A stretch of 46,102 nt of DNA. It comes from Chloroflexota bacterium (GTDB lineage Bacteria; Chloroflexota; Anaerolineae; Aggregatilineales; Ch27). Numbering within the stretch: position 1 is the stretch's first letter; the number at the start of each line of letters is the position of its first letter. Below, one piece after another: positions 1-46,102 of this stretch. A program made the translations under genes and the position numbers. The stretch lies in the NCBI GenBank assembly GCA_019873685.1, contig JAIOAT010000026.1, positions 1-46,102 of the forward strand, read 5' to 3'. The notes below the pieces were generated by a model. That model saw nothing but the letters and a program-made list of their open reading frames with translations, was not told the DNA's origin and did no database searches.

Positions 1-88
1 CCGGTCCCATCTCGAACCCGGTCGTTAAGCCCGCCAGCACCGATGGTACTGCTCTGGTAGCGGAGTGGGAGAGTAGGCCAACGCCAAC
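1..88 (+). rRNA. rrf: 5S ribosomal RNA, 3' part (gene begins before the window)
   Basis: The window opens inside a 5S rRNA. The conserved stretches CCCATCTCGAACCCGG, GTTAAGC, CCGATGGTACTGC and GGGAGAGTAGG occur in the expected order. The 5' strand of helix I lies outside the window, so the exact 3' end (about 86-90) is an estimate. It is presumably the end of an rRNA operon. A short hairpin followed by a T run at about 92-108 could end the transcript but is weak. Confidence 0.93.
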
Positions 89-169
89 CCTCAGGAATGT
101 CCTTTTTCTACCCCCTAACCTCAACCCTTTCATCCTGGTCGCTCAGTCTCGTTTCCCCTGTTCACGCTG

Positions 170-198
170 TTGATCTGGTAATCTAACGCTTCTATACT
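170..198 (+). promoter_or_regulatory. Promoter for the lipoprotein/URO-D genes
   Basis: TTGATC (170-175) and TATACT (193-198) are separated by exactly 17 bases, a good match to a housekeeping promoter. Transcription would begin near 205, about 50 bases before the lipoprotein start codon. Confidence 0.6.
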
Positions 199-253
199 GA
201 AGCTGCCTGGTATTTCCATCCCATCTAAACGTGGCGGAAGGAATTCCACCTTG

Positions 254-1204
254 ATGCGGCATCCGATCACCGGCAGCCTTATTGTGATTCTGGCAGCTAC
301 CGTCCTGCTGACTGGCTGCGGTGGTCAGATCGCCACCGCGACCGTCACCCCCTTGCCCACGAACACCCCTGACCTGCCTGCCACTGAGACTCAGCAGGCA
401 TTCATTGCTGCCCGGACGGCTGTAGCTGTGACCCAGACCGCCCTGGCGGAGGCACAGCAGACGGTCAGCGCCGCGCAGACCGCCGCGGCAGCGACGCTGG
501 CCGCGTTTGAGGCTGCCCGCACTGATCTTCAGCGGACCGCTACTGCCGGAGCTGCCAGCCTTGATGCCACATCGACGGCCGTCGCCCTGGCTGCTGCCAC
601 GCTGGAAGCCGGGCAGGATCGCCTGGCCGCCCGGCAGACGGCTCTGGCTGAGGCTGCCGCCAGCAGCACGGTCGCGGCGCAAACAGCCACCGCCGCGGTT
701 CTGGCCATGCCTACTGCCACCCCATCTCCTGCCGCACCGATCACTGTTGAAGCCTGGCAGGAAGTTACACTACCCGGCATCGGCGTCCGCGCCATTCTGC
801 CGCCCGGCTTTGTCCTTGTGGAAAGCGGTCCGGATAGGGCTGTCTTCGAACGTGCTGCTGCCGGTGCGCCTGCGATCATCGCTTTCCACACCGATCCCGG
901 TAACCTGCCGGGAGTGATCAACTTCGACGATCCGGTCGCTGTCCTGCAGGCTGCGCTGGACGACCCAACCAACGCGAATCTCTTCGATGTGCTGCAACCG
1001 GCCACGGCCTACCCCGATCTGCGCTACCCTGCCGCTCACGCCCGCGTCCGGCTGCCTGATAGCGGGCAGATCGTTGCCTACCTTGCCCTCAAGGTGAGTG
1101 CGGATGACTGGCTATTTTTCAGCCTGGCCGGGGCGGGGGAAGACGTTGAGCGCTGGTTGCCGCTCCTCGCGCCGGGTATTGTTAGCACAGGCCGGGAGTC
1201 CTGA
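254..1204 (+). CDS. Lipoprotein with Ala/Thr/Gln-rich coiled coil
   Basis: Exported lipoprotein of unknown function, 316 residues from ATG 254; a TTG lies directly before it at 251. GGAAGGAA at about 236-243 is the ribosome binding site. The N-terminus has a short charged stretch, a hydrophobic core and a lipobox (LTGCG), so cleavage before Cys and lipid anchoring is expected. A short TPLPTNTP linker follows. Roughly residues 40-140 are built from repeated A-A-x-T-x-A units with regular Ala, Thr and Gln, probably a long helix or coiled coil. After a second TPTATPSP linker the C-terminal 150 residues look like a compact globular domain I do not recognise. The URO-D family gene follows after 27 bases, so the two are probably co-transcribed, but nothing visible ties their functions together. 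Confidence 0.75.
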   Translation: MRHPITGSLIVILAATVLLTGCGGQIATATVTPLPTNTPDLPATETQQAFIAARTAVAVTQTALAEAQQTVSAAQTAAAATLAAFEAARTDLQRTATAGAASLDATSTAVALAAATLEAGQDRLAARQTALAEAAASSTVAAQTATAAVLAMPTATPSPAAPITVEAWQEVTLPGIGVRAILPPGFVLVESGPDRAVFERAAAGAPAIIAFHTDPGNLPGVINFDDPVAVLQAALDDPTNANLFDVLQPATAYPDLRYPAAHARVRLPDSGQIVAYLALKVSADDWLFFSLAGAGEDVERWLPLLAPGIVSTGRES

Positions 1205-1231
1205 TCCCGGCGCTGGAGAAAGGGTCGCCTG

Positions 1232-2299
1232 ATGAACCCTCGCGAGCGCGTGCTGGCCGTCCTGCGCGGCGAACAGCCCGACCGCGTGCCCCGGATGGTC
1301 AACTTCTACCCCTGCACCCTGCCGGGTCACCGCGACCGCGAAGCCGGTGAGATGTTCGAGACTGATATCCGCTTCGTTACCATCCCCACGCCACAGGAAC
1401 AGACTGACTTCCTGGCCTACTTGCGCTCTCTGCCGCCCGACGTTTATGTTGGCCCCACCGCTATCCTGCGCACCTATCACGACTGGGGCTACCACCCCGA
1501 GATCGCCCGCGACGCTCCCCTGAGCGACGCCCACACGGTTGCCCAGATCGCCGCTGCCCCGCTGCCTGACTTTCTGCAGCAAATCGATCCTGATGGCCTG
1601 CGAGCGCAGGTTGAGCGGTTGCACGCGCTGGGCTATCCGGTGATGGCTTCTCCGCCTCATCTGGGCGGTGAGTTGTTTGAGACGGCCTTCCGCCTGCGTG
1701 GCTTCGAGCAGTTCATGATCGACCTGGTCGAAAATCCGCCGCTGGTGGACTACCTGCTGGATCAACTCACCGCCATGCATCTGGCGGTTTCGCTGGCGCT
1801 CACCCGGGCCGGAATCGACATCCTGGCGCTGGATGATGATGTGGCTGAACCGACGCGGATGCTGATCAGCCCGGCCATGTGGCGGCGCTACTTCAAGCCG
1901 CGGGTGGCAGCCATTATCACGGCCTGCCGGGCGGTCAATCCATCCCTCGGTGTGTTCTGGCACAGCGACGGCTACATCGAGCCGATCATCCCTGACCTGA
2001 TTGAGATCGGCGTCACTATCCTCAATCCCGTTCAGCCGGACGTGATGGACCCTGCCCGTCTCAAGCGTTTGTACGGCGATCGGCTGGTCTTCTTTGGCAC
2101 GGTTGGCACGCCGCAACGCTGGCACTGGGGCACGCCGGAGGACATCCGCGCTGAAGTGTACGAGCGCATCCAGACGGTCGGTGCGGTCGGTGGCCTGATC
2201 ATCAGCCCAGCCTACGATCTGGAGCCGGAAGTCCGCTGGGAGAATGTGCTGGCGTTCTTTGACGCGGTCAACCAGTACGGCAGCTACGAAGGCAGTTGA
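1232..2299 (+). CDS. Uroporphyrinogen decarboxylase (URO-D) family protein, not HemE
   Basis: A 355-residue cytoplasmic protein with the URO-D superfamily opening NPRERVLAVLRGEQPDRVP. It also has the family's later features: an internal LALDDD segment, a FWHSDGYIEPIIPDLIEIG stretch and a C-terminal barrel strand ending in SPAYDLEP. True HemE has an RQAGRY substrate motif close to the N-terminus. That is absent here (VNFYPCTLPGHRD occupies the place), and no heme genes lie nearby. This fits the broader family that includes corrinoid and coenzyme M methyltransferases better than the heme enzyme. The substrate is unknown. GGAGAAAGGG precedes the ATG. Confidence 0.83.
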   Translation: MNPRERVLAVLRGEQPDRVPRMVNFYPCTLPGHRDREAGEMFETDIRFVTIPTPQEQTDFLAYLRSLPPDVYVGPTAILRTYHDWGYHPEIARDAPLSDAHTVAQIAAAPLPDFLQQIDPDGLRAQVERLHALGYPVMASPPHLGGELFETAFRLRGFEQFMIDLVENPPLVDYLLDQLTAMHLAVSLALTRAGIDILALDDDVAEPTRMLISPAMWRRYFKPRVAAIITACRAVNPSLGVFWHSDGYIEPIIPDLIEIGVTILNPVQPDVMDPARLKRLYGDRLVFFGTVGTPQRWHWGTPEDIRAEVYERIQTVGAVGGLIISPAYDLEPEVRWENVLAFFDAVNQYGSYEGS

Positions 2300-2362
2300 C
2301 CCATCTCGATCCTGCCGCAGTACCTGCATGCTTCCTCAATTTTCTCATCATATTTTCATACC

Positions 2363-2376
2363 AAATCGATAGATTT
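2363..2376. promoter_or_regulatory. Candidate operator before the dioxygenase/esterase operon
   Basis: An AT-rich stretch (about 2330-2410) in otherwise GC-rich sequence contains the inverted repeat AAATC-GATA-GATTT, upstream of the dioxygenase start at 2443. In Bacillus the equivalent genes are controlled by MarR-type quinone sensors, so a repressor site here is plausible. Only the palindrome is seen; the binding factor is a guess. Confidence 0.3.
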
Positions 2377-2442
2377 AAGCTGAAAATGTGATACCCTTGC
2401 AGGGTGTCTGTATAGAGCATTACTGGAAAGTGGCGAACGATC

Positions 2443-3531
2443 ATGACTATTCTCGGCTTGCACCATATCACGCTCGTCTGCGGCAATGCCCAGCGCACCG
2501 TTGACTTTTACAGCGGGGTCCTGGGTCTGCGCCTGATCAAGCAAACCGTCAATTTTGACGCGCCGGATACCTACCACCTGTACTTCGGCGATGAGGTCGG
2601 TTCTCCCGGCACAGCAGTCACCTTCTTCGAATGGCCCGATGCGCCCCAGGGCCGGACGGGTCTGGGCGGCACCCATCACTTTGCCCTGACGGTGGAGACG
2701 TACGACGGGCTGCTCAAGTGGAAGCGCCGTCTGACCGACCTCGGCCTGCGCGTCAGCGGCCCGCTGGATCGCTACTATTTCACGTCGCTATACTTTCGTG
2801 ATCCGGATGGCGCCATTGTGGAGATTGCGACACGCGGTCCCGGCATGGCGATCGACGAAGAGCCGGATAAGCTCGGCATGGCGCATCGTCCACCGCCCCC
2901 GGAACTCACCCTGCACAACCGTGATCAGGCGCGCATTGCCGCGCTTACCTGGCCGGAGCCGGTGCCCGTCATTACGGCGGATATGAGCCTCCAGCATGGC
3001 ATGCACCACATCAGCGTCATTGGCGCGGACATCCAGCGCACCGACGCCTTCTACAGCGAACTGCTGGGTATGCAGCGCGTCAAAATGACCTCCAACTTCG
3101 ACGATCCCGACTCGGCTCACTGGTACTGGGGCGTTGATGGGGGGCGGCCCGGCACACTGGTCACGTACTTTGAGCGTCCCGGCGACCGCCCGGCAATCAT
3201 CGGGCGGGGGCAGACCCATCACTTTGCGCTGGCTGTGGCCGACGAGGAAACGCAACTCGCTTGGCGGGAGCGCCTGCTCCGCGCCGGCGTGGCGGTGACG
3301 CCCGTCCGCGACCGGGTATACTTCAGGAGCATCTACACCCGCGATCCTGACGGCCACATTGTGGAGATCGCCACGGTCGGGCCAGGCTTCACCGTTGACG
3401 AGGAGCCATCCACGCTGGGCACAGCCCTCAAGCTGCCGCCCTGGCTGGAAGAACACCGCCGTTTCATCGAGCGCGGGTTGACGCCGCTGCAGGTCCCGGC
3501 CTGGCGCACACCGGTTGAGGCTGAACCATGA
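2443..3531 (+). CDS. Ring-cleaving extradiol dioxygenase, VOC family (MhqO/MhqA-like)
   Basis: A 362-residue non-heme iron dioxygenase of the vicinal-oxygen-chelate fold. It has two tandem halves, each opening with a His-His strand (LGLHHITLV near residue 7; HGMHHISVIG near 187) and each ending in a D-P-D-G-x-I-V-E-I-A strand. The second half carries THHFALAV and HIVEIA, which should supply the His-His-Glu iron triad expected for this family. Known relatives in Bacillus cleave hydroquinones and catechols and protect against quinone stress. The stop codon overlaps the start of the esterase gene (ATGA at 3528-3531), so the two are translationally coupled, an arrangement matching mhqO/mhqD. The true substrate is not shown by the sequence. 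Confidence 0.88.
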   Translation: MTILGLHHITLVCGNAQRTVDFYSGVLGLRLIKQTVNFDAPDTYHLYFGDEVGSPGTAVTFFEWPDAPQGRTGLGGTHHFALTVETYDGLLKWKRRLTDLGLRVSGPLDRYYFTSLYFRDPDGAIVEIATRGPGMAIDEEPDKLGMAHRPPPPELTLHNRDQARIAALTWPEPVPVITADMSLQHGMHHISVIGADIQRTDAFYSELLGMQRVKMTSNFDDPDSAHWYWGVDGGRPGTLVTYFERPGDRPAIIGRGQTHHFALAVADEETQLAWRERLLRAGVAVTPVRDRVYFRSIYTRDPDGHIVEIATVGPGFTVDEEPSTLGTALKLPPWLEEHRRFIERGLTPLQVPAWRTPVEAEP

Positions 3532-4190
3532 CCGCGCCCGATCCGCTGTCGCCCGATGTGACACTCCTGACGGCGGGCGCGCCCGTAGAAACAGCGCGGG
3601 CGGCGGTGATCCTGCTCCACGGGCGCGGCGCTTCTGCCCTTGATATTCTTGCGTTGACCCCACGACTGGATTCCGATCGCGCGACACAGAAGGTCGCCTT
3701 TCTTGCGCCGCAAGCCCCCGGACGCGCCTGGTATCCGCGCCACTTCCTGGCGCCGCTGGATGAGAATGAACCGGCGCTTTCCACCGCCCTGGCGACGGTC
3801 GGCGCCTTGATCGCCCGGATCGAGGTGTCAGGCATCCCGGCGGCGCGGATTGCCCTGCTGGGCTTCTCACAGGGCGCCTGCCTGGCGCTGGAATACGCCG
3901 CCCGGCACGCCCGCCGCTACGGTGGTGTGATCGCCCTGGCCGGCGGGCTGATTGGCCCACCGGGGACGCTCTTCCGCTACCCCGGTATGCTGGCCGGGAC
4001 GCCGGTCTTCATCGGCTGCGGCGACTCCGATCCGCACATTCCGCTGGCCCGCGTCAACGAGTCGGCTGCGGCGCTGGCTGAACTGGGGGCGCAGGTGGAC
4101 CGGCGCATCTATCCCGGTCTGGGTCATACGCTTGTCCAGGATGAGATCGACGCAGCGCGCGCCATCCTCCATGCTTTGATCGACGCCTGA
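3528..4190 (+). CDS. Carboxylesterase/phospholipase family hydrolase (MhqD-like)
   Basis: A 220-residue alpha/beta hydrolase of the small carboxylesterase/lysophospholipase family, cytoplasmic with no signal peptide. The oxyanion strand is VILLHGRGAS (27-36). The nucleophile elbow GFSQG places the catalytic Ser at residue 114. Asp 168 in the DSDPHIP stretch and His 200 in GLGHTL complete the triad. Translation overlaps the dioxygenase gene by four bases, so the hydrolase is made in step with it. In the Bacillus mhq system the partner esterase accompanies ring cleavage. The same role is inferred here from the neighbour. Length and motif spacing are normal for the family. Confidence 0.88.
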   Translation: MTAPDPLSPDVTLLTAGAPVETARAAVILLHGRGASALDILALTPRLDSDRATQKVAFLAPQAPGRAWYPRHFLAPLDENEPALSTALATVGALIARIEVSGIPAARIALLGFSQGACLALEYAARHARRYGGVIALAGGLIGPPGTLFRYPGMLAGTPVFIGCGDSDPHIPLARVNESAAALAELGAQVDRRIYPGLGHTLVQDEIDAARAILHALIDA

Positions 4191-4212
4191 CGCCCATCTG
4201 CGCTACAATCAC

Positions 4213-4247
4213 CCCCCGCGCGGAAGATGCAACCGGCGGGGGCTTTT
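4213..4247 (+). terminator. Hairpin plus T run between the esterase gene and gpmA
   Basis: CCCCCGC (4213-4219) pairs with GCGGGGG (4236-4242), directly followed by CTTTT. It would end the dioxygenase/esterase transcript. A possible gpmA -10 (TACAAT, 4204-4209) lies just upstream, so the hairpin could instead sit in the gpmA leader. Confidence 0.55.
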
Positions 4248-4277
4248 GTTCCCCGCCTGGCCGCTGGTGGAATCCTC

Positions 4278-4985
4278 ATGTCCCAACTGGTGCTTTTGCG
4301 TCACGGCGAAAGCGAATGGAACAAAGCCAACCGCTTCACCGGCTGGACCGATGTTGACCTCACCCCGACCGGCATCGACGAAGCGGTGCGGGCCGGGCGG
4401 CGGTTGAAAAATGCGGGCTTTGGCTTCGATATCGCCTACACGTCGGTGCTCAAGCGGGCCATCCGCACGCTGTGGCTGGTGCTGGATGTGCTGGACCTGA
4501 TGTGGGTCCCGGTGGAAAAGACGTGGCGGCTCAACGAGCGTCACTACGGGGCACTGCAGGGCCTCAACAAAGCAGAAACCGCCCGCCTGCGCGGGGAGGC
4601 GGTTGTCCATGCCTGGCGGCGCAGCTTTGCCGCCCGACCGCCCGCGCTGGAGCGCGACGATCCGCGCTTCCCCGGCCACGACCCGCGTTACCGGGATGTG
4701 CCGCCGGAGTTGCTGCCCACAACCGAATCCCTGGAAGATACGCTCAAGCGCGTGTTGCCCTACTGGCAGGGGACGATTGTCCCCGCCCTGCAGGCCGGGA
4801 AGCGCGTCCTGGTGGTGGCGCACGGCAACAGCCTGCGTGCGCTGGTCACCTACCTGGACGGCATCCCCGAAGAAGCTGTTCCCGGCCTGCACATCCCGAC
4901 CGGCGTGCCGCGCGTCTACGAACTGGATGAGTCCAGTCTGCAGCCCCGGCGGCGCTACTACCTGGACGGACCGGACGGAGACTAA
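4278..4985 (+). CDS. gpmA: 2,3-bisphosphoglycerate-dependent phosphoglycerate mutase
   Basis: Interconverts 3- and 2-phosphoglycerate in glycolysis and gluconeogenesis. The 235-residue protein starts at ATG 4278, giving [15 protein letters not shown] with the usual short N-terminus; an in-frame upstream ATG at 4227 would add 17 non-conserved residues. The phospho-accepting His is residue 9 (RHGES). [12 protein letters not shown], the acid Glu 87 in [13 protein letters not shown], and the second catalytic His 182 in [11 protein letters not shown] are all present. This pattern is specific to the cofactor-dependent mutase rather than a generic histidine phosphatase. The gene overlaps the convergent patatin gene by four bases at its 3' end, leaving no room for a separate terminator. 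Confidence 0.95.
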
Positions 4986-6064
4986 GCCCCGGAGCCGAGC
5001 ATGGCATCGACTTCGGCGGTGGTCAGCGGGGGCAGCCGCGACGGACGGAACGGGTAGCCGCCGTAGCCCGGTGGCGCGTTGAGGGCCAGCTCCAGGCCGC
5101 TGAGGGTGAAATCCAGCCCGGCGGCGAACTTCGTGCCGATCTCGCGCATCAGCTCCACTTCCGCAGGCGAAGCCGAATCCAGGCCCAGGTTGTTGGAGCG
5201 CAGCCCCGGCGGGATGGTGATGCCCAGTTCCCGGGTTACCACTTCGTCCTGCAGCGAGACCTGGTAACGCCGGAAGTCGATCCGTTCCCCGTAATGGCGG
5301 ACTGTCAGGCGCACGTTGTTGTCCGATGCCTCATCCAGCATCTCGCCCAGCAGCCACAGCGGCCACTGCCAGGGCAGCCAACCCTGCACTTCGCCGCGCC
5401 GGAGCTGGTTAACCGGCAGGCCGGTGCCCAGCGAGACATGGATGACGTTGCCATCCTCCCAGCCCGGCTCGCCCAGATATTCCATCGCCTCAACGGTGGC
5501 CACGTAGCAGGCATTGGTGAACGTGCCTACGCCGCCATCAACGGCGTCGCCGACCGGCTGGAAGTAGAGCGGGGCGCTGGCGCTGGCTTCGGCCACACGG
5601 GCCAGCGAGGCGTGACCGGTCAGCGCCGCGCCCGGCCCCCGATTGACGAAGAAGATCGTCTCCGCGCGGGCCATATCCTTGACGGTGAGCAGGATGATCT
5701 TGTCCAGGTCGCCCAGCCGGACATCCCCGACGAAGTCGGCCAACAGGCGGCGCATAGCGGTCTTGTCGTAGATGTAGCGCAGGCCGTGCCGGAAGACGAT
5801 CGCCTGCCAGTCCTTGCGGAAGATCATTTGCACGAAGCGGTCATACAGTTCGATCATCTCGGAGGCGTTGCGCCCGGCGGCAATGCCGGCGGCGATCAAC
5901 GCGCCGACGCTCGTCCCACCAACGAAATCAAACAGGTGGTTGATGGGCTTGCCGGTGACTTCCTCCATCCGGCGGAGGATCATCAGGGGGATGATGCCGC
6001 GCGCCCCGCCGCCGTCGATCGTCAGCAGGGTCTTTTTGCGTTCCGGGTTGAAATCAACTGTCAT
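4982..6064 (-). CDS. Patatin-like phospholipase
   Basis: A 360-residue lipid acyl hydrolase with the patatin Ser-Asp dyad. The oxyanion loop is DGGGARG (17-23), the nucleophile elbow GTSVG puts Ser at residue 52, and the catalytic Asp is residue 176 in VDGGVG. No signal peptide or membrane segment is seen, so it probably acts on the inner face of the membrane or on soluble lipids. GGAG lies before the ATG. The V4R-domain gene ends 27 bases upstream on the same strand, and the two form a probable operon. Patatins of this type occur both in lipid turnover and as membrane-attacking effectors of defence systems. No nucleotide cyclase is nearby, so a CBASS role is not supported. Confidence 0.9.
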
Positions 6065-6091
6065 CAGGCGTCTCCTCAGGCAGTTCCGGCT

Positions 6092-6736
6092 TTATTCGGC
6101 AGGCGCTGGCGCAGTCACCGGGCGTTTGCTGATGCTGATCGTACAGGTAGGGTCACCCTGGGCGATGCAGCTGGTCTCCGCCACCAGGAAGTCTTTGCCG
6201 TTGGTCGCCCAGCGCAAACCTTCCTCCAGGATGCCAACCGCCAGATGGCAGCATGGCGCGTCGGTGTGCCGCCCCCAGCAAACCGGGCAGCGCTCAATGA
6301 TCCAGTAGTAGAACTTCTGATCCTCGCTGAGGGAGACGACCTGATCGGAGAAACGGTTGAAGACCATGGCGAAGATGTCAAAACCGACATGCAGCTTGAG
6401 CGATAGCGGCATCATGCGCACCGGCAGGTCAGCAATGCCCAGCAGCGGGTTGAACTCCCGCAGGCCGTTATTGAGGCACATCTGGCCGACCTTGCGGTTC
6501 AGTTCCCGTCCAGCGGCGGCGCCATGCACGGCCTCCACCGCCGCCTGTAACGCGCCCAGATGTTCAAACGGGAAGCCCAGTTCCAGGTCGTTGGGCGGGA
6601 AGCGCTCGCTGTAGCTCTCCAGACCGCCAGCCTGCAGTACCTCGTCCAGTGCGGCCTTGCCCACCAGTTCTTCCATCGAGCGCAGGATGATCAACCCCAT
6701 CCGGTTCGGGTAAAAATACTGCCCTTGTTCAGCCAT
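6092..6736 (-). CDS. V4R (4-vinyl reductase type) ligand-binding domain protein
   Basis: A 214-residue protein that looks like a stand-alone V4R domain. The N-terminal part (about 1-90) resembles the heme-NO-binding-like helical region often found before V4R. The C-terminal half has the typical end SCIAQGDPTCTISI. Several Cys residues (CPVC, a CC pair, and two in the final motif) could bind a metal. V4R domains are generally small-molecule or metal-sensing modules, and chlorophyll biosynthesis (BchJ) is only one use. No photosynthesis genes are present. A strong GGAGGTGA site precedes the ATG. It is the first gene of a pair with the patatin phospholipase, so it may sense a ligand that controls, or reports on, that enzyme (inference). 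Confidence 0.72.
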   Translation of the reverse strand: MAEQGQYFYPNRMGLIILRSMEELVGKAALDEVLQAGGLESYSERFPPNDLELGFPFEHLGALQAAVEAVHGAAAGRELNRKVGQMCLNNGLREFNPLLGIADLPVRMMPLSLKLHVGFDIFAMVFNRFSDQVVSLSEDQKFYYWIIERCPVCWGRHTDAPCCHLAVGILEEGLRWATNGKDFLVAETSCIAQGDPTCTISISKRPVTAPAPAE

Positions 6737-6805
6737 GCTTCACCTCCCTGGCTTGCGCCCGGTAGCAGCCCATCACACGGCGGATTCGCTACGGCTCAGC
6801 GGGGC

Positions 6806-6811
6806 AGTATA
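6806..6811 (-). promoter_or_regulatory. -10 element for the V4R/patatin pair
   Basis: TATACT on the minus strand, about 70 bases before the V4R start codon. No convincing -35 is seen at 16-18 bases. Confidence 0.4.
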
Positions 6812-6847
6812 GACTGCTTTGGCCCGGGGCGAAAGCCGGGGGCCGCC

Positions 6848-7777
6848 TCAGCGCGCCCGAGATTCGCCAGTCCTGGTGCGGCCCGGCGCGCCGACCAGCG
6901 CCTGTCGAATCTGGCGCCCGTTGACCAGACCTACCCCCGCTCCGATCAGCAACGCCCCGCCGATCAGCAGGGCGTCCAGCGGCTCCCGCAGGAAGATCAC
7001 GCCCAGCGTCAGGCCCACCGGCGGCATCAGGTAAGTGACCAGCGTTGCCCGCGTCGCCCCCCAGCGATCGATGATCCAGTAGTAGAGCAGATAGGCGATG
7101 TAAGTGTTGACCACGCCCAGCGTCAGCACGGCAGCGGCAGCCCCGCCGGAAATGTGTGTCAGATCGGGGGCGCCATCAACCAGCAGGGTGATGACGATCA
7201 TGGTCGTGGCGGCGGAAAGCAGCGCTCCGCTGGAGACCACCATCGGGCGCAGATGGCGCAGGGTGCGTCGCATATATACTGCCGCCGCAGCGTAGCACAG
7301 GGCAGCCGCCAGGACCGCCAGTTGTCCGGCGATGCTGTTGGTCCTCCCGCCATCCGCTGCCGCCCGGCTGGCCAGCAGCACCACCCCGCCGAAGCCACAG
7401 AGCAGGCCCAGCACCTTGAGCGGCGTGATCCGTTCGTCCTGCAGGGCGAAGTGGGCGATCACCAGCGAGAACAGCGGTACGGTGGCGTTCAGGACAGTCG
7501 CCAGGCCGCTGTCGATGCTCTGTTCGCCCCAGGTGATCAGCACGAAAGGCAGCGCTGTATTGAGCAGGCCGACGCCTGCCAGTCGCAGACGGGTAGGGCG
7601 GTCGGGGGGAAAGTGCTGGCGCGTGAGCCGCAATGTGATCAGCATGGCCACTGCGGCTACGGCAACGCGCACCGCGACGAGTTGCAGCGGCGTTAATTCC
7701 GCCACCCCGAGCTTGATCAGCAGGAAGGAAGACCCCCAGATCGTCCCCAGTAACAGAAAGCCTGCCCACACCGCCAT
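6848..7777 (-). CDS. EamA/DMT family transporter
   Basis: A 309-residue polytopic inner-membrane protein of the drug/metabolite transporter superfamily. It has the expected ten hydrophobic segments as two five-helix EamA repeats. The opening GTIWGSSFLLIKLG, NTALPFVLITWGEQ, LNATVPLFSLVIAHF and the end-of-repeat PPVGLTLGVIFLREPL are typical. Substrates in this family range from amino acids to metabolites and cannot be read from sequence. It starts at ATG 7777 with AGGGGG upstream. Its upstream neighbour, the NifU-like gene, ends in a probable terminator, so this is likely a separate transcript. Confidence 0.88.
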   Translation of the reverse strand: MAVWAGFLLLGTIWGSSFLLIKLGVAELTPLQLVAVRVAVAAVAMLITLRLTRQHFPPDRPTRLRLAGVGLLNTALPFVLITWGEQSIDSGLATVLNATVPLFSLVIAHFALQDERITPLKVLGLLCGFGGVVLLASRAAADGGRTNSIAGQLAVLAAALCYAAAAVYMRRTLRHLRPMVVSSGALLSAATTMIVITLLVDGAPDLTHISGGAAAAVLTLGVVNTYIAYLLYYWIIDRWGATRATLVTYLMPPVGLTLGVIFLREPLDALLIGGALLIGAGVGLVNGRQIRQALVGAPGRTRTGESRAR

Positions 7778-7834
7778 GGTCGTTACCCCCTCGTTTCAAC
7801 AGTGATGATCGCGATGACGTTTCCCCGTTACCCC

Positions 7835-7869
7835 AAAAGCACAGCCCGGCGAGGATTGTTTCGCCGGGC
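7835..7869 (-). terminator. Terminator after the NifU-like gene
   Basis: A perfect nine-base stem, GCCCGGCGA with TCGCCGGGC (7844-7852 and 7861-7869), lies downstream of the NifU-like gene on the minus strand. A four-T run follows five bases later (7835-7838). The T run is short and offset, so strength is uncertain. Confidence 0.5.
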
Positions 7870-7915
7870 CGGCCTGGGCCGCTGCTGGAGGACTGGAAGG
7901 GCCAGTCCGGGCCGC

Positions 7916-8182
7916 CTACTCAACCTGCACCACGCGCACATCCGGGAAGAACTGGCGCACTGTCCCGGCTACCCAGCCGTGCAGGGTCATGGTCGAGAGC
8001 GGGCAGCCGTCGCAGGCGCCGCCCAGCCGCACGCGGGCGGTCGTCCCGTCAAAGTCCACGAGCTGCACCGAGCCGCCGTGATACATCTCCACATAGGCTG
8101 AGATATTCTCGATGAGCGCCGCCAGACGCTCGGCAACCGGCGCATCCGCCGGGACCGGATCGGTTGTGGGTTGGTCGGTCAT
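7916..8182 (-). CDS. NifU C-terminal domain iron-sulfur scaffold protein
   Basis: An 88-residue protein that is essentially a single NifU C-terminal (Nfu) domain. The motif GGACDGCPLS holds Cys 57 and Cys 60, the CxxC pair that carries a transient 4Fe-4S cluster between two subunits. The preceding helix and AARVRLGG-type strand fit the family (here TTARVRLGG). It probably transfers Fe-S clusters to target enzymes. Good AAAGGA spacing supports the ATG at 8182. Unusually for this family, no other Fe-S assembly gene is in sight. Confidence 0.85.
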   Translation of the reverse strand: MTDQPTTDPVPADAPVAERLAALIENISAYVEMYHGGSVQLVDFDGTTARVRLGGACDGCPLSTMTLHGWVAGTVRQFFPDVRVVQVE

Positions 8183-8244
8183 GGTCTTTTCCTTTGCTTG
8201 TCGGGCGTCCAGGCCCGGCTGCCATTCCGATCAAAAGCGTCGCT

Positions 8245-8260
8245 TTCAGTATACCCTGAA
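8245..8260 (-). promoter_or_regulatory. -10 element inside a small palindrome, NifU-like gene
   Basis: TATACT on the minus strand (8248-8253), about 65 bases before the NifU-like start, lies within the palindrome TTCAG-TATACC-CTGAA. The overlap of -10 and inverted repeat could allow repression. No factor is known. Confidence 0.35.
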
Positions 8261-8418
8261 CCCCCTCACGCCGGGAAGGACACTGTGAAGCGGAGGGCAG
8301 CACCAGCCCCCCGCGATCTTGTGGTTCCCCGGCCTCTCGGTCTGTTCTTACGTCGCCTGTTGCCGGAAGTTCTGCCGGGCCTTACCTGCAACCACCGTCC
8401 GGCGCTGCCTGGCGAATC

Positions 8419-8451
8419 AAAAGCGGGCGGCTCCACCCCGGAACCGCCCGC
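8419..8451 (-). terminator. Rho-independent terminator of the ornithine aminotransferase gene
   Basis: On the minus strand, a stem of twelve pairs with one mismatch (GCGGGCGGTTCC with GGAGCCGCCCGC, five-base loop) is followed at once by TTTTGATT. It begins 15 bases after the stop codon. Confidence 0.75.
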
Positions 8452-8466
8452 CTGTCTGTGCCGCGA

Positions 8467-9690
8467 TCAGGCCATCAGTAACACTTCGCGGATGCGCTCC
8501 ACGGCCCAGTCGATGTCCTGGCGGGTGATCACCAGCGGCGGGGCGAAGCGGATGGTATGCTTGCGCGTTTCTTTACACAGGATGCCGCGCTGCTGCAACG
8601 CCTCGCAGAAACGGCGAGCGCCCCCGGCCTGCGGCTTGAGTTCTACGCCGATGAGCAGCCCTTTGCCGCGCACTTCCTTGATGTGCGGGCTGTTGATCTC
8701 GGCCAGCCGCTCCATGAAGTACTCGCCCATTTCTGCGGCATTCTCGATCATGTCCTCGTCTTCCAGCACGTTGAGCGCCTCCAGGGCGACCGCTGCGCCC
8801 AGGGGATTGCCGCCAAACGTGCTGCCATGATCGCCGGGCTTGAAGAGGCCCAGCACCTCATCATCGCTGAGCACCGCGCTGACCGGGTAGAAGCCGCCGG
8901 AAAGCGCCTTGCCAATAATCATCACATCCGGGCGAACGTCCTCATGATCGCAGGCGAACAGCGCCCCGGTTCGCCCCAGGCCGGTCTGGATTTCGTCAGC
9001 CATCATGAGCACGTTGTGGCGGTCGCAGATCTCCCTGACGCGCTGCAAATACCCCGGCGGCGGGACGATCACGCCCGCTTCCCCCTGGATTGGTTCCACC
9101 AGGAAGGCCACCGTGTTCGGCGTGATCGCCGCTTCCAGCGCTTCGGCATTGCCATACGGGACGATCACAAAACCCGGCGTGAAGGGGCCAAAATCTTCGC
9201 GGTAAGCTTCTTCGGAGCTAAAGCTGATGATGGTGGTCGTGCGACCGTGGAAATTACCCTGGCAGACAATAATCTCGGCTTTGTTCGGCGCTACCCCTTT
9301 GACGCGGTACCCCCACTTGCGGGCTGCCTTGACTGCCGTTTCGACAGCCTCGGCCCCGCTATTCATGGGTAAGAATCGCGCGTAGCCGGTCATCTCATGC
9401 AGCTTTTCATACAGCAGCGCCAGCTTATCGCTGCGGAAAGCCCGGCTGGTCAGGGTTACCCGATACGCCTGATCGATCAGCGCCTGCCGGATCCGCGGGT
9501 GACAGTGGCCCTGGTTGACGGCGCTGTAGGCGGACAGGCAGTCCATGTAACGATTGCCGTCCACGTCATACACCCAGATGCCCTCTGCCCGCTCGATCAC
9601 CACGTCCAGCGGATGATAGTTGTGCGCCCCGTAAAGGTCTTCGAGCGCGATGTAGTCAGCACTGGTTCGGGCGCGGAGTGTCTCTACCAT
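8467..9690 (-). CDS. rocD: Ornithine aminotransferase
   Basis: A PLP enzyme moving the delta-amino group of ornithine to 2-oxoglutarate, giving glutamate semialdehyde for proline and glutamate metabolism. The 407-residue length, opening [30 protein letters not shown] and [15 protein letters not shown] are characteristic of ornithine rather than acetylornithine or GABA transaminases. The Schiff-base Lys is residue 261 in IIGKALSGG. The cofactor-binding [13 protein letters not shown] and the STFGGNPLG stretch are intact. It has its own -10 (TATAAT at 9724-9729) and its own terminator, so it is probably monocistronic. No other arginine-degradation gene is in the window. Confidence 0.94.
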
Positions 9691-9717
9691 ACGCAGTTCT
9701 CCTCAACAACAAGCGCT

Positions 9718-9734
9718 TTATGCATTATACATAA
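9718..9734 (-). promoter_or_regulatory. rocD -10 within an AT-rich palindrome
   Basis: The minus strand reads TTATG-TATAATG-CATAA, with arms that are exact inverted repeats and a perfect TATAAT (9724-9729) in the middle. The AT-rich palindrome is reminiscent of an arginine-repressor box, but the match is too loose to claim. No good -35 is seen. Confidence 0.45.
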
Positions 9735-9833
9735 CTATTGGCGCCCGGACTAGTACAATATGCACAACCTTTGTCCCTGCGCCGATCAGCTATCCTGCCC
9801 AGCCCCGAGTTGCATGACTCGTTTGATTGGGCC

Positions 9834-10661
9834 TTAGTGTGCAGCCAGCCATGTGCTGACCTCCGCCAGGACGGTCTCCTTGCCCGGTTCATTGAAAATC
9901 TCATGGTACATGCCTTCGTAGGACCGGATGGTTTTATCCGCTGCGCCAAGCTCGCGGGCAAGGATCGTCAGGCTGGCGGGCGGGGCAATCGCATCTGCGT
10001 CGCCATGCAGGCACAGGCAGGGGATCGTGATCCGGGGCAGCCCGGCCCGCGCGTCATCCGCCAGTGCGATCAGCTCCAGGCCCTGCCGGGCGCTCAGCCA
10101 GCCGCGATAGTTGAGCGGATCGCTGTCGTAGGCTGCGCGCACTACCGGATCGCGGGAGATGTCGGCGGCGCTCAGCTTGACGACTGGCATCTGCGGCGCG
10201 ATTCCCGCCAGCAGCCCCGCCGCGCTCCGCAGCCAGCGGGGAGTCGTCTCCCCCAGCGCAACCGGTGCGCCGGAGGTGATCATCCCGGCCAGCAGGGACT
10301 GGTGGCGGGCGGTGAAAGCCAGCGCCAGCAGCCCGCCCATGCTATGCCCCAGGAGGAAGATCGGGCAGCCCGGATACGCCGCCGCTACCTGTTGAAAATA
10401 GCCCAGCAGATCCTCCAGGTACAGGCTGTAACGCTCAACGCGGGCACGCGGGCCGGGACTGTGGCCATGCCCGCGCAAGTCAAAGGCGCAGACGGCATAG
10501 CCCTGCGCGTTCAGGTGCGCCGCCACGTGGGCGTAACGCCCGCTGTGTTCGGCCACGCCATGCACCAGCAGAATCACGGCGCGGGCCTCGTCAACGGGCC
10601 ACTGCCGCGTGAACAGCGTCGTGCCATCCGGGGCCTGGAATGTACCGGTGATCTCGCTCAT
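9834..10661 (-). CDS. Alpha/beta hydrolase, monoacylglycerol lipase-like
   Basis: A 275-residue soluble hydrolase resembling bacterial monoacylglycerol lipases and lysophospholipases. The oxyanion strand is ILLVHGVAEHSGRY, RGHGHS follows, the nucleophile elbow GHSMGG puts Ser at residue 107, and an Asp/His pair is expected in the HGDADAIAP and GMYHEIFNEPG segments. It is the last gene of a closely packed leftward run (9 bases after the pyrophosphatase-like gene). Being there could be chance, or it could be a metabolic output of the signalling genes upstream. The substrate is not defined. Confidence 0.85.
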   Translation of the reverse strand: MSEITGTFQAPDGTTLFTRQWPVDEARAVILLVHGVAEHSGRYAHVAAHLNAQGYAVCAFDLRGHGHSPGPRARVERYSLYLEDLLGYFQQVAAAYPGCPIFLLGHSMGGLLALAFTARHQSLLAGMITSGAPVALGETTPRWLRSAAGLLAGIAPQMPVVKLSAADISRDPVVRAAYDSDPLNYRGWLSARQGLELIALADDARAGLPRITIPCLCLHGDADAIAPPASLTILARELGAADKTIRSYEGMYHEIFNEPGKETVLAEVSTWLAAH

Positions 10662-10670
10662 AGTCGCCTC

Positions 10671-11021
10671 TTAGCGTGGTTTAGGGCGCGGAATCAGAAT
10701 GGCGGCCTGGTGGCCGCGGTTGTGGCTCTGCAGGGCCAGCTGGGCTTCCTGTGGCGTGCAGCCCAGCAGGATCTTCAGTTCGGTTTCCCGCTTGAGCCGG
10801 TCTACCGTCCCGATCACGGCCACCACCTCGCGGTCCGGCAGGGAGCCAATCCACACATCGATCCCCTCGCCGTCCATGGTGCGGGTGTCATCCAGGTGGC
10901 CATAATCGAGCGGGTAGATGAAATCAGGATAGCGCGGATGGCGCGTGCCCGCCGGGCGGTCGATTGTGATCGAACTGACGGCGACCAGCGCATCCAGAAA
11001 CAGCCAGAAATCATCGCCCAT
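10671..11021 (-). CDS. Inorganic pyrophosphatase-like protein
   Basis: A 116-residue protein resembling short bacterial proteins annotated as inorganic diphosphatase. It has IDRPAGTRHPRYP, then YPLDYGHLDDT and the acidic DGEGIDVWIG motif that corresponds to the metal-binding DGDPLDV of family I enzymes. The middle Asp is replaced by Glu. The lysine/arginine-rich N-terminal substrate part and the D-x-D-x-K segment of the full enzyme are not recognisable, so real pyrophosphatase activity is doubtful. The start at ATG 11021 was chosen over longer readings because it has AAGGA at the right distance and does not overrun the neighbouring receiver gene. It lies 8 bases after that gene. Confidence 0.7.
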   Translation of the reverse strand: MGDDFWLFLDALVAVSSITIDRPAGTRHPRYPDFIYPLDYGHLDDTRTMDGEGIDVWIGSLPDREVVAVIGTVDRLKRETELKILLGCTPQEAQLALQSHNRGHQAAILIPRPKPR

Positions 11022-11029
11022 CGTCGTCC

Positions 11030-11386
11030 TTACTCCCCTTTCTCCAGCGCCGCCAGCACGGTCAGTAACTCCTCCCAGGGCACCCATTGCGCCTCCGGTG
11101 CGGCGGCCAGCGCCTTTTCCGCTGCTTCCGTCGAACCGCCGACGAAGATCAGCGGCAGGCGGCGCGTTGCTGCTGTTTCCCACAGGGCGCGGGCGAGTTC
11201 GCGGCTATGCGCCGCCCGGCGACTCAGGTCGATCACGATGGCATCCGGCGGCTCGTTCCGGATGATACGAAAGGCGCGCCCGCCATCCTCATTCTCAACT
11301 TCGACGAACCAGCCCGCGTCGCGCAAGGCGCAGGCGCGGCAGTCGACGTCCTCGCCCCACAGCACCAGCACGACCCGGCCTTTCAT
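11030..11386 (-). CDS. Degenerate receiver (response-regulator-like) domain protein
   Basis: A 118-residue single-domain protein with the fold pattern of a response regulator receiver: alternating strands VVLVLWGED, DAIVIDLS, LPLIFVGGS and QWVPWEELL. An Asp (53) sits where phosphorylation normally occurs. The paired acidic residues after strand 1 are shifted (WGED), the Thr/Ser after strand 4 is Gly, and the conserved Lys before the last helix is missing (VPW instead of KPF). It is therefore probably a pseudo-receiver used for protein contacts rather than phosphotransfer. The start at ATG 11386 avoids overlap with the FHA gene. It lies 14 bases after that gene. Confidence 0.65.
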   Translation of the reverse strand: MKGRVVLVLWGEDVDCRACALRDAGWFVEVENEDGGRAFRIIRNEPPDAIVIDLSRRAAHSRELARALWETAATRRLPLIFVGGSTEAAEKALAAAPEAQWVPWEELLTVLAALEKGE

Positions 11387-11400
11387 AGAATCCCGGCTCC

Positions 11401-11775
11401 CTACGGATCGATCCGCAGCCATGTCCGCCCAACGCGGAAGAGTTCGCCGGGCTTCAGTTCGGCGCTCTCGCTCCGCAACCGCCGGTCGTTCAATAGCGTG
11501 CCATTCTTGCTGCCATCGTCGGTCAACAGGAAGCGTAGCGGCCCACTTTGATGGGTGGCCGCGCCGTCGGCAATGGTCTCGTCATTGCTCAGGCAGATCA
11601 GGCTGGCGTGGCGGCGGGATACCTGCGAGTCATAGGGCAGCGAGATGTCGCACTCCTCGCTGCGGCCAATTGTCCACTGGGTCCTGCCGCCCAGGGCGGG
11701 CATCTGCAATAGAATCTGCAGCCCATCCTGCGGACCGCTCATGATGCGCAACGAGATCGTCCTGCCTGCCACCAT
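11401..11775 (-). CDS. FHA domain protein
   Basis: A 124-residue protein consisting of one forkhead-associated domain, the fold that binds phosphothreonine peptides. The three signature patches are present: GRS (after WTI), SRRHA and DDGSKNGTLLN. The Ser, Arg, His and Asn that contact phosphothreonine are all intact. No other domain is attached. Lying 18 bases downstream of a Ser/Thr kinase gene, it is the obvious reader for that kinase's products or autophosphorylation sites, as in other bacterial kinase-FHA pairs (established pattern; here inferred from proximity). Confidence 0.88.
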   Translation of the reverse strand: MVAGRTISLRIMSGPQDGLQILLQMPALGGRTQWTIGRSEECDISLPYDSQVSRRHASLICLSNDETIADGAATHQSGPLRFLLTDDGSKNGTLLNDRRLRSESAELKPGELFRVGRTWLRIDP

Positions 11776-11793
11776 CTTCCCCCTATCGGTAAA

Positions 11794-14700
11794 CTAGGAC
11801 GCTTCCGGCCCGGCCTCGCCCTGCCATAACCGGCGCGCCTCTGTCCGCCGCGTGCGGGAAGGCTCGTGCTGCGGGTTGAGGTTCAGCGCCTGGTTGAAGG
11901 CTTCGATCGCTTCCGGGTAGCGTCCCAGGCTCATCAGGGCTTCGCCCTGATTGTGCCAGAACCAGACATCCCCGCCATTGTAGCGGGTAGCCTGCTGGTG
12001 GTTGCGCAGGGCGTCCTCCCAGCGGCCCAGCGCGGCATAGGCCAGCCCCAGGCCGTTATAGGCCCAGGCGTACTGTGGATCGAGGGCGACGGCCCGCTCG
12101 TAACTGGCGATGGCTTCTTCGTGGCGATCCAGCCGGCGCAGGATCTGGCCGCGTCGCGCCCACAGGTTGGCGTTTTCAGCGTCAACTGCCAGAGCCTGGT
12201 CGACCACCGCCAGCGCCCGGTCATTCTGGTGCAGTTCCAGTAACGGATCAAGCTGGTTGGTGTAGTACCACAGCCCTGTCGGGTCCTCCTGCACAGCCCG
12301 CTCAAAGCTGGCCAGCGCTTCTTCGCGGCGTCCCAGTCCTTCCAGGGCCAGCCCGCGCCCATTCCAGGCCCAGGCGTAATGCGGGTCGATAGCCAGCGCC
12401 TGGTCATAGGCGACTACGGCCTCCTTGTAGCGCCCCAGGCGGCGCAGAACCTGCCCCTTCTTGGCCCAGGCCTCGATGTGCTGCGCATCCAGCGCCAGCG
12501 CCCGCTCCAGCGGCGCTAACGCCTCCTCATAGCGGTGCAGGACAACCAGCGCATCACCCTGGTTGTACCAGAACCAGGCGTCGCCCGGCTCTTCCTGGGT
12601 GGCCTGCTGGAAACACTCCAGGGCCAGGTCGGGCTGGCCGAGCGCACTGTGGATCAGCCCTTTGCCATTCCAGGCCCAGCCGTAATGGGGGTCAAGATGC
12701 AGGGCCTGCTCGTAGGCTTCCAGCGCCTCAGTCAGGCGATTCTGGCGGCGCAGCAGCTGACCGCGCTTGGCCCAGGCGCGGTGATGGGTGGGGCTGTGCG
12801 TCAGCAGGCGGTCAAGCAGGGCCAGCGCCTCGTCGTTGCGCTGTAGCGTGATCAGCAGATCGGCCTGGTTGTACAGGTAGAGGGGATTCTCCGGCTCGGC
12901 GGCCACCGCCTGCTCGTAAGCCTTCAGGGCGTCATCCAGACGCTGGATCGCCTCATAGACTGCGCCCAGTTCGTTCCAGGCCCAGGCGTAGGCCGGGTCC
13001 AGCTCAACCGCATGCTCCAGGTAGGGCAGCGCCTCCTGAGGGCGCCCCAGGTGGCGCAGGCAGTTGCCGATCCGCGCCCAGCTGCGGCTATGCTCCGGCT
13101 GGAGGGCGATGGCCTGTTTGAGCGGTTCCAGCGCCTCGTCGTAACGCTTGAGCAGCACCAGCACATTGCCCTGGTTGTACCAGTGCCAGACATCGCCCGG
13201 CATAGCTTCCGCCGCCCGCCGGTAGCATTCCAGGGCTTCGGCGTAGCGTTCCAGCCGCTCAAGAACGATTCCCTGGCCGTTCCAGGCCCAGCCGTAAGTC
13301 GGGTCGATCGCCAGCGCCCGGCTGTAGGCTTCCAGCGCCTCGTCATACTGCCGCAGATAGCGGTAGACCTGCCCCAGCTTGGCCCAGCTATAGGCATGCT
13401 GTGGATCGATCGTGATCGCCTGGCGGGCCGGGGCCAGTGCTTCGTCATAGCGGCCCAGTTCCACCAGCATCTCCACCTGGTTGTACCAGTGCCAGACCTC
13501 ATCCGGGGCGTCGCGGGCGGCGTCGCGGAAAGCGTTCAGCGCCTCCGCCCAGCGGCCAAGCGCCTTGAGGGCCAGGCCCAGGCCGTTGCTGGCCCAGCCG
13601 TAATCCGGCTGGAGCTTGAGGGCCATGCGGTAAGCCTTGACGGCGTCTTCGTAACGCTCCAGCAGGCGGTAAACCTGGCCGCGTTTAGCCCAGCTATGGG
13701 CATGCAGCGGATCGACCGATAGCGCCCGGTCGAGCATGGCCAGCGAGTCCTCGTGGCGGCCCAGCGCCTGCAGGATGTCCGCCTGGTTGTACCATGTCCA
13801 GACATCGCCCGGCTTGAGTTCGGAGGCGCGGCGGTACGCTTCCAGAGCTTCCTCTGCCCGGCCCAGCCGCTCCAGTACAATGCCTTTGCCGTTCCAGGCC
13901 CAGCCGTAATCCGGCGAGAAGTGGATGGCATTGTCGAAGGCGGCCAGCGCCTCGTCATAGCGGCCCAGCAGGCGCAACGTGCGGCCCTTGCGCGCCCAGG
14001 CCCAGGCGTAATCGGGCTGCAGGGCCAGCGCCCGATCGTAAGCTTCCAATGCTTCCTCTGCCCGGCCCAGTTCAGTCAGGCTGTAGCCCTTGTCCATCAG
14101 TTCGTGGGCCTCAAGCTGCGTCGCGCTGACTTCCAGGATCGGCGGCGCGCCGTGGATATCCGCATAGATCGCGCTCAAAGCCTGTACCACGGAGTCCCAG
14201 TCCGGGGGGCGTTCATCACGGTTCTTGGCCAGGCAGGAGAGCACCAGCCTGCTGAGCGCCTCGGGGATGTCTACCGCGACATCCTGAGGGATAACCGGCG
14301 TTTCGGTCAGGTGGGCGATGATCCAGGTGTGGAACTTACGTGCACCGAAGACCGGTCGCCCGGCCAGCATCTCGTACAGGATACAGCCAAAGGCGTAGAT
14401 ATCGGACCGCGGGTCGACTTCTTCGGCCCGGCATTGTTCTGGCGACATGTAAGGCGCAGTGCCGACGATCGCCCCGCCGCGCGTCAGGCGCTGCAGGTCT
14501 TCGTCCACATCGTCGGCAAAGGGCACGTCGCCGATCTCCACGGAACGCACCAGACCGAAGTCAGTCACCTTGGCGACTTCGTCATGGGTGACCAGGATGT
14601 TGGCCGGCTTGAGGTCGCGGTGAACCAGGCCCGGCATCTTCTGCTGGGCGTGGCTCATACCCAGGGCGATGTGCAGGCCGAAGGTGACCGCCTGCGGCAG

Positions 14701-15834
14701 GCCGATCCGGTTGTGCTCGATCCACCCGCGCAGGTCCGGCCCCAGCCCTTCCGGGCCGCTCACATGCTCCAGGAAGATGTGTGGGCGGTCGCGGATGGTG
14801 CGCACCACCCGCGCCTGGACGATGTTTGGGTGTTTCTCCAGCCGGACCCAGGTCAGCGCTTCCTGGACAAAGCGGGCGACGGCGCGGTCGTTCCCAAAAA
14901 AGCGCGACTGAAAGCTCTTGATCGCTACCGGCTCGCGCTGCTCGTGGTCGTAGCACAGGTAGACCACGCCCATCCCGCCGCGCAACACCTGGGCAACCTC
15001 GTAGCGATCTTCGATGCGCTCACCGGGGGCGAATTCATCCTCTACGGTCTGGACACTCTCCCGCCCCAGCGACAGGTATGGCATATCCACTGCCGAGAAA
15101 GCGCCTTCCGCCGCCCGTGCGGGCCTGTCTTCCGGCGGCGAATCGGGCGCGGCCTCCGCCGCCGGGCCGGTTGCCCGCACGGCGGGTTCCGCTTCGGATA
15201 GCGCCGGAGCGGCCACAGCCAGTTCATCCTGGGTATCCGTCAGGGCGCGGGGGAGGGGGGAGGGCATGGCCGCCACCGTCAGCGCCTCGCCGCGTTTGAC
15301 GGGCGGCGCGTTGAAGGTCAGGCCGCTCTCCAGGCCGACGGGGTACGCCTGAAGCAGGCGGAACAACATCCCCTGCAGCGCCTCGCTCTGCCGGTCGGGT
15401 TCGATCTCGGCGGCGGCCCACAGGGCCACGGCCACGTTGCGGGCCGAAGGCAATGCCAGGGCTGCCGCGCATACCCATTCCGCCAGGCGAGCGATGGCGT
15501 CCTCGGCCAGGGCGCGATCGGCATCGTTCGCGGCGCGGGCGGCAGCCCGCCGGTACGCCGTGAACGCCTTGCCGACGTAGAATACCCGCAGCTGGTCTTC
15601 CGCCAGGATGCGCTGGGCGCACAGATCGCCCAGGGCAAAGGCGTCGTCAGGCTCCGGCGGAACCCGCCGCAGGGCCAGCTGGCCGAGCTGGCGGATGTCC
15701 TTATCCGGATCGTTGGCGAATAGATCGACAGCGTCTTCTTTGTGGTGGGCCGAAAGCAGGCGGGCCGCCTCGGCGGCGGGCAGCGACGGCGCGGCGCGGT
15801 CGGTCTGAGGTACTGGTGGGATGGTCTGGTTCAT
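11794..15834 (-). CDS. Ser/Thr protein kinase with 22 TPR repeats
   Basis: A 1346-residue soluble signalling protein. Residues 1-275 are a partly helical, low-complexity N-terminal region. A Hanks-type kinase domain spans about 276-560, with a glycine loop (LRGGMGVVYLC), VAIKSF, the catalytic HRDLKPANILV, DFGLV and a GTAPYMSPEQ activation end, so it should be active. From about residue 575 to 1330 there are 22 tetratricopeptide repeats of 34 residues. Twenty-one of them form seven three-repeat units. There is no transmembrane helix, unlike PknB-type sensors. ATG 15834 has GAGG nine bases upstream; a TTG at 15855, overlapping the Clp stop, is an alternative. Followed after 18 bases by an FHA gene. 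Confidence 0.92.
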   Translation of the reverse strand: MNQTIPPVPQTDRAAPSLPAAEAARLLSAHHKEDAVDLFANDPDKDIRQLGQLALRRVPPEPDDAFALGDLCAQRILAEDQLRVFYVGKAFTAYRRAAARAANDADRALAEDAIARLAEWVCAAALALPSARNVAVALWAAAEIEPDRQSEALQGMLFRLLQAYPVGLESGLTFNAPPVKRGEALTVAAMPSPLPRALTDTQDELAVAAPALSEAEPAVRATGPAAEAAPDSPPEDRPARAAEGAFSAVDMPYLSLGRESVQTVEDEFAPGERIEDRYEVAQVLRGGMGVVYLCYDHEQREPVAIKSFQSRFFGNDRAVARFVQEALTWVRLEKHPNIVQARVVRTIRDRPHIFLEHVSGPEGLGPDLRGWIEHNRIGLPQAVTFGLHIALGMSHAQQKMPGLVHRDLKPANILVTHDEVAKVTDFGLVRSVEIGDVPFADDVDEDLQRLTRGGAIVGTAPYMSPEQCRAEEVDPRSDIYAFGCILYEMLAGRPVFGARKFHTWIIAHLTETPVIPQDVAVDIPEALSRLVLSCLAKNRDERPPDWDSVVQALSAIYADIHGAPPILEVSATQLEAHELMDKGYSLTELGRAEEALEAYDRALALQPDYAWAWARKGRTLRLLGRYDEALAAFDNAIHFSPDYGWAWNGKGIVLERLGRAEEALEAYRRASELKPGDVWTWYNQADILQALGRHEDSLAMLDRALSVDPLHAHSWAKRGQVYRLLERYEDAVKAYRMALKLQPDYGWASNGLGLALKALGRWAEALNAFRDAARDAPDEVWHWYNQVEMLVELGRYDEALAPARQAITIDPQHAYSWAKLGQVYRYLRQYDEALEAYSRALAIDPTYGWAWNGQGIVLERLERYAEALECYRRAAEAMPGDVWHWYNQGNVLVLLKRYDEALEPLKQAIALQPEHSRSWARIGNCLRHLGRPQEALPYLEHAVELDPAYAWAWNELGAVYEAIQRLDDALKAYEQAVAAEPENPLYLYNQADLLITLQRNDEALALLDRLLTHSPTHHRAWAKRGQLLRRQNRLTEALEAYEQALHLDPHYGWAWNGKGLIHSALGQPDLALECFQQATQEEPGDAWFWYNQGDALVVLHRYEEALAPLERALALDAQHIEAWAKKGQVLRRLGRYKEAVVAYDQALAIDPHYAWAWNGRGLALEGLGRREEALASFERAVQEDPTGLWYYTNQLDPLLELHQNDRALAVVDQALAVDAENANLWARRGQILRRLDRHEEAIASYERAVALDPQYAWAYNGLGLAYAALGRWEDALRNHQQATRYNGGDVWFWHNQGEALMSLGRYPEAIEAFNQALNLNPQHEPSRTRRTEARRLWQGEAGPEAS
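11868..14112 (-). repeat. DNA coding for 22 TPR repeats, 102-base period with a 306-base higher order
   Basis: The kinase gene's 3' half is a tandem series of 34-codon units. Three alternating types recur in fixed order: WAKxGQ-, WAWNGxG- and WxWYNQ-type openings. Seven such triplets follow one leading repeat. This implies growth by duplication of a 306-base block. Confidence 0.88.
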
Positions 15835-15851
15835 ATCCTCTTGCCTCGCGC

Positions 15852-18194
15852 TCAAAACGATGGCGAGCCTGACTGATCTTCTTCTTCCCGGTATACCTCG
15901 GCTGATCCTGCGGTGAAGGTCAGGCCGTCTTCCCCCTGGCGCACATAGATCGTCTGGCCGGGGGCAAAGGTGTCTTCCAGCAGCAACGCGCTCAGGGGGC
16001 GGGTCAGCAGGCGCTCAATCGCTCGCCGCAGCGGGCGTGCCCCCCGCGCCGGGTCGTACCCTTCCTGCAGGAGCGCCTGCCGCGCCGATTCATCCAGGAT
16101 TAGCGTCAGTTTCTGCTGGGCCAGGCGTTCGCGCAACTCACGCAGTTGCAGGTCAAGGATGCGGTTGAGGTCTTCTGTGCTCAGCGCCCGGAAGGTCACT
16201 ACCTCGTCCAGCCGGTTCAGGAATTCCGGGCGGAAGAATTCGCGGAGGTGCTCGGCGTAATCCGGCAGGCGGTCATCCGGCTGTTGCCCGAAGCCCAGAC
16301 CGCGCACGCTCTCCCCCGCGCCGATGTTGCTGGTCATAATGAACACGGCATGGCGGGCGTCAACCGTCCCGCCGCGCGAATCAGTCAGGCGCCCTTCGTC
16401 AAACACCTGCAGGAAAAGGTCAAAGACCTCCGGAGCCGCTTTTTCGACCTCGTCCAGCAACACCACGCTGTAGGGGCGGCGGCGCAGGGCCTCGGTGAAT
16501 TGACCGCCACGGTCAGCGTCGCGGTAACCGGGCGGCGCGCCAATCAGACGGGCTACCGTATGCGCGTCATGGTATTCAGACATATCCAGCCGGATCAGCG
16601 CTTCTTCCGTACCGAAGAGGAATTCGGCCAGGGCCTTGGCCAGCTCAGTCTTGCCCACGCCTGATGGCCCCAGGAACAGGAACACCCCGATCGGTCGGTC
16701 GGGGTCAGACAGCCCTGCCCGCGCCTGTTTGATGGCGGCGGCGACCGCCCGGACTGCCTGATCCTGACCGACCACGCGGGCCTTGAGCGCCGCTTCCATA
16801 GTCGCAAAACGGCGGCGTTCGTCGGCGGTCAGTTCGGCTACCGGGATGCCCGTCCACTCCGCCAGCACCATAGCGACCATCTGCGCTGTGACCTCATTGG
16901 AGGCGGGAGTCTCAGAAGTGGTGGTGCGCACCACCAGCCGCGCACAGGCCTCATCGATCAGGTCAAGCGCCTTATCCGGCAGGCGGCGCTCTGGCTGGTA
17001 GCGCACCGACAGGCGCACGGCTGCCTCCAGCGCCTCAGGGCGGATGGTCACGCCGTGGTGGCGCTCGTAGTTTTCCCGCAGAGCAGAAAGGATGGCCAGC
17101 GCGTCCTGCTCGCTTGGCTCGCGGATTTCGATGACGCGGAACCGGCGGTCAAGCGCCGGGTCCTGGGCGATCACGCGCCGGTATTCCTCGACTGTCGTGG
17201 CGCCGATACAGCGCAGGTCCCCGCGGGAAAGCGCCGGTTTGAGGATATTGGCGGCGTCCAGATTGCTTTCCACGGTATCGCCTGCGCCGACAATCGTGTG
17301 AATCTCGTCGATGAACAGGATGACATCCGGGGCCTCCTTGAGTTCATCCAGGATGCCCACCAGCCGCTCCTCAAACTGGCCGCGCAGGCTGGTCCCGGCC
17401 ACCAGTGTGCCCAGTTCAATCGCCACGATCCGCCGGTCAGCGATGGAGGGTGGGGCGGTGCCGTTGGCGATGGCCCAGGCCAGTCCTTCAACTACCGCCG
17501 TTTTGCCTACGCCGGAATCGCCCACCAGCAGAGGATTGTTTTTCTTGCTGCGGACGAGTGTCCGCACCAGGCTGCGGATTTCCTGTTCGCGCCCGATGGC
17601 CGGGCCGATCTTGCCTGCCCACGCCTGGGCGACCAGGTCGCGCCCGAATTTATCCAGCAGGGGCGTCGGCGCGTGGCGCAGGACTTCGGTCGGGCGGCGC
17701 ACCTCCTCCCCGGCGACCTCCAACACCCCTGCTTCGCGGCGGGCCTCCGCCTCCCGGATGAGCAGGTTAGTCCAGTAAGTCAGGTCAAAGCCAAGCGCCG
17801 CCAGGCAGCGCACGGCGACGCCTTCGCCCTCCTTGAGTAGAGCCAGCAGGAGATGCTCCTCTGTGACCGCATCTTCATCCTCGTCGTCGGCGGCGTAGAT
17901 GGCCAGGGAGAGCACCAGGCGGCTGCGCGGCGTGAGGGGGATGGGTTCGGTGGGGTGATCACTGCCCCGTCCAGCGGCCTCCCGCACGGCCAGACGCACT
18001 GCCGCCGGGTCCAGGCCCGCGTCAGTCAGCAGCCGCCGCGTGCGCCCACCCTCGATTTTGGTCAGGGCGATGAAGAGATGCTCGGTGCCGATGTAGTTAT
18101 GTTCCAGGCGGATAGCTTCGTCCGTTGCCAGGCTGAGCAAATGCTGGCAACGCTCGCGGATTTCCTGTTCGCTGATCTCAGGTGGGAGTGTCAC
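15852..18194 (-). CDS. Clp/Hsp100 ATPase (ClpC/ClpA-like) lacking the middle domain
   Basis: A 780-residue two-ring AAA+ unfoldase. The N-terminal domain opens with LEHNYIGTEHLFIAL, the usual Clp_N repeat. The first ATPase has GDSGVGKTAVVEGLA and LFIDEIHTIVGAG. The second has GPSGVGKTELAKALA and VVLLDEVEKA, with a C-terminal ClpB-type cap. The coiled middle domain that ClpC normally has after the LIDEAC segment is missing: only about 20 residues separate it from the AEWTGIPV box. A GLGFG loop in the second ring is close to the ClpP-docking loop of ClpA/ClpC. GTG 18194 is the likely start, because the only upstream ATG (18287) lies above the -10 at 18238-18243. Confidence 0.88.
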   Translation of the reverse strand: MTLPPEISEQEIRERCQHLLSLATDEAIRLEHNYIGTEHLFIALTKIEGGRTRRLLTDAGLDPAAVRLAVREAAGRGSDHPTEPIPLTPRSRLVLSLAIYAADDEDEDAVTEEHLLLALLKEGEGVAVRCLAALGFDLTYWTNLLIREAEARREAGVLEVAGEEVRRPTEVLRHAPTPLLDKFGRDLVAQAWAGKIGPAIGREQEIRSLVRTLVRSKKNNPLLVGDSGVGKTAVVEGLAWAIANGTAPPSIADRRIVAIELGTLVAGTSLRGQFEERLVGILDELKEAPDVILFIDEIHTIVGAGDTVESNLDAANILKPALSRGDLRCIGATTVEEYRRVIAQDPALDRRFRVIEIREPSEQDALAILSALRENYERHHGVTIRPEALEAAVRLSVRYQPERRLPDKALDLIDEACARLVVRTTTSETPASNEVTAQMVAMVLAEWTGIPVAELTADERRRFATMEAALKARVVGQDQAVRAVAAAIKQARAGLSDPDRPIGVFLFLGPSGVGKTELAKALAEFLFGTEEALIRLDMSEYHDAHTVARLIGAPPGYRDADRGGQFTEALRRRPYSVVLLDEVEKAAPEVFDLFLQVFDEGRLTDSRGGTVDARHAVFIMTSNIGAGESVRGLGFGQQPDDRLPDYAEHLREFFRPEFLNRLDEVVTFRALSTEDLNRILDLQLRELRERLAQQKLTLILDESARQALLQEGYDPARGARPLRRAIERLLTRPLSALLLEDTFAPGQTIYVRQGEDGLTFTAGSAEVYREEEDQSGSPSF

Positions 18195-18237
18195 CGTCTG
18201 GCCCCCGGCAGGTGGATGACTTGGCCTTCCATGGCAG

Positions 18238-18243
18238 AGTATA
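18238..18243 (-). promoter_or_regulatory. -10 element of the Clp-kinase operon
   Basis: TATACT on the minus strand; transcription from it would begin near 18231, 37 bases before the GTG start at 18194. The -35 is weak. It probably serves the six leftward genes, whose gaps are only 8-18 bases. Confidence 0.5.
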
Positions 18244-18300
18244 CCGCAGCCCCGCCCGCGCCGAACAGGACGGTATTCGCCCGGCAAGGCGGAGAACGGC

Positions 18301-18306
18301 TATAAT
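18301..18306 (+). promoter_or_regulatory. -10 element of the histidine kinase gene
   Basis: A perfect TATAAT, 52 bases before the ATG at 18358, with no clear -35. It lies about 57 bases from the divergent -10 of the Clp operon, so both could answer to the same regulator. Confidence 0.5.
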
Positions 18307-18357
18307 CTGCTTAACAGCATCCCGATGTCTGGTCGTGGATAGAGTCCCAGGAGAAGT

Positions 18358-19944
18358 ATGAGACATCCCAACGATGATGAGAATCGCCTGCCGCAGGAAG
18401 TCATCCTGCTGGCCAGCATTGCGGAACTGCTGAACTCGCTTGACCTGGACACTGTACTGGCCAGGACGCTTTCCCTGTTGACCGAGAGCGTCGGCGCAGA
18501 CCGTGGGAGCTTTTTTGTGTTCAGCCCGACCAGCACCACCGCCGAACGCTACATCATTCACCGCGACCTGCCGCCGGAGCGCTCTCAGATGGTTGTGGAG
18601 CAGGTGCTACAATCCGGACTGGCTGGATGGGTATACCGCCAGCGACAGGCGGCGCTGGTCAATGACACGCTGAACGACCCGCGCTGGGTGACCTTCCCGG
18701 ATGATCCGCTGCCCATTCGCTCGGCGCTGTGCGTGCCGTTCATGGTGGCCGAGCGCATCAACGGCATCATGACCCTGGAATGCTTCCAGCCGGGTCAGTT
18801 CACCGAGGCTGACCTGCGCCTGGCCACGACCGTCGCCAACCAGGCAGCGCTTACGCTGCATAACGCCCAGCTTTTTCACCGCGTAGAGACGCAACAGCGC
18901 CAGCTACAGGCCGTCCTGCAAAGCACGCATGCGCCCATCCTGACCGTCACCGCGTCAGGACAGATCCGGCTGGCTAACCCAGCGGCGCTGGCGATGATCG
19001 GCCTGTCTGCTTCCAGCATCACCGGCCAGCCCCTGGAGGCGCTGGAACACTGCGCCGTTTGCCCGGCGGTGGCCCAGCGAATCGCCGCTGGCGAAACACG
19101 CTTTGAGTTGCATGATGAGACTGCCCAGCGCGATTACGATGTGCAGGTTTCCAGCTGGCGGGAGGGCGATTCAGGCGAAGCCGGATACGTGATCGTCTTC
19201 AATGACATCACCACGCTCAAGGACCTGGACCGCCTCAAGACTCAGATGATCCGGACGACCTCCCACGACCTGCGCAACCCGCTGATGGTCATCCTGGGCT
19301 ACACCGAGATGATGCTGGCTGAACTGGACCCGGACAGCCCGCAGTTCGAGCGGGTCGCCGAGATCACCAAGGTCACCCAGCGCATGCTGGACACGGTCAC
19401 CCAGCTTCTCAGCCTCGAGCGCATCGAATCGACCATCCGGGGGACGGGTGAGTTGTTCTGCCCGCTGGATCTGATTCAGGATGTTGTAGCTGGTCTGGCT
19501 CCTCTGGTCGCCCGCAAAGGGCACACGGTGACCATCCACCTGCCGGAGACCCGTCCGCGCGTCCGGGGTGCACCCGCCCTGCTACGCGAGGCCTTCCTCA
19601 ACCTGATCGATAACGCCATCCAGTACACCCCGGATGGCGGGCAGATCGACGTTCACGCCAGTGTCGATTGGGAACGGCGTCGCTTTGACTTTGCGGTGGA
19701 GGATAACGGCTACGGCATTCCCCGCCATCTGCAGGCCGACCTGTTCAAGCAGTTCTACCGGGCCAGGCAACCGGGCACCGAGCGCATCCCCGGCACCGGG
19801 CTGGGGCTGAGCTTGGTCAAGGCCACGGTGGAGCATCACGGCGGGGAGGTCTGGTTTGAGAGCGCGCCGGGCGTGGGCAGCACGTTCGGCTTCTGGTTGC
19901 CCCTGCCAGAAGGTGAGGAAGCTCTGGAAACCGTCGGCGCTTGA
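18358..19944 (+). CDS. Soluble GAF-PAS sensor histidine kinase
   Basis: A 528-residue cytoplasmic sensor kinase with no membrane segment. Order of domains: GAF (about 15-180), a PAS-type segment (about 190-290), HisKA with the phosphorylated His at residue 303 in TSHDLRNPL, and an HATPase_c domain (about 395-515). The ATPase domain has an N box LIDNAIQYTP, a G1 box DNGYGIP and a G2 box GTGLGLSLV. Every catalytic block is intact. A Cys pair in EHCAVCP within the PAS stretch could sense redox state or bind metal, which is a guess. AGGAGA precedes the start. It diverges from the Clp-kinase operon. No paired response regulator is adjacent, though a single-domain receiver lies far away at 41972. 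Confidence 0.92.
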   Translation: MRHPNDDENRLPQEVILLASIAELLNSLDLDTVLARTLSLLTESVGADRGSFFVFSPTSTTAERYIIHRDLPPERSQMVVEQVLQSGLAGWVYRQRQAALVNDTLNDPRWVTFPDDPLPIRSALCVPFMVAERINGIMTLECFQPGQFTEADLRLATTVANQAALTLHNAQLFHRVETQQRQLQAVLQSTHAPILTVTASGQIRLANPAALAMIGLSASSITGQPLEALEHCAVCPAVAQRIAAGETRFELHDETAQRDYDVQVSSWREGDSGEAGYVIVFNDITTLKDLDRLKTQMIRTTSHDLRNPLMVILGYTEMMLAELDPDSPQFERVAEITKVTQRMLDTVTQLLSLERIESTIRGTGELFCPLDLIQDVVAGLAPLVARKGHTVTIHLPETRPRVRGAPALLREAFLNLIDNAIQYTPDGGQIDVHASVDWERRRFDFAVEDNGYGIPRHLQADLFKQFYRARQPGTERIPGTGLGLSLVKATVEHHGGEVWFESAPGVGSTFGFWLPLPEGEEALETVGA

Positions 19945-19951
19945 GCAGCTG

Positions 19952-21289
19952 TTACGGCGCTGTTGCTGTCTGGGTGGCGTTGTAGGCGTCAGCGGTCGCC
20001 TGCAGGTCGAGCATCAGCGTAATGGTGGCGTCGCTCGCCCCGGTTGTCGCTTCCGGCCCGCCGCCGGGATTGGCGCTCAGGATGGCCAGGAGGAGCGCCA
20101 GGAGGGCAACCGTAGCCACGACCAGCAGGATCACCCGCCGCCAGGGGGCGCTTATCCCCCCTGCTGGCAGGGTCACATGGCTGCGCAGCCAGCGCCGCTG
20201 TAAGCCGCCGTTGATCATCAGCCGCCCATCGCCCGTCAGCCTGAGCACGCCCTCGTATTCCAGCCGACGCCAGGCGGCGTTGACCGTGCGCGGATCCAGC
20301 GGAAGGTCAGCGGCGATCAGCCAGGCTCCAATGTCTTCGTGCGGAATCGGTGTCGGCGGTTCCTCCGGGTTGAGGGCGGTGAGGGCCGTCAACACAAGTT
20401 GCTCCTGCCGGGTGCCCTGCGACCAGACTGCGCTCAGCGTGTCGCTGCCTATAGCCACCGCCGAATCGGCTACGGCCAGCGCATCCCCGGGAGTGATCGG
20501 CCCATTATGGCCGCGCCCGGCGGAGCGTTCAAAGAGCAGCCAGCCGATCAATTGCGTCAGGTACGGATGCCCGGCGGTCAGATCATAGATCGTATTTAGC
20601 GCCGCCGGTTCGATGGCCAGTCCTTCCGGCAACCGGCCGGTGATCAGGGCGCTGGTTTCCTCAGGGGAAAGCGGCCCCAGACGGTGGAACAGAGCGGGGT
20701 CAAATGGCGGGCCGGCGGCCAGCAGTTCCGGCTCGTAGCGTGAGTCAAAGGCCATCAGCATATCGAAGTGACGGTGCTTTTCCAGCAATTCGGCCAGGAA
20801 GCGGAAGGTATCGCGCGGGAGGGTATGATTCTGTACAGCGGTCAGCAGGCGTTCAGCGTTATCGACCAGCACCAGCAGGTGCCGGTCACGGCGCATGGCG
20901 TACAGCCCCTGGCTAAAGGCTTCCCCCGCCAGCATCTCACGTAACTCGGCGGGATGGCCGGGCAACTCCGGAACGCGTGCCGATTGCATGTTCAGCGTGC
21001 TGAGCGCCTGAGGAAGAGTCTCGGCCAGAGCGGTTAGCCAGGCCTTTTCGCTGGCCACCGTCCCCGCCCGCAGGGCCAGCCGCACCGGGATGTAGCGCGG
21101 GTCAAGAACCGCTGGCAGGCGGCGCAACACCGAGCTTTTGCCCATCTGGGGCGCGCCAAGAATCACCAGGGCGTGGCGTTGATGCCCGCCCACCAGATTC
21201 GCCTGTACAAAGGAGAAGACCTCCTGCCGCCCGGCGAGAATGCCTTCCTCGCCAACCGGCGCATTGTGGTCAAAAGGGTTCTCGGCCAT
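19952..21289 (-). CDS. STAND/AAA-like ATPase with C-terminal membrane anchor
   Basis: A 445-residue protein with a P-loop ATPase domain of the ORC/STAND type. Walker A is GAPQMGKSS (45-53). The segment HLLVLVDNAERLL is Walker B-like, with DN where DE or DD is common. A winged-helix-like part follows (about 290-370, with DLPLDPRTVNAAWRRLEYEG). A hydrophobic stretch near residues 383-404, rich in Leu, Val and Ala, should anchor the C-terminus, leaving a short Thr-rich external tail. The start at ATG 21289 has GGAGG just upstream; a longer reading to 21403 is unlikely. It converges with the histidine kinase, 7 bases apart. Function unknown. Such ATPases often act as signal switches. Confidence 0.72.
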   Translation of the reverse strand: MAENPFDHNAPVGEEGILAGRQEVFSFVQANLVGGHQRHALVILGAPQMGKSSVLRRLPAVLDPRYIPVRLALRAGTVASEKAWLTALAETLPQALSTLNMQSARVPELPGHPAELREMLAGEAFSQGLYAMRRDRHLLVLVDNAERLLTAVQNHTLPRDTFRFLAELLEKHRHFDMLMAFDSRYEPELLAAGPPFDPALFHRLGPLSPEETSALITGRLPEGLAIEPAALNTIYDLTAGHPYLTQLIGWLLFERSAGRGHNGPITPGDALAVADSAVAIGSDTLSAVWSQGTRQEQLVLTALTALNPEEPPTPIPHEDIGAWLIAADLPLDPRTVNAAWRRLEYEGVLRLTGDGRLMINGGLQRRWLRSHVTLPAGGISAPWRRVILLVVATVALLALLLAILSANPGGGPEATTGASDATITLMLDLQATADAYNATQTATAP

Positions 21290-21619
21290 GATGCCTCCGC
21301 TGCGCTTCCCGGCCCACCGCCGGAAAACGTACCGGGCCGTCCCGCACCGCTGATAGCTGTTAGCACTTCCGAGTAGTGTAGACAGGCAGCGAGACGGCGT
21401 CAAGTTACCTTCCGGCTTGATAGGTGTGCCCGCGCAAAAGGCAAAGTTTGAGTTAGGGGAGTATGGGAGGCGCTCCCGGTCTCCTGGCTACCCGGTTGTG
21501 TCTGCGCCGGGGCCAAACTGACCATAGCCGCGCTGCCGCCGCGCCGTTATAATCGCGCTGCTGGCCGCCGGTGGCGGCCCCTGTGCCATCCCACCCGGAA
21601 GAAGTGACGGTTTGCCGCA
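21290..21619. other. 330-base intergenic region between divergent genes
   Basis: No gene is seen. It holds the promoter region for the STAND-like ATPase (leftward; no clear boxes found) and for the P-loop kinase (rightward; TATAAT at 21548-21553). A perfect seven-base hairpin, GGCCGCC with GGCGGCC (21563-21579), falls in the leader of the rightward transcript. Confidence 0.6.
21548..21553 (+). promoter_or_regulatory. -10 element of the P-loop kinase gene
   Basis: A perfect TATAAT 67 bases before the ATG at 21620. The -35 is not convincing. Confidence 0.5.
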
Positions 21620-22231
21620 ATGATGTTCCCCAGAATCAACCGCCCTTATCCGCCCGCCCTGCTCGGCGAAGCTCAGGCCCGTCTGCTGGCCCTGGTCGGC
21701 ATGCCCGGCGCGGGCAAGTCGCTGCTGGCTAGCTACCTGGAACAGCAAGGCTTCCCCCAGTTTCGCTTTGGCGGGATCACCATGGACGAGCTTGAGCGGC
21801 GCGGCTGGGAGGTAACCCCGCAGAACGAGCGAATCGTCCGCGAGGAGATCCGCGCCAGAGAGGGGATGGACGCTTACGCCCGCCGGGCGCTGCCGATCAT
21901 CCATGCCATGCTGACCGATCACCGGGCGGCAGTCATCGATGGGCTGTATAGCTTCAGCGAGTACCGGACCCTGAAGGCGGAGTTTGGCCCGCAGCTGGTT
22001 GTTGTGGCAGTGGCCTGTGACCGCGCCCTGCGTTACGCCCGGCTCGCCGCCCGCCCGGAGCGCCCGCTCACGCCGCAGGAAGCGGAGGGGCGTGACATCG
22101 CTGAGATCGAGTCGCTGGAAAAAGGCGGCCCGATCGCCATCGCCGACTTCACCATTCTGAATAACACAACCCCGGCGGATGTCATCGCTGCATTGCAGCG
22201 CCTGCTGGATGACCTGAACCTGCGCCCCTGA
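21620..22231 (+). CDS. P-loop nucleotide kinase-like protein (UPF0200/dephospho-CoA kinase-like)
   Basis: A 203-residue cytoplasmic P-loop protein. The motif LVGMPGAGKSLLASYLEQQGF and the FRFGGITMDELERRGWE stretch resemble archaeal UPF0200 proteins, which are related to dephospho-CoA and adenylate kinases. AVIDGLYSFSEYRTLKAEFG matches their Walker B-like VIDGIRS part. VVAVACDRALRYARLAARPE and the closing IADFTILNN also fit. The substrate of this family is not established. Two ATG codons are adjacent at 21620 and 21623. It converges with the secreted mosaic gene, 6 bases apart at the stop codons. Not a typical CoaE in sequence. Confidence 0.75.
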   Translation: MMFPRINRPYPPALLGEAQARLLALVGMPGAGKSLLASYLEQQGFPQFRFGGITMDELERRGWEVTPQNERIVREEIRAREGMDAYARRALPIIHAMLTDHRAAVIDGLYSFSEYRTLKAEFGPQLVVVAVACDRALRYARLAARPERPLTPQEAEGRDIAEIESLEKGGPIAIADFTILNNTTPADVIAALQRLLDDLNLRP

Positions 22232-22237
22232 GGCGGC

Positions 22238-24304
22238 TCAGTCCGCCGCGCAGACGGTGAACTCAGCCACCTCATGCCAGCGACCGCCGAAAGTGTCCCG
22301 CGTTTCCAGCATCACATAGCGCGCCCGGACGCCCGGCGGCAATTCAAACGAGAGCGTGTAGCGGTATCGTTCGGTCAATAGCGTGGAAAATACCTCGCGG
22401 AAGGCTTCCGGCCGCTGGGTTGTCTCCGAGACCAGCACGGCAAAGCGGCTGACGTTGTGGGCGCTGCCGTCGCCGCCCGTCGCCGAAGGGTTGATCCTGA
22501 AGCGCGCCAGCGGTTGCACGTCGCCCGCCAGATCGAGGATCACGAATTCCCGCCGGGCACTGACCGCCCCCGGCGCAGAAGCCCAGCCGGTTTCCTCGCT
22601 GCCGTCGTGCAGGAAGGCGGCCTGCCAGCGCCCGCCAAATTCGCTGGAGAAGTTGACGATGCTCCCGCCAGCCGCCTGCGATGACACATCGCGGCACGGC
22701 GGCAATTCCGGCGCTGGCGGCGGTGTGGCCTGAATGCGCCTGCCATCAATGGTTAGCACAAACGGTCCGCCGCCCGCAAAGCTGCGCGCCCGCACAACCA
22801 GTTCCCCTTCTTCCGGCAGCGTTACCTGCAGCCCGGCGTCCCACAGATTGGGCAGTGGCAGTTCCGGGGGGTGTTCGTCGTTATCGGCCAGCAGCCGCCC
22901 GGCGCTATTGTAGACTTCCAGTACCGGGTCGAAGGCTTCGCTGCTGAGCGTAACAGTCAGCGTGGCGTTCTGGAGGGCGTACAGGCGGTATTCGATGTAC
23001 GAATCGCGGGATCGCAGCTGGCCGTTGATCAGGTACGGCGGTTCGCCGCGGAGTGTCTCAACGGCGCGACCACTCAGAGTCGTGCAGGCGTTGAATTCAG
23101 CGGCCTGGGTGTAACGCCCCCCATAATTGGAGAGCAAACGCAACAGGACATAACGGGCCGCCACCGGCGCGAACGGGTATTCCTGGAGCGTATTTGCCCG
23201 GGGGAATTCGGCTTCCAGCACTGTCGTGAACGCCTCCGGCGCGACCAGCGCCGTCGATACGCCCACGCTGAAGGCGCGCACGCTGTCGTTCTCGAACCCC
23301 GGCGAGGTAGAAAAGCCATTGAAGATCACCCCGTCCAGGGTCGCCGCCGCGCCGCCGGCTACCTCAAAGATCAGGTAGGGCGCGGCATCTCCCTCACGGG
23401 AAGACCAGCCAGTCGCCGGATCACCGTCCAGCAGATTGCCCGCGGCGAAATCCCCGCCAAAGGTGGAGGACACCGCCACCACACGCCCCAGCACACGGTC
23501 GCATTCGCCGGGACGGGGGCCTTCCTCAACGCTGTTGATCACCGTAGCCCGGCCAAAAGCCGCACCATCGATCGTCAGGGTGAAGCGGCCCTGTCCTTTG
23601 TCTTCAAACGAGCGCACCAGCGCCACGTACAGGCCATCAGCCGGAGCGGTAAAGCGCAGGGCAGAGTCAGTGCGCGCTGGCAGGGAGAAGACCGTCGCAT
23701 CATGATCGTCGTTGGCGGCGATGGCCGCGCCGGCCTCATCGAACACGTCCAGCATGGCGTCGAAGGCGGCGCTGGTCAGGGTGAGCGTGACGGTTGCTCC
23801 GGCGCGGGCCAGGAACGGGTAGGCCAGGCGCGGCGCCCGTCCCTCCTGAGCCGCCAGCGTGCCTTCGACTACCCGGCCCTCGGCCTCCTGTACCAGGCTG
23901 ACCGGGTTCTGGTCGAGCACCGTCGCGCCGATGATCGTCAGGGTGTAGTCTCCCGCATAGGCCCAGTTGTATCCGGCCACGCGCACCACCACCGGCGCGT
24001 CAGCCGATGGTGTGAATACCAGCGCCGCATCACGGGGGGACGGCAGATCGAACCCGCTGTCGTGATCGTCATTGAAGGCCAGCACCTGCCCGACCGCGTC
24101 GTATACCGTCAGCGTCGGGTCGATTGTTGGGGCGGAAAGCGTCAGGGTGACCGGCTGCCCGGCCACGACCCGCACCAGCACGTCGCTGGCCGGTTCGAAC
24201 AGCCTGAGCGTCCCGGTTACGGCGACTGGCTCGCCTCCCTGGGCGTGAACGCTCCCGGCCAGCCACAGGACACACAGCCCGATCAACAGCAATCTGCTCC
24301 GCAT
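22238..24304 (-). CDS. Secreted protein with alternating PPC and discoidin-like domains
   Basis: A 688-residue exported protein. The signal peptide is MRSRLLLIGLCVLWLAGSVHA. Three pre-peptidase C-terminal (PPC)-like beta domains are recognisable by the repeated DPTLTVYDAVG / DAMLDVFDEAG / DPVLEVYNSAG strands, each followed by DND-type loops (FNDDHDSG, ANDDHDAT, ADNDEHPP). Two discoidin/F5-8 type C-like domains (containing LLDGDPATGWSS and LHDGSEETGWAS) alternate with them, in the order PPC, PPC, F5/8, PPC, F5/8. These are adhesion or sugar-binding folds. No catalytic domain is visible. ATG 24304 is preferred over GTG 24310. It is the last gene of a leftward group with the polytopic membrane protein. 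Confidence 0.8.
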   Translation of the reverse strand: MRSRLLLIGLCVLWLAGSVHAQGGEPVAVTGTLRLFEPASDVLVRVVAGQPVTLTLSAPTIDPTLTVYDAVGQVLAFNDDHDSGFDLPSPRDAALVFTPSADAPVVVRVAGYNWAYAGDYTLTIIGATVLDQNPVSLVQEAEGRVVEGTLAAQEGRAPRLAYPFLARAGATVTLTLTSAAFDAMLDVFDEAGAAIAANDDHDATVFSLPARTDSALRFTAPADGLYVALVRSFEDKGQGRFTLTIDGAAFGRATVINSVEEGPRPGECDRVLGRVVAVSSTFGGDFAAGNLLDGDPATGWSSREGDAAPYLIFEVAGGAAATLDGVIFNGFSTSPGFENDSVRAFSVGVSTALVAPEAFTTVLEAEFPRANTLQEYPFAPVAARYVLLRLLSNYGGRYTQAAEFNACTTLSGRAVETLRGEPPYLINGQLRSRDSYIEYRLYALQNATLTVTLSSEAFDPVLEVYNSAGRLLADNDEHPPELPLPNLWDAGLQVTLPEEGELVVRARSFAGGGPFVLTIDGRRIQATPPPAPELPPCRDVSSQAAGGSIVNFSSEFGGRWQAAFLHDGSEETGWASAPGAVSARREFVILDLAGDVQPLARFRINPSATGGDGSAHNVSRFAVLVSETTQRPEAFREVFSTLLTERYRYTLSFELPPGVRARYVMLETRDTFGGRWHEVAEFTVCAAD

Positions 24305-24323
24305 ACCCACCCGCGCTCAATTC

Positions 24324-24620
24324 TTACAGAAACGGCAGCAATACCTGGCTGTAGGGCACCCACGCCGCCAGGCTAATCGCCAGCGCTGCCCACGGCCAGC
24401 GCGTGGCAACCAGCGCAAAGGCGGGCATCAGCCCGTAAAACGTCACATAAGGGACAAGGAACTGCCAGGCTACTACGCCGAGGATAACATCCTTGCGACG
24501 GAAGGCGAGCCAGGCCAGCGCCAGCCAGAAATATGGCCGCCTGATCGTCTCCTTCCAGGGGGGCGGCCCACAGGCTGGGCGAGGGGCCGGAGATATGGCT
24601 GCCGTTTCCTGCGTGACCAT
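24324..24620 (-). CDS. Truncated tandem copy of the neighbouring membrane protein
   Basis: A 98-residue reading frame whose residues from about 25 to the end align without gaps with the C-terminus of the upstream gene (24625-25551). By hand count about 37 of 58 residues are identical, with shared blocks such as AWQF, MPAFAL and PFL. The first 25 residues are unrelated, so the copy has lost roughly 230 N-terminal residues. Two hydrophobic segments remain. The ATG at 24620 lies only a few bases after the upstream stop codon. It may be a decaying duplicate or a retained small membrane protein. Confidence 0.6.
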   Translation of the reverse strand: MVTQETAAISPAPRPACGPPPWKETIRRPYFWLALAWLAFRRKDVILGVVAWQFLVPYVTFYGLMPAFALVATRWPWAALAISLAAWVPYSQVLLPFL

Positions 24621-24624
24621 CACG

Positions 24625-25551
24625 TCATCTCCCCTGCGTCGCCAGCAGGAACGGGATCAACACGCTGCTGTACAGCGCCCACAGGGTCAGGCTGATGACC
24701 AGGGCCAGCCTGGGCCAGCGGGCCGTGAACAGGGCAAAGGCTGGCATGATCCCATAGAGCGTGGCATACGGCACCACAAACTGCCAGGCGAACACCCCGA
24801 TTACCGGATCACGCCGGCGCAGAGCCAGGATCGCCAGCGCTACGCCAATGGCCCACGACAGTGGACGCGGCATCAGGTTGGAGAAAGCGATGTTGATCCG
24901 CGCGCCCCAGTCTCCCAGCGTGTTTTCCTGGATGTCGGCAACCATGCCTCCCACCCAGCCCGGCCAGATCACCAACGCCACTGCCGCCACCGCCAGCACC
25001 ACCAGCCCGCCGCGCAGCCATTCGCGCGGGGCAAAGCCCAGCCACGCCCCCAGCGCCGCCTGCGGTTTGACCAGCAGCAGCGGCCCGCTCCACACCGGCG
25101 GGACAAGCAGGCCGATCACGACGATCCACTCCAGGTTGATCTCCAGGGCCGTGTCGAAAGCGATGGCCGACGTCAGGACGATCAGCACCGCCGCCAGTCC
25201 GCCATCAAAGCGGTAGATCAACGCCGCCAGCAGGCCGAAGTAGAGGACCATCTGCAGCAGCACGGCCAGCGGCGCCGGCAACAACCCGAGCGGAATCAGC
25301 GGCAGCGCTGTCCAGGGTACATACGGCCAGACCAGCACGTAAGGATCGGCCAGATGGTGGACGGCCTGTGTAAACGTGCGCCGCTGGTCGGACCACGGCT
25401 CAACGCCCGTCCACGCGCCGAAGGCCAGCGCCGCCAGCCACCAGACCAGCGCCAGCGCCACGGCAATCGCTACCGACCGCCGGAAGCCGGGCCGGGCAGT
25501 ATACGCCGGGAGCCTGATCCCTGTGCTTACGGAAGAAACAGCCTGCATCAT
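24625..25551 (-). CDS. Polytopic membrane protein, possibly glycosyltransferase 87/DUF2029-like
   Basis: A 308-residue hydrophobic protein with about eight predicted transmembrane segments. The DPYVLVWPYVPWTALPLIPLG region and the run of loops ending in KPQAALGAW resemble polyprenol-phosphate mannosyltransferase-type membrane proteins (GT87/DUF2029). The catalytic aspartate near the first loop (WSDQRRTFTQAVHHLADPY) is only suggestive. Function is not settled. No signal peptide is needed, since the first segment serves as an anchor. ATG codons are adjacent at 25551 and 25548. It begins a leftward trio with its truncated copy and the PPC/discoidin protein. Confidence 0.6.
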   Translation of the reverse strand: MMQAVSSVSTGIRLPAYTARPGFRRSVAIAVALALVWWLAALAFGAWTGVEPWSDQRRTFTQAVHHLADPYVLVWPYVPWTALPLIPLGLLPAPLAVLLQMVLYFGLLAALIYRFDGGLAAVLIVLTSAIAFDTALEINLEWIVVIGLLVPPVWSGPLLLVKPQAALGAWLGFAPREWLRGGLVVLAVAAVALVIWPGWVGGMVADIQENTLGDWGARINIAFSNLMPRPLSWAIGVALAILALRRRDPVIGVFAWQFVVPYATLYGIMPAFALFTARWPRLALVISLTLWALYSSVLIPFLLATQGR

Positions 25552-25601
25552 TGCCGCATTCTGCCTGTGGAAGTCCTTCCCCAGTCTACAGAAGACGCCC
25601 G

Positions 25602-25641
25602 AAAATACAACAGCGGGCCACGTTGACCTGTGACCCGCTGT
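25602..25641 (-). terminator. Terminator of the MarR-ABC exporter operon
   Basis: A stem of twelve pairs with one mismatch (arms ACAGCGGGTCAC and GTGGCCCGCTGT on the minus strand) is followed by TGTATTTT. It begins 25 bases after the stop codon of the second ABC gene. Confidence 0.7.
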
Positions 25642-25665
25642 CTTCGCGGTTGCCTGGGGAAGGCC

Positions 25666-27666
25666 CTAGCTCCCCCTCGCCGGGGCGGGGGTGACTGCCG
25701 CCGGCGTCCTACCGTTGCCGGAGCCGTTCACGGCCTGCTGAAGCTCTGCCTGCCGGCGGAACTGGCTCATGTACAGGTTGTAGTAAGCGCCCCGGGCGGC
25801 CAGCAGACTCTCATGGGTGCCACGCTCAACAATCCGGCCATCTGCGATGACCAGTACCTGGTCGGCGTTGCGGATTGTGCTCAGGCGGTGAGCAATGACA
25901 AAGCTGGTGCGGCCTTTCATCAGCTCGGCCAGCGCCTGCTGGATCAGGCGCTCGGTGCGCGTGTCCACGCTGCTGGTCGCCTCATCCAGGATCAAGATGC
26001 GCGGGTTGCTCAGGGCGGCGCGGGCGATCGCCAGCAACTGGCGCTGCCCCTGGGAAAGCCCTGCACCGCGCTCGCCCAGCACCGTCTGGTAGCCGTCCGG
26101 CAGGCGCTCGATGAATTCGTGGGCGCGGGCCAGCTTGGCCGCGGCGATCACCTCGTCATCCGTGGCGTCAGGCCGCCCGTAGCGGATGTTCTCCATAACC
26201 GTTGTGCTGAACAGGAAAGTATCCTGCAGGACGATGCCGATCTGCTCGCGCAGGCTGCGGCTGGTTACATCGCGCACATCGATGCCGTCGATCCGCACCG
26301 CCCCGCCGCAGACATCGTAGAAACGCGGGATCAGGTTGATGATCGTGGTCTTTCCCGCGCCGGTCGGCCCGACGATGGCCACCATCTGGCCTGGTTCCGC
26401 CCGCAGGCTTACCCGCTCCAGCACCGGTTCGCCGGGATTATACTCCGCACAGACCTCGTCAAATTCGACCAGGCCCTTGATCGGCGGCATCTCGATAGCA
26501 TCGGGTTTGTCAGTCAGGTCCGGCACGGTGTCCAGAATGCCGAAGATGCGTTCCCCGCCGGCGATCGCATTCTGGATGTTGGTCCACATGACGGAGATCT
26601 GGGCGACCGGCTGGTTGATCCGCTGCACGTATTGCAGGAAGGTGATGATCAGGCCGAGCGAGATGGTCGCCCCGGCCAGTGTGCCATCCCCGACCAGCAA
26701 CACGGCCCCGCCGACGCCGACCACCAGCGCCATGGAGACATACCCCAGCGCTTCCAGCAACGGGTTCAGGGCGCTGGTGAAGGCCACCGCGCGGATGTTA
26801 GCGTCGCGGTTAGCGGCGTTGGAGGCGCGGAATTGCTCGATGTTCTCATCCTCGCGGCTGAAGGCTTGCACCTCGCGTACAGCGGCGATGCTTTCCTGTA
26901 GATCGGCGTTGACCGACCCCATCTCCTGGCGGGCGCGGCGGAAGGCCTTCCGCGCCTGCCCTGAGAAATAGGTGGTCACCACAACCATGACCGGCACGAT
27001 CGCCAGGCTGATCAGCGTGTAGACCACGCTCTTGGTCAGCATGGTGTACACCACCCAGACAATCAGCACGACACTGGTGAAGACATTGACCAGGGCGAAG
27101 CTGAACGCCTGCTCAATTGCTGAAGCGTCGTTGGTGATCCGGCTCATCAGGTCGCCGGCTTCATGCTTGGTGAAGTAGTTCATCGACAGGCGATGAATAT
27201 GCCGGAAGACGTCAACGCGCATCTGGCGCAGGGCGTAGGCGCCCATCCAGCGCATTGCATAGAACACCAGACCGTTGAGAAGCGCCGAGACGATATACAG
27301 CACAGCGATGAGCAGCACCAGCTGCCCCATCCCGGCGATGGCTTCTTCTGGTGCGGCCTCCCCGCTGACCGGGGTGGTATACCAGCAGTTGGACGCCACA
27401 GGTGAGTTTTCGCCGCCCATCAGGGCTGCGGCTGCTGCTCCGCCGCCCAGTCGCGGCGTGATGTAGCAGTCAAAAACCTGCCCGGTCAGGTCTGGCGTGA
27501 TCACCTGCATCCAGGTATTGACCAGCACCAGGGCAATGAGCGCCAGCAGCACCCACCAGTACGGCCTGAAGTACTCGGCAAAGCGCCGCAATGTCTGGCC
27601 AATGTTTTGTGGTTTCGATGTTTCCTGGGCCAGCATGCGATGCGGCCCGCCAGCCATAAAGCCCAT
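25666..27666 (-). CDS. ABC exporter half-transporter with the consensus catalytic site
   Basis: A 666-residue half-transporter: six membrane helices (about 40-350) then an ATPase domain. Walker A is GPTGAGKTT. Walker B is ILILDEATSSVD with the catalytic Glu, and the H-loop is VIAHRLST. The signature is LSQGQ instead of LSGGQ. An unusual long loop after the first helix carries two Cys and a Gly/Ala-rich run. The start overlaps the stop of the first ABC gene (TAATG at 27664-27668), with GGAGGTGG placed well. It should pair with that subunit as an asymmetric heterodimer, exporting a drug, lipid or peptide of unknown identity. Confidence 0.92.
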   Translation of the reverse strand: MGFMAGGPHRMLAQETSKPQNIGQTLRRFAEYFRPYWWVLLALIALVLVNTWMQVITPDLTGQVFDCYITPRLGGGAAAAALMGGENSPVASNCWYTTPVSGEAAPEEAIAGMGQLVLLIAVLYIVSALLNGLVFYAMRWMGAYALRQMRVDVFRHIHRLSMNYFTKHEAGDLMSRITNDASAIEQAFSFALVNVFTSVVLIVWVVYTMLTKSVVYTLISLAIVPVMVVVTTYFSGQARKAFRRARQEMGSVNADLQESIAAVREVQAFSREDENIEQFRASNAANRDANIRAVAFTSALNPLLEALGYVSMALVVGVGGAVLLVGDGTLAGATISLGLIITFLQYVQRINQPVAQISVMWTNIQNAIAGGERIFGILDTVPDLTDKPDAIEMPPIKGLVEFDEVCAEYNPGEPVLERVSLRAEPGQMVAIVGPTGAGKTTIINLIPRFYDVCGGAVRIDGIDVRDVTSRSLREQIGIVLQDTFLFSTTVMENIRYGRPDATDDEVIAAAKLARAHEFIERLPDGYQTVLGERGAGLSQGQRQLLAIARAALSNPRILILDEATSSVDTRTERLIQQALAELMKGRTSFVIAHRLSTIRNADQVLVIADGRIVERGTHESLLAARGAYYNLYMSQFRRQAELQQAVNGSGNGRTPAAVTPAPARGS

Positions 27667-29591
27667 TACGCCACCTCCTGACCGGCAGCCAGAACCGCCG
27701 ATTCGTCGTCATCTGTCAGCGCGGTATCTTCCACCAGTTGCGAGGTATAGATTTCCGCGTAAAGCTCGCTGCTTTCCAGCAGGTCCTCATGCTTGCCCGC
27801 CGCCACAATCCGGCCCTTATCCAGCACCAGAATCTGATCGGCGTTGACCACGGTGCTGATGCGCTGCGCGATCACGAAGCTCGTACGCCCCTGCATCAGG
27901 CCCTTGAGCGCCTGCTGGATGTGATACTCGGTGGTCACATCGACGCTGCTTGTTGAGTCATCCAGAATCAGGATGCGCGGGTCCATCAGCAGGGCGCGGG
28001 CGATGGCGATGCGCTGCTTTTGCCCGCCGCTTAACGTAGAGCCGCGCTCGCCGACCAGCGTGTCGTAGCCCTGCGGGAATTCCATGATGAAGTCGTGGGC
28101 TGCGGCAGCGCGCGCCGCCGCCTCGATCTCCTCCTGGGATGCATTGGGTCGCCCGAAGGCGATGTTATCGCGGATGGTGCCGCTGAAAAGTGTGGCTTCC
28201 TGCAGAACGATGCCGATCTGGCGGCGCAGGCTGGCCAGGGTTACATCGCGGATGTCCCGCCCGTCAATGGTGATCCGGCCTTCCGAAACATCGTAGAAAC
28301 GCGGGATCAGGTTGATGATCGTGGTCTTGCCGCTGCCGGTTGCGCCCAGCAGGGCCACCGTCTGACCCGGCTCCGCCACAAAACTCACGTCATTCAGCAC
28401 CGGCTCCCCGCTCTTGAAGTAGCGGAAGGTGACATGCTCAAAGGCTACCCGCCCCCTGATTGGCGGCATTTCCACCGCGCCGGGTCGGTCGGTCACCTCG
28501 CTCTCAGCGTCCAGGATGTCGAAGACGCGCTGGGCGGAAGCCGCTGCCTGGGACATCAGCGAGACGATCATGCCCAGCTGACCGAGCGGGAAGAACACAT
28601 ACATCAGGTACAGGCTGAACTTCTGCCATTCACCGATCGTCAGCGTACCGTAGATGATCTGTTGCCCACCAAAATACAGCACGGCGACCTGCCCCAGGCT
28701 GGCAACCAGAAAGACTACCGGGAACAGGAAGGAAAACACGCGGGCCACCTTGAGCGCCTGTTGCAGGTGGGAATCCACCGCCGCCTCAAAGCGGGCCTGC
28801 TCCTTTGGCTCCTGCACAAAGGCTTTGACCAGCTTCAGCCCGGCCAGATTCTCCTGGAGAACAGTGTTCAGCGCGGAAAGACGCTTTTGCAGTTCGCCGA
28901 ACAACGGTTGGGCCAGCATGCCAAAGACCAGGAATAGCGCCAGTGCAATCGGCAGAGTAGGTAAAACGACCAGCGTGATCTGCCAGTTGGTGGTTAGCAG
29001 GATGAGCAACGTGGCGACCAGCAACAGGATGGATTCCAGGAGCATCGTCAGCCCCTGACCAATGAACAGGCGCAGCCGTTCCACGTCATCGGTGGCGCGC
29101 ACCATCAGCTGACCGGTCTGGTTGCGGTCGTGATAGCTAAACGACAGGCGCTGAATCTTCGCATACAGTTCGTTGCGGAAGTCAAAGGCCAGGTATTGAG
29201 AGAGCTTTTCTGCAAAGTAGCCGCGCAGGAAGGAGAAGGTCGCCCGCGCCACCGCAAAAGCGACGATGGCCGCCAGCGCCCCCAGTAACGCCGGAAAAGC
29301 GGAATCGGCGTCTGCCTGTAGCCGTTCCGGGGTGGTGCCCATCGCTGTGGCGGCTAACCCCCGCGCCAGCAGCGGCAGTTCCAGCACCCGGTGGGCCACG
29401 TACCCGCTGGTGATGGCATCCATGATGTTCTGGATCAGTTGGGGGATGGCCAGTTGGGCCAGCGTGGCTACCACCAGACTGCCGTAGGCCACCAGCGCCA
29501 TCTGCCGGAATCGCCCGATGTAGCGTATCCCCCGCATGAGCTGGGGGAAGCTGCTCGGCGGGCGAGCAGCCCCGGTTGAGTCGCCGCGCAT
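27666..29591 (-). CDS. ABC exporter half-transporter with the degenerate catalytic site
   Basis: A half-transporter of about 641 residues from ATG 29591. A TTG at 29630, overlapping the MarR gene by 8 bases, is an alternative start. Six membrane helices precede the ATPase domain. Walker A GATGSGKTT is intact and the signature LSGGQ is consensus. Walker B ends LILDDSTSSVD, with Asp in place of the catalytic Glu, and the H-loop reads VIAQRIST, with Gln in place of His. These changes mark the degenerate subunit of heterodimeric exporters such as TM287/288 and LmrCD, where the other subunit supplies the working site. It is translationally coupled to its partner. Confidence 0.92.
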   Translation of the reverse strand: MRGDSTGAARPPSSFPQLMRGIRYIGRFRQMALVAYGSLVVATLAQLAIPQLIQNIMDAITSGYVAHRVLELPLLARGLAATAMGTTPERLQADADSAFPALLGALAAIVAFAVARATFSFLRGYFAEKLSQYLAFDFRNELYAKIQRLSFSYHDRNQTGQLMVRATDDVERLRLFIGQGLTMLLESILLLVATLLILLTTNWQITLVVLPTLPIALALFLVFGMLAQPLFGELQKRLSALNTVLQENLAGLKLVKAFVQEPKEQARFEAAVDSHLQQALKVARVFSFLFPVVFLVASLGQVAVLYFGGQQIIYGTLTIGEWQKFSLYLMYVFFPLGQLGMIVSLMSQAAASAQRVFDILDAESEVTDRPGAVEMPPIRGRVAFEHVTFRYFKSGEPVLNDVSFVAEPGQTVALLGATGSGKTTIINLIPRFYDVSEGRITIDGRDIRDVTLASLRRQIGIVLQEATLFSGTIRDNIAFGRPNASQEEIEAAARAAAAHDFIMEFPQGYDTLVGERGSTLSGGQKQRIAIARALLMDPRILILDDSTSSVDVTTEYHIQQALKGLMQGRTSFVIAQRISTVVNADQILVLDKGRIVAAGKHEDLLESSELYAEIYTSQLVEDTALTDDDESAVLAAGQEVA

Positions 29592-29622
29592 GCGTTTCCG
29601 TGAAGGTGTCGGTACAGTGATC

Positions 29623-30126
29623 TCAGCCAAGGTTTTCCGTCTCCGTATCGTCTGTCGCGTTCACTTCCGTCTGATCCACCGCGTCGCCCAGGTTGGCACG
29701 GAGGCGCTCCAGCAGGGCGCGCAACTGATCGCGCTCCTGGGCGCTGAACCCGGCAAAGGCAACCTGCTCGATCTCCGTTACAACTGCCGGGAAAGTCTGC
29801 ATCATGGCCCGCCCTGCATCTGTCAGGTGGATGAGCATGGCCCGCGCGTCAGCGGGGTGCGGCGTGCGCTGCAAGAGACCGTCACGTTCCATGTCGCTTA
29901 ACAGGCGGCTCATGCTGGCCGCTGTCACGCCCAGGCAGCGGCGCAATTCAGCGGCGGTGACGCCCTCGGTGCGGTGGGCCAGGTGTCCTAGCACCATCCC
30001 CCGCGTCCGGTTGAGACCGGCGGCCTGAGCGCGGCTTTCCACCGCCCGGCCCAGCACGCGCACCGTGTGAAACAACTGATAGGTAAGGCTGTCCGCCGCA
30101 AACGGCGGCGGAGGTGGTCTGCGCAT
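29623..30126 (-). CDS. MarR family transcriptional regulator
   Basis: A 167-residue winged-helix regulator, first gene of the exporter operon. The helix-turn-helix lies around VTAAELRRCLGVTAASMSRLLSDME, and the wing carries the family's D-x-R (HPADARAMLIHLT). The N-terminal and C-terminal helices should form the dimer. The last 20 residues are acidic and disordered-looking. Its start is at ATG 30126 with GGAGAGG. A palindrome covers its own transcription start region, so it very probably represses itself and the two ABC genes until a ligand, likely an exporter substrate, binds. Confidence 0.92.
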   Translation of the reverse strand: MRRPPPPPFAADSLTYQLFHTVRVLGRAVESRAQAAGLNRTRGMVLGHLAHRTEGVTAAELRRCLGVTAASMSRLLSDMERDGLLQRTPHPADARAMLIHLTDAGRAMMQTFPAVVTEIEQVAFAGFSAQERDQLRALLERLRANLGDAVDQTEVNATDDTETENLG

Positions 30127-30169
30127 GGGCCTCTCCTTCCAGACGCCTGGCGACAGCTGGTCGATATAG

Positions 30170-30185
30170 TTAGTTAGTCAACTAA
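30170..30185. promoter_or_regulatory. Operator for the MarR-type regulator
   Basis: TTAGTT-AGTC-AACTAA: perfect six-base inverted arms in an AT-rich patch, 13 bases downstream of the -10 of the MarR-ABC promoter, where a bound dimer would block transcription. Confidence 0.6.
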
Positions 30186-30197
30186 TCAACCCGGGGT

Positions 30198-30226
30198 ATC
30201 ATAGCACGGCTGGCCAGTCGAGTCCA
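30198..30226 (-). promoter_or_regulatory. Promoter of the MarR-ABC exporter operon
   Basis: On the minus strand, TGGACT (30221-30226) and TATGAT (30198-30203) are separated by exactly 17 bases. The start of transcription would be near 30191, close to the operator palindrome. Confidence 0.6.
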
Positions 30227-30465
30227 GCTTCTGGCAGCGACTCTCATCGGGTGCTCATCTTGTTGGCCGGGTGCTGGACAAGAAAGCTCCAGGCAGTGCG
30301 CCCGGAGCCTCAAACAGTTCCGTCAAGCCAGACTCTTGTTGGTGTTCCGGTCAACATCGCGGGCGTGTTGAGCCGAGGCCCGCTTATCCCCAGTGATTAT
30401 CAGCGGCTAATGAGGCGATAGCGAGACAGCCGCCGGGATCATGGCCGCCGGTTATCTCCAGCCGC

Positions 30466-31734
30466 TCATTGAGCCAGAAGCACCTTAGCGTTGTCTCCGT
30501 ACTGCAAAGCCCGCTTGGCGCGATCCGGATCGATCTGGCGCAGCCGGTCATAGGCCTTCCTTGCCTCGTCGCGTCTACCGGCTTTGACATATACGTCGAC
30601 GGCCTGGTTCAGGTGAGCGGGATTCTGGGTGTCGGTTTGCATGAGCTTGTCCACCATGTCAATAGCGTCAGCGATCCGACCGTCCATTTCATAGTCGATA
30701 GACAGGTTAACGATGTAGGACGGATCATCGGGTACCAGCTTGAGGACGCGTTCGCCGATCTGGATGGCAGCCGCAAAGTTCCCATTGCCAAAGTACAATT
30801 TCGCCAGCTGGTTGAGGAACCAGGCCTGTACCTCGGCGCTGGCCTTGATCTGGTCAAGCTCCAGAATCTTGCTGATCAGCGGTTCTATCTTGGGGATGGC
30901 CTCTTCTTCCCGATCGACCATCCCGTAGTAATCCACCATCGACGCCGTAGCGAAGATGATGTCTTCCACGTCGTTGAAGGCGGTCAGATTGTCGTTGAGC
31001 AGCCGATACACAACGTCAACCCCGACTTCGACCCCGGCCTGGGCCACCACTGCCGCCGAGCTGAGCAATTTGGGGCTTGGGCCGAAGACCATCTCCAGCC
31101 GGGGAAGCAGCGCCACCATTGCCCGGAGGTCGCCCCGGTCCAGCGCCCGCTGGAATCGTTCGTAAGGGTTACCCAGCAGATCGTCGTCCGGCTGATCCGT
31201 GCCGGCGATCGAGGGAGTCGCCACCTGCGACAGCTTGCGCTCGATGCGGTCGATCGCCGCCGCCAGCGTGGCCAGCGAAACGCCTGTCCCGCGGCGACCG
31301 TATGGCGCATCACTGCTTTCCTCGATCTCCCTGACGAAGGAGACGATCTCCTTCTGTACGGCATGGGCGACCCTTGCCTGAGAGATATCGTCATACATGA
31401 TGGTTCTGATGGGGGCGACATCAAAGGGGATCGGGTCGCCTTTGCGAATCAGGTGGATGTAAGGCTTGCCGGTCTCGTGGCGGCGACCCATCTCGTAGTA
31501 GACATTCGGGTTGTGTCCCGTCAGGACGATGATGCATAGCTCGGAATCCTGAATGAGCTGAATGATCTCGGTTGTGATCGCCTTGGCCCCCTTGAGCCGG
31601 TCTACGCGGATCACCTCAAACCCGACAGGTTCAAGCGCCGGAGTGATGACCAGATCGAGGAGGGTGTCAGCTTCTTCTCGTATCGGTGAGCCTTCGTCGC
31701 CAATGGGGGAGATCACAAAGCACTTCTTAGCCAT
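30466..31734 (-). CDS. Nucleoside deoxyribosyltransferase/TIR-like domain fused to TPR repeats
   Basis: A 422-residue soluble protein. The N-terminal 130 residues begin KKCFVISPIGDEGSPIR and include a segment with GHNPNVYYEMGRRHE. This is the pattern of nucleoside 2-deoxyribosyltransferase-like domains in the same broad group as TIR; Glu 81 in NVYYEMG would be the catalytic residue. Such domains can cleave NAD or nucleosides and are used in prokaryotic immune effectors. Residues 140-165 form a short helix. About 200-415 are helical, with clear TPR-like units (FNDVEDII, AHLNQAVDVYVKAGRRDEARKAYDRL). The start was chosen at ATG 31734 (AGGG upstream), not 31788. No sensor or partner gene is adjacent, so a defence role is only a hypothesis. 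Confidence 0.7.
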   Translation of the reverse strand: MAKKCFVISPIGDEGSPIREEADTLLDLVITPALEPVGFEVIRVDRLKGAKAITTEIIQLIQDSELCIIVLTGHNPNVYYEMGRRHETGKPYIHLIRKGDPIPFDVAPIRTIMYDDISQARVAHAVQKEIVSFVREIEESSDAPYGRRGTGVSLATLAAAIDRIERKLSQVATPSIAGTDQPDDDLLGNPYERFQRALDRGDLRAMVALLPRLEMVFGPSPKLLSSAAVVAQAGVEVGVDVVYRLLNDNLTAFNDVEDIIFATASMVDYYGMVDREEEAIPKIEPLISKILELDQIKASAEVQAWFLNQLAKLYFGNGNFAAAIQIGERVLKLVPDDPSYIVNLSIDYEMDGRIADAIDMVDKLMQTDTQNPAHLNQAVDVYVKAGRRDEARKAYDRLRQIDPDRAKRALQYGDNAKVLLAQ

Positions 31735-31782
31735 GTCCCTGGCCCTCCTGCTCTGGTAATTGCGGGACGAAAGAATAGCGAT

Positions 31783-31848
31783 CGGCACAGTTCTTTAGCC
31801 TTCAGTAAGAAGGCTACAATACATTTCAAAAAAAGACAAACTGTGCCG
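31783..31848. repeat. Nested inverted repeat upstream of the TIR-like/TPR gene
   Basis: Outer arms CGGCACAGTT (31783-31792) and AACTGTGCCG (31839-31848) are perfect ten-base inverted repeats. Inside lies a perfect seven-base hairpin, AGCCTTC-AGTAA-GAAGGCT (31797-31815), and an A-rich tract. It sits between the stop of the cytochrome gene and the start of the TIR-like/TPR gene. It could be a regulator-binding region, an RNA structure, or a small mobile remnant. Confidence 0.7.
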
Positions 31849-31905
31849 CAGAGCATTAACGGGGAGCCAGCAGGCGTTTCGGCCCGGTTGGGACCGCCTG
31901 GCCGC

Positions 31906-33702
31906 TCATTCTTCCAGCGGCAGGCTCTCCAGGTAGCGGATCAGGCGCTCGATATCGGCCAGGGGCAGCGTCTTGACCAGCGCGTGCGGGCCGTCGTCGG
32001 CCTTGAACACCTCGAACAGCGTCGGCGCGCGGCCATCGTGATAGTAGGGTGCACTGTCCCACAGCCAGCGCAGCGACGGCGTGTTGATCGGCCCCTGGCC
32101 CAGATCATGCGCCAGCCCGTCTGTGTACAGCGGCGGTGCGTGGCATTCGGCGCAACCCTGGGCCAGCCAGACTTCTTCGCCGGCCAGCACGTCCTGCGGC
32201 GGGATGCGCAGGGCGTTGCGCCCCGGCCCGCTGAGCGTGTTCAGGTAAGCCACCAGGGCGTCCAGATCGGGGGAGCGCCCGGCGTTCGGCTCGCCCAGCG
32301 GCGGGTGCGGCACGCCGTCGATCAGCCCGTCGCCGTGCTGCACCATCCGGAAGAACAGGTCGAAGTCGGCCAGTTCATCGTATTCCCCGCGCCAACCCCA
32401 GGGAGCCGTCTGGGCCACATTGTAGAGCGACGGCGTATTGCGCGGCCCGCCGGGGAAGCCGACCCATACCTGGCCGTCATCGGCGCCGTCAAAGTGGCAT
32501 GTCGCGCAGCTCAAACGGCGATCTTCAGAGAGCCGTTCATCCGCGCTGCCATAGAATAGCTGCGCCCCGATCAGCAGGTCGATGGGCATCTGCAATTGCG
32601 TGGCCGGGAGTGTATCTACCCGCTGCATAAAGGCTGTTTCAATCACGGAGATCGTGCCATCCAGCGCGTTGTAGACGTAAGCCCACCGGCCATCGGAGGT
32701 GGTGACGATGCCGCGCGGGTTGTTGCCCACGGGGATGTTGGCCACGGCGAAGCCGGTCGCCAGGTCGATCACGGAGACGTCATTGCTGCCCGCGTTGACT
32801 ACCCAGAGCCGCCGCCGCGCCCGGTCAAAGAGCAGGTCGAATGGCAGGCTGACCGGCCGGTCGGCCACGCCCAGCGCCACGCGTTCCTGGCGCAGCAGGC
32901 GCATGTCGCTCAGTTGAAAGGCATTGACCACCGGGAAGACCGTTGTATCGAAGGTCAGCACCGGATTGGCGGCATTGGCCCGCGTCGCCGGGACGTAAGC
33001 GCGGCCATCGAATGGACTGACCCATACCGTCGGGGATAGCCGGGAATCCGGTGTGCCGCGCACAGTATCGGCGACCTGCCCGGTAGGGCGGTACAGCAGG
33101 GAGAGCGCGCCGTCCTTGAAATGCGTCACATACAGGAAGTCGCCCCACAGCGCCAGCCCGGCGGGCGAGTCGGGCACGGGCAGCGTGCGCAACACGCGCC
33201 GTGAGGCGACATCGATCTCAGCCACGGCGTCATCGCCCTGCAGGGTCACGTACAGTGTTGCCCCGTCGGTCACCACGCCCCACGGCCATAGCCCCACCCG
33301 GATGGTATCGGTCAGGGTGAAGGTGTTCAGGTCGATCAGGCTGACCGTGCCCGCTGCGCGGGAGGTGACTGCCATCCAGGTTTGATCCGGGGAGACGGCC
33401 AGCCCGCGCGGATCGCCGCCGACCGGGATTTCTACCCTGATTTCCTTGCGAGCGAGGTCGACAACCGACACCGTGCCGCTGAAGGCGTTGGCCGTCACCG
33501 CGTAGCGCTGGTTGCCGACCAGAGCGATTACCGTGTTGCGGAAGACGCGCGTCGCGTTGGGGTCGGGCAACGCGTAGAGCGGGCGGGGCGTCGGCGTGAA
33601 GCCGGCCTGCGCCTGCGCCGGGACCCCCGGCAGCAGCGCCAGCATGAGCAGCAGGAGGCCGCCCGCCAGCAGGGCGGGCATCAGCCAGGGTTTCCCGGTC
33701 AT
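31906..33702 (-). CDS. Exported beta-propeller and di-heme cytochrome c peroxidase-like protein
   Basis: A 598-residue exported protein. A signal peptide ends about residue 31 (VPAQAQA). Residues 50-350 are YVTN-type propeller repeats (NAFSGTVSVVDLARK, SNDVSVIDLATGFAVANIPVGNNPRG). The C-terminal part has two heme c attachment motifs, CATCH and CAECH, with a MauG/cytochrome c peroxidase-like layout (RNTPSLYNVAQTAPWGWRGE, TPSLRWLWDSAPYYHDGRAP). It is probably an electron-transfer or redox enzyme outside the membrane. It overlaps the preceding 1285-residue protein gene by four bases (33699-33702), so the two are co-translated and likely form one extracellular complex. Confidence 0.85.
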   Translation of the reverse strand: MTGKPWLMPALLAGGLLLLMLALLPGVPAQAQAGFTPTPRPLYALPDPNATRVFRNTVIALVGNQRYAVTANAFSGTVSVVDLARKEIRVEIPVGGDPRGLAVSPDQTWMAVTSRAAGTVSLIDLNTFTLTDTIRVGLWPWGVVTDGATLYVTLQGDDAVAEIDVASRRVLRTLPVPDSPAGLALWGDFLYVTHFKDGALSLLYRPTGQVADTVRGTPDSRLSPTVWVSPFDGRAYVPATRANAANPVLTFDTTVFPVVNAFQLSDMRLLRQERVALGVADRPVSLPFDLLFDRARRRLWVVNAGSNDVSVIDLATGFAVANIPVGNNPRGIVTTSDGRWAYVYNALDGTISVIETAFMQRVDTLPATQLQMPIDLLIGAQLFYGSADERLSEDRRLSCATCHFDGADDGQVWVGFPGGPRNTPSLYNVAQTAPWGWRGEYDELADFDLFFRMVQHGDGLIDGVPHPPLGEPNAGRSPDLDALVAYLNTLSGPGRNALRIPPQDVLAGEEVWLAQGCAECHAPPLYTDGLAHDLGQGPINTPSLRWLWDSAPYYHDGRAPTLFEVFKADDGPHALVKTLPLADIERLIRYLESLPLEE

Positions 33703-36700
33703 GGGGTCGACTCCTCAGGGGCCGGCCAGCCGGCATACAGGGTCAACAGGCGATCGCCGAAGAGCGCCAGCGTCCGCCCGGCCAGCGCTTCCTGGCCTGT
33801 GGCATCCGTGCCGATCAGCACCAGCGTGATCCGTACCGCGTCCGCTGAATGGGGGTTGAGAGTTCCCTGGAAGGTTGTATCCAGGTTGGGGAAACGCTGG
33901 TTGAGCCGCCGCGGATCGTAGTTGTAGGCGAAGATGCCGCCGTAGGCGGGCTGGATGCCGCTATCGAGGATCATGCCGTTCATGACCACCGTGTAGACCA
34001 TTCGGACATTCTGCCAGCCGCCGGGGACGGCCAGAGTCAGGTTGAAGGGCAGGGCGACCGGCATCATGATATCCGCCCCGCGCGGGTTGGTCAGTTCGAC
34101 AACCTGGGCCTCTTCCGGCAGGACGTAGATGAAAATCTCGCTCTCCGCCGCGCCGGGCACGCCACCAGATGGATACGGGGGATAGACCTGCCCGGCAGAG
34201 GTGACGCCGCTATAGCTGACGCGCACCTTCAACCGCCAGAGGCCCGGCTCGGTCAGTGGGAGGTTCTGCGACGGATCGTAATAGTAGCCTACCGCGTTGG
34301 CCTGCCCGCCGATATGCAGGATGCGTCCCGAAGGCATGGTCACCTGCGCTGTGACTGTCGCCGGGAGCGTCGGCGCTACCTGCCCGGCCAGCGCCAGCGT
34401 CTCGCCAACGGTGAACATCTGCCCCGGCTGGAAGCCGGTCAGGATGAAGAACATCTCCACCGGACGACCGTCAATGGTCAGCAACGGGCCGCCGTTCGGC
34501 CCCCCGGCTTCGCCGAAGAACGGCGGGAACACCCGGCCGCCGATCGGGTCATTGGCCGGGATAGTCATGGCCAGCGCCCCGTAGATCGCCGTTTCGTGCA
34601 GGTCAAGATCGTCGTTGTGCACGACCAGCCCGCCGAACAGGAAGGCGTAATCGCCCGGCAGGTCGCCATTGACGCCCACCCCGCGCTGATAGTTGTATGG
34701 GTCGTCCGGGGTCCAGCCGTAGCGGGCCAGCGTCGGCCCTTCACCCCCCAGAATCATGCTGCGGGCAGTCACGCCGGGCCGGACGGCGCTCAGGTAGGCA
34801 TAGGCCCGGTTCTCGTTGAGAGTCTGCACGGGGAGTTCGTCTTCATTGGCCAGAACGTCGAAGCTGTTGCCGTCGCTGTCCGTCCAGGTTGCCAGCCGCG
34901 CCCGCAGCCAGGCAGCATACGCGCCGTCAGGATCGGTCAGGCGCAGCCCGGCCTGCAACCGCCCGCGTCCATCCGGCACCCACAGGACATCGCCGCTGTG
35001 GTACGGCCAGCGCATCCGCGCCGCCGGGTTGAGCAGGAAGACCTCCGGCGCCCGGTTTTCCACCATGTACCAGGCCAGCCGATCCTCCGCCGGTTGCCCG
35101 GCCAACCAGCGCCCGCCGCGCGCCACCAGCCGCCCTTCCGGAGAGGCGATTACGCCCGCCCCGCGAACGGTCCCCATCCACAGCCGCCCCAGCCCATCGG
35201 TGTAGCGGGCCGTGATATCGACCACATATTCGCCCGGCGTGTCCATCACCCAGGCTGCGGCGTCCGGCGCGGGGAAGAAGTGACCATGCCGGTTGGCCGT
35301 CCCGGTGACTTCCTGCGTCTGCGGCGGGCGACCATCCAGCGGGTAGACCGTCAGGCGCAGGTTGACCTCCGCCGGGAGAGCGGGGGTGACCGTCAGCGCC
35401 GGATTGAACACATCGCCAACCTCGAACGGCGTCCCCGGCAGGACTCCGGGCAGCATTTGCAATGGCTCGGCGGCCCAGACCTCGTATGTCCCGCCGCCAG
35501 TGTACGTATGCCCCCAGATGTCGCGTAGCGTGCCGGTCAGGGTGATCCGGTACAGGCCATCCTGCGAGAAGGTGTAGGCGGTCAGGCGCGGGTCAAGCGT
35601 GGTCAGACGGTAAATATCCAGCGGGGAATCCGCGCCAAAGGCCGCCGACTCGATCCGTTCGGCGGTGCCCAGCCGGTTCTGAACGATCGGGACGCTGCCC
35701 AGATCGTCCTGTGTGCCATCGGGCCGGGTGACGCTCACCGTCAGTTCGCCTGAATCGAAAGCGAACGGGATCAGCGGCGGCACGGCCTGGTAGAAGCTAT
35801 TGCCCAGCAGGGCCGGCAGGTACGGCTCCAGCGGATAGGCGATCGGCTCACCGGCCACGTTCACGCGGGGCAGGACATACACACCGCCGCCATAGGCGAC
35901 CCGGCCTGTCACGGCGACGCGCCCGGCGTCTTCCTGCGGCAGGACGCCCCGCGCCCCGCAGCTGGAGGGCTGATCCTGGAACAGCGACCAGATCAGGCGC
36001 TGTTCCGCCCCGGCACCGCCAATCTGCACGATCAGCGGCAACCGCGCCTGCGGCACATCGATGCCTGTTCCGCTTCCCAGGAGGCCAGAAGCGCCCCAGG
36101 ACTGATGCAATCCGGGCACGGCGGCGTAGCCGGTCAGTGACAGCGCGTAGAGGCCGGGCGGGATGTCCGCCGCCAGTGGCAGTGCCCAGCGCAGGGCAAA
36201 CGTCAGCGTGCCATCCGTGATGGTCAGTTTCTGCGCCGTGGCGTCCCCCAGCCAGATCGCGCCATCGACATTCTCCACCGGCAGATCCGATGGCGTGAGC
36301 GTTCCGCTCCAGCCGTTGCCGGTAGCGGGCGTGGCTATTGTTTGCGCCCCGTTGACCGTGACCGGCTCCAGCCACAGGTCTGCGCCCAGCCGCAGGCCGG
36401 TGCCATCACCGGGCATGGCCGGAGCCTGCAGGGCAACCTGCATCTCCAGGTAAAGCGTCTCGCCAGCGGAATAGGCCAGCCGGTCGATGCGTCCCCAGGC
36501 GTGCCAGGTGCCGCTGCCGCCGCCTACCGGCCCGGAGAGCGTGAACGGCGTCGCCGCGTCCCAGGTGGCAGTGTAAGGCAGGAATTCAGGCGAGTCCGCT
36601 TCCTGACGCTCGCTCACGGGCAGGTAGAGGTTACCCGTCCAGGTATCCTCTGTCAGAGCCAGTCCTTCAGTCCGGAAGCGAACGGCAGTCACGATAAGCG

Positions 36701-37556
36701 GAGCCGGGCTGCCGGTGAACATCATCCGCGGCAGACGCAACTCGATCGCACCTTCGAGGGCGCTCCCCTGGACGCTGTAGCCGCCCAGCGGCCCCAGATC
36801 GGTTAGCCCGTCGCTGCTGGTATGCCCGTACAATCGCCCGCCGCTGCCCCGGCGCGGATCCACCCGGATGAGAAAGCGCTGCCCTTCGACTTCCAGCATG
36901 ATCTCAAGCGTGGTGTATGCCGCCGGCAGAGGCCGGGTCGGGTCAGCGGATGCAACCGCCAGATACAGGCTGTCTGTGTTGGCCAGGGCGTAAACCAGGG
37001 CATCTGCACCTTCTGCCACGCTGATCGCCACCGGCTCGACCAGAGCAGACCATTCAGCGGCCAGGGCGTCGAGGGTGATCGGCGTGACTGGCAGGGCTGG
37101 CTCAGGCGGCTCCGGCAGCGGCGGCGGGGTGTAGCGCTCCGGCAGTGGGCCGTAGAGGATGATCCCCGGCCCGCCGGGCAGTGCCCCCGGCACGTTGCGC
37201 TCGAAGGACTCGATGCGGCTGGCCGGGCTGATCCAGAAGGGCGTATTGCCCGGCCCGTAGATTTCCCCCAGGAATGCGCCGGTCAGTTCCGCGCGCGGGT
37301 AGACTGTCTGGCCGGTATACAGGTTGCGGATGGCAACCACCGCGCCGGGGAACACCGCTCCCGGCGCGCCCCGGATCACCACCAGGCCGTTCTCATCCGG
37401 TTCGGAGATAGTGATCAGGCTGGCCAGCGGCGGGTCGCCAAAGGCTGCGACCTGGATGCGCCCCTCCTGCGCGGCCACCGGCGCGATCAGGCCGGCCAGC
37501 AACGCCAGGAGCAACAACAGCCGAAGGGCGGAATGAGAAACTCGGCAGGCGATCAT
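33699..37556 (-). CDS. Large exported protein of unknown function (1285 residues)
   Basis: An exported 1285-residue protein. The signal peptide runs to VAAQEG at about residue 31. The rest is beta-rich with repeated Ig-like strands, Pro-rich linkers (PPPLPEPPEP) and domains with sequences such as TFEVG and EVEGQRFLIRVDPRRG that recall carbohydrate-binding or DOMON-like folds. No catalytic motif and no heme site are recognised. It is coupled by a four-base overlap to the di-heme cytochrome gene and driven by the strongest promoter in the window. I cannot assign a function. An extracellular scaffold for the cytochrome partner is one possibility. Confidence 0.7.
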   Translation of the reverse strand: MIACRVSHSALRLLLLLALLAGLIAPVAAQEGRIQVAAFGDPPLASLITISEPDENGLVVIRGAPGAVFPGAVVAIRNLYTGQTVYPRAELTGAFLGEIYGPGNTPFWISPASRIESFERNVPGALPGGPGIILYGPLPERYTPPPLPEPPEPALPVTPITLDALAAEWSALVEPVAISVAEGADALVYALANTDSLYLAVASADPTRPLPAAYTTLEIMLEVEGQRFLIRVDPRRGSGGRLYGHTSSDGLTDLGPLGGYSVQGSALEGAIELRLPRMMFTGSPAPLIVTAVRFRTEGLALTEDTWTGNLYLPVSERQEADSPEFLPYTATWDAATPFTLSGPVGGGSGTWHAWGRIDRLAYSAGETLYLEMQVALQAPAMPGDGTGLRLGADLWLEPVTVNGAQTIATPATGNGWSGTLTPSDLPVENVDGAIWLGDATAQKLTITDGTLTFALRWALPLAADIPPGLYALSLTGYAAVPGLHQSWGASGLLGSGTGIDVPQARLPLIVQIGGAGAEQRLIWSLFQDQPSSCGARGVLPQEDAGRVAVTGRVAYGGGVYVLPRVNVAGEPIAYPLEPYLPALLGNSFYQAVPPLIPFAFDSGELTVSVTRPDGTQDDLGSVPIVQNRLGTAERIESAAFGADSPLDIYRLTTLDPRLTAYTFSQDGLYRITLTGTLRDIWGHTYTGGGTYEVWAAEPLQMLPGVLPGTPFEVGDVFNPALTVTPALPAEVNLRLTVYPLDGRPPQTQEVTGTANRHGHFFPAPDAAAWVMDTPGEYVVDITARYTDGLGRLWMGTVRGAGVIASPEGRLVARGGRWLAGQPAEDRLAWYMVENRAPEVFLLNPAARMRWPYHSGDVLWVPDGRGRLQAGLRLTDPDGAYAAWLRARLATWTDSDGNSFDVLANEDELPVQTLNENRAYAYLSAVRPGVTARSMILGGEGPTLARYGWTPDDPYNYQRGVGVNGDLPGDYAFLFGGLVVHNDDLDLHETAIYGALAMTIPANDPIGGRVFPPFFGEAGGPNGGPLLTIDGRPVEMFFILTGFQPGQMFTVGETLALAGQVAPTLPATVTAQVTMPSGRILHIGGQANAVGYYYDPSQNLPLTEPGLWRLKVRVSYSGVTSAGQVYPPYPSGGVPGAAESEIFIYVLPEEAQVVELTNPRGADIMMPVALPFNLTLAVPGGWQNVRMVYTVVMNGMILDSGIQPAYGGIFAYNYDPRRLNQRFPNLDTTFQGTLNPHSADAVRITLVLIGTDATGQEALAGRTLALFGDRLLTLYAGWPAPEESTP

Positions 37557-37599
37557 GGCAACTCCGCCGGGGAAGACAGAGCACAGACATCAGCAGGGC

Positions 37600-37628
37600 A
37601 GTATAGAGCCGGGCAGGGCGGCTGTCAA
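37600..37628 (-). promoter_or_regulatory. Strong promoter of the secreted protein/cytochrome operon
   Basis: On the minus strand a perfect TTGACA (37623-37628), 17 bases, then TATACT (37600-37605). Transcription would begin near 37593, about 37 bases before the ATG at 37556. Confidence 0.75.
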
Positions 37629-37789
37629 AAGCCGTTTCACCGGGTAAAGGGTACCGCACCCCGGCTTTACCATGCGCCACTGCTCTCACTTGATGCTGCT
37701 TCCGGGCCTGTTGTCCCCCCTGCAGTGGCACTGCGCCCTCTTCTGCTGGTTGCTGTTTCAGGCGGTTGTCTGCGGCGCGGTTAGGCCGG

Positions 37790-38710
37790 TCACGGCACGC
37801 GCAGCGTGGACTGCACCACGCCGCTGGCGTTGGCCAGGCTGATCACGTCGCCGGGTTGCCAGATCGCCCGCGTTTCTCCCCAGAACAGGGCCGCCGGCGT
37901 GTTCTCCCCGATGCGGGTGAACACACGTACCCCCGCGCCGGGGAACAGCCGGTATTCCGGAAAAGTGAAGATGTTGCCCTCAGTGTCGTAGAGCGTCCAG
38001 CCGCGCAGATCAACCAGACCGCCCAGGTTGTTGATGAACACTTCCTCACGGGTGACATCATTTGCGCCCACCACCTGAGCGATCACGACCTGGGCATTTT
38101 CCGCGGTAGGCGCCAGGGTGACCGTCGGAACCGGCGTAGCCAGCGCCGCCACACCGACCGGCGTGGCGACCTGGGCCGTTGGGGCGACAGTCGGCGGGAC
38201 GAGCGCCAGACCGCAGACAAAATCCGCGCCGGGGATGATCAGCACCTGGCCGGGATAGATGTACTCAGGGTTGTCAACCGTGCCCAGATCGTTGGCGCAC
38301 AGCAGATCGTCCAGATCGACCTCAAAGCGCTGGGCGATCGTGGAGGGGCTGTCGCCGCTCACGACGGTATAGGTGCGTTCCTCAGCGCCGCTGCTGCTGA
38401 CGGCAGCCTGGGTCAGCGCCGCGCTGGTGGCAATGGCGGGCAGAATCTCCGGGTTGAGCGTGGGGGCGACCGTCGGTTCGCCCCGTTGGATTGCGCTGAA
38501 GTCCGGCGTCTCGTTGCCCACAACCGTGACGATCCAGGGCGTCTGAGTTGGCCCAGGCGTGGCCGTGATGATCACCTCAAAGACCTGCACAATAGGCTCA
38601 CCCGGCGCTACAGCCTGGTTAGACTGCCACCAGGTGATGACCAGCAGGGCCACCCCAACAGAAATGGCGATGTTCAGGATCACAAATACAATCAATGCGC
38701 GTCTGTTCAT
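37790..38710 (-). CDS. Membrane-anchored LysM plus lamin-tail domain protein
   Basis: A 306-residue protein, N-terminally anchored by a hydrophobic segment (about residues 5-27) without a clear cleavage site. A Thr/Pro linker follows, then a LysM domain (TYTVVSGDSPSTIAQRFEV to YIYPGQVLIIPG, about 112-158). A second Thr/Pro/Ala linker leads to a lamin-tail (LTD) domain (EVFINNLGG, DLRGWTLYDTEGNIFTFPE, GVRVFTRIGENTPAAL) at about 210-306. LysM normally binds peptidoglycan or chitin-type glycans. LTD domains in bacteria occur in surface and secreted proteins of unsure function. The combination suggests a cell-envelope protein. Confidence 0.82.
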   Translation of the reverse strand: MNRRALIVFVILNIAISVGVALLVITWWQSNQAVAPGEPIVQVFEVIITATPGPTQTPWIVTVVGNETPDFSAIQRGEPTVAPTLNPEILPAIATSAALTQAAVSSSGAEERTYTVVSGDSPSTIAQRFEVDLDDLLCANDLGTVDNPEYIYPGQVLIIPGADFVCGLALVPPTVAPTAQVATPVGVAALATPVPTVTLAPTAENAQVVIAQVVGANDVTREEVFINNLGGLVDLRGWTLYDTEGNIFTFPEYRLFPGAGVRVFTRIGENTPAALFWGETRAIWQPGDVISLANASGVVQSTLRVP

Positions 38711-38760
38711 CGGCCTGGCACCTTTACGGATCGACTCACCGTCCGGGTCTCATGGCCGTC

Positions 38761-38789
38761 ATTATAGACCAGCGATCCCGGCGGGGCAA
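38761..38789 (-). promoter_or_regulatory. Promoter of the LysM/lamin-tail gene
   Basis: On the minus strand TTGCCC (38784-38789), 17 bases, TATAAT (38761-38766). Confidence 0.6.
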
Positions 38790-38907
38790 TTCGGCCAGCG
38801 ATAGCCCACTTGGCCTATGGCTGACGTGCATGGCTGTGGATATGATCCGGATAATGAACGTGTTTTAGTGTTAGGGGCTATGACCGCCGCCCCGACTGAG
38901 TTGTGCT

Positions 38908-39780
38908 ATGAGTGCTGAACTTTCCCGCCGCAGGTTCCTGAAGATGCTGGCCGGTGGAATCGCCGGTCTGGGCGTCACCGGGATCGGCACGTCGGCTTAC
39001 ATCACCCGCATCGAGCCTTACTGGCTGAGCCATAGCGCGGTGACCATCCCCCTCCGGCATCTGCCGCCTGCTTTCGAGGGCTTCACCATCGCGCACATTA
39101 GCGATCTGCACATCGGCGAGTGGATCACGGCAGCGCAACTGGAGGAAGTTGTGGCGCAGGTGAACGCTCTGGCCCCTGATCTGGTCGCCATCACGGGGGA
39201 TATCGCCAGCACCGCTTATCGCGGTCTGCAGGCGGATATCACCCGCTTTCTGCGCTCCCTGAACGCCCGCGAAGGGGTGGCCGCTACGCTGGGCAATCAT
39301 GACCACTGGATGGACGCCCGCATCGTGCGGCAAGCTATCCTGGATGCTGACGCCTGGTTGCTGTGGAACACCCACGCCGAAGTTCGACGTGGCGGGGAGA
39401 CGCTGTATATCGTCGGCATAGACGATGTCTGGGAGCAGCAAGACGATCTGGACGAGGCGCTGGCGGAAGTTCCCCCTGAGGCGGTTGCTACCGTCCTGCT
39501 GGCCCACGAACCGGACTTCGCCGATGAAGCGGCGGCAACCGGGCGGATCGGGCTGCAGCTTTCCGGCCACAGCCATGGCGGGCAGGTGCGCCTGCCGGGG
39601 ATCGGTGCGCCGGCGCTGCCCTGGCTGGGTCGCCGCTATGACATGGGTCTGTACACCCTGGCGGGTATGCATCTCTATGTCAACCGCGGCATCGGCATGA
39701 GCGGATTTTACCTGCGCTTCAACTGCCCGCCGGAGATCACGCTGATCACCCTGACCACCCCCGACAACTTCCAGGGTTAG
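38908..39780 (+). CDS. Tat-exported metallophosphoesterase
   Basis: A 290-residue calcineurin-like phosphoesterase. The start SRRRFLKMLAGGIAGLG is a twin-arginine signal, so the folded, metal-loaded enzyme is exported or membrane-bound. The metal ligands follow in family order: SDLHIG (Asp 66, His 68), ITGD, GNHDHW (Asn 130, His 131), LAHEPD and GHSHGGQ. This resembles the YkuE/YaeI group of membrane-associated phosphodiesterases, some of which act on lipids such as UDP-2,3-diacylglucosamine. The substrate is not fixed by the sequence. The ribosome binding site before ATG 38908 is weak. Confidence 0.92.
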   Translation: MSAELSRRRFLKMLAGGIAGLGVTGIGTSAYITRIEPYWLSHSAVTIPLRHLPPAFEGFTIAHISDLHIGEWITAAQLEEVVAQVNALAPDLVAITGDIASTAYRGLQADITRFLRSLNAREGVAATLGNHDHWMDARIVRQAILDADAWLLWNTHAEVRRGGETLYIVGIDDVWEQQDDLDEALAEVPPEAVATVLLAHEPDFADEAAATGRIGLQLSGHSHGGQVRLPGIGAPALPWLGRRYDMGLYTLAGMHLYVNRGIGMSGFYLRFNCPPEITLITLTTPDNFQG

Positions 39781-39808
39781 CCATACACCGTTGCCTCTGC
39801 AATCAGTC

Positions 39809-39837
39809 TGGTCAGCCCGGCGCCGGAACGGTATAAT
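39809..39837 (+). promoter_or_regulatory. Promoter of the membrane TPR protein gene
   Basis: TGGTCA (39809-39814), 17 bases, then a perfect TATAAT (39832-39837), 75 bases before the start codon. Confidence 0.6.
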
Positions 39838-39912
39838 GCCCCCGCTGGACAACCCGACCTGAACTGAATCCCCCGGCGGCGTACCGGCAGCCGGGAGGCC
39901 GCAAAGGCAATC

Positions 39913-41010
39913 ATGAGCGATCAACCATCTTCAACGCAGCGCCTGCATGGCGGCCCGGCTACCCGGCCAGGGCAGCCGCCGTTGCGCCCAGAAACGGAGC
40001 CGACGGCGGGGCGTGGCGGCAGCACGCTCCTGCTGGCGGTTGTTGCCGTCATCGGCGTGTGCCTGTCGTGCAGCATTATCGGGCTGGCCGGCTTAGCCGG
40101 GTACAACGACGGCGTGCAGGCCCTGGAACGATACGCCCGTTCTACGCGGCAGGCGGATATCGCCACCCAGTACAGCCTGGCGCTCACCGATGTTGCTGCA
40201 GGCAACCGCGAACTGGCCGCCATGCGCCTGCAGCATGTGGTGCTCACCCTGGGCGCTCCGGGGGGCAGCCCTGCCGCCCTGCTGACCCAGGTGCTGGCCG
40301 TGACGCCTACGCCCACTGCCTCGCCCACGCTGACGCCTTCGCCCACGCTGGAAAGTACGCCGACGCCCTCGCCAACGCCGACAGGCGGTGTCCAACTTTC
40401 CGCTGATGCCCTGTTCGCCGAGGCGCAGGCGGCGTTGACCGTACGCGACTATCCGACGGTGATCAACCGGCTGGACATCCTGCGCGGCCTGGATCCGCAG
40501 TACCGGCAGGCGGAAGTCAATACCATGCTTCACCAGGCGCTGACCTCCCTCAGCCGCCAGTACCTGACCGGCCCGGACACGAACCGGCTGGCGGAAGGCA
40601 TCCTGCTGGCGGAGCAGGCGCGGGCGATCGCCCCGATTGGCGATCTGGGGTATGAGGCATATGTTGCCGGGCGTTACCTGGACGGCCTTAACGCCGAGGG
40701 GATGGAATGCCTGCTGGCGGTGCGTGAGTGGGAGAGTGTGTACGCGGAAGCGCCACAGTACCGTGATGTGCTCCAGCGGTTGGCCAATAGCTACGCTGCC
40801 TGCGGCGACGCCTACACCTACCAGACCGAGTTCTGCCCGGCGGAACAGTACTACCGCCAGTCGCTGAGCCTGGTCAACAACAGCAGCGTGGCTGCCCGCC
40901 TGGCTGACGCCCGTGAGAAGTGCGCCAACGCTACGCCGACACCCACTCCGACCATTGAGGGGATGCCGCCGGAAGGCGTGCCGACTGAAAGCGCGCTGCC
41001 CCCCGGCTGA
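39913..41010 (+). CDS. Single-pass membrane protein with TPR-like helical repeats
   Basis: A 365-residue membrane protein. A Pro-rich cytoplasmic N-terminus (about 1-35) leads to one hydrophobic segment (about 36-62, LLLAVVAVIGVCLSCSIIGLAG). A helix (about 65-125) and a linker of TPTPTASPTLTPSP repeats follow (about 128-160). The C-terminal part (about 160-345) has tetratricopeptide-like helix pairs (ADALFAEAQAALTVRDYPTVI, QTEFCPAEQYYRQSLSLV). It ends in another TPTPTPT tail. Function unknown; probably a protein-docking envelope component. It converges with a small membrane-protein gene across a shared terminator. Confidence 0.72.
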   Translation: MSDQPSSTQRLHGGPATRPGQPPLRPETEPTAGRGGSTLLLAVVAVIGVCLSCSIIGLAGLAGYNDGVQALERYARSTRQADIATQYSLALTDVAAGNRELAAMRLQHVVLTLGAPGGSPAALLTQVLAVTPTPTASPTLTPSPTLESTPTPSPTPTGGVQLSADALFAEAQAALTVRDYPTVINRLDILRGLDPQYRQAEVNTMLHQALTSLSRQYLTGPDTNRLAEGILLAEQARAIAPIGDLGYEAYVAGRYLDGLNAEGMECLLAVREWESVYAEAPQYRDVLQRLANSYAACGDAYTYQTEFCPAEQYYRQSLSLVNNSSVAARLADAREKCANATPTPTPTIEGMPPEGVPTESALPPG

Positions 41011-41022
41011 GTTACACGCAAC

Positions 41023-41058
41023 AAAAGGCCCCGACGATGAAGCTCGCCGGGGCCTTTT
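41023..41058. terminator. Bidirectional terminator
   Basis: AAAAGGCCCCG (41023-41033) pairs perfectly with CGGGGCCTTTT (41048-41058). Reading either way gives a GC stem followed by T residues, so it can stop both the membrane TPR gene and the opposing small membrane-protein gene. Confidence 0.85.
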
Positions 41059-41085
41059 CTGGCGGAATTGCGCAGCGGGATCGGC

Positions 41086-41355
41086 TCAGTGAGCCTCATC
41101 ATGGCTGTGGTGCCCGGAATCGCGGGGCACATTGATGTCGTCAAACTGTGTCCAGGGCCGGATGAACGCCAGCCAGAACACGATGCCCATCACGAACGCC
41201 GCCGCCCCCAGCCCGAACAGCGTGCCAAAAACGACGGGATTGGCATCCTTCAGGGAGACCCCTACTGCGCCAGCCAGCATCATCAGCAGCATGCCAAAGC
41301 CGATCAGAAAAGCCAGCGCCACCTCTTCTGATGTCAACTTGCCGCGTGCCGCCAC
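41086..41355 (-). CDS. Small two-helix membrane protein
   Basis: An 89-residue protein of unknown function with two hydrophobic helices (about residues 10-32 and 42-62), then a charged end with a His-rich tail (GHHSHDEAH) that might bind metal. I chose the GTG at 41355 because GAGGAG lies six bases upstream. The TTG at 41361 lies directly on that site and is an unlikely start. The tail and size are somewhat like small subunits of respiratory oxidases, but nothing in the sequence proves it. Confidence 0.6.
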   Translation of the reverse strand: MAARGKLTSEEVALAFLIGFGMLLMMLAGAVGVSLKDANPVVFGTLFGLGAAAFVMGIVFWLAFIRPWTQFDDINVPRDSGHHSHDEAH

Positions 41356-41453
41356 GGTCAACTCCTCTCGCCAGGTCGTGATGAACTGACCTCTAGCTTA
41401 CCGCCAAAACGCCAGACGCAAAAGGGAGCCACGCGGCTCGCGGCCATTCAATC

Positions 41454-41482
41454 TTGCTCGAACTGGCGCCTGCCTGTATACT
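41454..41482 (+). promoter_or_regulatory. Distal promoter of the tRNA cluster
   Basis: TTGCTC (41454-41459), 17 bases, TATACT (41477-41482), 65 bases ahead of the first tRNA gene. Confidence 0.55.
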
Positions 41483-41506
41483 GATCGTCAAGCGCCGCCC
41501 TGCGGA

Positions 41507-41535
41507 TAGACGAGAGCGCCCGCGGGTGGTACAAT
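41507..41535 (+). promoter_or_regulatory. Proximal promoter of the tRNA cluster
   Basis: TAGACG (41507-41512), 17 bases, TACAAT (41530-41535). Initiation would fall a few bases before tRNA-Pro. It may serve together with the distal promoter. Confidence 0.5.
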
Positions 41536-41547
41536 AGGCGCACATCG

Positions 41548-41622
41548 CGGGGCGTAGCGCAGTTTGGTTAGCGCGCACGGTTTGGGACCGTGAGGTCCCC
41601 GGTTCAAATCCGGGCGCCCCGA
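41548..41622 (+). tRNA. tRNA-Pro (anticodon UGG)
   Basis: Acceptor arms CGGGGCG/CGCCCCG (seven pairs), a D arm, anticodon loop TTTGGGA giving UGG in a CACGG/CCGTG stem, and T arm CCCGG-TTCAAAT-CCGGG. CCA is not encoded; the discriminator base is A. Confidence 0.96.
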
Positions 41623-41665
41623 CTCCGGATGACCTTAACATTCTGGAACAGGCATCTTCTAACCG

Positions 41666-41736
41666 GCGGGCATGGTGTAAGGGTAACACAACAGCCTTCC
41701 AAGCTGTTTTTACGGGTTCGAATCCCGTTGCCCGCT
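41666..41736 (+). tRNA. tRNA-Gly (anticodon UCC)
   Basis: Acceptor arms GCGGGCA/TGCCCGC, anticodon loop CTTCCAA giving UCC in an ACAGC/GCTGT stem, and T arm ACGGG-TTCGAAT-CCCGT. CCA not encoded. Confidence 0.96.
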
Positions 41737-41758
41737 CTTTGTTTTTGGCTCTCCAAAC

Positions 41759-41831
41759 GGGCCTGTAGCTCAGCGGTTAGAGCAGCCGGCTCATAACCGG
41801 TCGGTCGTAGGTTCGAATCCTACCAGGCCCA
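41759..41831 (+). tRNA. tRNA with anticodon CAU (Met, or Ile with lysidine)
   Basis: Acceptor arms GGGCCTG/CAGGCCC, anticodon loop CTCATAA giving CAU in a GCCGG/CCGGT stem, and T arm GTAGG-TTCGAAT-CCTAC. The first pair is G-C, so it is not an initiator. The body recalls tRNA-Ile2 genes, whose C34 is changed to lysidine, so Met versus Ile2 is open. Confidence 0.9.
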
Positions 41832-41971
41832 TCCTTTCACGCCTGCATCACTGGGGGAGCGGGCGTGGTGGGAAGTGTTCTTTGCGCCGCCAGGACATGC
41901 CCGGTCTCCGTATTTCAGTTCCCCCGCCGGGCAGCGTACCCTCCCATCAAGCGACATGAGACTTGCCAGCG

Positions 41972-42340
41972 ATGAGTCCTGCCGTCTTGATCATCGAAGA
42001 TGAACCGGAAGTGCTGACGCTACTCACGCGGATGTTTCAGCGTGAGGATTGCCGGATCATCCCTGCCCTCGGTGGGGAAAACGCCCTGCAGGCCCTTCAG
42101 CAACACACCCCCGATATCATCCTGCTCGACCTGGCTATGCCGGGGATCAACGGCCTTGACCTGCTGGAAGCCATCCAGGGGATGCCGCACCTGAGCAACG
42201 CCAAAGTTGTCGTCATCACCGCACGCCCGATGATGGTGGAGGAAGCGCGTCGGTATAATGTCTCCCGTATCTTCCTTAAGCCTGTGCGGGCCGTCCAGCT
42301 TCTGCACACCGTTCACGAACTGCTGGATGCTACCGCCTGA
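41972..42340 (+). CDS. Single-domain response regulator
   Basis: A 122-residue receiver with no output domain, CheY-like. It has the acidic pair (IIEDEPEV), the phosphorylation Asp in DIILLDLAMPG, the Thr in VVITAR, and the Lys in IFLKPVR. All are intact, unlike the degenerate receiver at 11030. The start is at ATG 41972; a TTG at 41963 gives only three extra residues. There is no strong ribosome binding site. Partners may be elsewhere in the genome. The soluble histidine kinase at 18358 lacks a receiver of its own, but it is 22 kb away and a link is unproven. Confidence 0.88.
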   Translation: MSPAVLIIEDEPEVLTLLTRMFQREDCRIIPALGGENALQALQQHTPDIILLDLAMPGINGLDLLEAIQGMPHLSNAKVVVITARPMMVEEARRYNVSRIFLKPVRAVQLLHTVHELLDATA

Positions 42341-42439
42341 ACCCGGCAGTACACGCCACAATTGCCAGCCATGCCAGGTTACAGCTTGCCCACCGGCAGC
42401 CATTGACCGCCTTTGTCCACGCCTGCCGCAGAAAAGAGG

Positions 42440-42480
42440 ACGGCCGCTTGCTGTGAGGGGGGGACACAGCGAACGGCCGT
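42440..42480. other. Long imperfect hairpin with G-rich loop
   Basis: Arms ACGGCCGCTTGCTGTG and CACAGCGAACGGCCGT (16 pairs, one C-A mismatch, one T-G wobble) around a loop containing a run of Gs. Not followed by a T run, so it is not an ordinary terminator in the plus direction. Confidence 0.6.
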
Positions 42481-42508
42481 AGGCTTGAGGCATCCTTATC
42501 GGATTAGC

Positions 42509-42559
42509 CAGTGAAATCGACTCGCTGCGTTTGGCGCAGCCTGGGGGGTCATTTCACTG
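42509..42559. other. Nested stem structure
   Basis: Outer CAGTGAAAT/ATTTCACTG (nine perfect pairs) encloses inner GCTGCG-TTTGG-CGCAGC (six perfect pairs) with unpaired flanks. A candidate RNA fold or protein-binding region of unknown purpose. Confidence 0.55.
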
Positions 42560-42619
42560 TTCACAATGTACTTCCCTTGCCTGAGTCAGTCCTTAATTGT
42601 GCATTAAAGCCTTATGAGA

Positions 42620-42646
42620 AATCCGGCACAATCGACGTGCCGGATT
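42620..42646 (-). terminator. Hairpin at the end of the NYN ribonuclease gene
   Basis: AATCCGGCAC and GTGCCGGATT, ten perfect pairs with a seven-base loop, overlap the NYN stop codon by two bases (42645-42646). On the minus strand TTTCTCAT follows, which is T-rich but not a clean run. A modest terminator for the leftward operon, or part of a structured RNA. Confidence 0.45.
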
Positions 42647-43133
42647 ATTCTACATCCGGGGCGTTGAAGAGCCGCAGCCAGTCCTCAAGCTCGTCGGGGT
42701 CGTCAACATAGACCTCCCTCGTGTCGTCATCGATCGGGGCAGTCGCGGGAGGATGCAGGGTGATCTGGAGTCGCTCGGCAAACTCCTGGCTCGTCAGTAT
42801 CTGCAAACCGCGGGCAGTGGCCGCTGCACGAATGGCGCGGTCGGAAGAAACGACGAGATACTGGCCGCGGTTGCTGGCCTGCTCGATCCGGCTGATGATC
42901 AGGCGATCAGCGGTGGTGTGTGACGGCGCAAAGATCACCCTGACCTGACCGGATGACAGTTCGCGCGACGGGCCGCCCGGCAGACCGCGATCAAAGATCA
43001 CGGTTGCCCTGTGCCTCTTGCGCCCGCAATAAGCCCTCAGCTGCTCAGCCAACTGCGCCTCGTCATGGGGATCGGCCAGGTCGATGCCGGGCAGGGCATG
43101 GATCAGGTTGTGGCCGTCAATCAGGAGTTCCAT
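42645..43133 (-). CDS. NYN/YacP-like domain ribonuclease
   Basis: A 162-residue protein of the NYN (YacP/Rae1-like) nuclease family. The opening MELLIDGHNLIHAL, the YLVVSSDRAIRAAAT block and the TADRLIISRIEQ segment carry the acidic residues that coordinate metal in these PIN-like enzymes. Relatives cut RNA, for example ribosome-associated mRNA cleavage by Rae1. The C-terminal tail is acidic (DDDTREVYVDDPDELEDWL). The start at ATG 43133 has a purine-rich AAGGAAGG site. It lies 26 bases after the M23 fusion gene, in the same operon. Confidence 0.8.
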   Translation of the reverse strand: MELLIDGHNLIHALPGIDLADPHDEAQLAEQLRAYCGRKRHRATVIFDRGLPGGPSRELSSGQVRVIFAPSHTTADRLIISRIEQASNRGQYLVVSSDRAIRAAATARGLQILTSQEFAERLQITLHPPATAPIDDDTREVYVDDPDELEDWLRLFNAPDVE

Positions 43134-43159
43134 CCTCGCCTTCCTTGTGCAGCCGCCGG

Positions 43160-45067
43160 TCAACGGGGCCGGTTGCGGCGGATGAATGCCCGCGGGTCGA
43201 CGTAATCGCGCAGCAGCCGCGCCCGATCCAGGCCAGGCCAGTCGTTGGGCTTGATGGCCAGTGCCTCGGTAGGGCTGATGTCAAAGTGCAGGTGTTCGGT
43301 TCCGCCGCGTGGTCGGCCAATTGTCCCCAGCGGCTCCCCCCGCCTGACCCGCTGCCCGATGCGGACGTTTACCGCTGCCAGGTGCGCCGAACGCGAATAC
43401 ACCACCGGCCCACCGGGAGTCAGGGGATCGTGGCGGATGATCACGATGTTGCCCCACAGGCCGGGGCTGCCCACATACACTACCACGCCGCTGGCAACAG
43501 CGTACACCGGCATCCCGGCATCGCGGTTCCATGATGGCCGGTTGAGGTTCAGATCGGCCCCCGTATGGTAGGCGGCGTTGCCGCCGCTATCGGTGTAACG
43601 GGTGCCGAAGCCGGTCGAATCCACCCACTCGCCGGGCCAGACGGCGTCGCCCCGGCGTTCCGCCAGCGTACCCACCGGCGGGTCAAAGCCATCGGCCAGG
43701 CCGGCGGGTGTATCGGCTGGCTTGTCGCTATCCTCATCAGAGGCAGGATCGACCAGCCGCCAGCGCAGTGCGCCAAAAGCGATCCGGCGGCCTTCTTCCC
43801 CGGTCAGGTTGGTCAGGTTGACCATGCCGCGCCGGGAATGCGACCCATCCAGCGCAAAGACGCCCAGCGAAGCCCAGGCGTCGTGGAATTGCCCCTGGTT
43901 GATCTCCACGCGCAGCGGCGCGGCGCACCCGGCCACCCCATGGATCGCGTAGCGCGCCCGGCGGGTATCGGCGTTGACACCCGGCACCCAGGCGGCAATT
44001 TCATAGATGCCGGGGGCCAGCGCCTCCGGCACCCAGGCCGCCCACACGCTGCTGCGGGCGCTGCTGGTCGGCGCACTTTTCAGGCGTTCCCCCCCGCGGG
44101 TGAACTCGCGAAAGCCGCCGGAAGCCCGGTCATAGACGCCGTCATGGTAGCCAGCGCTGCCTACCGTGATGATCACGCTCTCCGGGCTGGCCTGAGGCGC
44201 GGGGATCGGGTCAACCGGCGTTGCGGTGTAATCGTAAGCTGCCGCCGCGTCCCAGAGTTGCGTGCCCGGATAGTCGCGGTTGGCGCTGTCATTGCGGGCG
44301 TGCTGCCAGCTCCACAGGTTTACTGCCGGACAGCCCAGCGTTCTGGCCCGGTGCAGGAACAATGCGATCTGATCAGGCCGCGCCGACCAGAAAAAGCGCC
44401 CAGCGCCGGAACCGTAATACTCACCATAGGCCGAGCCGGTGGGGATGAAAGGCTTGCCGGGAAAAGCGGCGCGGTATTCCTGGTAGCTATCCTCCAGAGT
44501 GCGGACCGGATCGCCGCCATCCTGGGATGGCCAGTAGACCTGGGGCATGGCAATGTCGCAGGCGGCCATGAACGCCGCAAATGGGAAGTCCGGGTGCCAG
44601 CTGGGATAGCGGTAGGAGCTGAGCGCGGTCAACACGCCGCCGGACCCCCCCGCCAGATCGTTCCTGAGCGTTTCCATGAAGCGCCGGGCGCGGTCAGCGC
44701 CGCCGGGCGCTGACCACCGATAGCGGCCAAAGTCCTCAGCGTTGATCGCTACACCGGGCAACTCATACTGGCGCACTCGCGCCGCCAGCCGGTGGGCTTG
44801 CGCTTCCTGATCGACTTCGCTGCCATAGACGAATCCCCAGCCCCATACCGTGATCCCGGCCTTGCGGAAAGCGACGATCACGTCGTGCGTCAGGCGTTCC
44901 TTGCGGCCGTCTGGATCGGTAGCCGGGATGGGGTAGCTATACTCACCGTCACTCAGTTTGACCAGGATGTGCTCAATGTCCGCTGCACGGGCCAGTTCCA
45001 CCATCCGCGCCGGATGGGCTTCCGTGCGGTCGATCTCCCATAGCCACATCCCTTTGCCGCTGAGCAT
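43160..45067 (-). CDS. Glycosidase-like, golvesin and M23 peptidase fusion protein
   Basis: A 635-residue three-part protein. Residues 1-290 resemble a TIM-barrel glycosidase-type domain (MWLWEID, ILVKLSDGEYSY, GVAINAEDFGRY, IAMPQVYWPSQDGG). About 296-437 is a golvesin C-terminal-like beta domain (VWAAWVPE, YEIAAWVP). About 480-610 is an M23 (LytM-type) metallopeptidase. Its zinc ligands are His and Asp in HTGADLN and His in HLHFDI, with SAHL in between. The C-terminal part can cut peptidoglycan peptides; the N-terminal part may bind or cut glycans. No signal peptide is seen, which is odd for a wall enzyme. Followed after 26 bases by the NYN gene. Confidence 0.82.
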   Translation of the reverse strand: MLSGKGMWLWEIDRTEAHPARMVELARAADIEHILVKLSDGEYSYPIPATDPDGRKERLTHDVIVAFRKAGITVWGWGFVYGSEVDQEAQAHRLAARVRQYELPGVAINAEDFGRYRWSAPGGADRARRFMETLRNDLAGGSGGVLTALSSYRYPSWHPDFPFAAFMAACDIAMPQVYWPSQDGGDPVRTLEDSYQEYRAAFPGKPFIPTGSAYGEYYGSGAGRFFWSARPDQIALFLHRARTLGCPAVNLWSWQHARNDSANRDYPGTQLWDAAAAYDYTATPVDPIPAPQASPESVIITVGSAGYHDGVYDRASGGFREFTRGGERLKSAPTSSARSSVWAAWVPEALAPGIYEIAAWVPGVNADTRRARYAIHGVAGCAAPLRVEINQGQFHDAWASLGVFALDGSHSRRGMVNLTNLTGEEGRRIAFGALRWRLVDPASDEDSDKPADTPAGLADGFDPPVGTLAERRGDAVWPGEWVDSTGFGTRYTDSGGNAAYHTGADLNLNRPSWNRDAGMPVYAVASGVVVYVGSPGLWGNIVIIRHDPLTPGGPVVYSRSAHLAAVNVRIGQRVRRGEPLGTIGRPRGGTEHLHFDISPTEALAIKPNDWPGLDRARLLRDYVDPRAFIRRNRPR

Positions 45068-45116
45068 GTTGCCCCCGTCCTTGCTGCGTGATTTCGGCGT
45101 CTTGTGTACGCCCTCC

Positions 45117-45144
45117 GGTATACCATGAGCGACCTGATCTGCAA
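45117..45144 (-). promoter_or_regulatory. Promoter of the M23 fusion/NYN operon
   Basis: On the minus strand TTGCAG (45139-45144), 16 bases, TATACC (45117-45122), about 50 bases before the start codon. Confidence 0.5.
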
Positions 45145-45208
45145 ATACCGGGAGCGGTAGCCTGCGCTGCGACGTAGCGTCTACCAGGGCTGAGGGCTTG
45201 CTTTACTC

Positions 45209-45907
45209 CTATAGCAGCCGATCTGGCGGCGGCGAGGCGGGCAGGGGGCGGATCAGATCGGGCACGTCGGTATGCGGACTGTTGACGGCTTTGGAGACTT
45301 CGTAGGCGGTTAAGGGCAGCGTCTCCAGCGGAGCCAGCAGGGGCATCAGTTCCAGCGGGTCCACGTCGCCGGGCGTCAGCCAGTCGTCCACAACGGCGCG
45401 GTCGAGGATCACGGGCATCCGGGAATGGATTGGCGCCATGAAGGCATTGGGGCGGGTGGTGACAATAGTGCAGGTGCGCAGCGCCTCCTCGCTGTGCGAG
45501 GGCTGCCATACCTCCCATAGCCCGGCCAGCGCAAACGGTTCGCCACTGGTCAGCCGGATATACATAGGCCGTCGGCGGCCATCCGGCAGGCGCTGCCATT
45601 CATAGAAGCCATCGGCGAAAATCACACAGCGGCGTCGCCGGAAGGCATGGCGGAAGGCCGGCTTTTCCGCCAGCGTCTCTGACCGGGCGTTGATCAGGCT
45701 ATTGCCAATGGTCGGGTCTTTGGCCCAGGCCGGGATCAGCCCCCAGCGGAGCAGCGTGGCGCGGCGGTGACCCTCGTTGGTCAGGGCCAGCACCGGCTGG
45801 GTTGGCGCAATGTTGTAGCGGGGAGCGTAACCGGCCGGGACAGACTCCAGGGCGAATGCCAGCTGAACGACTTCCGGGTTAACCGTCAGGGTAAAACGGC
45901 CACACAT
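45209..45907 (-). CDS. yedK: SRAP protein: SOS-response-associated DNA-protein crosslink enzyme (YedK/HMCES-like)
   Basis: A 232-residue protein of the SRAP family, which bonds abasic sites in single-stranded DNA covalently through Cys 2 and shields them. MCGRFTL at the start gives that Cys (initiator Met removed). YNIAPTQPV, WGLIPAWAKDP, INARSETL, GFYEWQ (the active-site Glu) and IHSRMPVIL (the His) are all in place. The start at ATG 45907 (GGAGG upstream) was chosen over a TTG- or ATG-extended reading because Cys 2 must follow Met 1. It has a TATAAT -10 and a LexA-type box in its leader, fitting induction by DNA damage. Confidence 0.95.
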   Translation of the reverse strand: MCGRFTLTVNPEVVQLAFALESVPAGYAPRYNIAPTQPVLALTNEGHRRATLLRWGLIPAWAKDPTIGNSLINARSETLAEKPAFRHAFRRRRCVIFADGFYEWQRLPDGRRRPMYIRLTSGEPFALAGLWEVWQPSHSEEALRTCTIVTTRPNAFMAPIHSRMPVILDRAVVDDWLTPGDVDPLELMPLLAPLETLPLTAYEVSKAVNSPHTDVPDLIRPLPASPPPDRLL

Positions 45908-45919
45908 CGCCCGCCTCCT

Positions 45920-45931
45920 GAACATTTGTTC
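45920..45931. promoter_or_regulatory. LexA (SOS) box of the SRAP gene
   Basis: GAACATTTGTTC is a perfect palindrome of the form GAAC-N4-GTTC, the core of the Gram-positive LexA (DinR) box. It lies between the -10 and the ribosome binding site, where a bound repressor would block the gene. Confidence 0.75.
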
Positions 45932-45939
45932 TTTCCCAT

Positions 45940-45945
45940 ATTATA
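45940..45945 (-). promoter_or_regulatory. -10 element of the SRAP gene
   Basis: A perfect TATAAT on the minus strand, nine bases upstream of the LexA box in transcription direction. TTGTGC lies 17 bases further up but is a weak -35. Confidence 0.6.
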
Positions 45946-46016
45946 GTGGAAATTGGCTTACGGCACAAACGGCTCACTGAGGGAAGGAAAGCCGTTCCCC
46001 CACCTTGCGCGATAGT

Positions 46017-46067
46017 TCTACAGGCTGATTGTGCGAATGCGGCGCTTGGTCGTAGAATGCCTGTAGA
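46017..46067. repeat. Inverted repeat near the right edge
   Basis: TCTACAGGC (46017-46025) and GCCTGTAGA (46059-46067) are perfect nine-base inverted arms, 33 bases apart. No gene covers 45946-46102. Purpose unknown. Confidence 0.4.
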
Positions 46068-46102
46068 GAGTAGAGATACGTATACTGGACGAGATGGGCT
46101 GG

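Follow-up and report, generated by a model that had tools for sequence, protein, structure and literature searches.

Phosphorylation is an established degradation cue, as in the McsB-ClpC pathway, and phosphoarginine has so far been the well-studied bacterial degradation mark. TPR arrays, in turn, are the usual protein-binding scaffold. In PknG, autophosphorylated threonines in an N-terminal segment recruit an FHA protein (PMC8546545), and degradation of RseA by ClpC1P2 is triggered by PknB threonine phosphorylation (PMC11173970). The M-domain has been described as a lock that holds ClpC in its resting state (PMC12583610). A 2020 survey bearing on ternary/CHAT conflict systems (PMC7159879) names FHA, kinase and Clp_N parts and, in the passages found, does not describe the set reported here. 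Likewise, no published description of a Clp, FHA and kinase gene set was found in the searchable literature, which omits most subscription papers; the first-pass annotation of this DNA had known of none either.

Operon layout and the Clp unfoldase

The window, i.e. the whole stretch of 46,102 nucleotides that was analysed, belongs to the order Aggregatilineales of the Chloroflexota and carries an operon of six genes on the minus strand. With ortholog-supported starts (Clp GTG 18194, kinase ATG 15834, FHA ATG 11775, receiver-like ATG 11386, PPase-like ATG 11021 and hydrolase ATG 10661), the gaps between them are 17, 18, 14, 8 and 9 bases. This agrees with the first-pass annotation, which had described six leftward genes with gaps of 8-18 bases as one tight unit, and the genes do form a transcription-like unit. 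A promoter scan returned a single weak match, no better than those in shuffles. The Clp, TPR kinase and FHA identities proposed earlier were borne out by Pfam (two Clp_N repeats, AAA, AAA_2 and D2-small; Pkinase with TPRs; FHA), as was the lipase. The features are as follows.

15852..18194, minus strand: M-domain-less ClpC-like double-ring unfoldase, 780 aa (Pfam; closest solved relatives ClpC/MecB)
16284..16304, minus strand: RGLGFGQ loop in Clp D2 with the ClpP-docking tripeptide LGF (alignment, orthologs)
11794..15834, minus strand: TPR Ser/Thr kinase, 1346 aa (Pfam Pkinase and many TPRs)
15298..15828, minus strand: conserved N-terminal domain of the kinase, beginning PPVPQTxR (alignment; AlphaFold2)
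15223..15237, minus strand: DTQDE motif in the kinase linker, residues 200-204, corresponding to [S/D]ETRx[D/E] in other families; candidate site for autophosphorylation and for docking of FHA
14161..15030, minus strand: protein kinase domain (VAIK, HRDLK and DFG intact; closest solved kinase PknB)
11401..11775, minus strand: single-domain FHA protein, 124 aa (Pfam FHA; pThr-binding residues)
11030..11386, minus strand: receiver-like protein (fold of a relative; acceptor Asp)
10671..11021, minus strand: small inorganic-pyrophosphatase-like (PPase-like) protein (sub-threshold InPase match)
9834..10661, minus strand: S33 / monoacylglycerol-lipase-like alpha/beta hydrolase (Pfam Hydrolase_4, S33)
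18358..19944, plus strand: GAF-PAS histidine kinase, divergent from the operon and outside its core (neighbourhood comparison)

The GAF-PAS histidine kinase is an upstream neighbour of the operon both in the window's family and in some other families, and it is a possible input to the operon.

The Clp protein has two Clp_N repeats and D1 and D2 AAA+ modules with both Walker motifs intact. Its D1-D2 spacing is just 35 residues, compared with 86-88 in the other ClpC-like proteins of the same genome, and its alignment to B. subtilis ClpC skips ClpC residues 411-466, the M-domain; the middle domain is thus missing, as had been noted at first pass. For this reason we call the protein ClpC-like rather than ClpC, and the resting-state lock should therefore be gone from it. 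The genome encodes one ClpP and two other ClpC-like proteins, and because both of these bear an M-domain, we regard the Clp studied here as a specialised paralog. A ClpP-docking [LIVMF]GF tripeptide was present in all 101 readable Clp orthologs, and the LGF of the window falls on VGF in the alignment to B. subtilis ClpC. The docking loop in these orthologs and the presence of ClpP in the genome are our reasons for reading the protein as a partner of ClpP. Three other identities were rejected: ClpV (TssH), for which the score of 686.7 fell below the cut-off of 884.95 in a genome where the T6SS sheath gene was not found; ClpA, which scored 691.9 against a model cut-off of 993.15 although the architecture is similar; and ClpB, since the protein has a ClpP loop and no long M-domain.

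It could nevertheless be that Clp is the target or the recycler of the system, i.e. that the kinase phosphorylates Clp or that Clp disassembles a kinase-FHA complex with little or no proteolysis, as ClpV does on contracted T6SS sheaths. The operon arrangement fits this equally well, the FHA protein has no visible adaptor segment, and T6SS regulation likewise involves a kinase, an FHA protein and a Clp-type ATPase (PpkA, Fha and ClpV). However, a docking tripeptide kept in every readable ortholog would be needless for a purely ClpP-independent remodeller, and the closest solved relatives are ClpC proteins. We consider this explanation unlikely.

The TPR kinase, its linker and the smaller proteins

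The kinase consists of a helical N-domain, a variable linker, the kinase domain and a TPR array built of 102-aa super-repeats with three TPRs each. Its catalytic residues are invariant in orthologs, and the PknB match is to a PDB structure. The all-helical, TPR-like N-domain was modelled by AlphaFold2 with a mean pLDDT of 92. A Foldseek search with this model gave nothing significant, and the helical-repeat matches from VIA-align reached at most Z 10.1, in the range usual for helical bundles; because these matches are weak, the domain is called TPR-like and no more. No match to it came from the class beyond the order (sample of 298 genomes), and a phylum-wide sample yielded one, L161, which joins the N-domain to TPRs and has no kinase, Clp or FHA nearby. 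Neither a rubredoxin domain, which most PknG members have, nor a PknG_TPR domain was among the Pfam families listed (25 of 38).

The linker carries a motif that is new in this analysis, [S/D]-E-T-R-x-[D/E]. Its general form was matched by 44 of 70 kinase orthologs, where 3.0 were expected from 300 shuffles (maximum 8), which ignore shared descent. At the +3 position after ETR, 29/38 kinases have an acidic residue, against a background of 21%. The motif is missing from 11 of the 44 kinases with an adjacent FHA gene, and its association with an adjacent FHA gene gave p = 0.056 (Fisher, ignoring shared descent). By analogy with PknG-GarA/OdhI, the motif is a plausible docking site for the FHA protein. 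In the latter, the pThr-binding residues G37, R38, S53, R54, H56, N91 and G92 are invariant in 60 proteins and the tail FRVGRTWLR is nearly so; no PDB match was found by sequence.

The receiver-like protein had been thought to have lost its phosphotransfer residues. This holds for the acidic pair and the Lys but not for the acceptor Asp, which is present in 4/4 orthologs; of the phospho-competent receiver set (acidic pair, Asp, Thr/Ser and Lys), it is mainly the Asp that has been kept. The protein has no Pfam match and carries a family-specific insertion, and a natural relative has a receiver fold (Foldseek match 2zay, E 2.8e-5). The PPase-like assignment is weak: the InPase match has a score of 23.3, below the cut-off of 26.8, and the protein is short compared with the ~170 aa of family I, while DG(E/D/G)GID and YPLDYG motifs were found. 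In the relative L040, receiver-like and PPase-like domains are fused in one protein.

Conservation of the gene set

Neighbourhoods were compared in a sample of 75 named kinase loci, nearly all from Aggregatilineales (Chloroflexota). The gene immediately upstream of the TPR kinase encodes the M-domain-less, ClpC-like Clp in 54/62 loci with room for it, and an FHA gene lies immediately downstream in 53/65. The conserved core is thus three genes, Clp, TPR kinase and FHA. The earlier expectation that all six genes are conserved together therefore held for these three across the order and failed for the others: the receiver-like and PPase-like genes are restricted to the window's own family, and the S33-type hydrolase, which comes next in 22/61 loci, is a frequent, non-universal fourth member. 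Further neighbouring genes vary from family to family. The FHA gene is not adjacent to the kinase in about one fifth of loci.

Among 61 relatives, 41 have both Clp and kinase, 18 have neither, two have Clp only and none has the kinase only. Adjacency of the two genes holds at ~50-60% protein identity in several families; in some genomes, Clp and kinase are ~10 kb apart or on different contigs. These patterns bear on a simpler explanation, namely a plain stress operon in which an accessory ClpC-like protease shares its transcript, and with it its timing, with a kinase-FHA pair of the PknG-like kind. The pair would sense nutrients or stress and act on other targets, e.g. metabolic enzymes, without contacting Clp. 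Metabolism-controlling kinase-FHA pairs are known (PknG-OdhI), and both the genomes with a separate clp and the changing neighbours would fit. On the other hand, the co-occurrence of kinase and Clp is near-perfect once joint absences are included, their adjacency has survived considerable divergence, and elsewhere the neighbour of a homologous FHA is a fusion of Clp_N with a kinase-like domain. Mere co-transcription is thus improbable in our judgement.

That fusion, Clp_N-TCAD9, is paired with the FHA homolog at a second locus. Another order has an M-domain-less CHAT-Clp with a kinase-TPR gene 8 bases behind it. Outside the order, Clp relatives at ~50% identity stand alone in G101, G139 and G170, and no FHA was found at G128/G161, the sole pair of such relatives with an adjoining kinase. 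Other out-of-order relatives are ~1200-1270 aa long; L277 is a Pfam-confirmed CHAT fusion, and proteins like it occur in family f77. With the TCAD9 domain named from ternary conflict systems, a related Clp fused to CHAT, and a gene set resembling PpkA-Fha-ClpV, we also considered a T6SS threonine-phosphorylation pathway or a CHAT/ternary-type conflict system. VipB, the sheath gene and sole T6SS structural gene sought, was not found in the genome (E. coli control positive), and Clp is closer to ClpC than to ClpV models, with the ClpV score below cut-off; the T6SS module was rejected. The conflict system was rejected as well, as no ternary or CHAT gene and no obvious effector was seen beside the core and PADLOC matches were to generic kinase and AAA only. 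A secretion or conflict function is therefore highly improbable.

A predicted phosphothreonine-dependent module and known systems

Operon membership suggests a functional link without giving its direction; Clp may be regulated by the kinase-FHA complex or may disassemble it. The arrangement also suggests that protein destruction is controlled by phosphorylation, with Clp possibly degrading phosphorylated clients. We tentatively favor, at a little short of an even chance, a phosphothreonine-dependent three-protein scaffold by which a ClpP-partnered unfoldase is regulated or fed. The three-protein module is read from the fixed positions of Clp and FHA and from the concerted presence of Clp and kinase, together with the Clp_N-TCAD9 fusion beside an FHA and the CHAT-Clp next to a kinase-TPR gene. 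A signal, often passing through a divergent second kinase or the neighbouring GAF histidine kinase, would activate the TPR kinase, which would autophosphorylate the Thr of [S/D]ETRx[D/E] or DTQDE. The FHA protein would then dock on the phosphorylated linker Thr, as in PknG-GarA/OdhI, and the assembly would act as an adaptor, or bring one, to the Clp N-domain. Clp would then unfold particular clients or complexes and degrade them with ClpP. The S33 hydrolase may be a frequent downstream effector or client, and the receiver-like and PPase-like proteins would be family-specific additions. A more specific version, phosphothreonine-gated degradation, in which the TPR kinase scaffolds clients and the FHA protein docks the phosphorylated linker and perhaps also phosphorylated clients for delivery to the unlocked ClpC-like protein and ClpP, is rather unlikely; it would be a Ser/Thr version of the phosphoarginine-ClpCP pathway and would loosely resemble proteolysis driven by phosphodegrons.

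If the scaffold model is right, Ser/Thr phosphorylation would open a way into a Clp protease by means of a dedicated phospho-reader. The model would also explain how a ClpC-like unfoldase that lacks the resting-state lock is restrained. The prediction is narrow, involving a single Thr within a short motif of the linker, a single FHA domain and a single unfoldase. Should the degradation model be wrong, the kinase-FHA-Clp set still marks an unstudied signalling hub in a whole order of environmental Chloroflexota.

Several described systems share parts of this design. T6SS PpkA-Fha-ClpV likewise unites a kinase, an FHA protein and a Clp-type ATPase, whereas here the Clp is ClpC-like with a ClpP loop and no sheath gene was found. 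Similar to the proposed module, RseA is made degradable by a ClpC protease through PknB-dependent Ser/Thr phosphorylation, but neither an FHA adaptor nor an operon of kinase, FHA and Clp is described there (PMC11173970). The Clp itself resembles ClpC/ClpC1 and ClpI (Actinomycetota) in its two Clp_N repeats, two AAA+ rings and LGF-type ClpP loop. In contrast, ClpC and ClpI both have an M-domain (PMC10149685), and unlike ClpC/ClpC1 it is a third ClpC-like paralog in its genome with a fixed kinase and FHA neighbourhood. The McsB-ClpC pathway also joins a protein kinase to a ClpC-type unfoldase; there, an arginine kinase writes a mark read by the ClpC N-domain, whereas here we find a Hanks-type Ser/Thr kinase and a pThr reader. 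Finally, as in actinobacterial PknG-GarA/OdhI, the kinase has a C-terminal TPR array, a small FHA partner and a Thr, here a candidate, in the stretch before the kinase domain, which is disordered in that system (PMC8546545). It differs from PknG in a much longer TPR array and a kinase domain nearest PknB, no rubredoxin domain was seen among the listed Pfam families (25 of 38), and its FHA partner differs from GarA in having no N-terminal ETTS tail. In contrast to PknG-GarA/OdhI, a Clp unfoldase lies inside the operon here.

Operon structure and conservation of gene order

The 46,102-base contig (C26) belongs to a 4.1-Mb genome that is 97% complete. Six of its genes form a leftward run with gaps of 17, 18, 14, 8 and 9 bases, and their starts are supported by orthologs. 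Since the gaps span only 8-18 bases, the first-pass annotation was correct in describing a tight operon. The following features of the contig are considered here:

18194-9834, leftward: Clp unfoldase, TPR Ser/Thr kinase, FHA protein, receiver-like protein, pyrophosphatase-like (PPase-like) protein and S33-type hydrolase, in that order
25666-30126: two neighbouring ABC exporter half-transporters and a MarR-type regulator, all in the same direction
31906-33702: YncE-like propeller / MauG-like di-haem protein
33699-37556: adjoining protein of 1285 aa that matches no Pfam family at 1e-8

The PPase-like protein has a weak Pfam family match, and the receiver-like protein was identified through structure, not Pfam.

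Gene order was surveyed in the neighbourhoods of relatives and then in 75 named kinase loci sharing 56-80% identity. All but three are labelled Chloroflexota or Anaerolineae, and the exceptions look like mislabelled MAGs; loci labelled to order are mostly Aggregatilineales or Phototrophicales. Beyond this set, identity falls off steeply, and kinases of other phyla share 34-37%. Of the 62 loci with enough sequence, 54 have the Clp gene immediately upstream of the kinase, 37 of them with a gap of ≤60 bases; immediately downstream, 53 of 65 loci have the FHA gene, 47 of them with a gap of ≤60 bases. An S33-type hydrolase then follows in 22/61 loci. Receiver-like and PPase-like genes were seen in the window's own family only: two genomes (G001 and G003) have both, and another (G002) has them fused in a single 258-aa frame (L040:13055-13831). 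Lack of joint conservation of the six genes, named in the first-pass annotation as refuting its reading, is thus what is seen for the full set outside this family, but not for the core of Clp, kinase and FHA genes.

The same 61 genomes were searched with Clp and with the order-specific N-terminal domain of the kinase. Both were present in 41, neither in 18, Clp alone in two and the kinase alone in none (Fisher p about 1e-13, a statistic that ignores shared descent). Joint absences are spread over several families and genera; in one genome (G026) both are missing while four congeners carry both, with the caveat that the G026 genome is 88% complete. One main rival to a shared pathway is that Clp and the kinase-FHA pair are simply co-transcribed.

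The Clp unfoldase, the TPR kinase and the FHA protein

The Clp protein is intact, with two Clp_N repeats and two AAA+ modules. Its nearest solved relatives are ClpC/MecB, and ClpC residues 411-466 have no counterpart in it; its scores against the curated NCBIfam models of ClpA, ClpB and ClpV are all below cut-off. The D1-D2 linker is 35 residues long, so the M-domain is missing; in the genome's two other ClpC-like proteins this linker measures about 87 residues, and E. coli ClpB has one of about 150. The ClpP-docking tripeptide [LIVMF]GF was kept in all 101 readable orthologs, which span two sets with some genomes entered twice, and the genome has one ClpP. The M-domain holds ClpC in its resting state, and loss of its contacts renders ClpC constitutively active and toxic (PMC12583610). 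With this domain absent, the operon's paralog presumably needs some other control.

The kinase comprises a helical N-terminal domain, a variable linker, a kinase domain nearest to PknB and a TPR array. The catalytic Lys, HRDLKP and DFG are retained in all orthologs compared. The N-terminal domain has an invariant core (predicted structure mean pLDDT 92) and is TPR-like; no confident PDB match was obtained for it. The TPR array (11794-14127) is made up of some seven three-TPR blocks, each 102 residues long, and its self-identity is 0.29 at a lag of 34 residues, rising to 0.32 at 68 and to 0.44 at 102. This higher-order period is common to most families, and array length is near-constant in most. 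Another class contains, in a 5,801,598-base genome, an N-terminal domain of this type (PPPQTGR start) joined to TPRs and devoid of a kinase domain (locus L161:10125-11198); neither Clp nor FHA is nearby.

Apart from one short motif, the linkers of aligned orthologs vary freely. The pattern [DE]T[RQ]x[DEG] was matched by 44 of the 70 linkers, compared with a mean of 3.0 and a maximum of 8 in 300 shuffles, and the window's family carries DTQDE at this place (15223-15237). FHA domains classically read the pThr+3 residue, e.g. pTxxD by Rad53 FHA1. When linkers were picked on ETR alone, the +3 residue was D or E in 29/38, against a linker background of 21%. Presence of the motif was weakly associated with an adjacent FHA gene (p = 0.056). 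Its position matches that of the FHA-recruiting autophosphorylation sites of PknG, which lie in a disordered segment preceding the kinase domain (PMC8546545).

Among 60 FHA proteins, the pThr-binding residues G37, R38, S53, R54, H56, N91 and G92 are invariant and the C-terminal segment FRVGRTWLR nearly so. Because the N-terminal ETTS tail of GarA/OdhI is missing, the protein looks, by sequence, like a reader and not a GarA-type switch.

Related loci and candidate inputs

Two further loci echo the module independently. Elsewhere in the genome (C1:216820-219183; locus L045:8821-11184), a second FHA gene is directly followed by a 668-aa Clp_N-TCAD9 fusion, whose TCAD9 region overlaps an APH-like kinase match. 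The FHA protein of this locus (C1:216838) is 39% identical to that of the window and has the same FRVGRTWLR tail, and the pair also occurs in at least four other genomes (G025, G040, G046 and G050). In two genomes of another order of the same class (G128 and G161), the closest M-domain-less Clp relative carries a CHAT fusion, and a kinase-TPR gene comes 8 bases after it. Loci L277 (2203-7502) and L278 encode such fusions of about 1270 aa (CHAT protease-like domain, Clp_N and a full M-domain-less unfoldase); their neighbours are a sigma-factor-like gene on the upstream side and, downstream, genes for a TPR protein and an Hsp70-TPR protein. Clp_N or Clp is thus again linked with kinases at the second FHA locus and the CHAT-Clp locus, with FHA in the first only. 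In another class, Clp proteins of about 1190-1240 aa (family f77, L290-L296) resemble the CHAT-Clp fusion over most of their length; no kinase or FHA gene adjoins them at these loci.

A divergent second Ser/Thr kinase stands upstream in 35 of the 62 loci that extend far enough. The single example read from end to end (L133:16118-17965, upstream of clp) has a likely membrane-spanning segment and an extracytoplasmic-looking C-terminal part. The window's genus lacks this kinase and has a GAF histidine kinase and a STAND-like ATPase in its place. All three are candidate inputs to the module.

Possible mechanism and comparison with known systems

No description of the Clp, FHA and kinase combination was found in the searchable full-text literature. 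We predict that the kinase would autophosphorylate its linker, that the FHA protein would dock there, and that clients would be delivered to Clp or Clp itself activated. In the other main rival, Clp would be acted on by the kinase-FHA complex or would recycle it. A phosphothreonine-gated degradation pathway has a real, if unproven, chance of being what the module encodes. Its signalling side resembles PknG-FHA without fully qualifying as PknG, and its effector side resembles ClpC-ClpP without fully qualifying as ClpC.

Follow-up and report, generated by a model that had tools for sequence, protein, structure and literature searches.

The box GAACAAATGTTC in the leader of an SRAP (YedK-type) gene was assigned as a predicted operator for the LexA repressor of this genome, with a probability of about 0.9. 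The assignment was based on sequence comparison, because the box is placed at a promoter, is conserved, and shares its motif with lexA and other repair genes. The window, i.e., the whole stretch of 46,102 nt that was analysed, carries the SRAP gene and its leader near one end (Table 1). The first-pass annotation had described a LexA-type box between a TATAAT and the ribosome binding site of a yedK-type gene, and this arrangement was confirmed at every base. In the orientation of the gene (minus strand), 8 nt separate TATAAT from GAACAAATGTTC, and 6 nt separate AGGAGG from ATG. The TTGTGC/TATAAT pair was not reported in a promoter scan of the leader; it fell below the scan threshold because just three of the six -35 bases match.

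Table 1. Features of the SRAP leader and of other candidate LexA targets. Positions refer to the window unless a locus is given.
Feature	Position	Strand	Remarks
Predicted LexA operator GAACAAATGTTC	45931-45920	-	Read directly; GAACATTTGTTC at 45920-45931 on +
-10 hexamer TATAAT	45945-45940	-	Read directly; kept in G001
Possible -35 TTGTGC	45968-45963	-	By eye; 17-nt spacer to TATAAT; 3/6 to consensus
Shine-Dalgarno AGGAGG	45919-45914	-	Read directly; abuts the box GAACAAATGTTC
SRAP/YedK-type gene	45209..45907	-	232 aa; Met-Cys start; PF02586, E 9.4e-74, residues 1-211 on profile 1-214
Membrane-like paralogues	L022:1096-2337 (C41), L026:1799-2509 (C57)		FNFATTEYAL motif, variable tail, YVDLD end
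Small LexA-type winged-helix protein	L020:2196-2483 (C79)		Without peptidase domain; box identical to that of SRAP

The box lies just downstream of the -10 hexamer, probably at about +3 to +14. A LexA dimer bound there would cover the SRAP transcription start and block initiation. DNA damage would produce RecA-ssDNA filaments, LexA would then cleave itself, as its S24 domain suggests, and repression would end. The SRAP protein made at that point would form cross-links with abasic sites of single-stranded DNA and so shield them, if it has the activity expected of it.

The SRAP gene begins with ATG TGT GGC from 45907, and its protein opens with MCGRF. The PF02586 match covers the full-length domain, and structure comparison matched the protein to human HMCES and E. 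coli YedK. The segments NARSET, ADGFYEW and IHSRMP aligned with HMCES, and the catalytic residues are presumably Cys2 and the Asn, Glu and His. In its full-length domain, N-terminal Met-Cys and Asn/Glu/His segments the protein is like the SRAP/YedK/HMCES family, and no difference from the family was noted. The ORF list had placed the start at an ATG at 45925, inside the box. This start was rejected because G002 and G004 do not have the upstream ATG in frame and because Cys2 has to come directly after the first Met. A gene downstream of SRAP on the same strand (window 43160-45067) showed an M23 peptidase domain and a weak Golvesin_C match.

The lexA gene of this genome, one of those at which the annotation had proposed to look for the motif, has two sites. 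GAACTGCTGTTC is placed exactly between TTGACA and TATACT, and GAACTGATGTGC follows 35 nt downstream of it. In the 32 lexA leaders compared in the order, i.e., 29 loci (L187-L215) with G000 (this genome), G001 and G003, the strict box GAACN4GTTC was found within 220 nt in 30. A second site, GAACN4GTGC, was found in 24 of the 32, mostly 34-38 nt downstream. GTGC therefore was taken as a half-site, and a relaxed box, G(A/C)ACN4GT(T/G)C, was used; from these leaders, GTGC looks like a real LexA half-site. The proposal of a likely LexA motif for the whole genome was supported in that lexA, polA and a radical-SAM gene share it, but the motif needed widening to G(A/C)AC-N4-GT(T/G)C. A working LexA motif is thereby available for an order of Chloroflexota that is poorly cultivated.

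The LexA protein of this genome matched TIGR00498 (E 6.1e-50) and consists of a PF01726 HTH domain and a PF00717 S24 domain. In the alignment, the segments GESM and TTTLK contain the Ser and the Lys, which we take to be the catalytic residues. The scissile pair in the family of this genome (f1) appears by eye to be Ala-Ser instead of the usual Ala-Gly, a small departure. In several families, the cleavage site was VASEP or AAS(A/E)P in place of Ala-Gly.

SRAP was present in all five f1 genomes and in 133 of 151 genomes of the order. The leaders compared were 95. Five were those of f1, 30 came from loci of the order search, and 60 were stretches picked to represent the other families together with part of f2; the order matches outside these 95 were nearly all from f2. 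The relaxed box was found in 25 of the 95 leaders, against 0.28 in shuffles. By family, the hits were 4/5 in f1, 13/14 in f4, 1/2 in f6 and 7/8 in f8. No relaxed box was found in the SRAP leaders of f2 (0/48), f3 (0/7) and f7 (0/11), which make up 66 of the 95. Because these three families are without the box, the predicted LexA-SRAP link is lineage-specific and not order-wide. Predicted DNA-damage control of SRAP in the lineage, as annotated, was supported, since the box is conserved in the f1 SRAP leaders and the motif is found at other repair genes; it does not extend to the whole order, as the 48 f2 leaders show. The abasic-site shield is thereby placed under predicted damage control in part of the order, on comparative evidence and not on analogy alone.

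The identical 12-mer GAACAAATGTTC was found in four of the five family leaders, and the upstream sequence diverges between genera. The fifth leader (G003) carries GAACAAAAATTC, with one mismatch in a core base. In f1, the SRAP box ends 12-14 nt before ATG. Among 80 named relatives, no strict box was found in the 100 nt before the SRAP start, and one leader (L095, a record that also entered the census as G014) showed the form straddling the start codon. In some f2 SRAP leaders, GATAATTTGTTC lies about 70 nt upstream; it has two mismatches and was excluded from the counts.

In the sister families f4, f6 and f8, the box is placed over the start codon. The arrangement TATAAT-N-G(A/C)ACNN-ATG-TGC was found in 20 of their 24 SRAP leaders, and the box ends inside codon 2. 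GAACGTATGTGC, from a sister family, is a candidate LexA target. The f8 genome G052 carries GCACAAATGTTC upstream, at an f1-like position. Since only 7 nt lie between the end of the -10-like hexamer and ATG, the message of the start-straddling leaders looks leaderless from its sequence. The GTGC half-site of this operator includes the codon of the catalytic Cys2, and GTGC is also found at lexA site 2 of the same families. Tolerance of LexA for GTGC would let the catalytic Cys codon be coding and repressor-binding at once. The codon TGC was used in 20 of 21 start-straddling leaders and in 33 of 74 others (Fisher p 2.9e-5, relatedness uncorrected), and this preference is only suggestive. The single TGT among the 21 belongs to an f3 leader (L060), which has GCAC by chance and is without a -10. 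It is rather probable that in f4, f6 and f8 the operator is fused with the start of a leaderless SRAP message, that the Cys2 codon doubles as a LexA half-site, and that an undescribed SOS regulon lies around this operator. With the operator moved out of the leader and onto the start codon, these genes would illustrate how the same bases can serve repressor binding and encode a catalytic residue. A start-codon-straddling operator with the Cys2 codon was not found in the literature searched.

In the 4.1-Mb assembly, 45 matches to GAACN4GTTC were counted; the reversed pattern, used as control, gave 21. When the matches were sorted by longest ORF, the majority fell within ORFs, and nine sites, including that of the window, were taken as upstream sites. 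The genes were lexA, an orphan LexA-HTH gene, polA, a UDG-linked radical-SAM gene, two paralogous membrane-protein genes, of which one has two sites, SRAP, and a gene near the end of C38. For this last site (C38:35996, L023), no clear gene was assignable close to the contig end, and a 134-aa ORF given around it by the scripted ORF list was judged spurious. Short ORFs hold the sites at L006, close to a gene for an ABC transporter, and at L007, close to an rpoC-like gene.

The UDG-linked radical-SAM gene, which we take to be COG4277, was boxed (relaxed form) in 16 of 20 leaders, which represent six families and 20 of the 27 genomes with a match. The box mostly lies 25-37 nt ahead of the start. 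Its protein matched TIGR03916 (E 1.2e-73) at 248.6 bits, below the cut-off of 343.5. No UDG gene was found directly downstream of it on the same strand. The relaxed box was found in 8 of 20 polA leaders, the 20 being those of all genomes with a match; of the four family genomes with a match, three had it.

The membrane-protein family was found in 7 of 41 genomes. Both paralogues are boxed in G000, G001, G003 and G004, and further loci of f5 and f6 showed the box at three of five, the short fragment L309 being left out. The paralogues on C41 and C57 had no Pfam or NCBIfam match and are candidates for an SOS checkpoint protein. With LexA boxes at both copies, this family is the foremost testable unknown of the regulon list. 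Together with the small HTH-only LexA relatives, it would belong to the same undescribed SOS regulon.

These small proteins, which have similar counterparts in many relatives, offer another explanation of the box. In it, the site would chiefly be occupied by the orphan LexA-like winged-helix protein, and SRAP would answer to a second, non-cleavable regulator competing with LexA or relaying it. The orphan gene carries the identical GAACATTTGTTC in G000 and G001 and is also boxed in G003, G038, G033 and G007. Its protein, about 80-95 aa, gives HTH-only matches to PF01726 and TIGR00498 and has no S24 peptidase. However, it is thereby also without the dimerisation/peptidase domain, and its box is equally explained if the orphan gene is itself a LexA target. 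The relaxed box was found at 6 of the 17 orphan loci and was not found at the other 11. We consider this explanation unlikely.

Binding by LexA was also weighed against a function of the palindrome in RNA, as a small hairpin beside the ribosome binding site. Folding gave a 4-bp GAAC/GUUC hairpin of -3.1 kcal/mol, but its stability was no better than that of shuffles (z -0.69). In the start-straddling leaders, GAAC cannot fully pair with GUGC, though GAAC and GTGC are kept, and at lexA the motif lies between -35 and -10, where transcription is not expected. The hairpin is therefore very improbable as the function of the box.

The window holds one exact GAACN4GTTC, i.e., the SRAP-leader box, with a mean of 0.26 in shuffled windows and at least one match in 24 of 100 of them. 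The motif match by itself is weak evidence, and the case rests on the position and conservation of the box. A chance match without function is the least probable explanation of all, given that three further genomes have the identical box in this position and that the pattern recurs at lexA and at further genes of DNA repair.

In Dehalococcoides, also of the Chloroflexota, the LexA site is presumably GAACNNNNGTTC. GAAC-N4-GTTC is the Gram-positive LexA box (PMC3323433). The box here and that of Bacillus subtilis and Mycobacterium tuberculosis have the same half-sites, spacing, promoter overlap and presence at lexA, whereas GTGC/GCAC appears to be accepted here as second half-site (lexA site 2 and sister-family SRAP). 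SRAP (COG2135) was predicted or reported under LexA in Balneolaeota and Bacteroidetes, which are another phylum and have other LexA motifs, CTAA-N5-TTAG among them, and a UDG/COG4277 pair is also LexA-linked in Bacteroidetes (PMC8565304). Gene neighbourhoods had led to the proposal that the SRAP family is linked to SOS (PMC3765255). LexA control of SRAP is already reported in other phyla, and it is an ordinary kind of switch. In the literature searched, which reached few subscription journals, neither SRAP control by LexA in Chloroflexota nor this regulon in that phylum was described.

The first-pass annotation had also looked to recA and dinB homologues for the motif. No box was found in the dinB leaders searched; dinB is not under LexA in every lineage, and a box there does not define the LexA type. 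RecA (PF00154) was not found in the assembly of this genome, and a match was present in 40 of 41 compared genomes, 37 of these above the cut-off, so the absence is likeliest an assembly gap. The recA leaders of relatives showed the relaxed box in 12 of 26, eight of them strict, and those of the family members G001 and G002 showed only GAATATATGTGC. In G003 (C225), a single 556-aa open frame contains the RecA match in two parts, an intein-like pattern.
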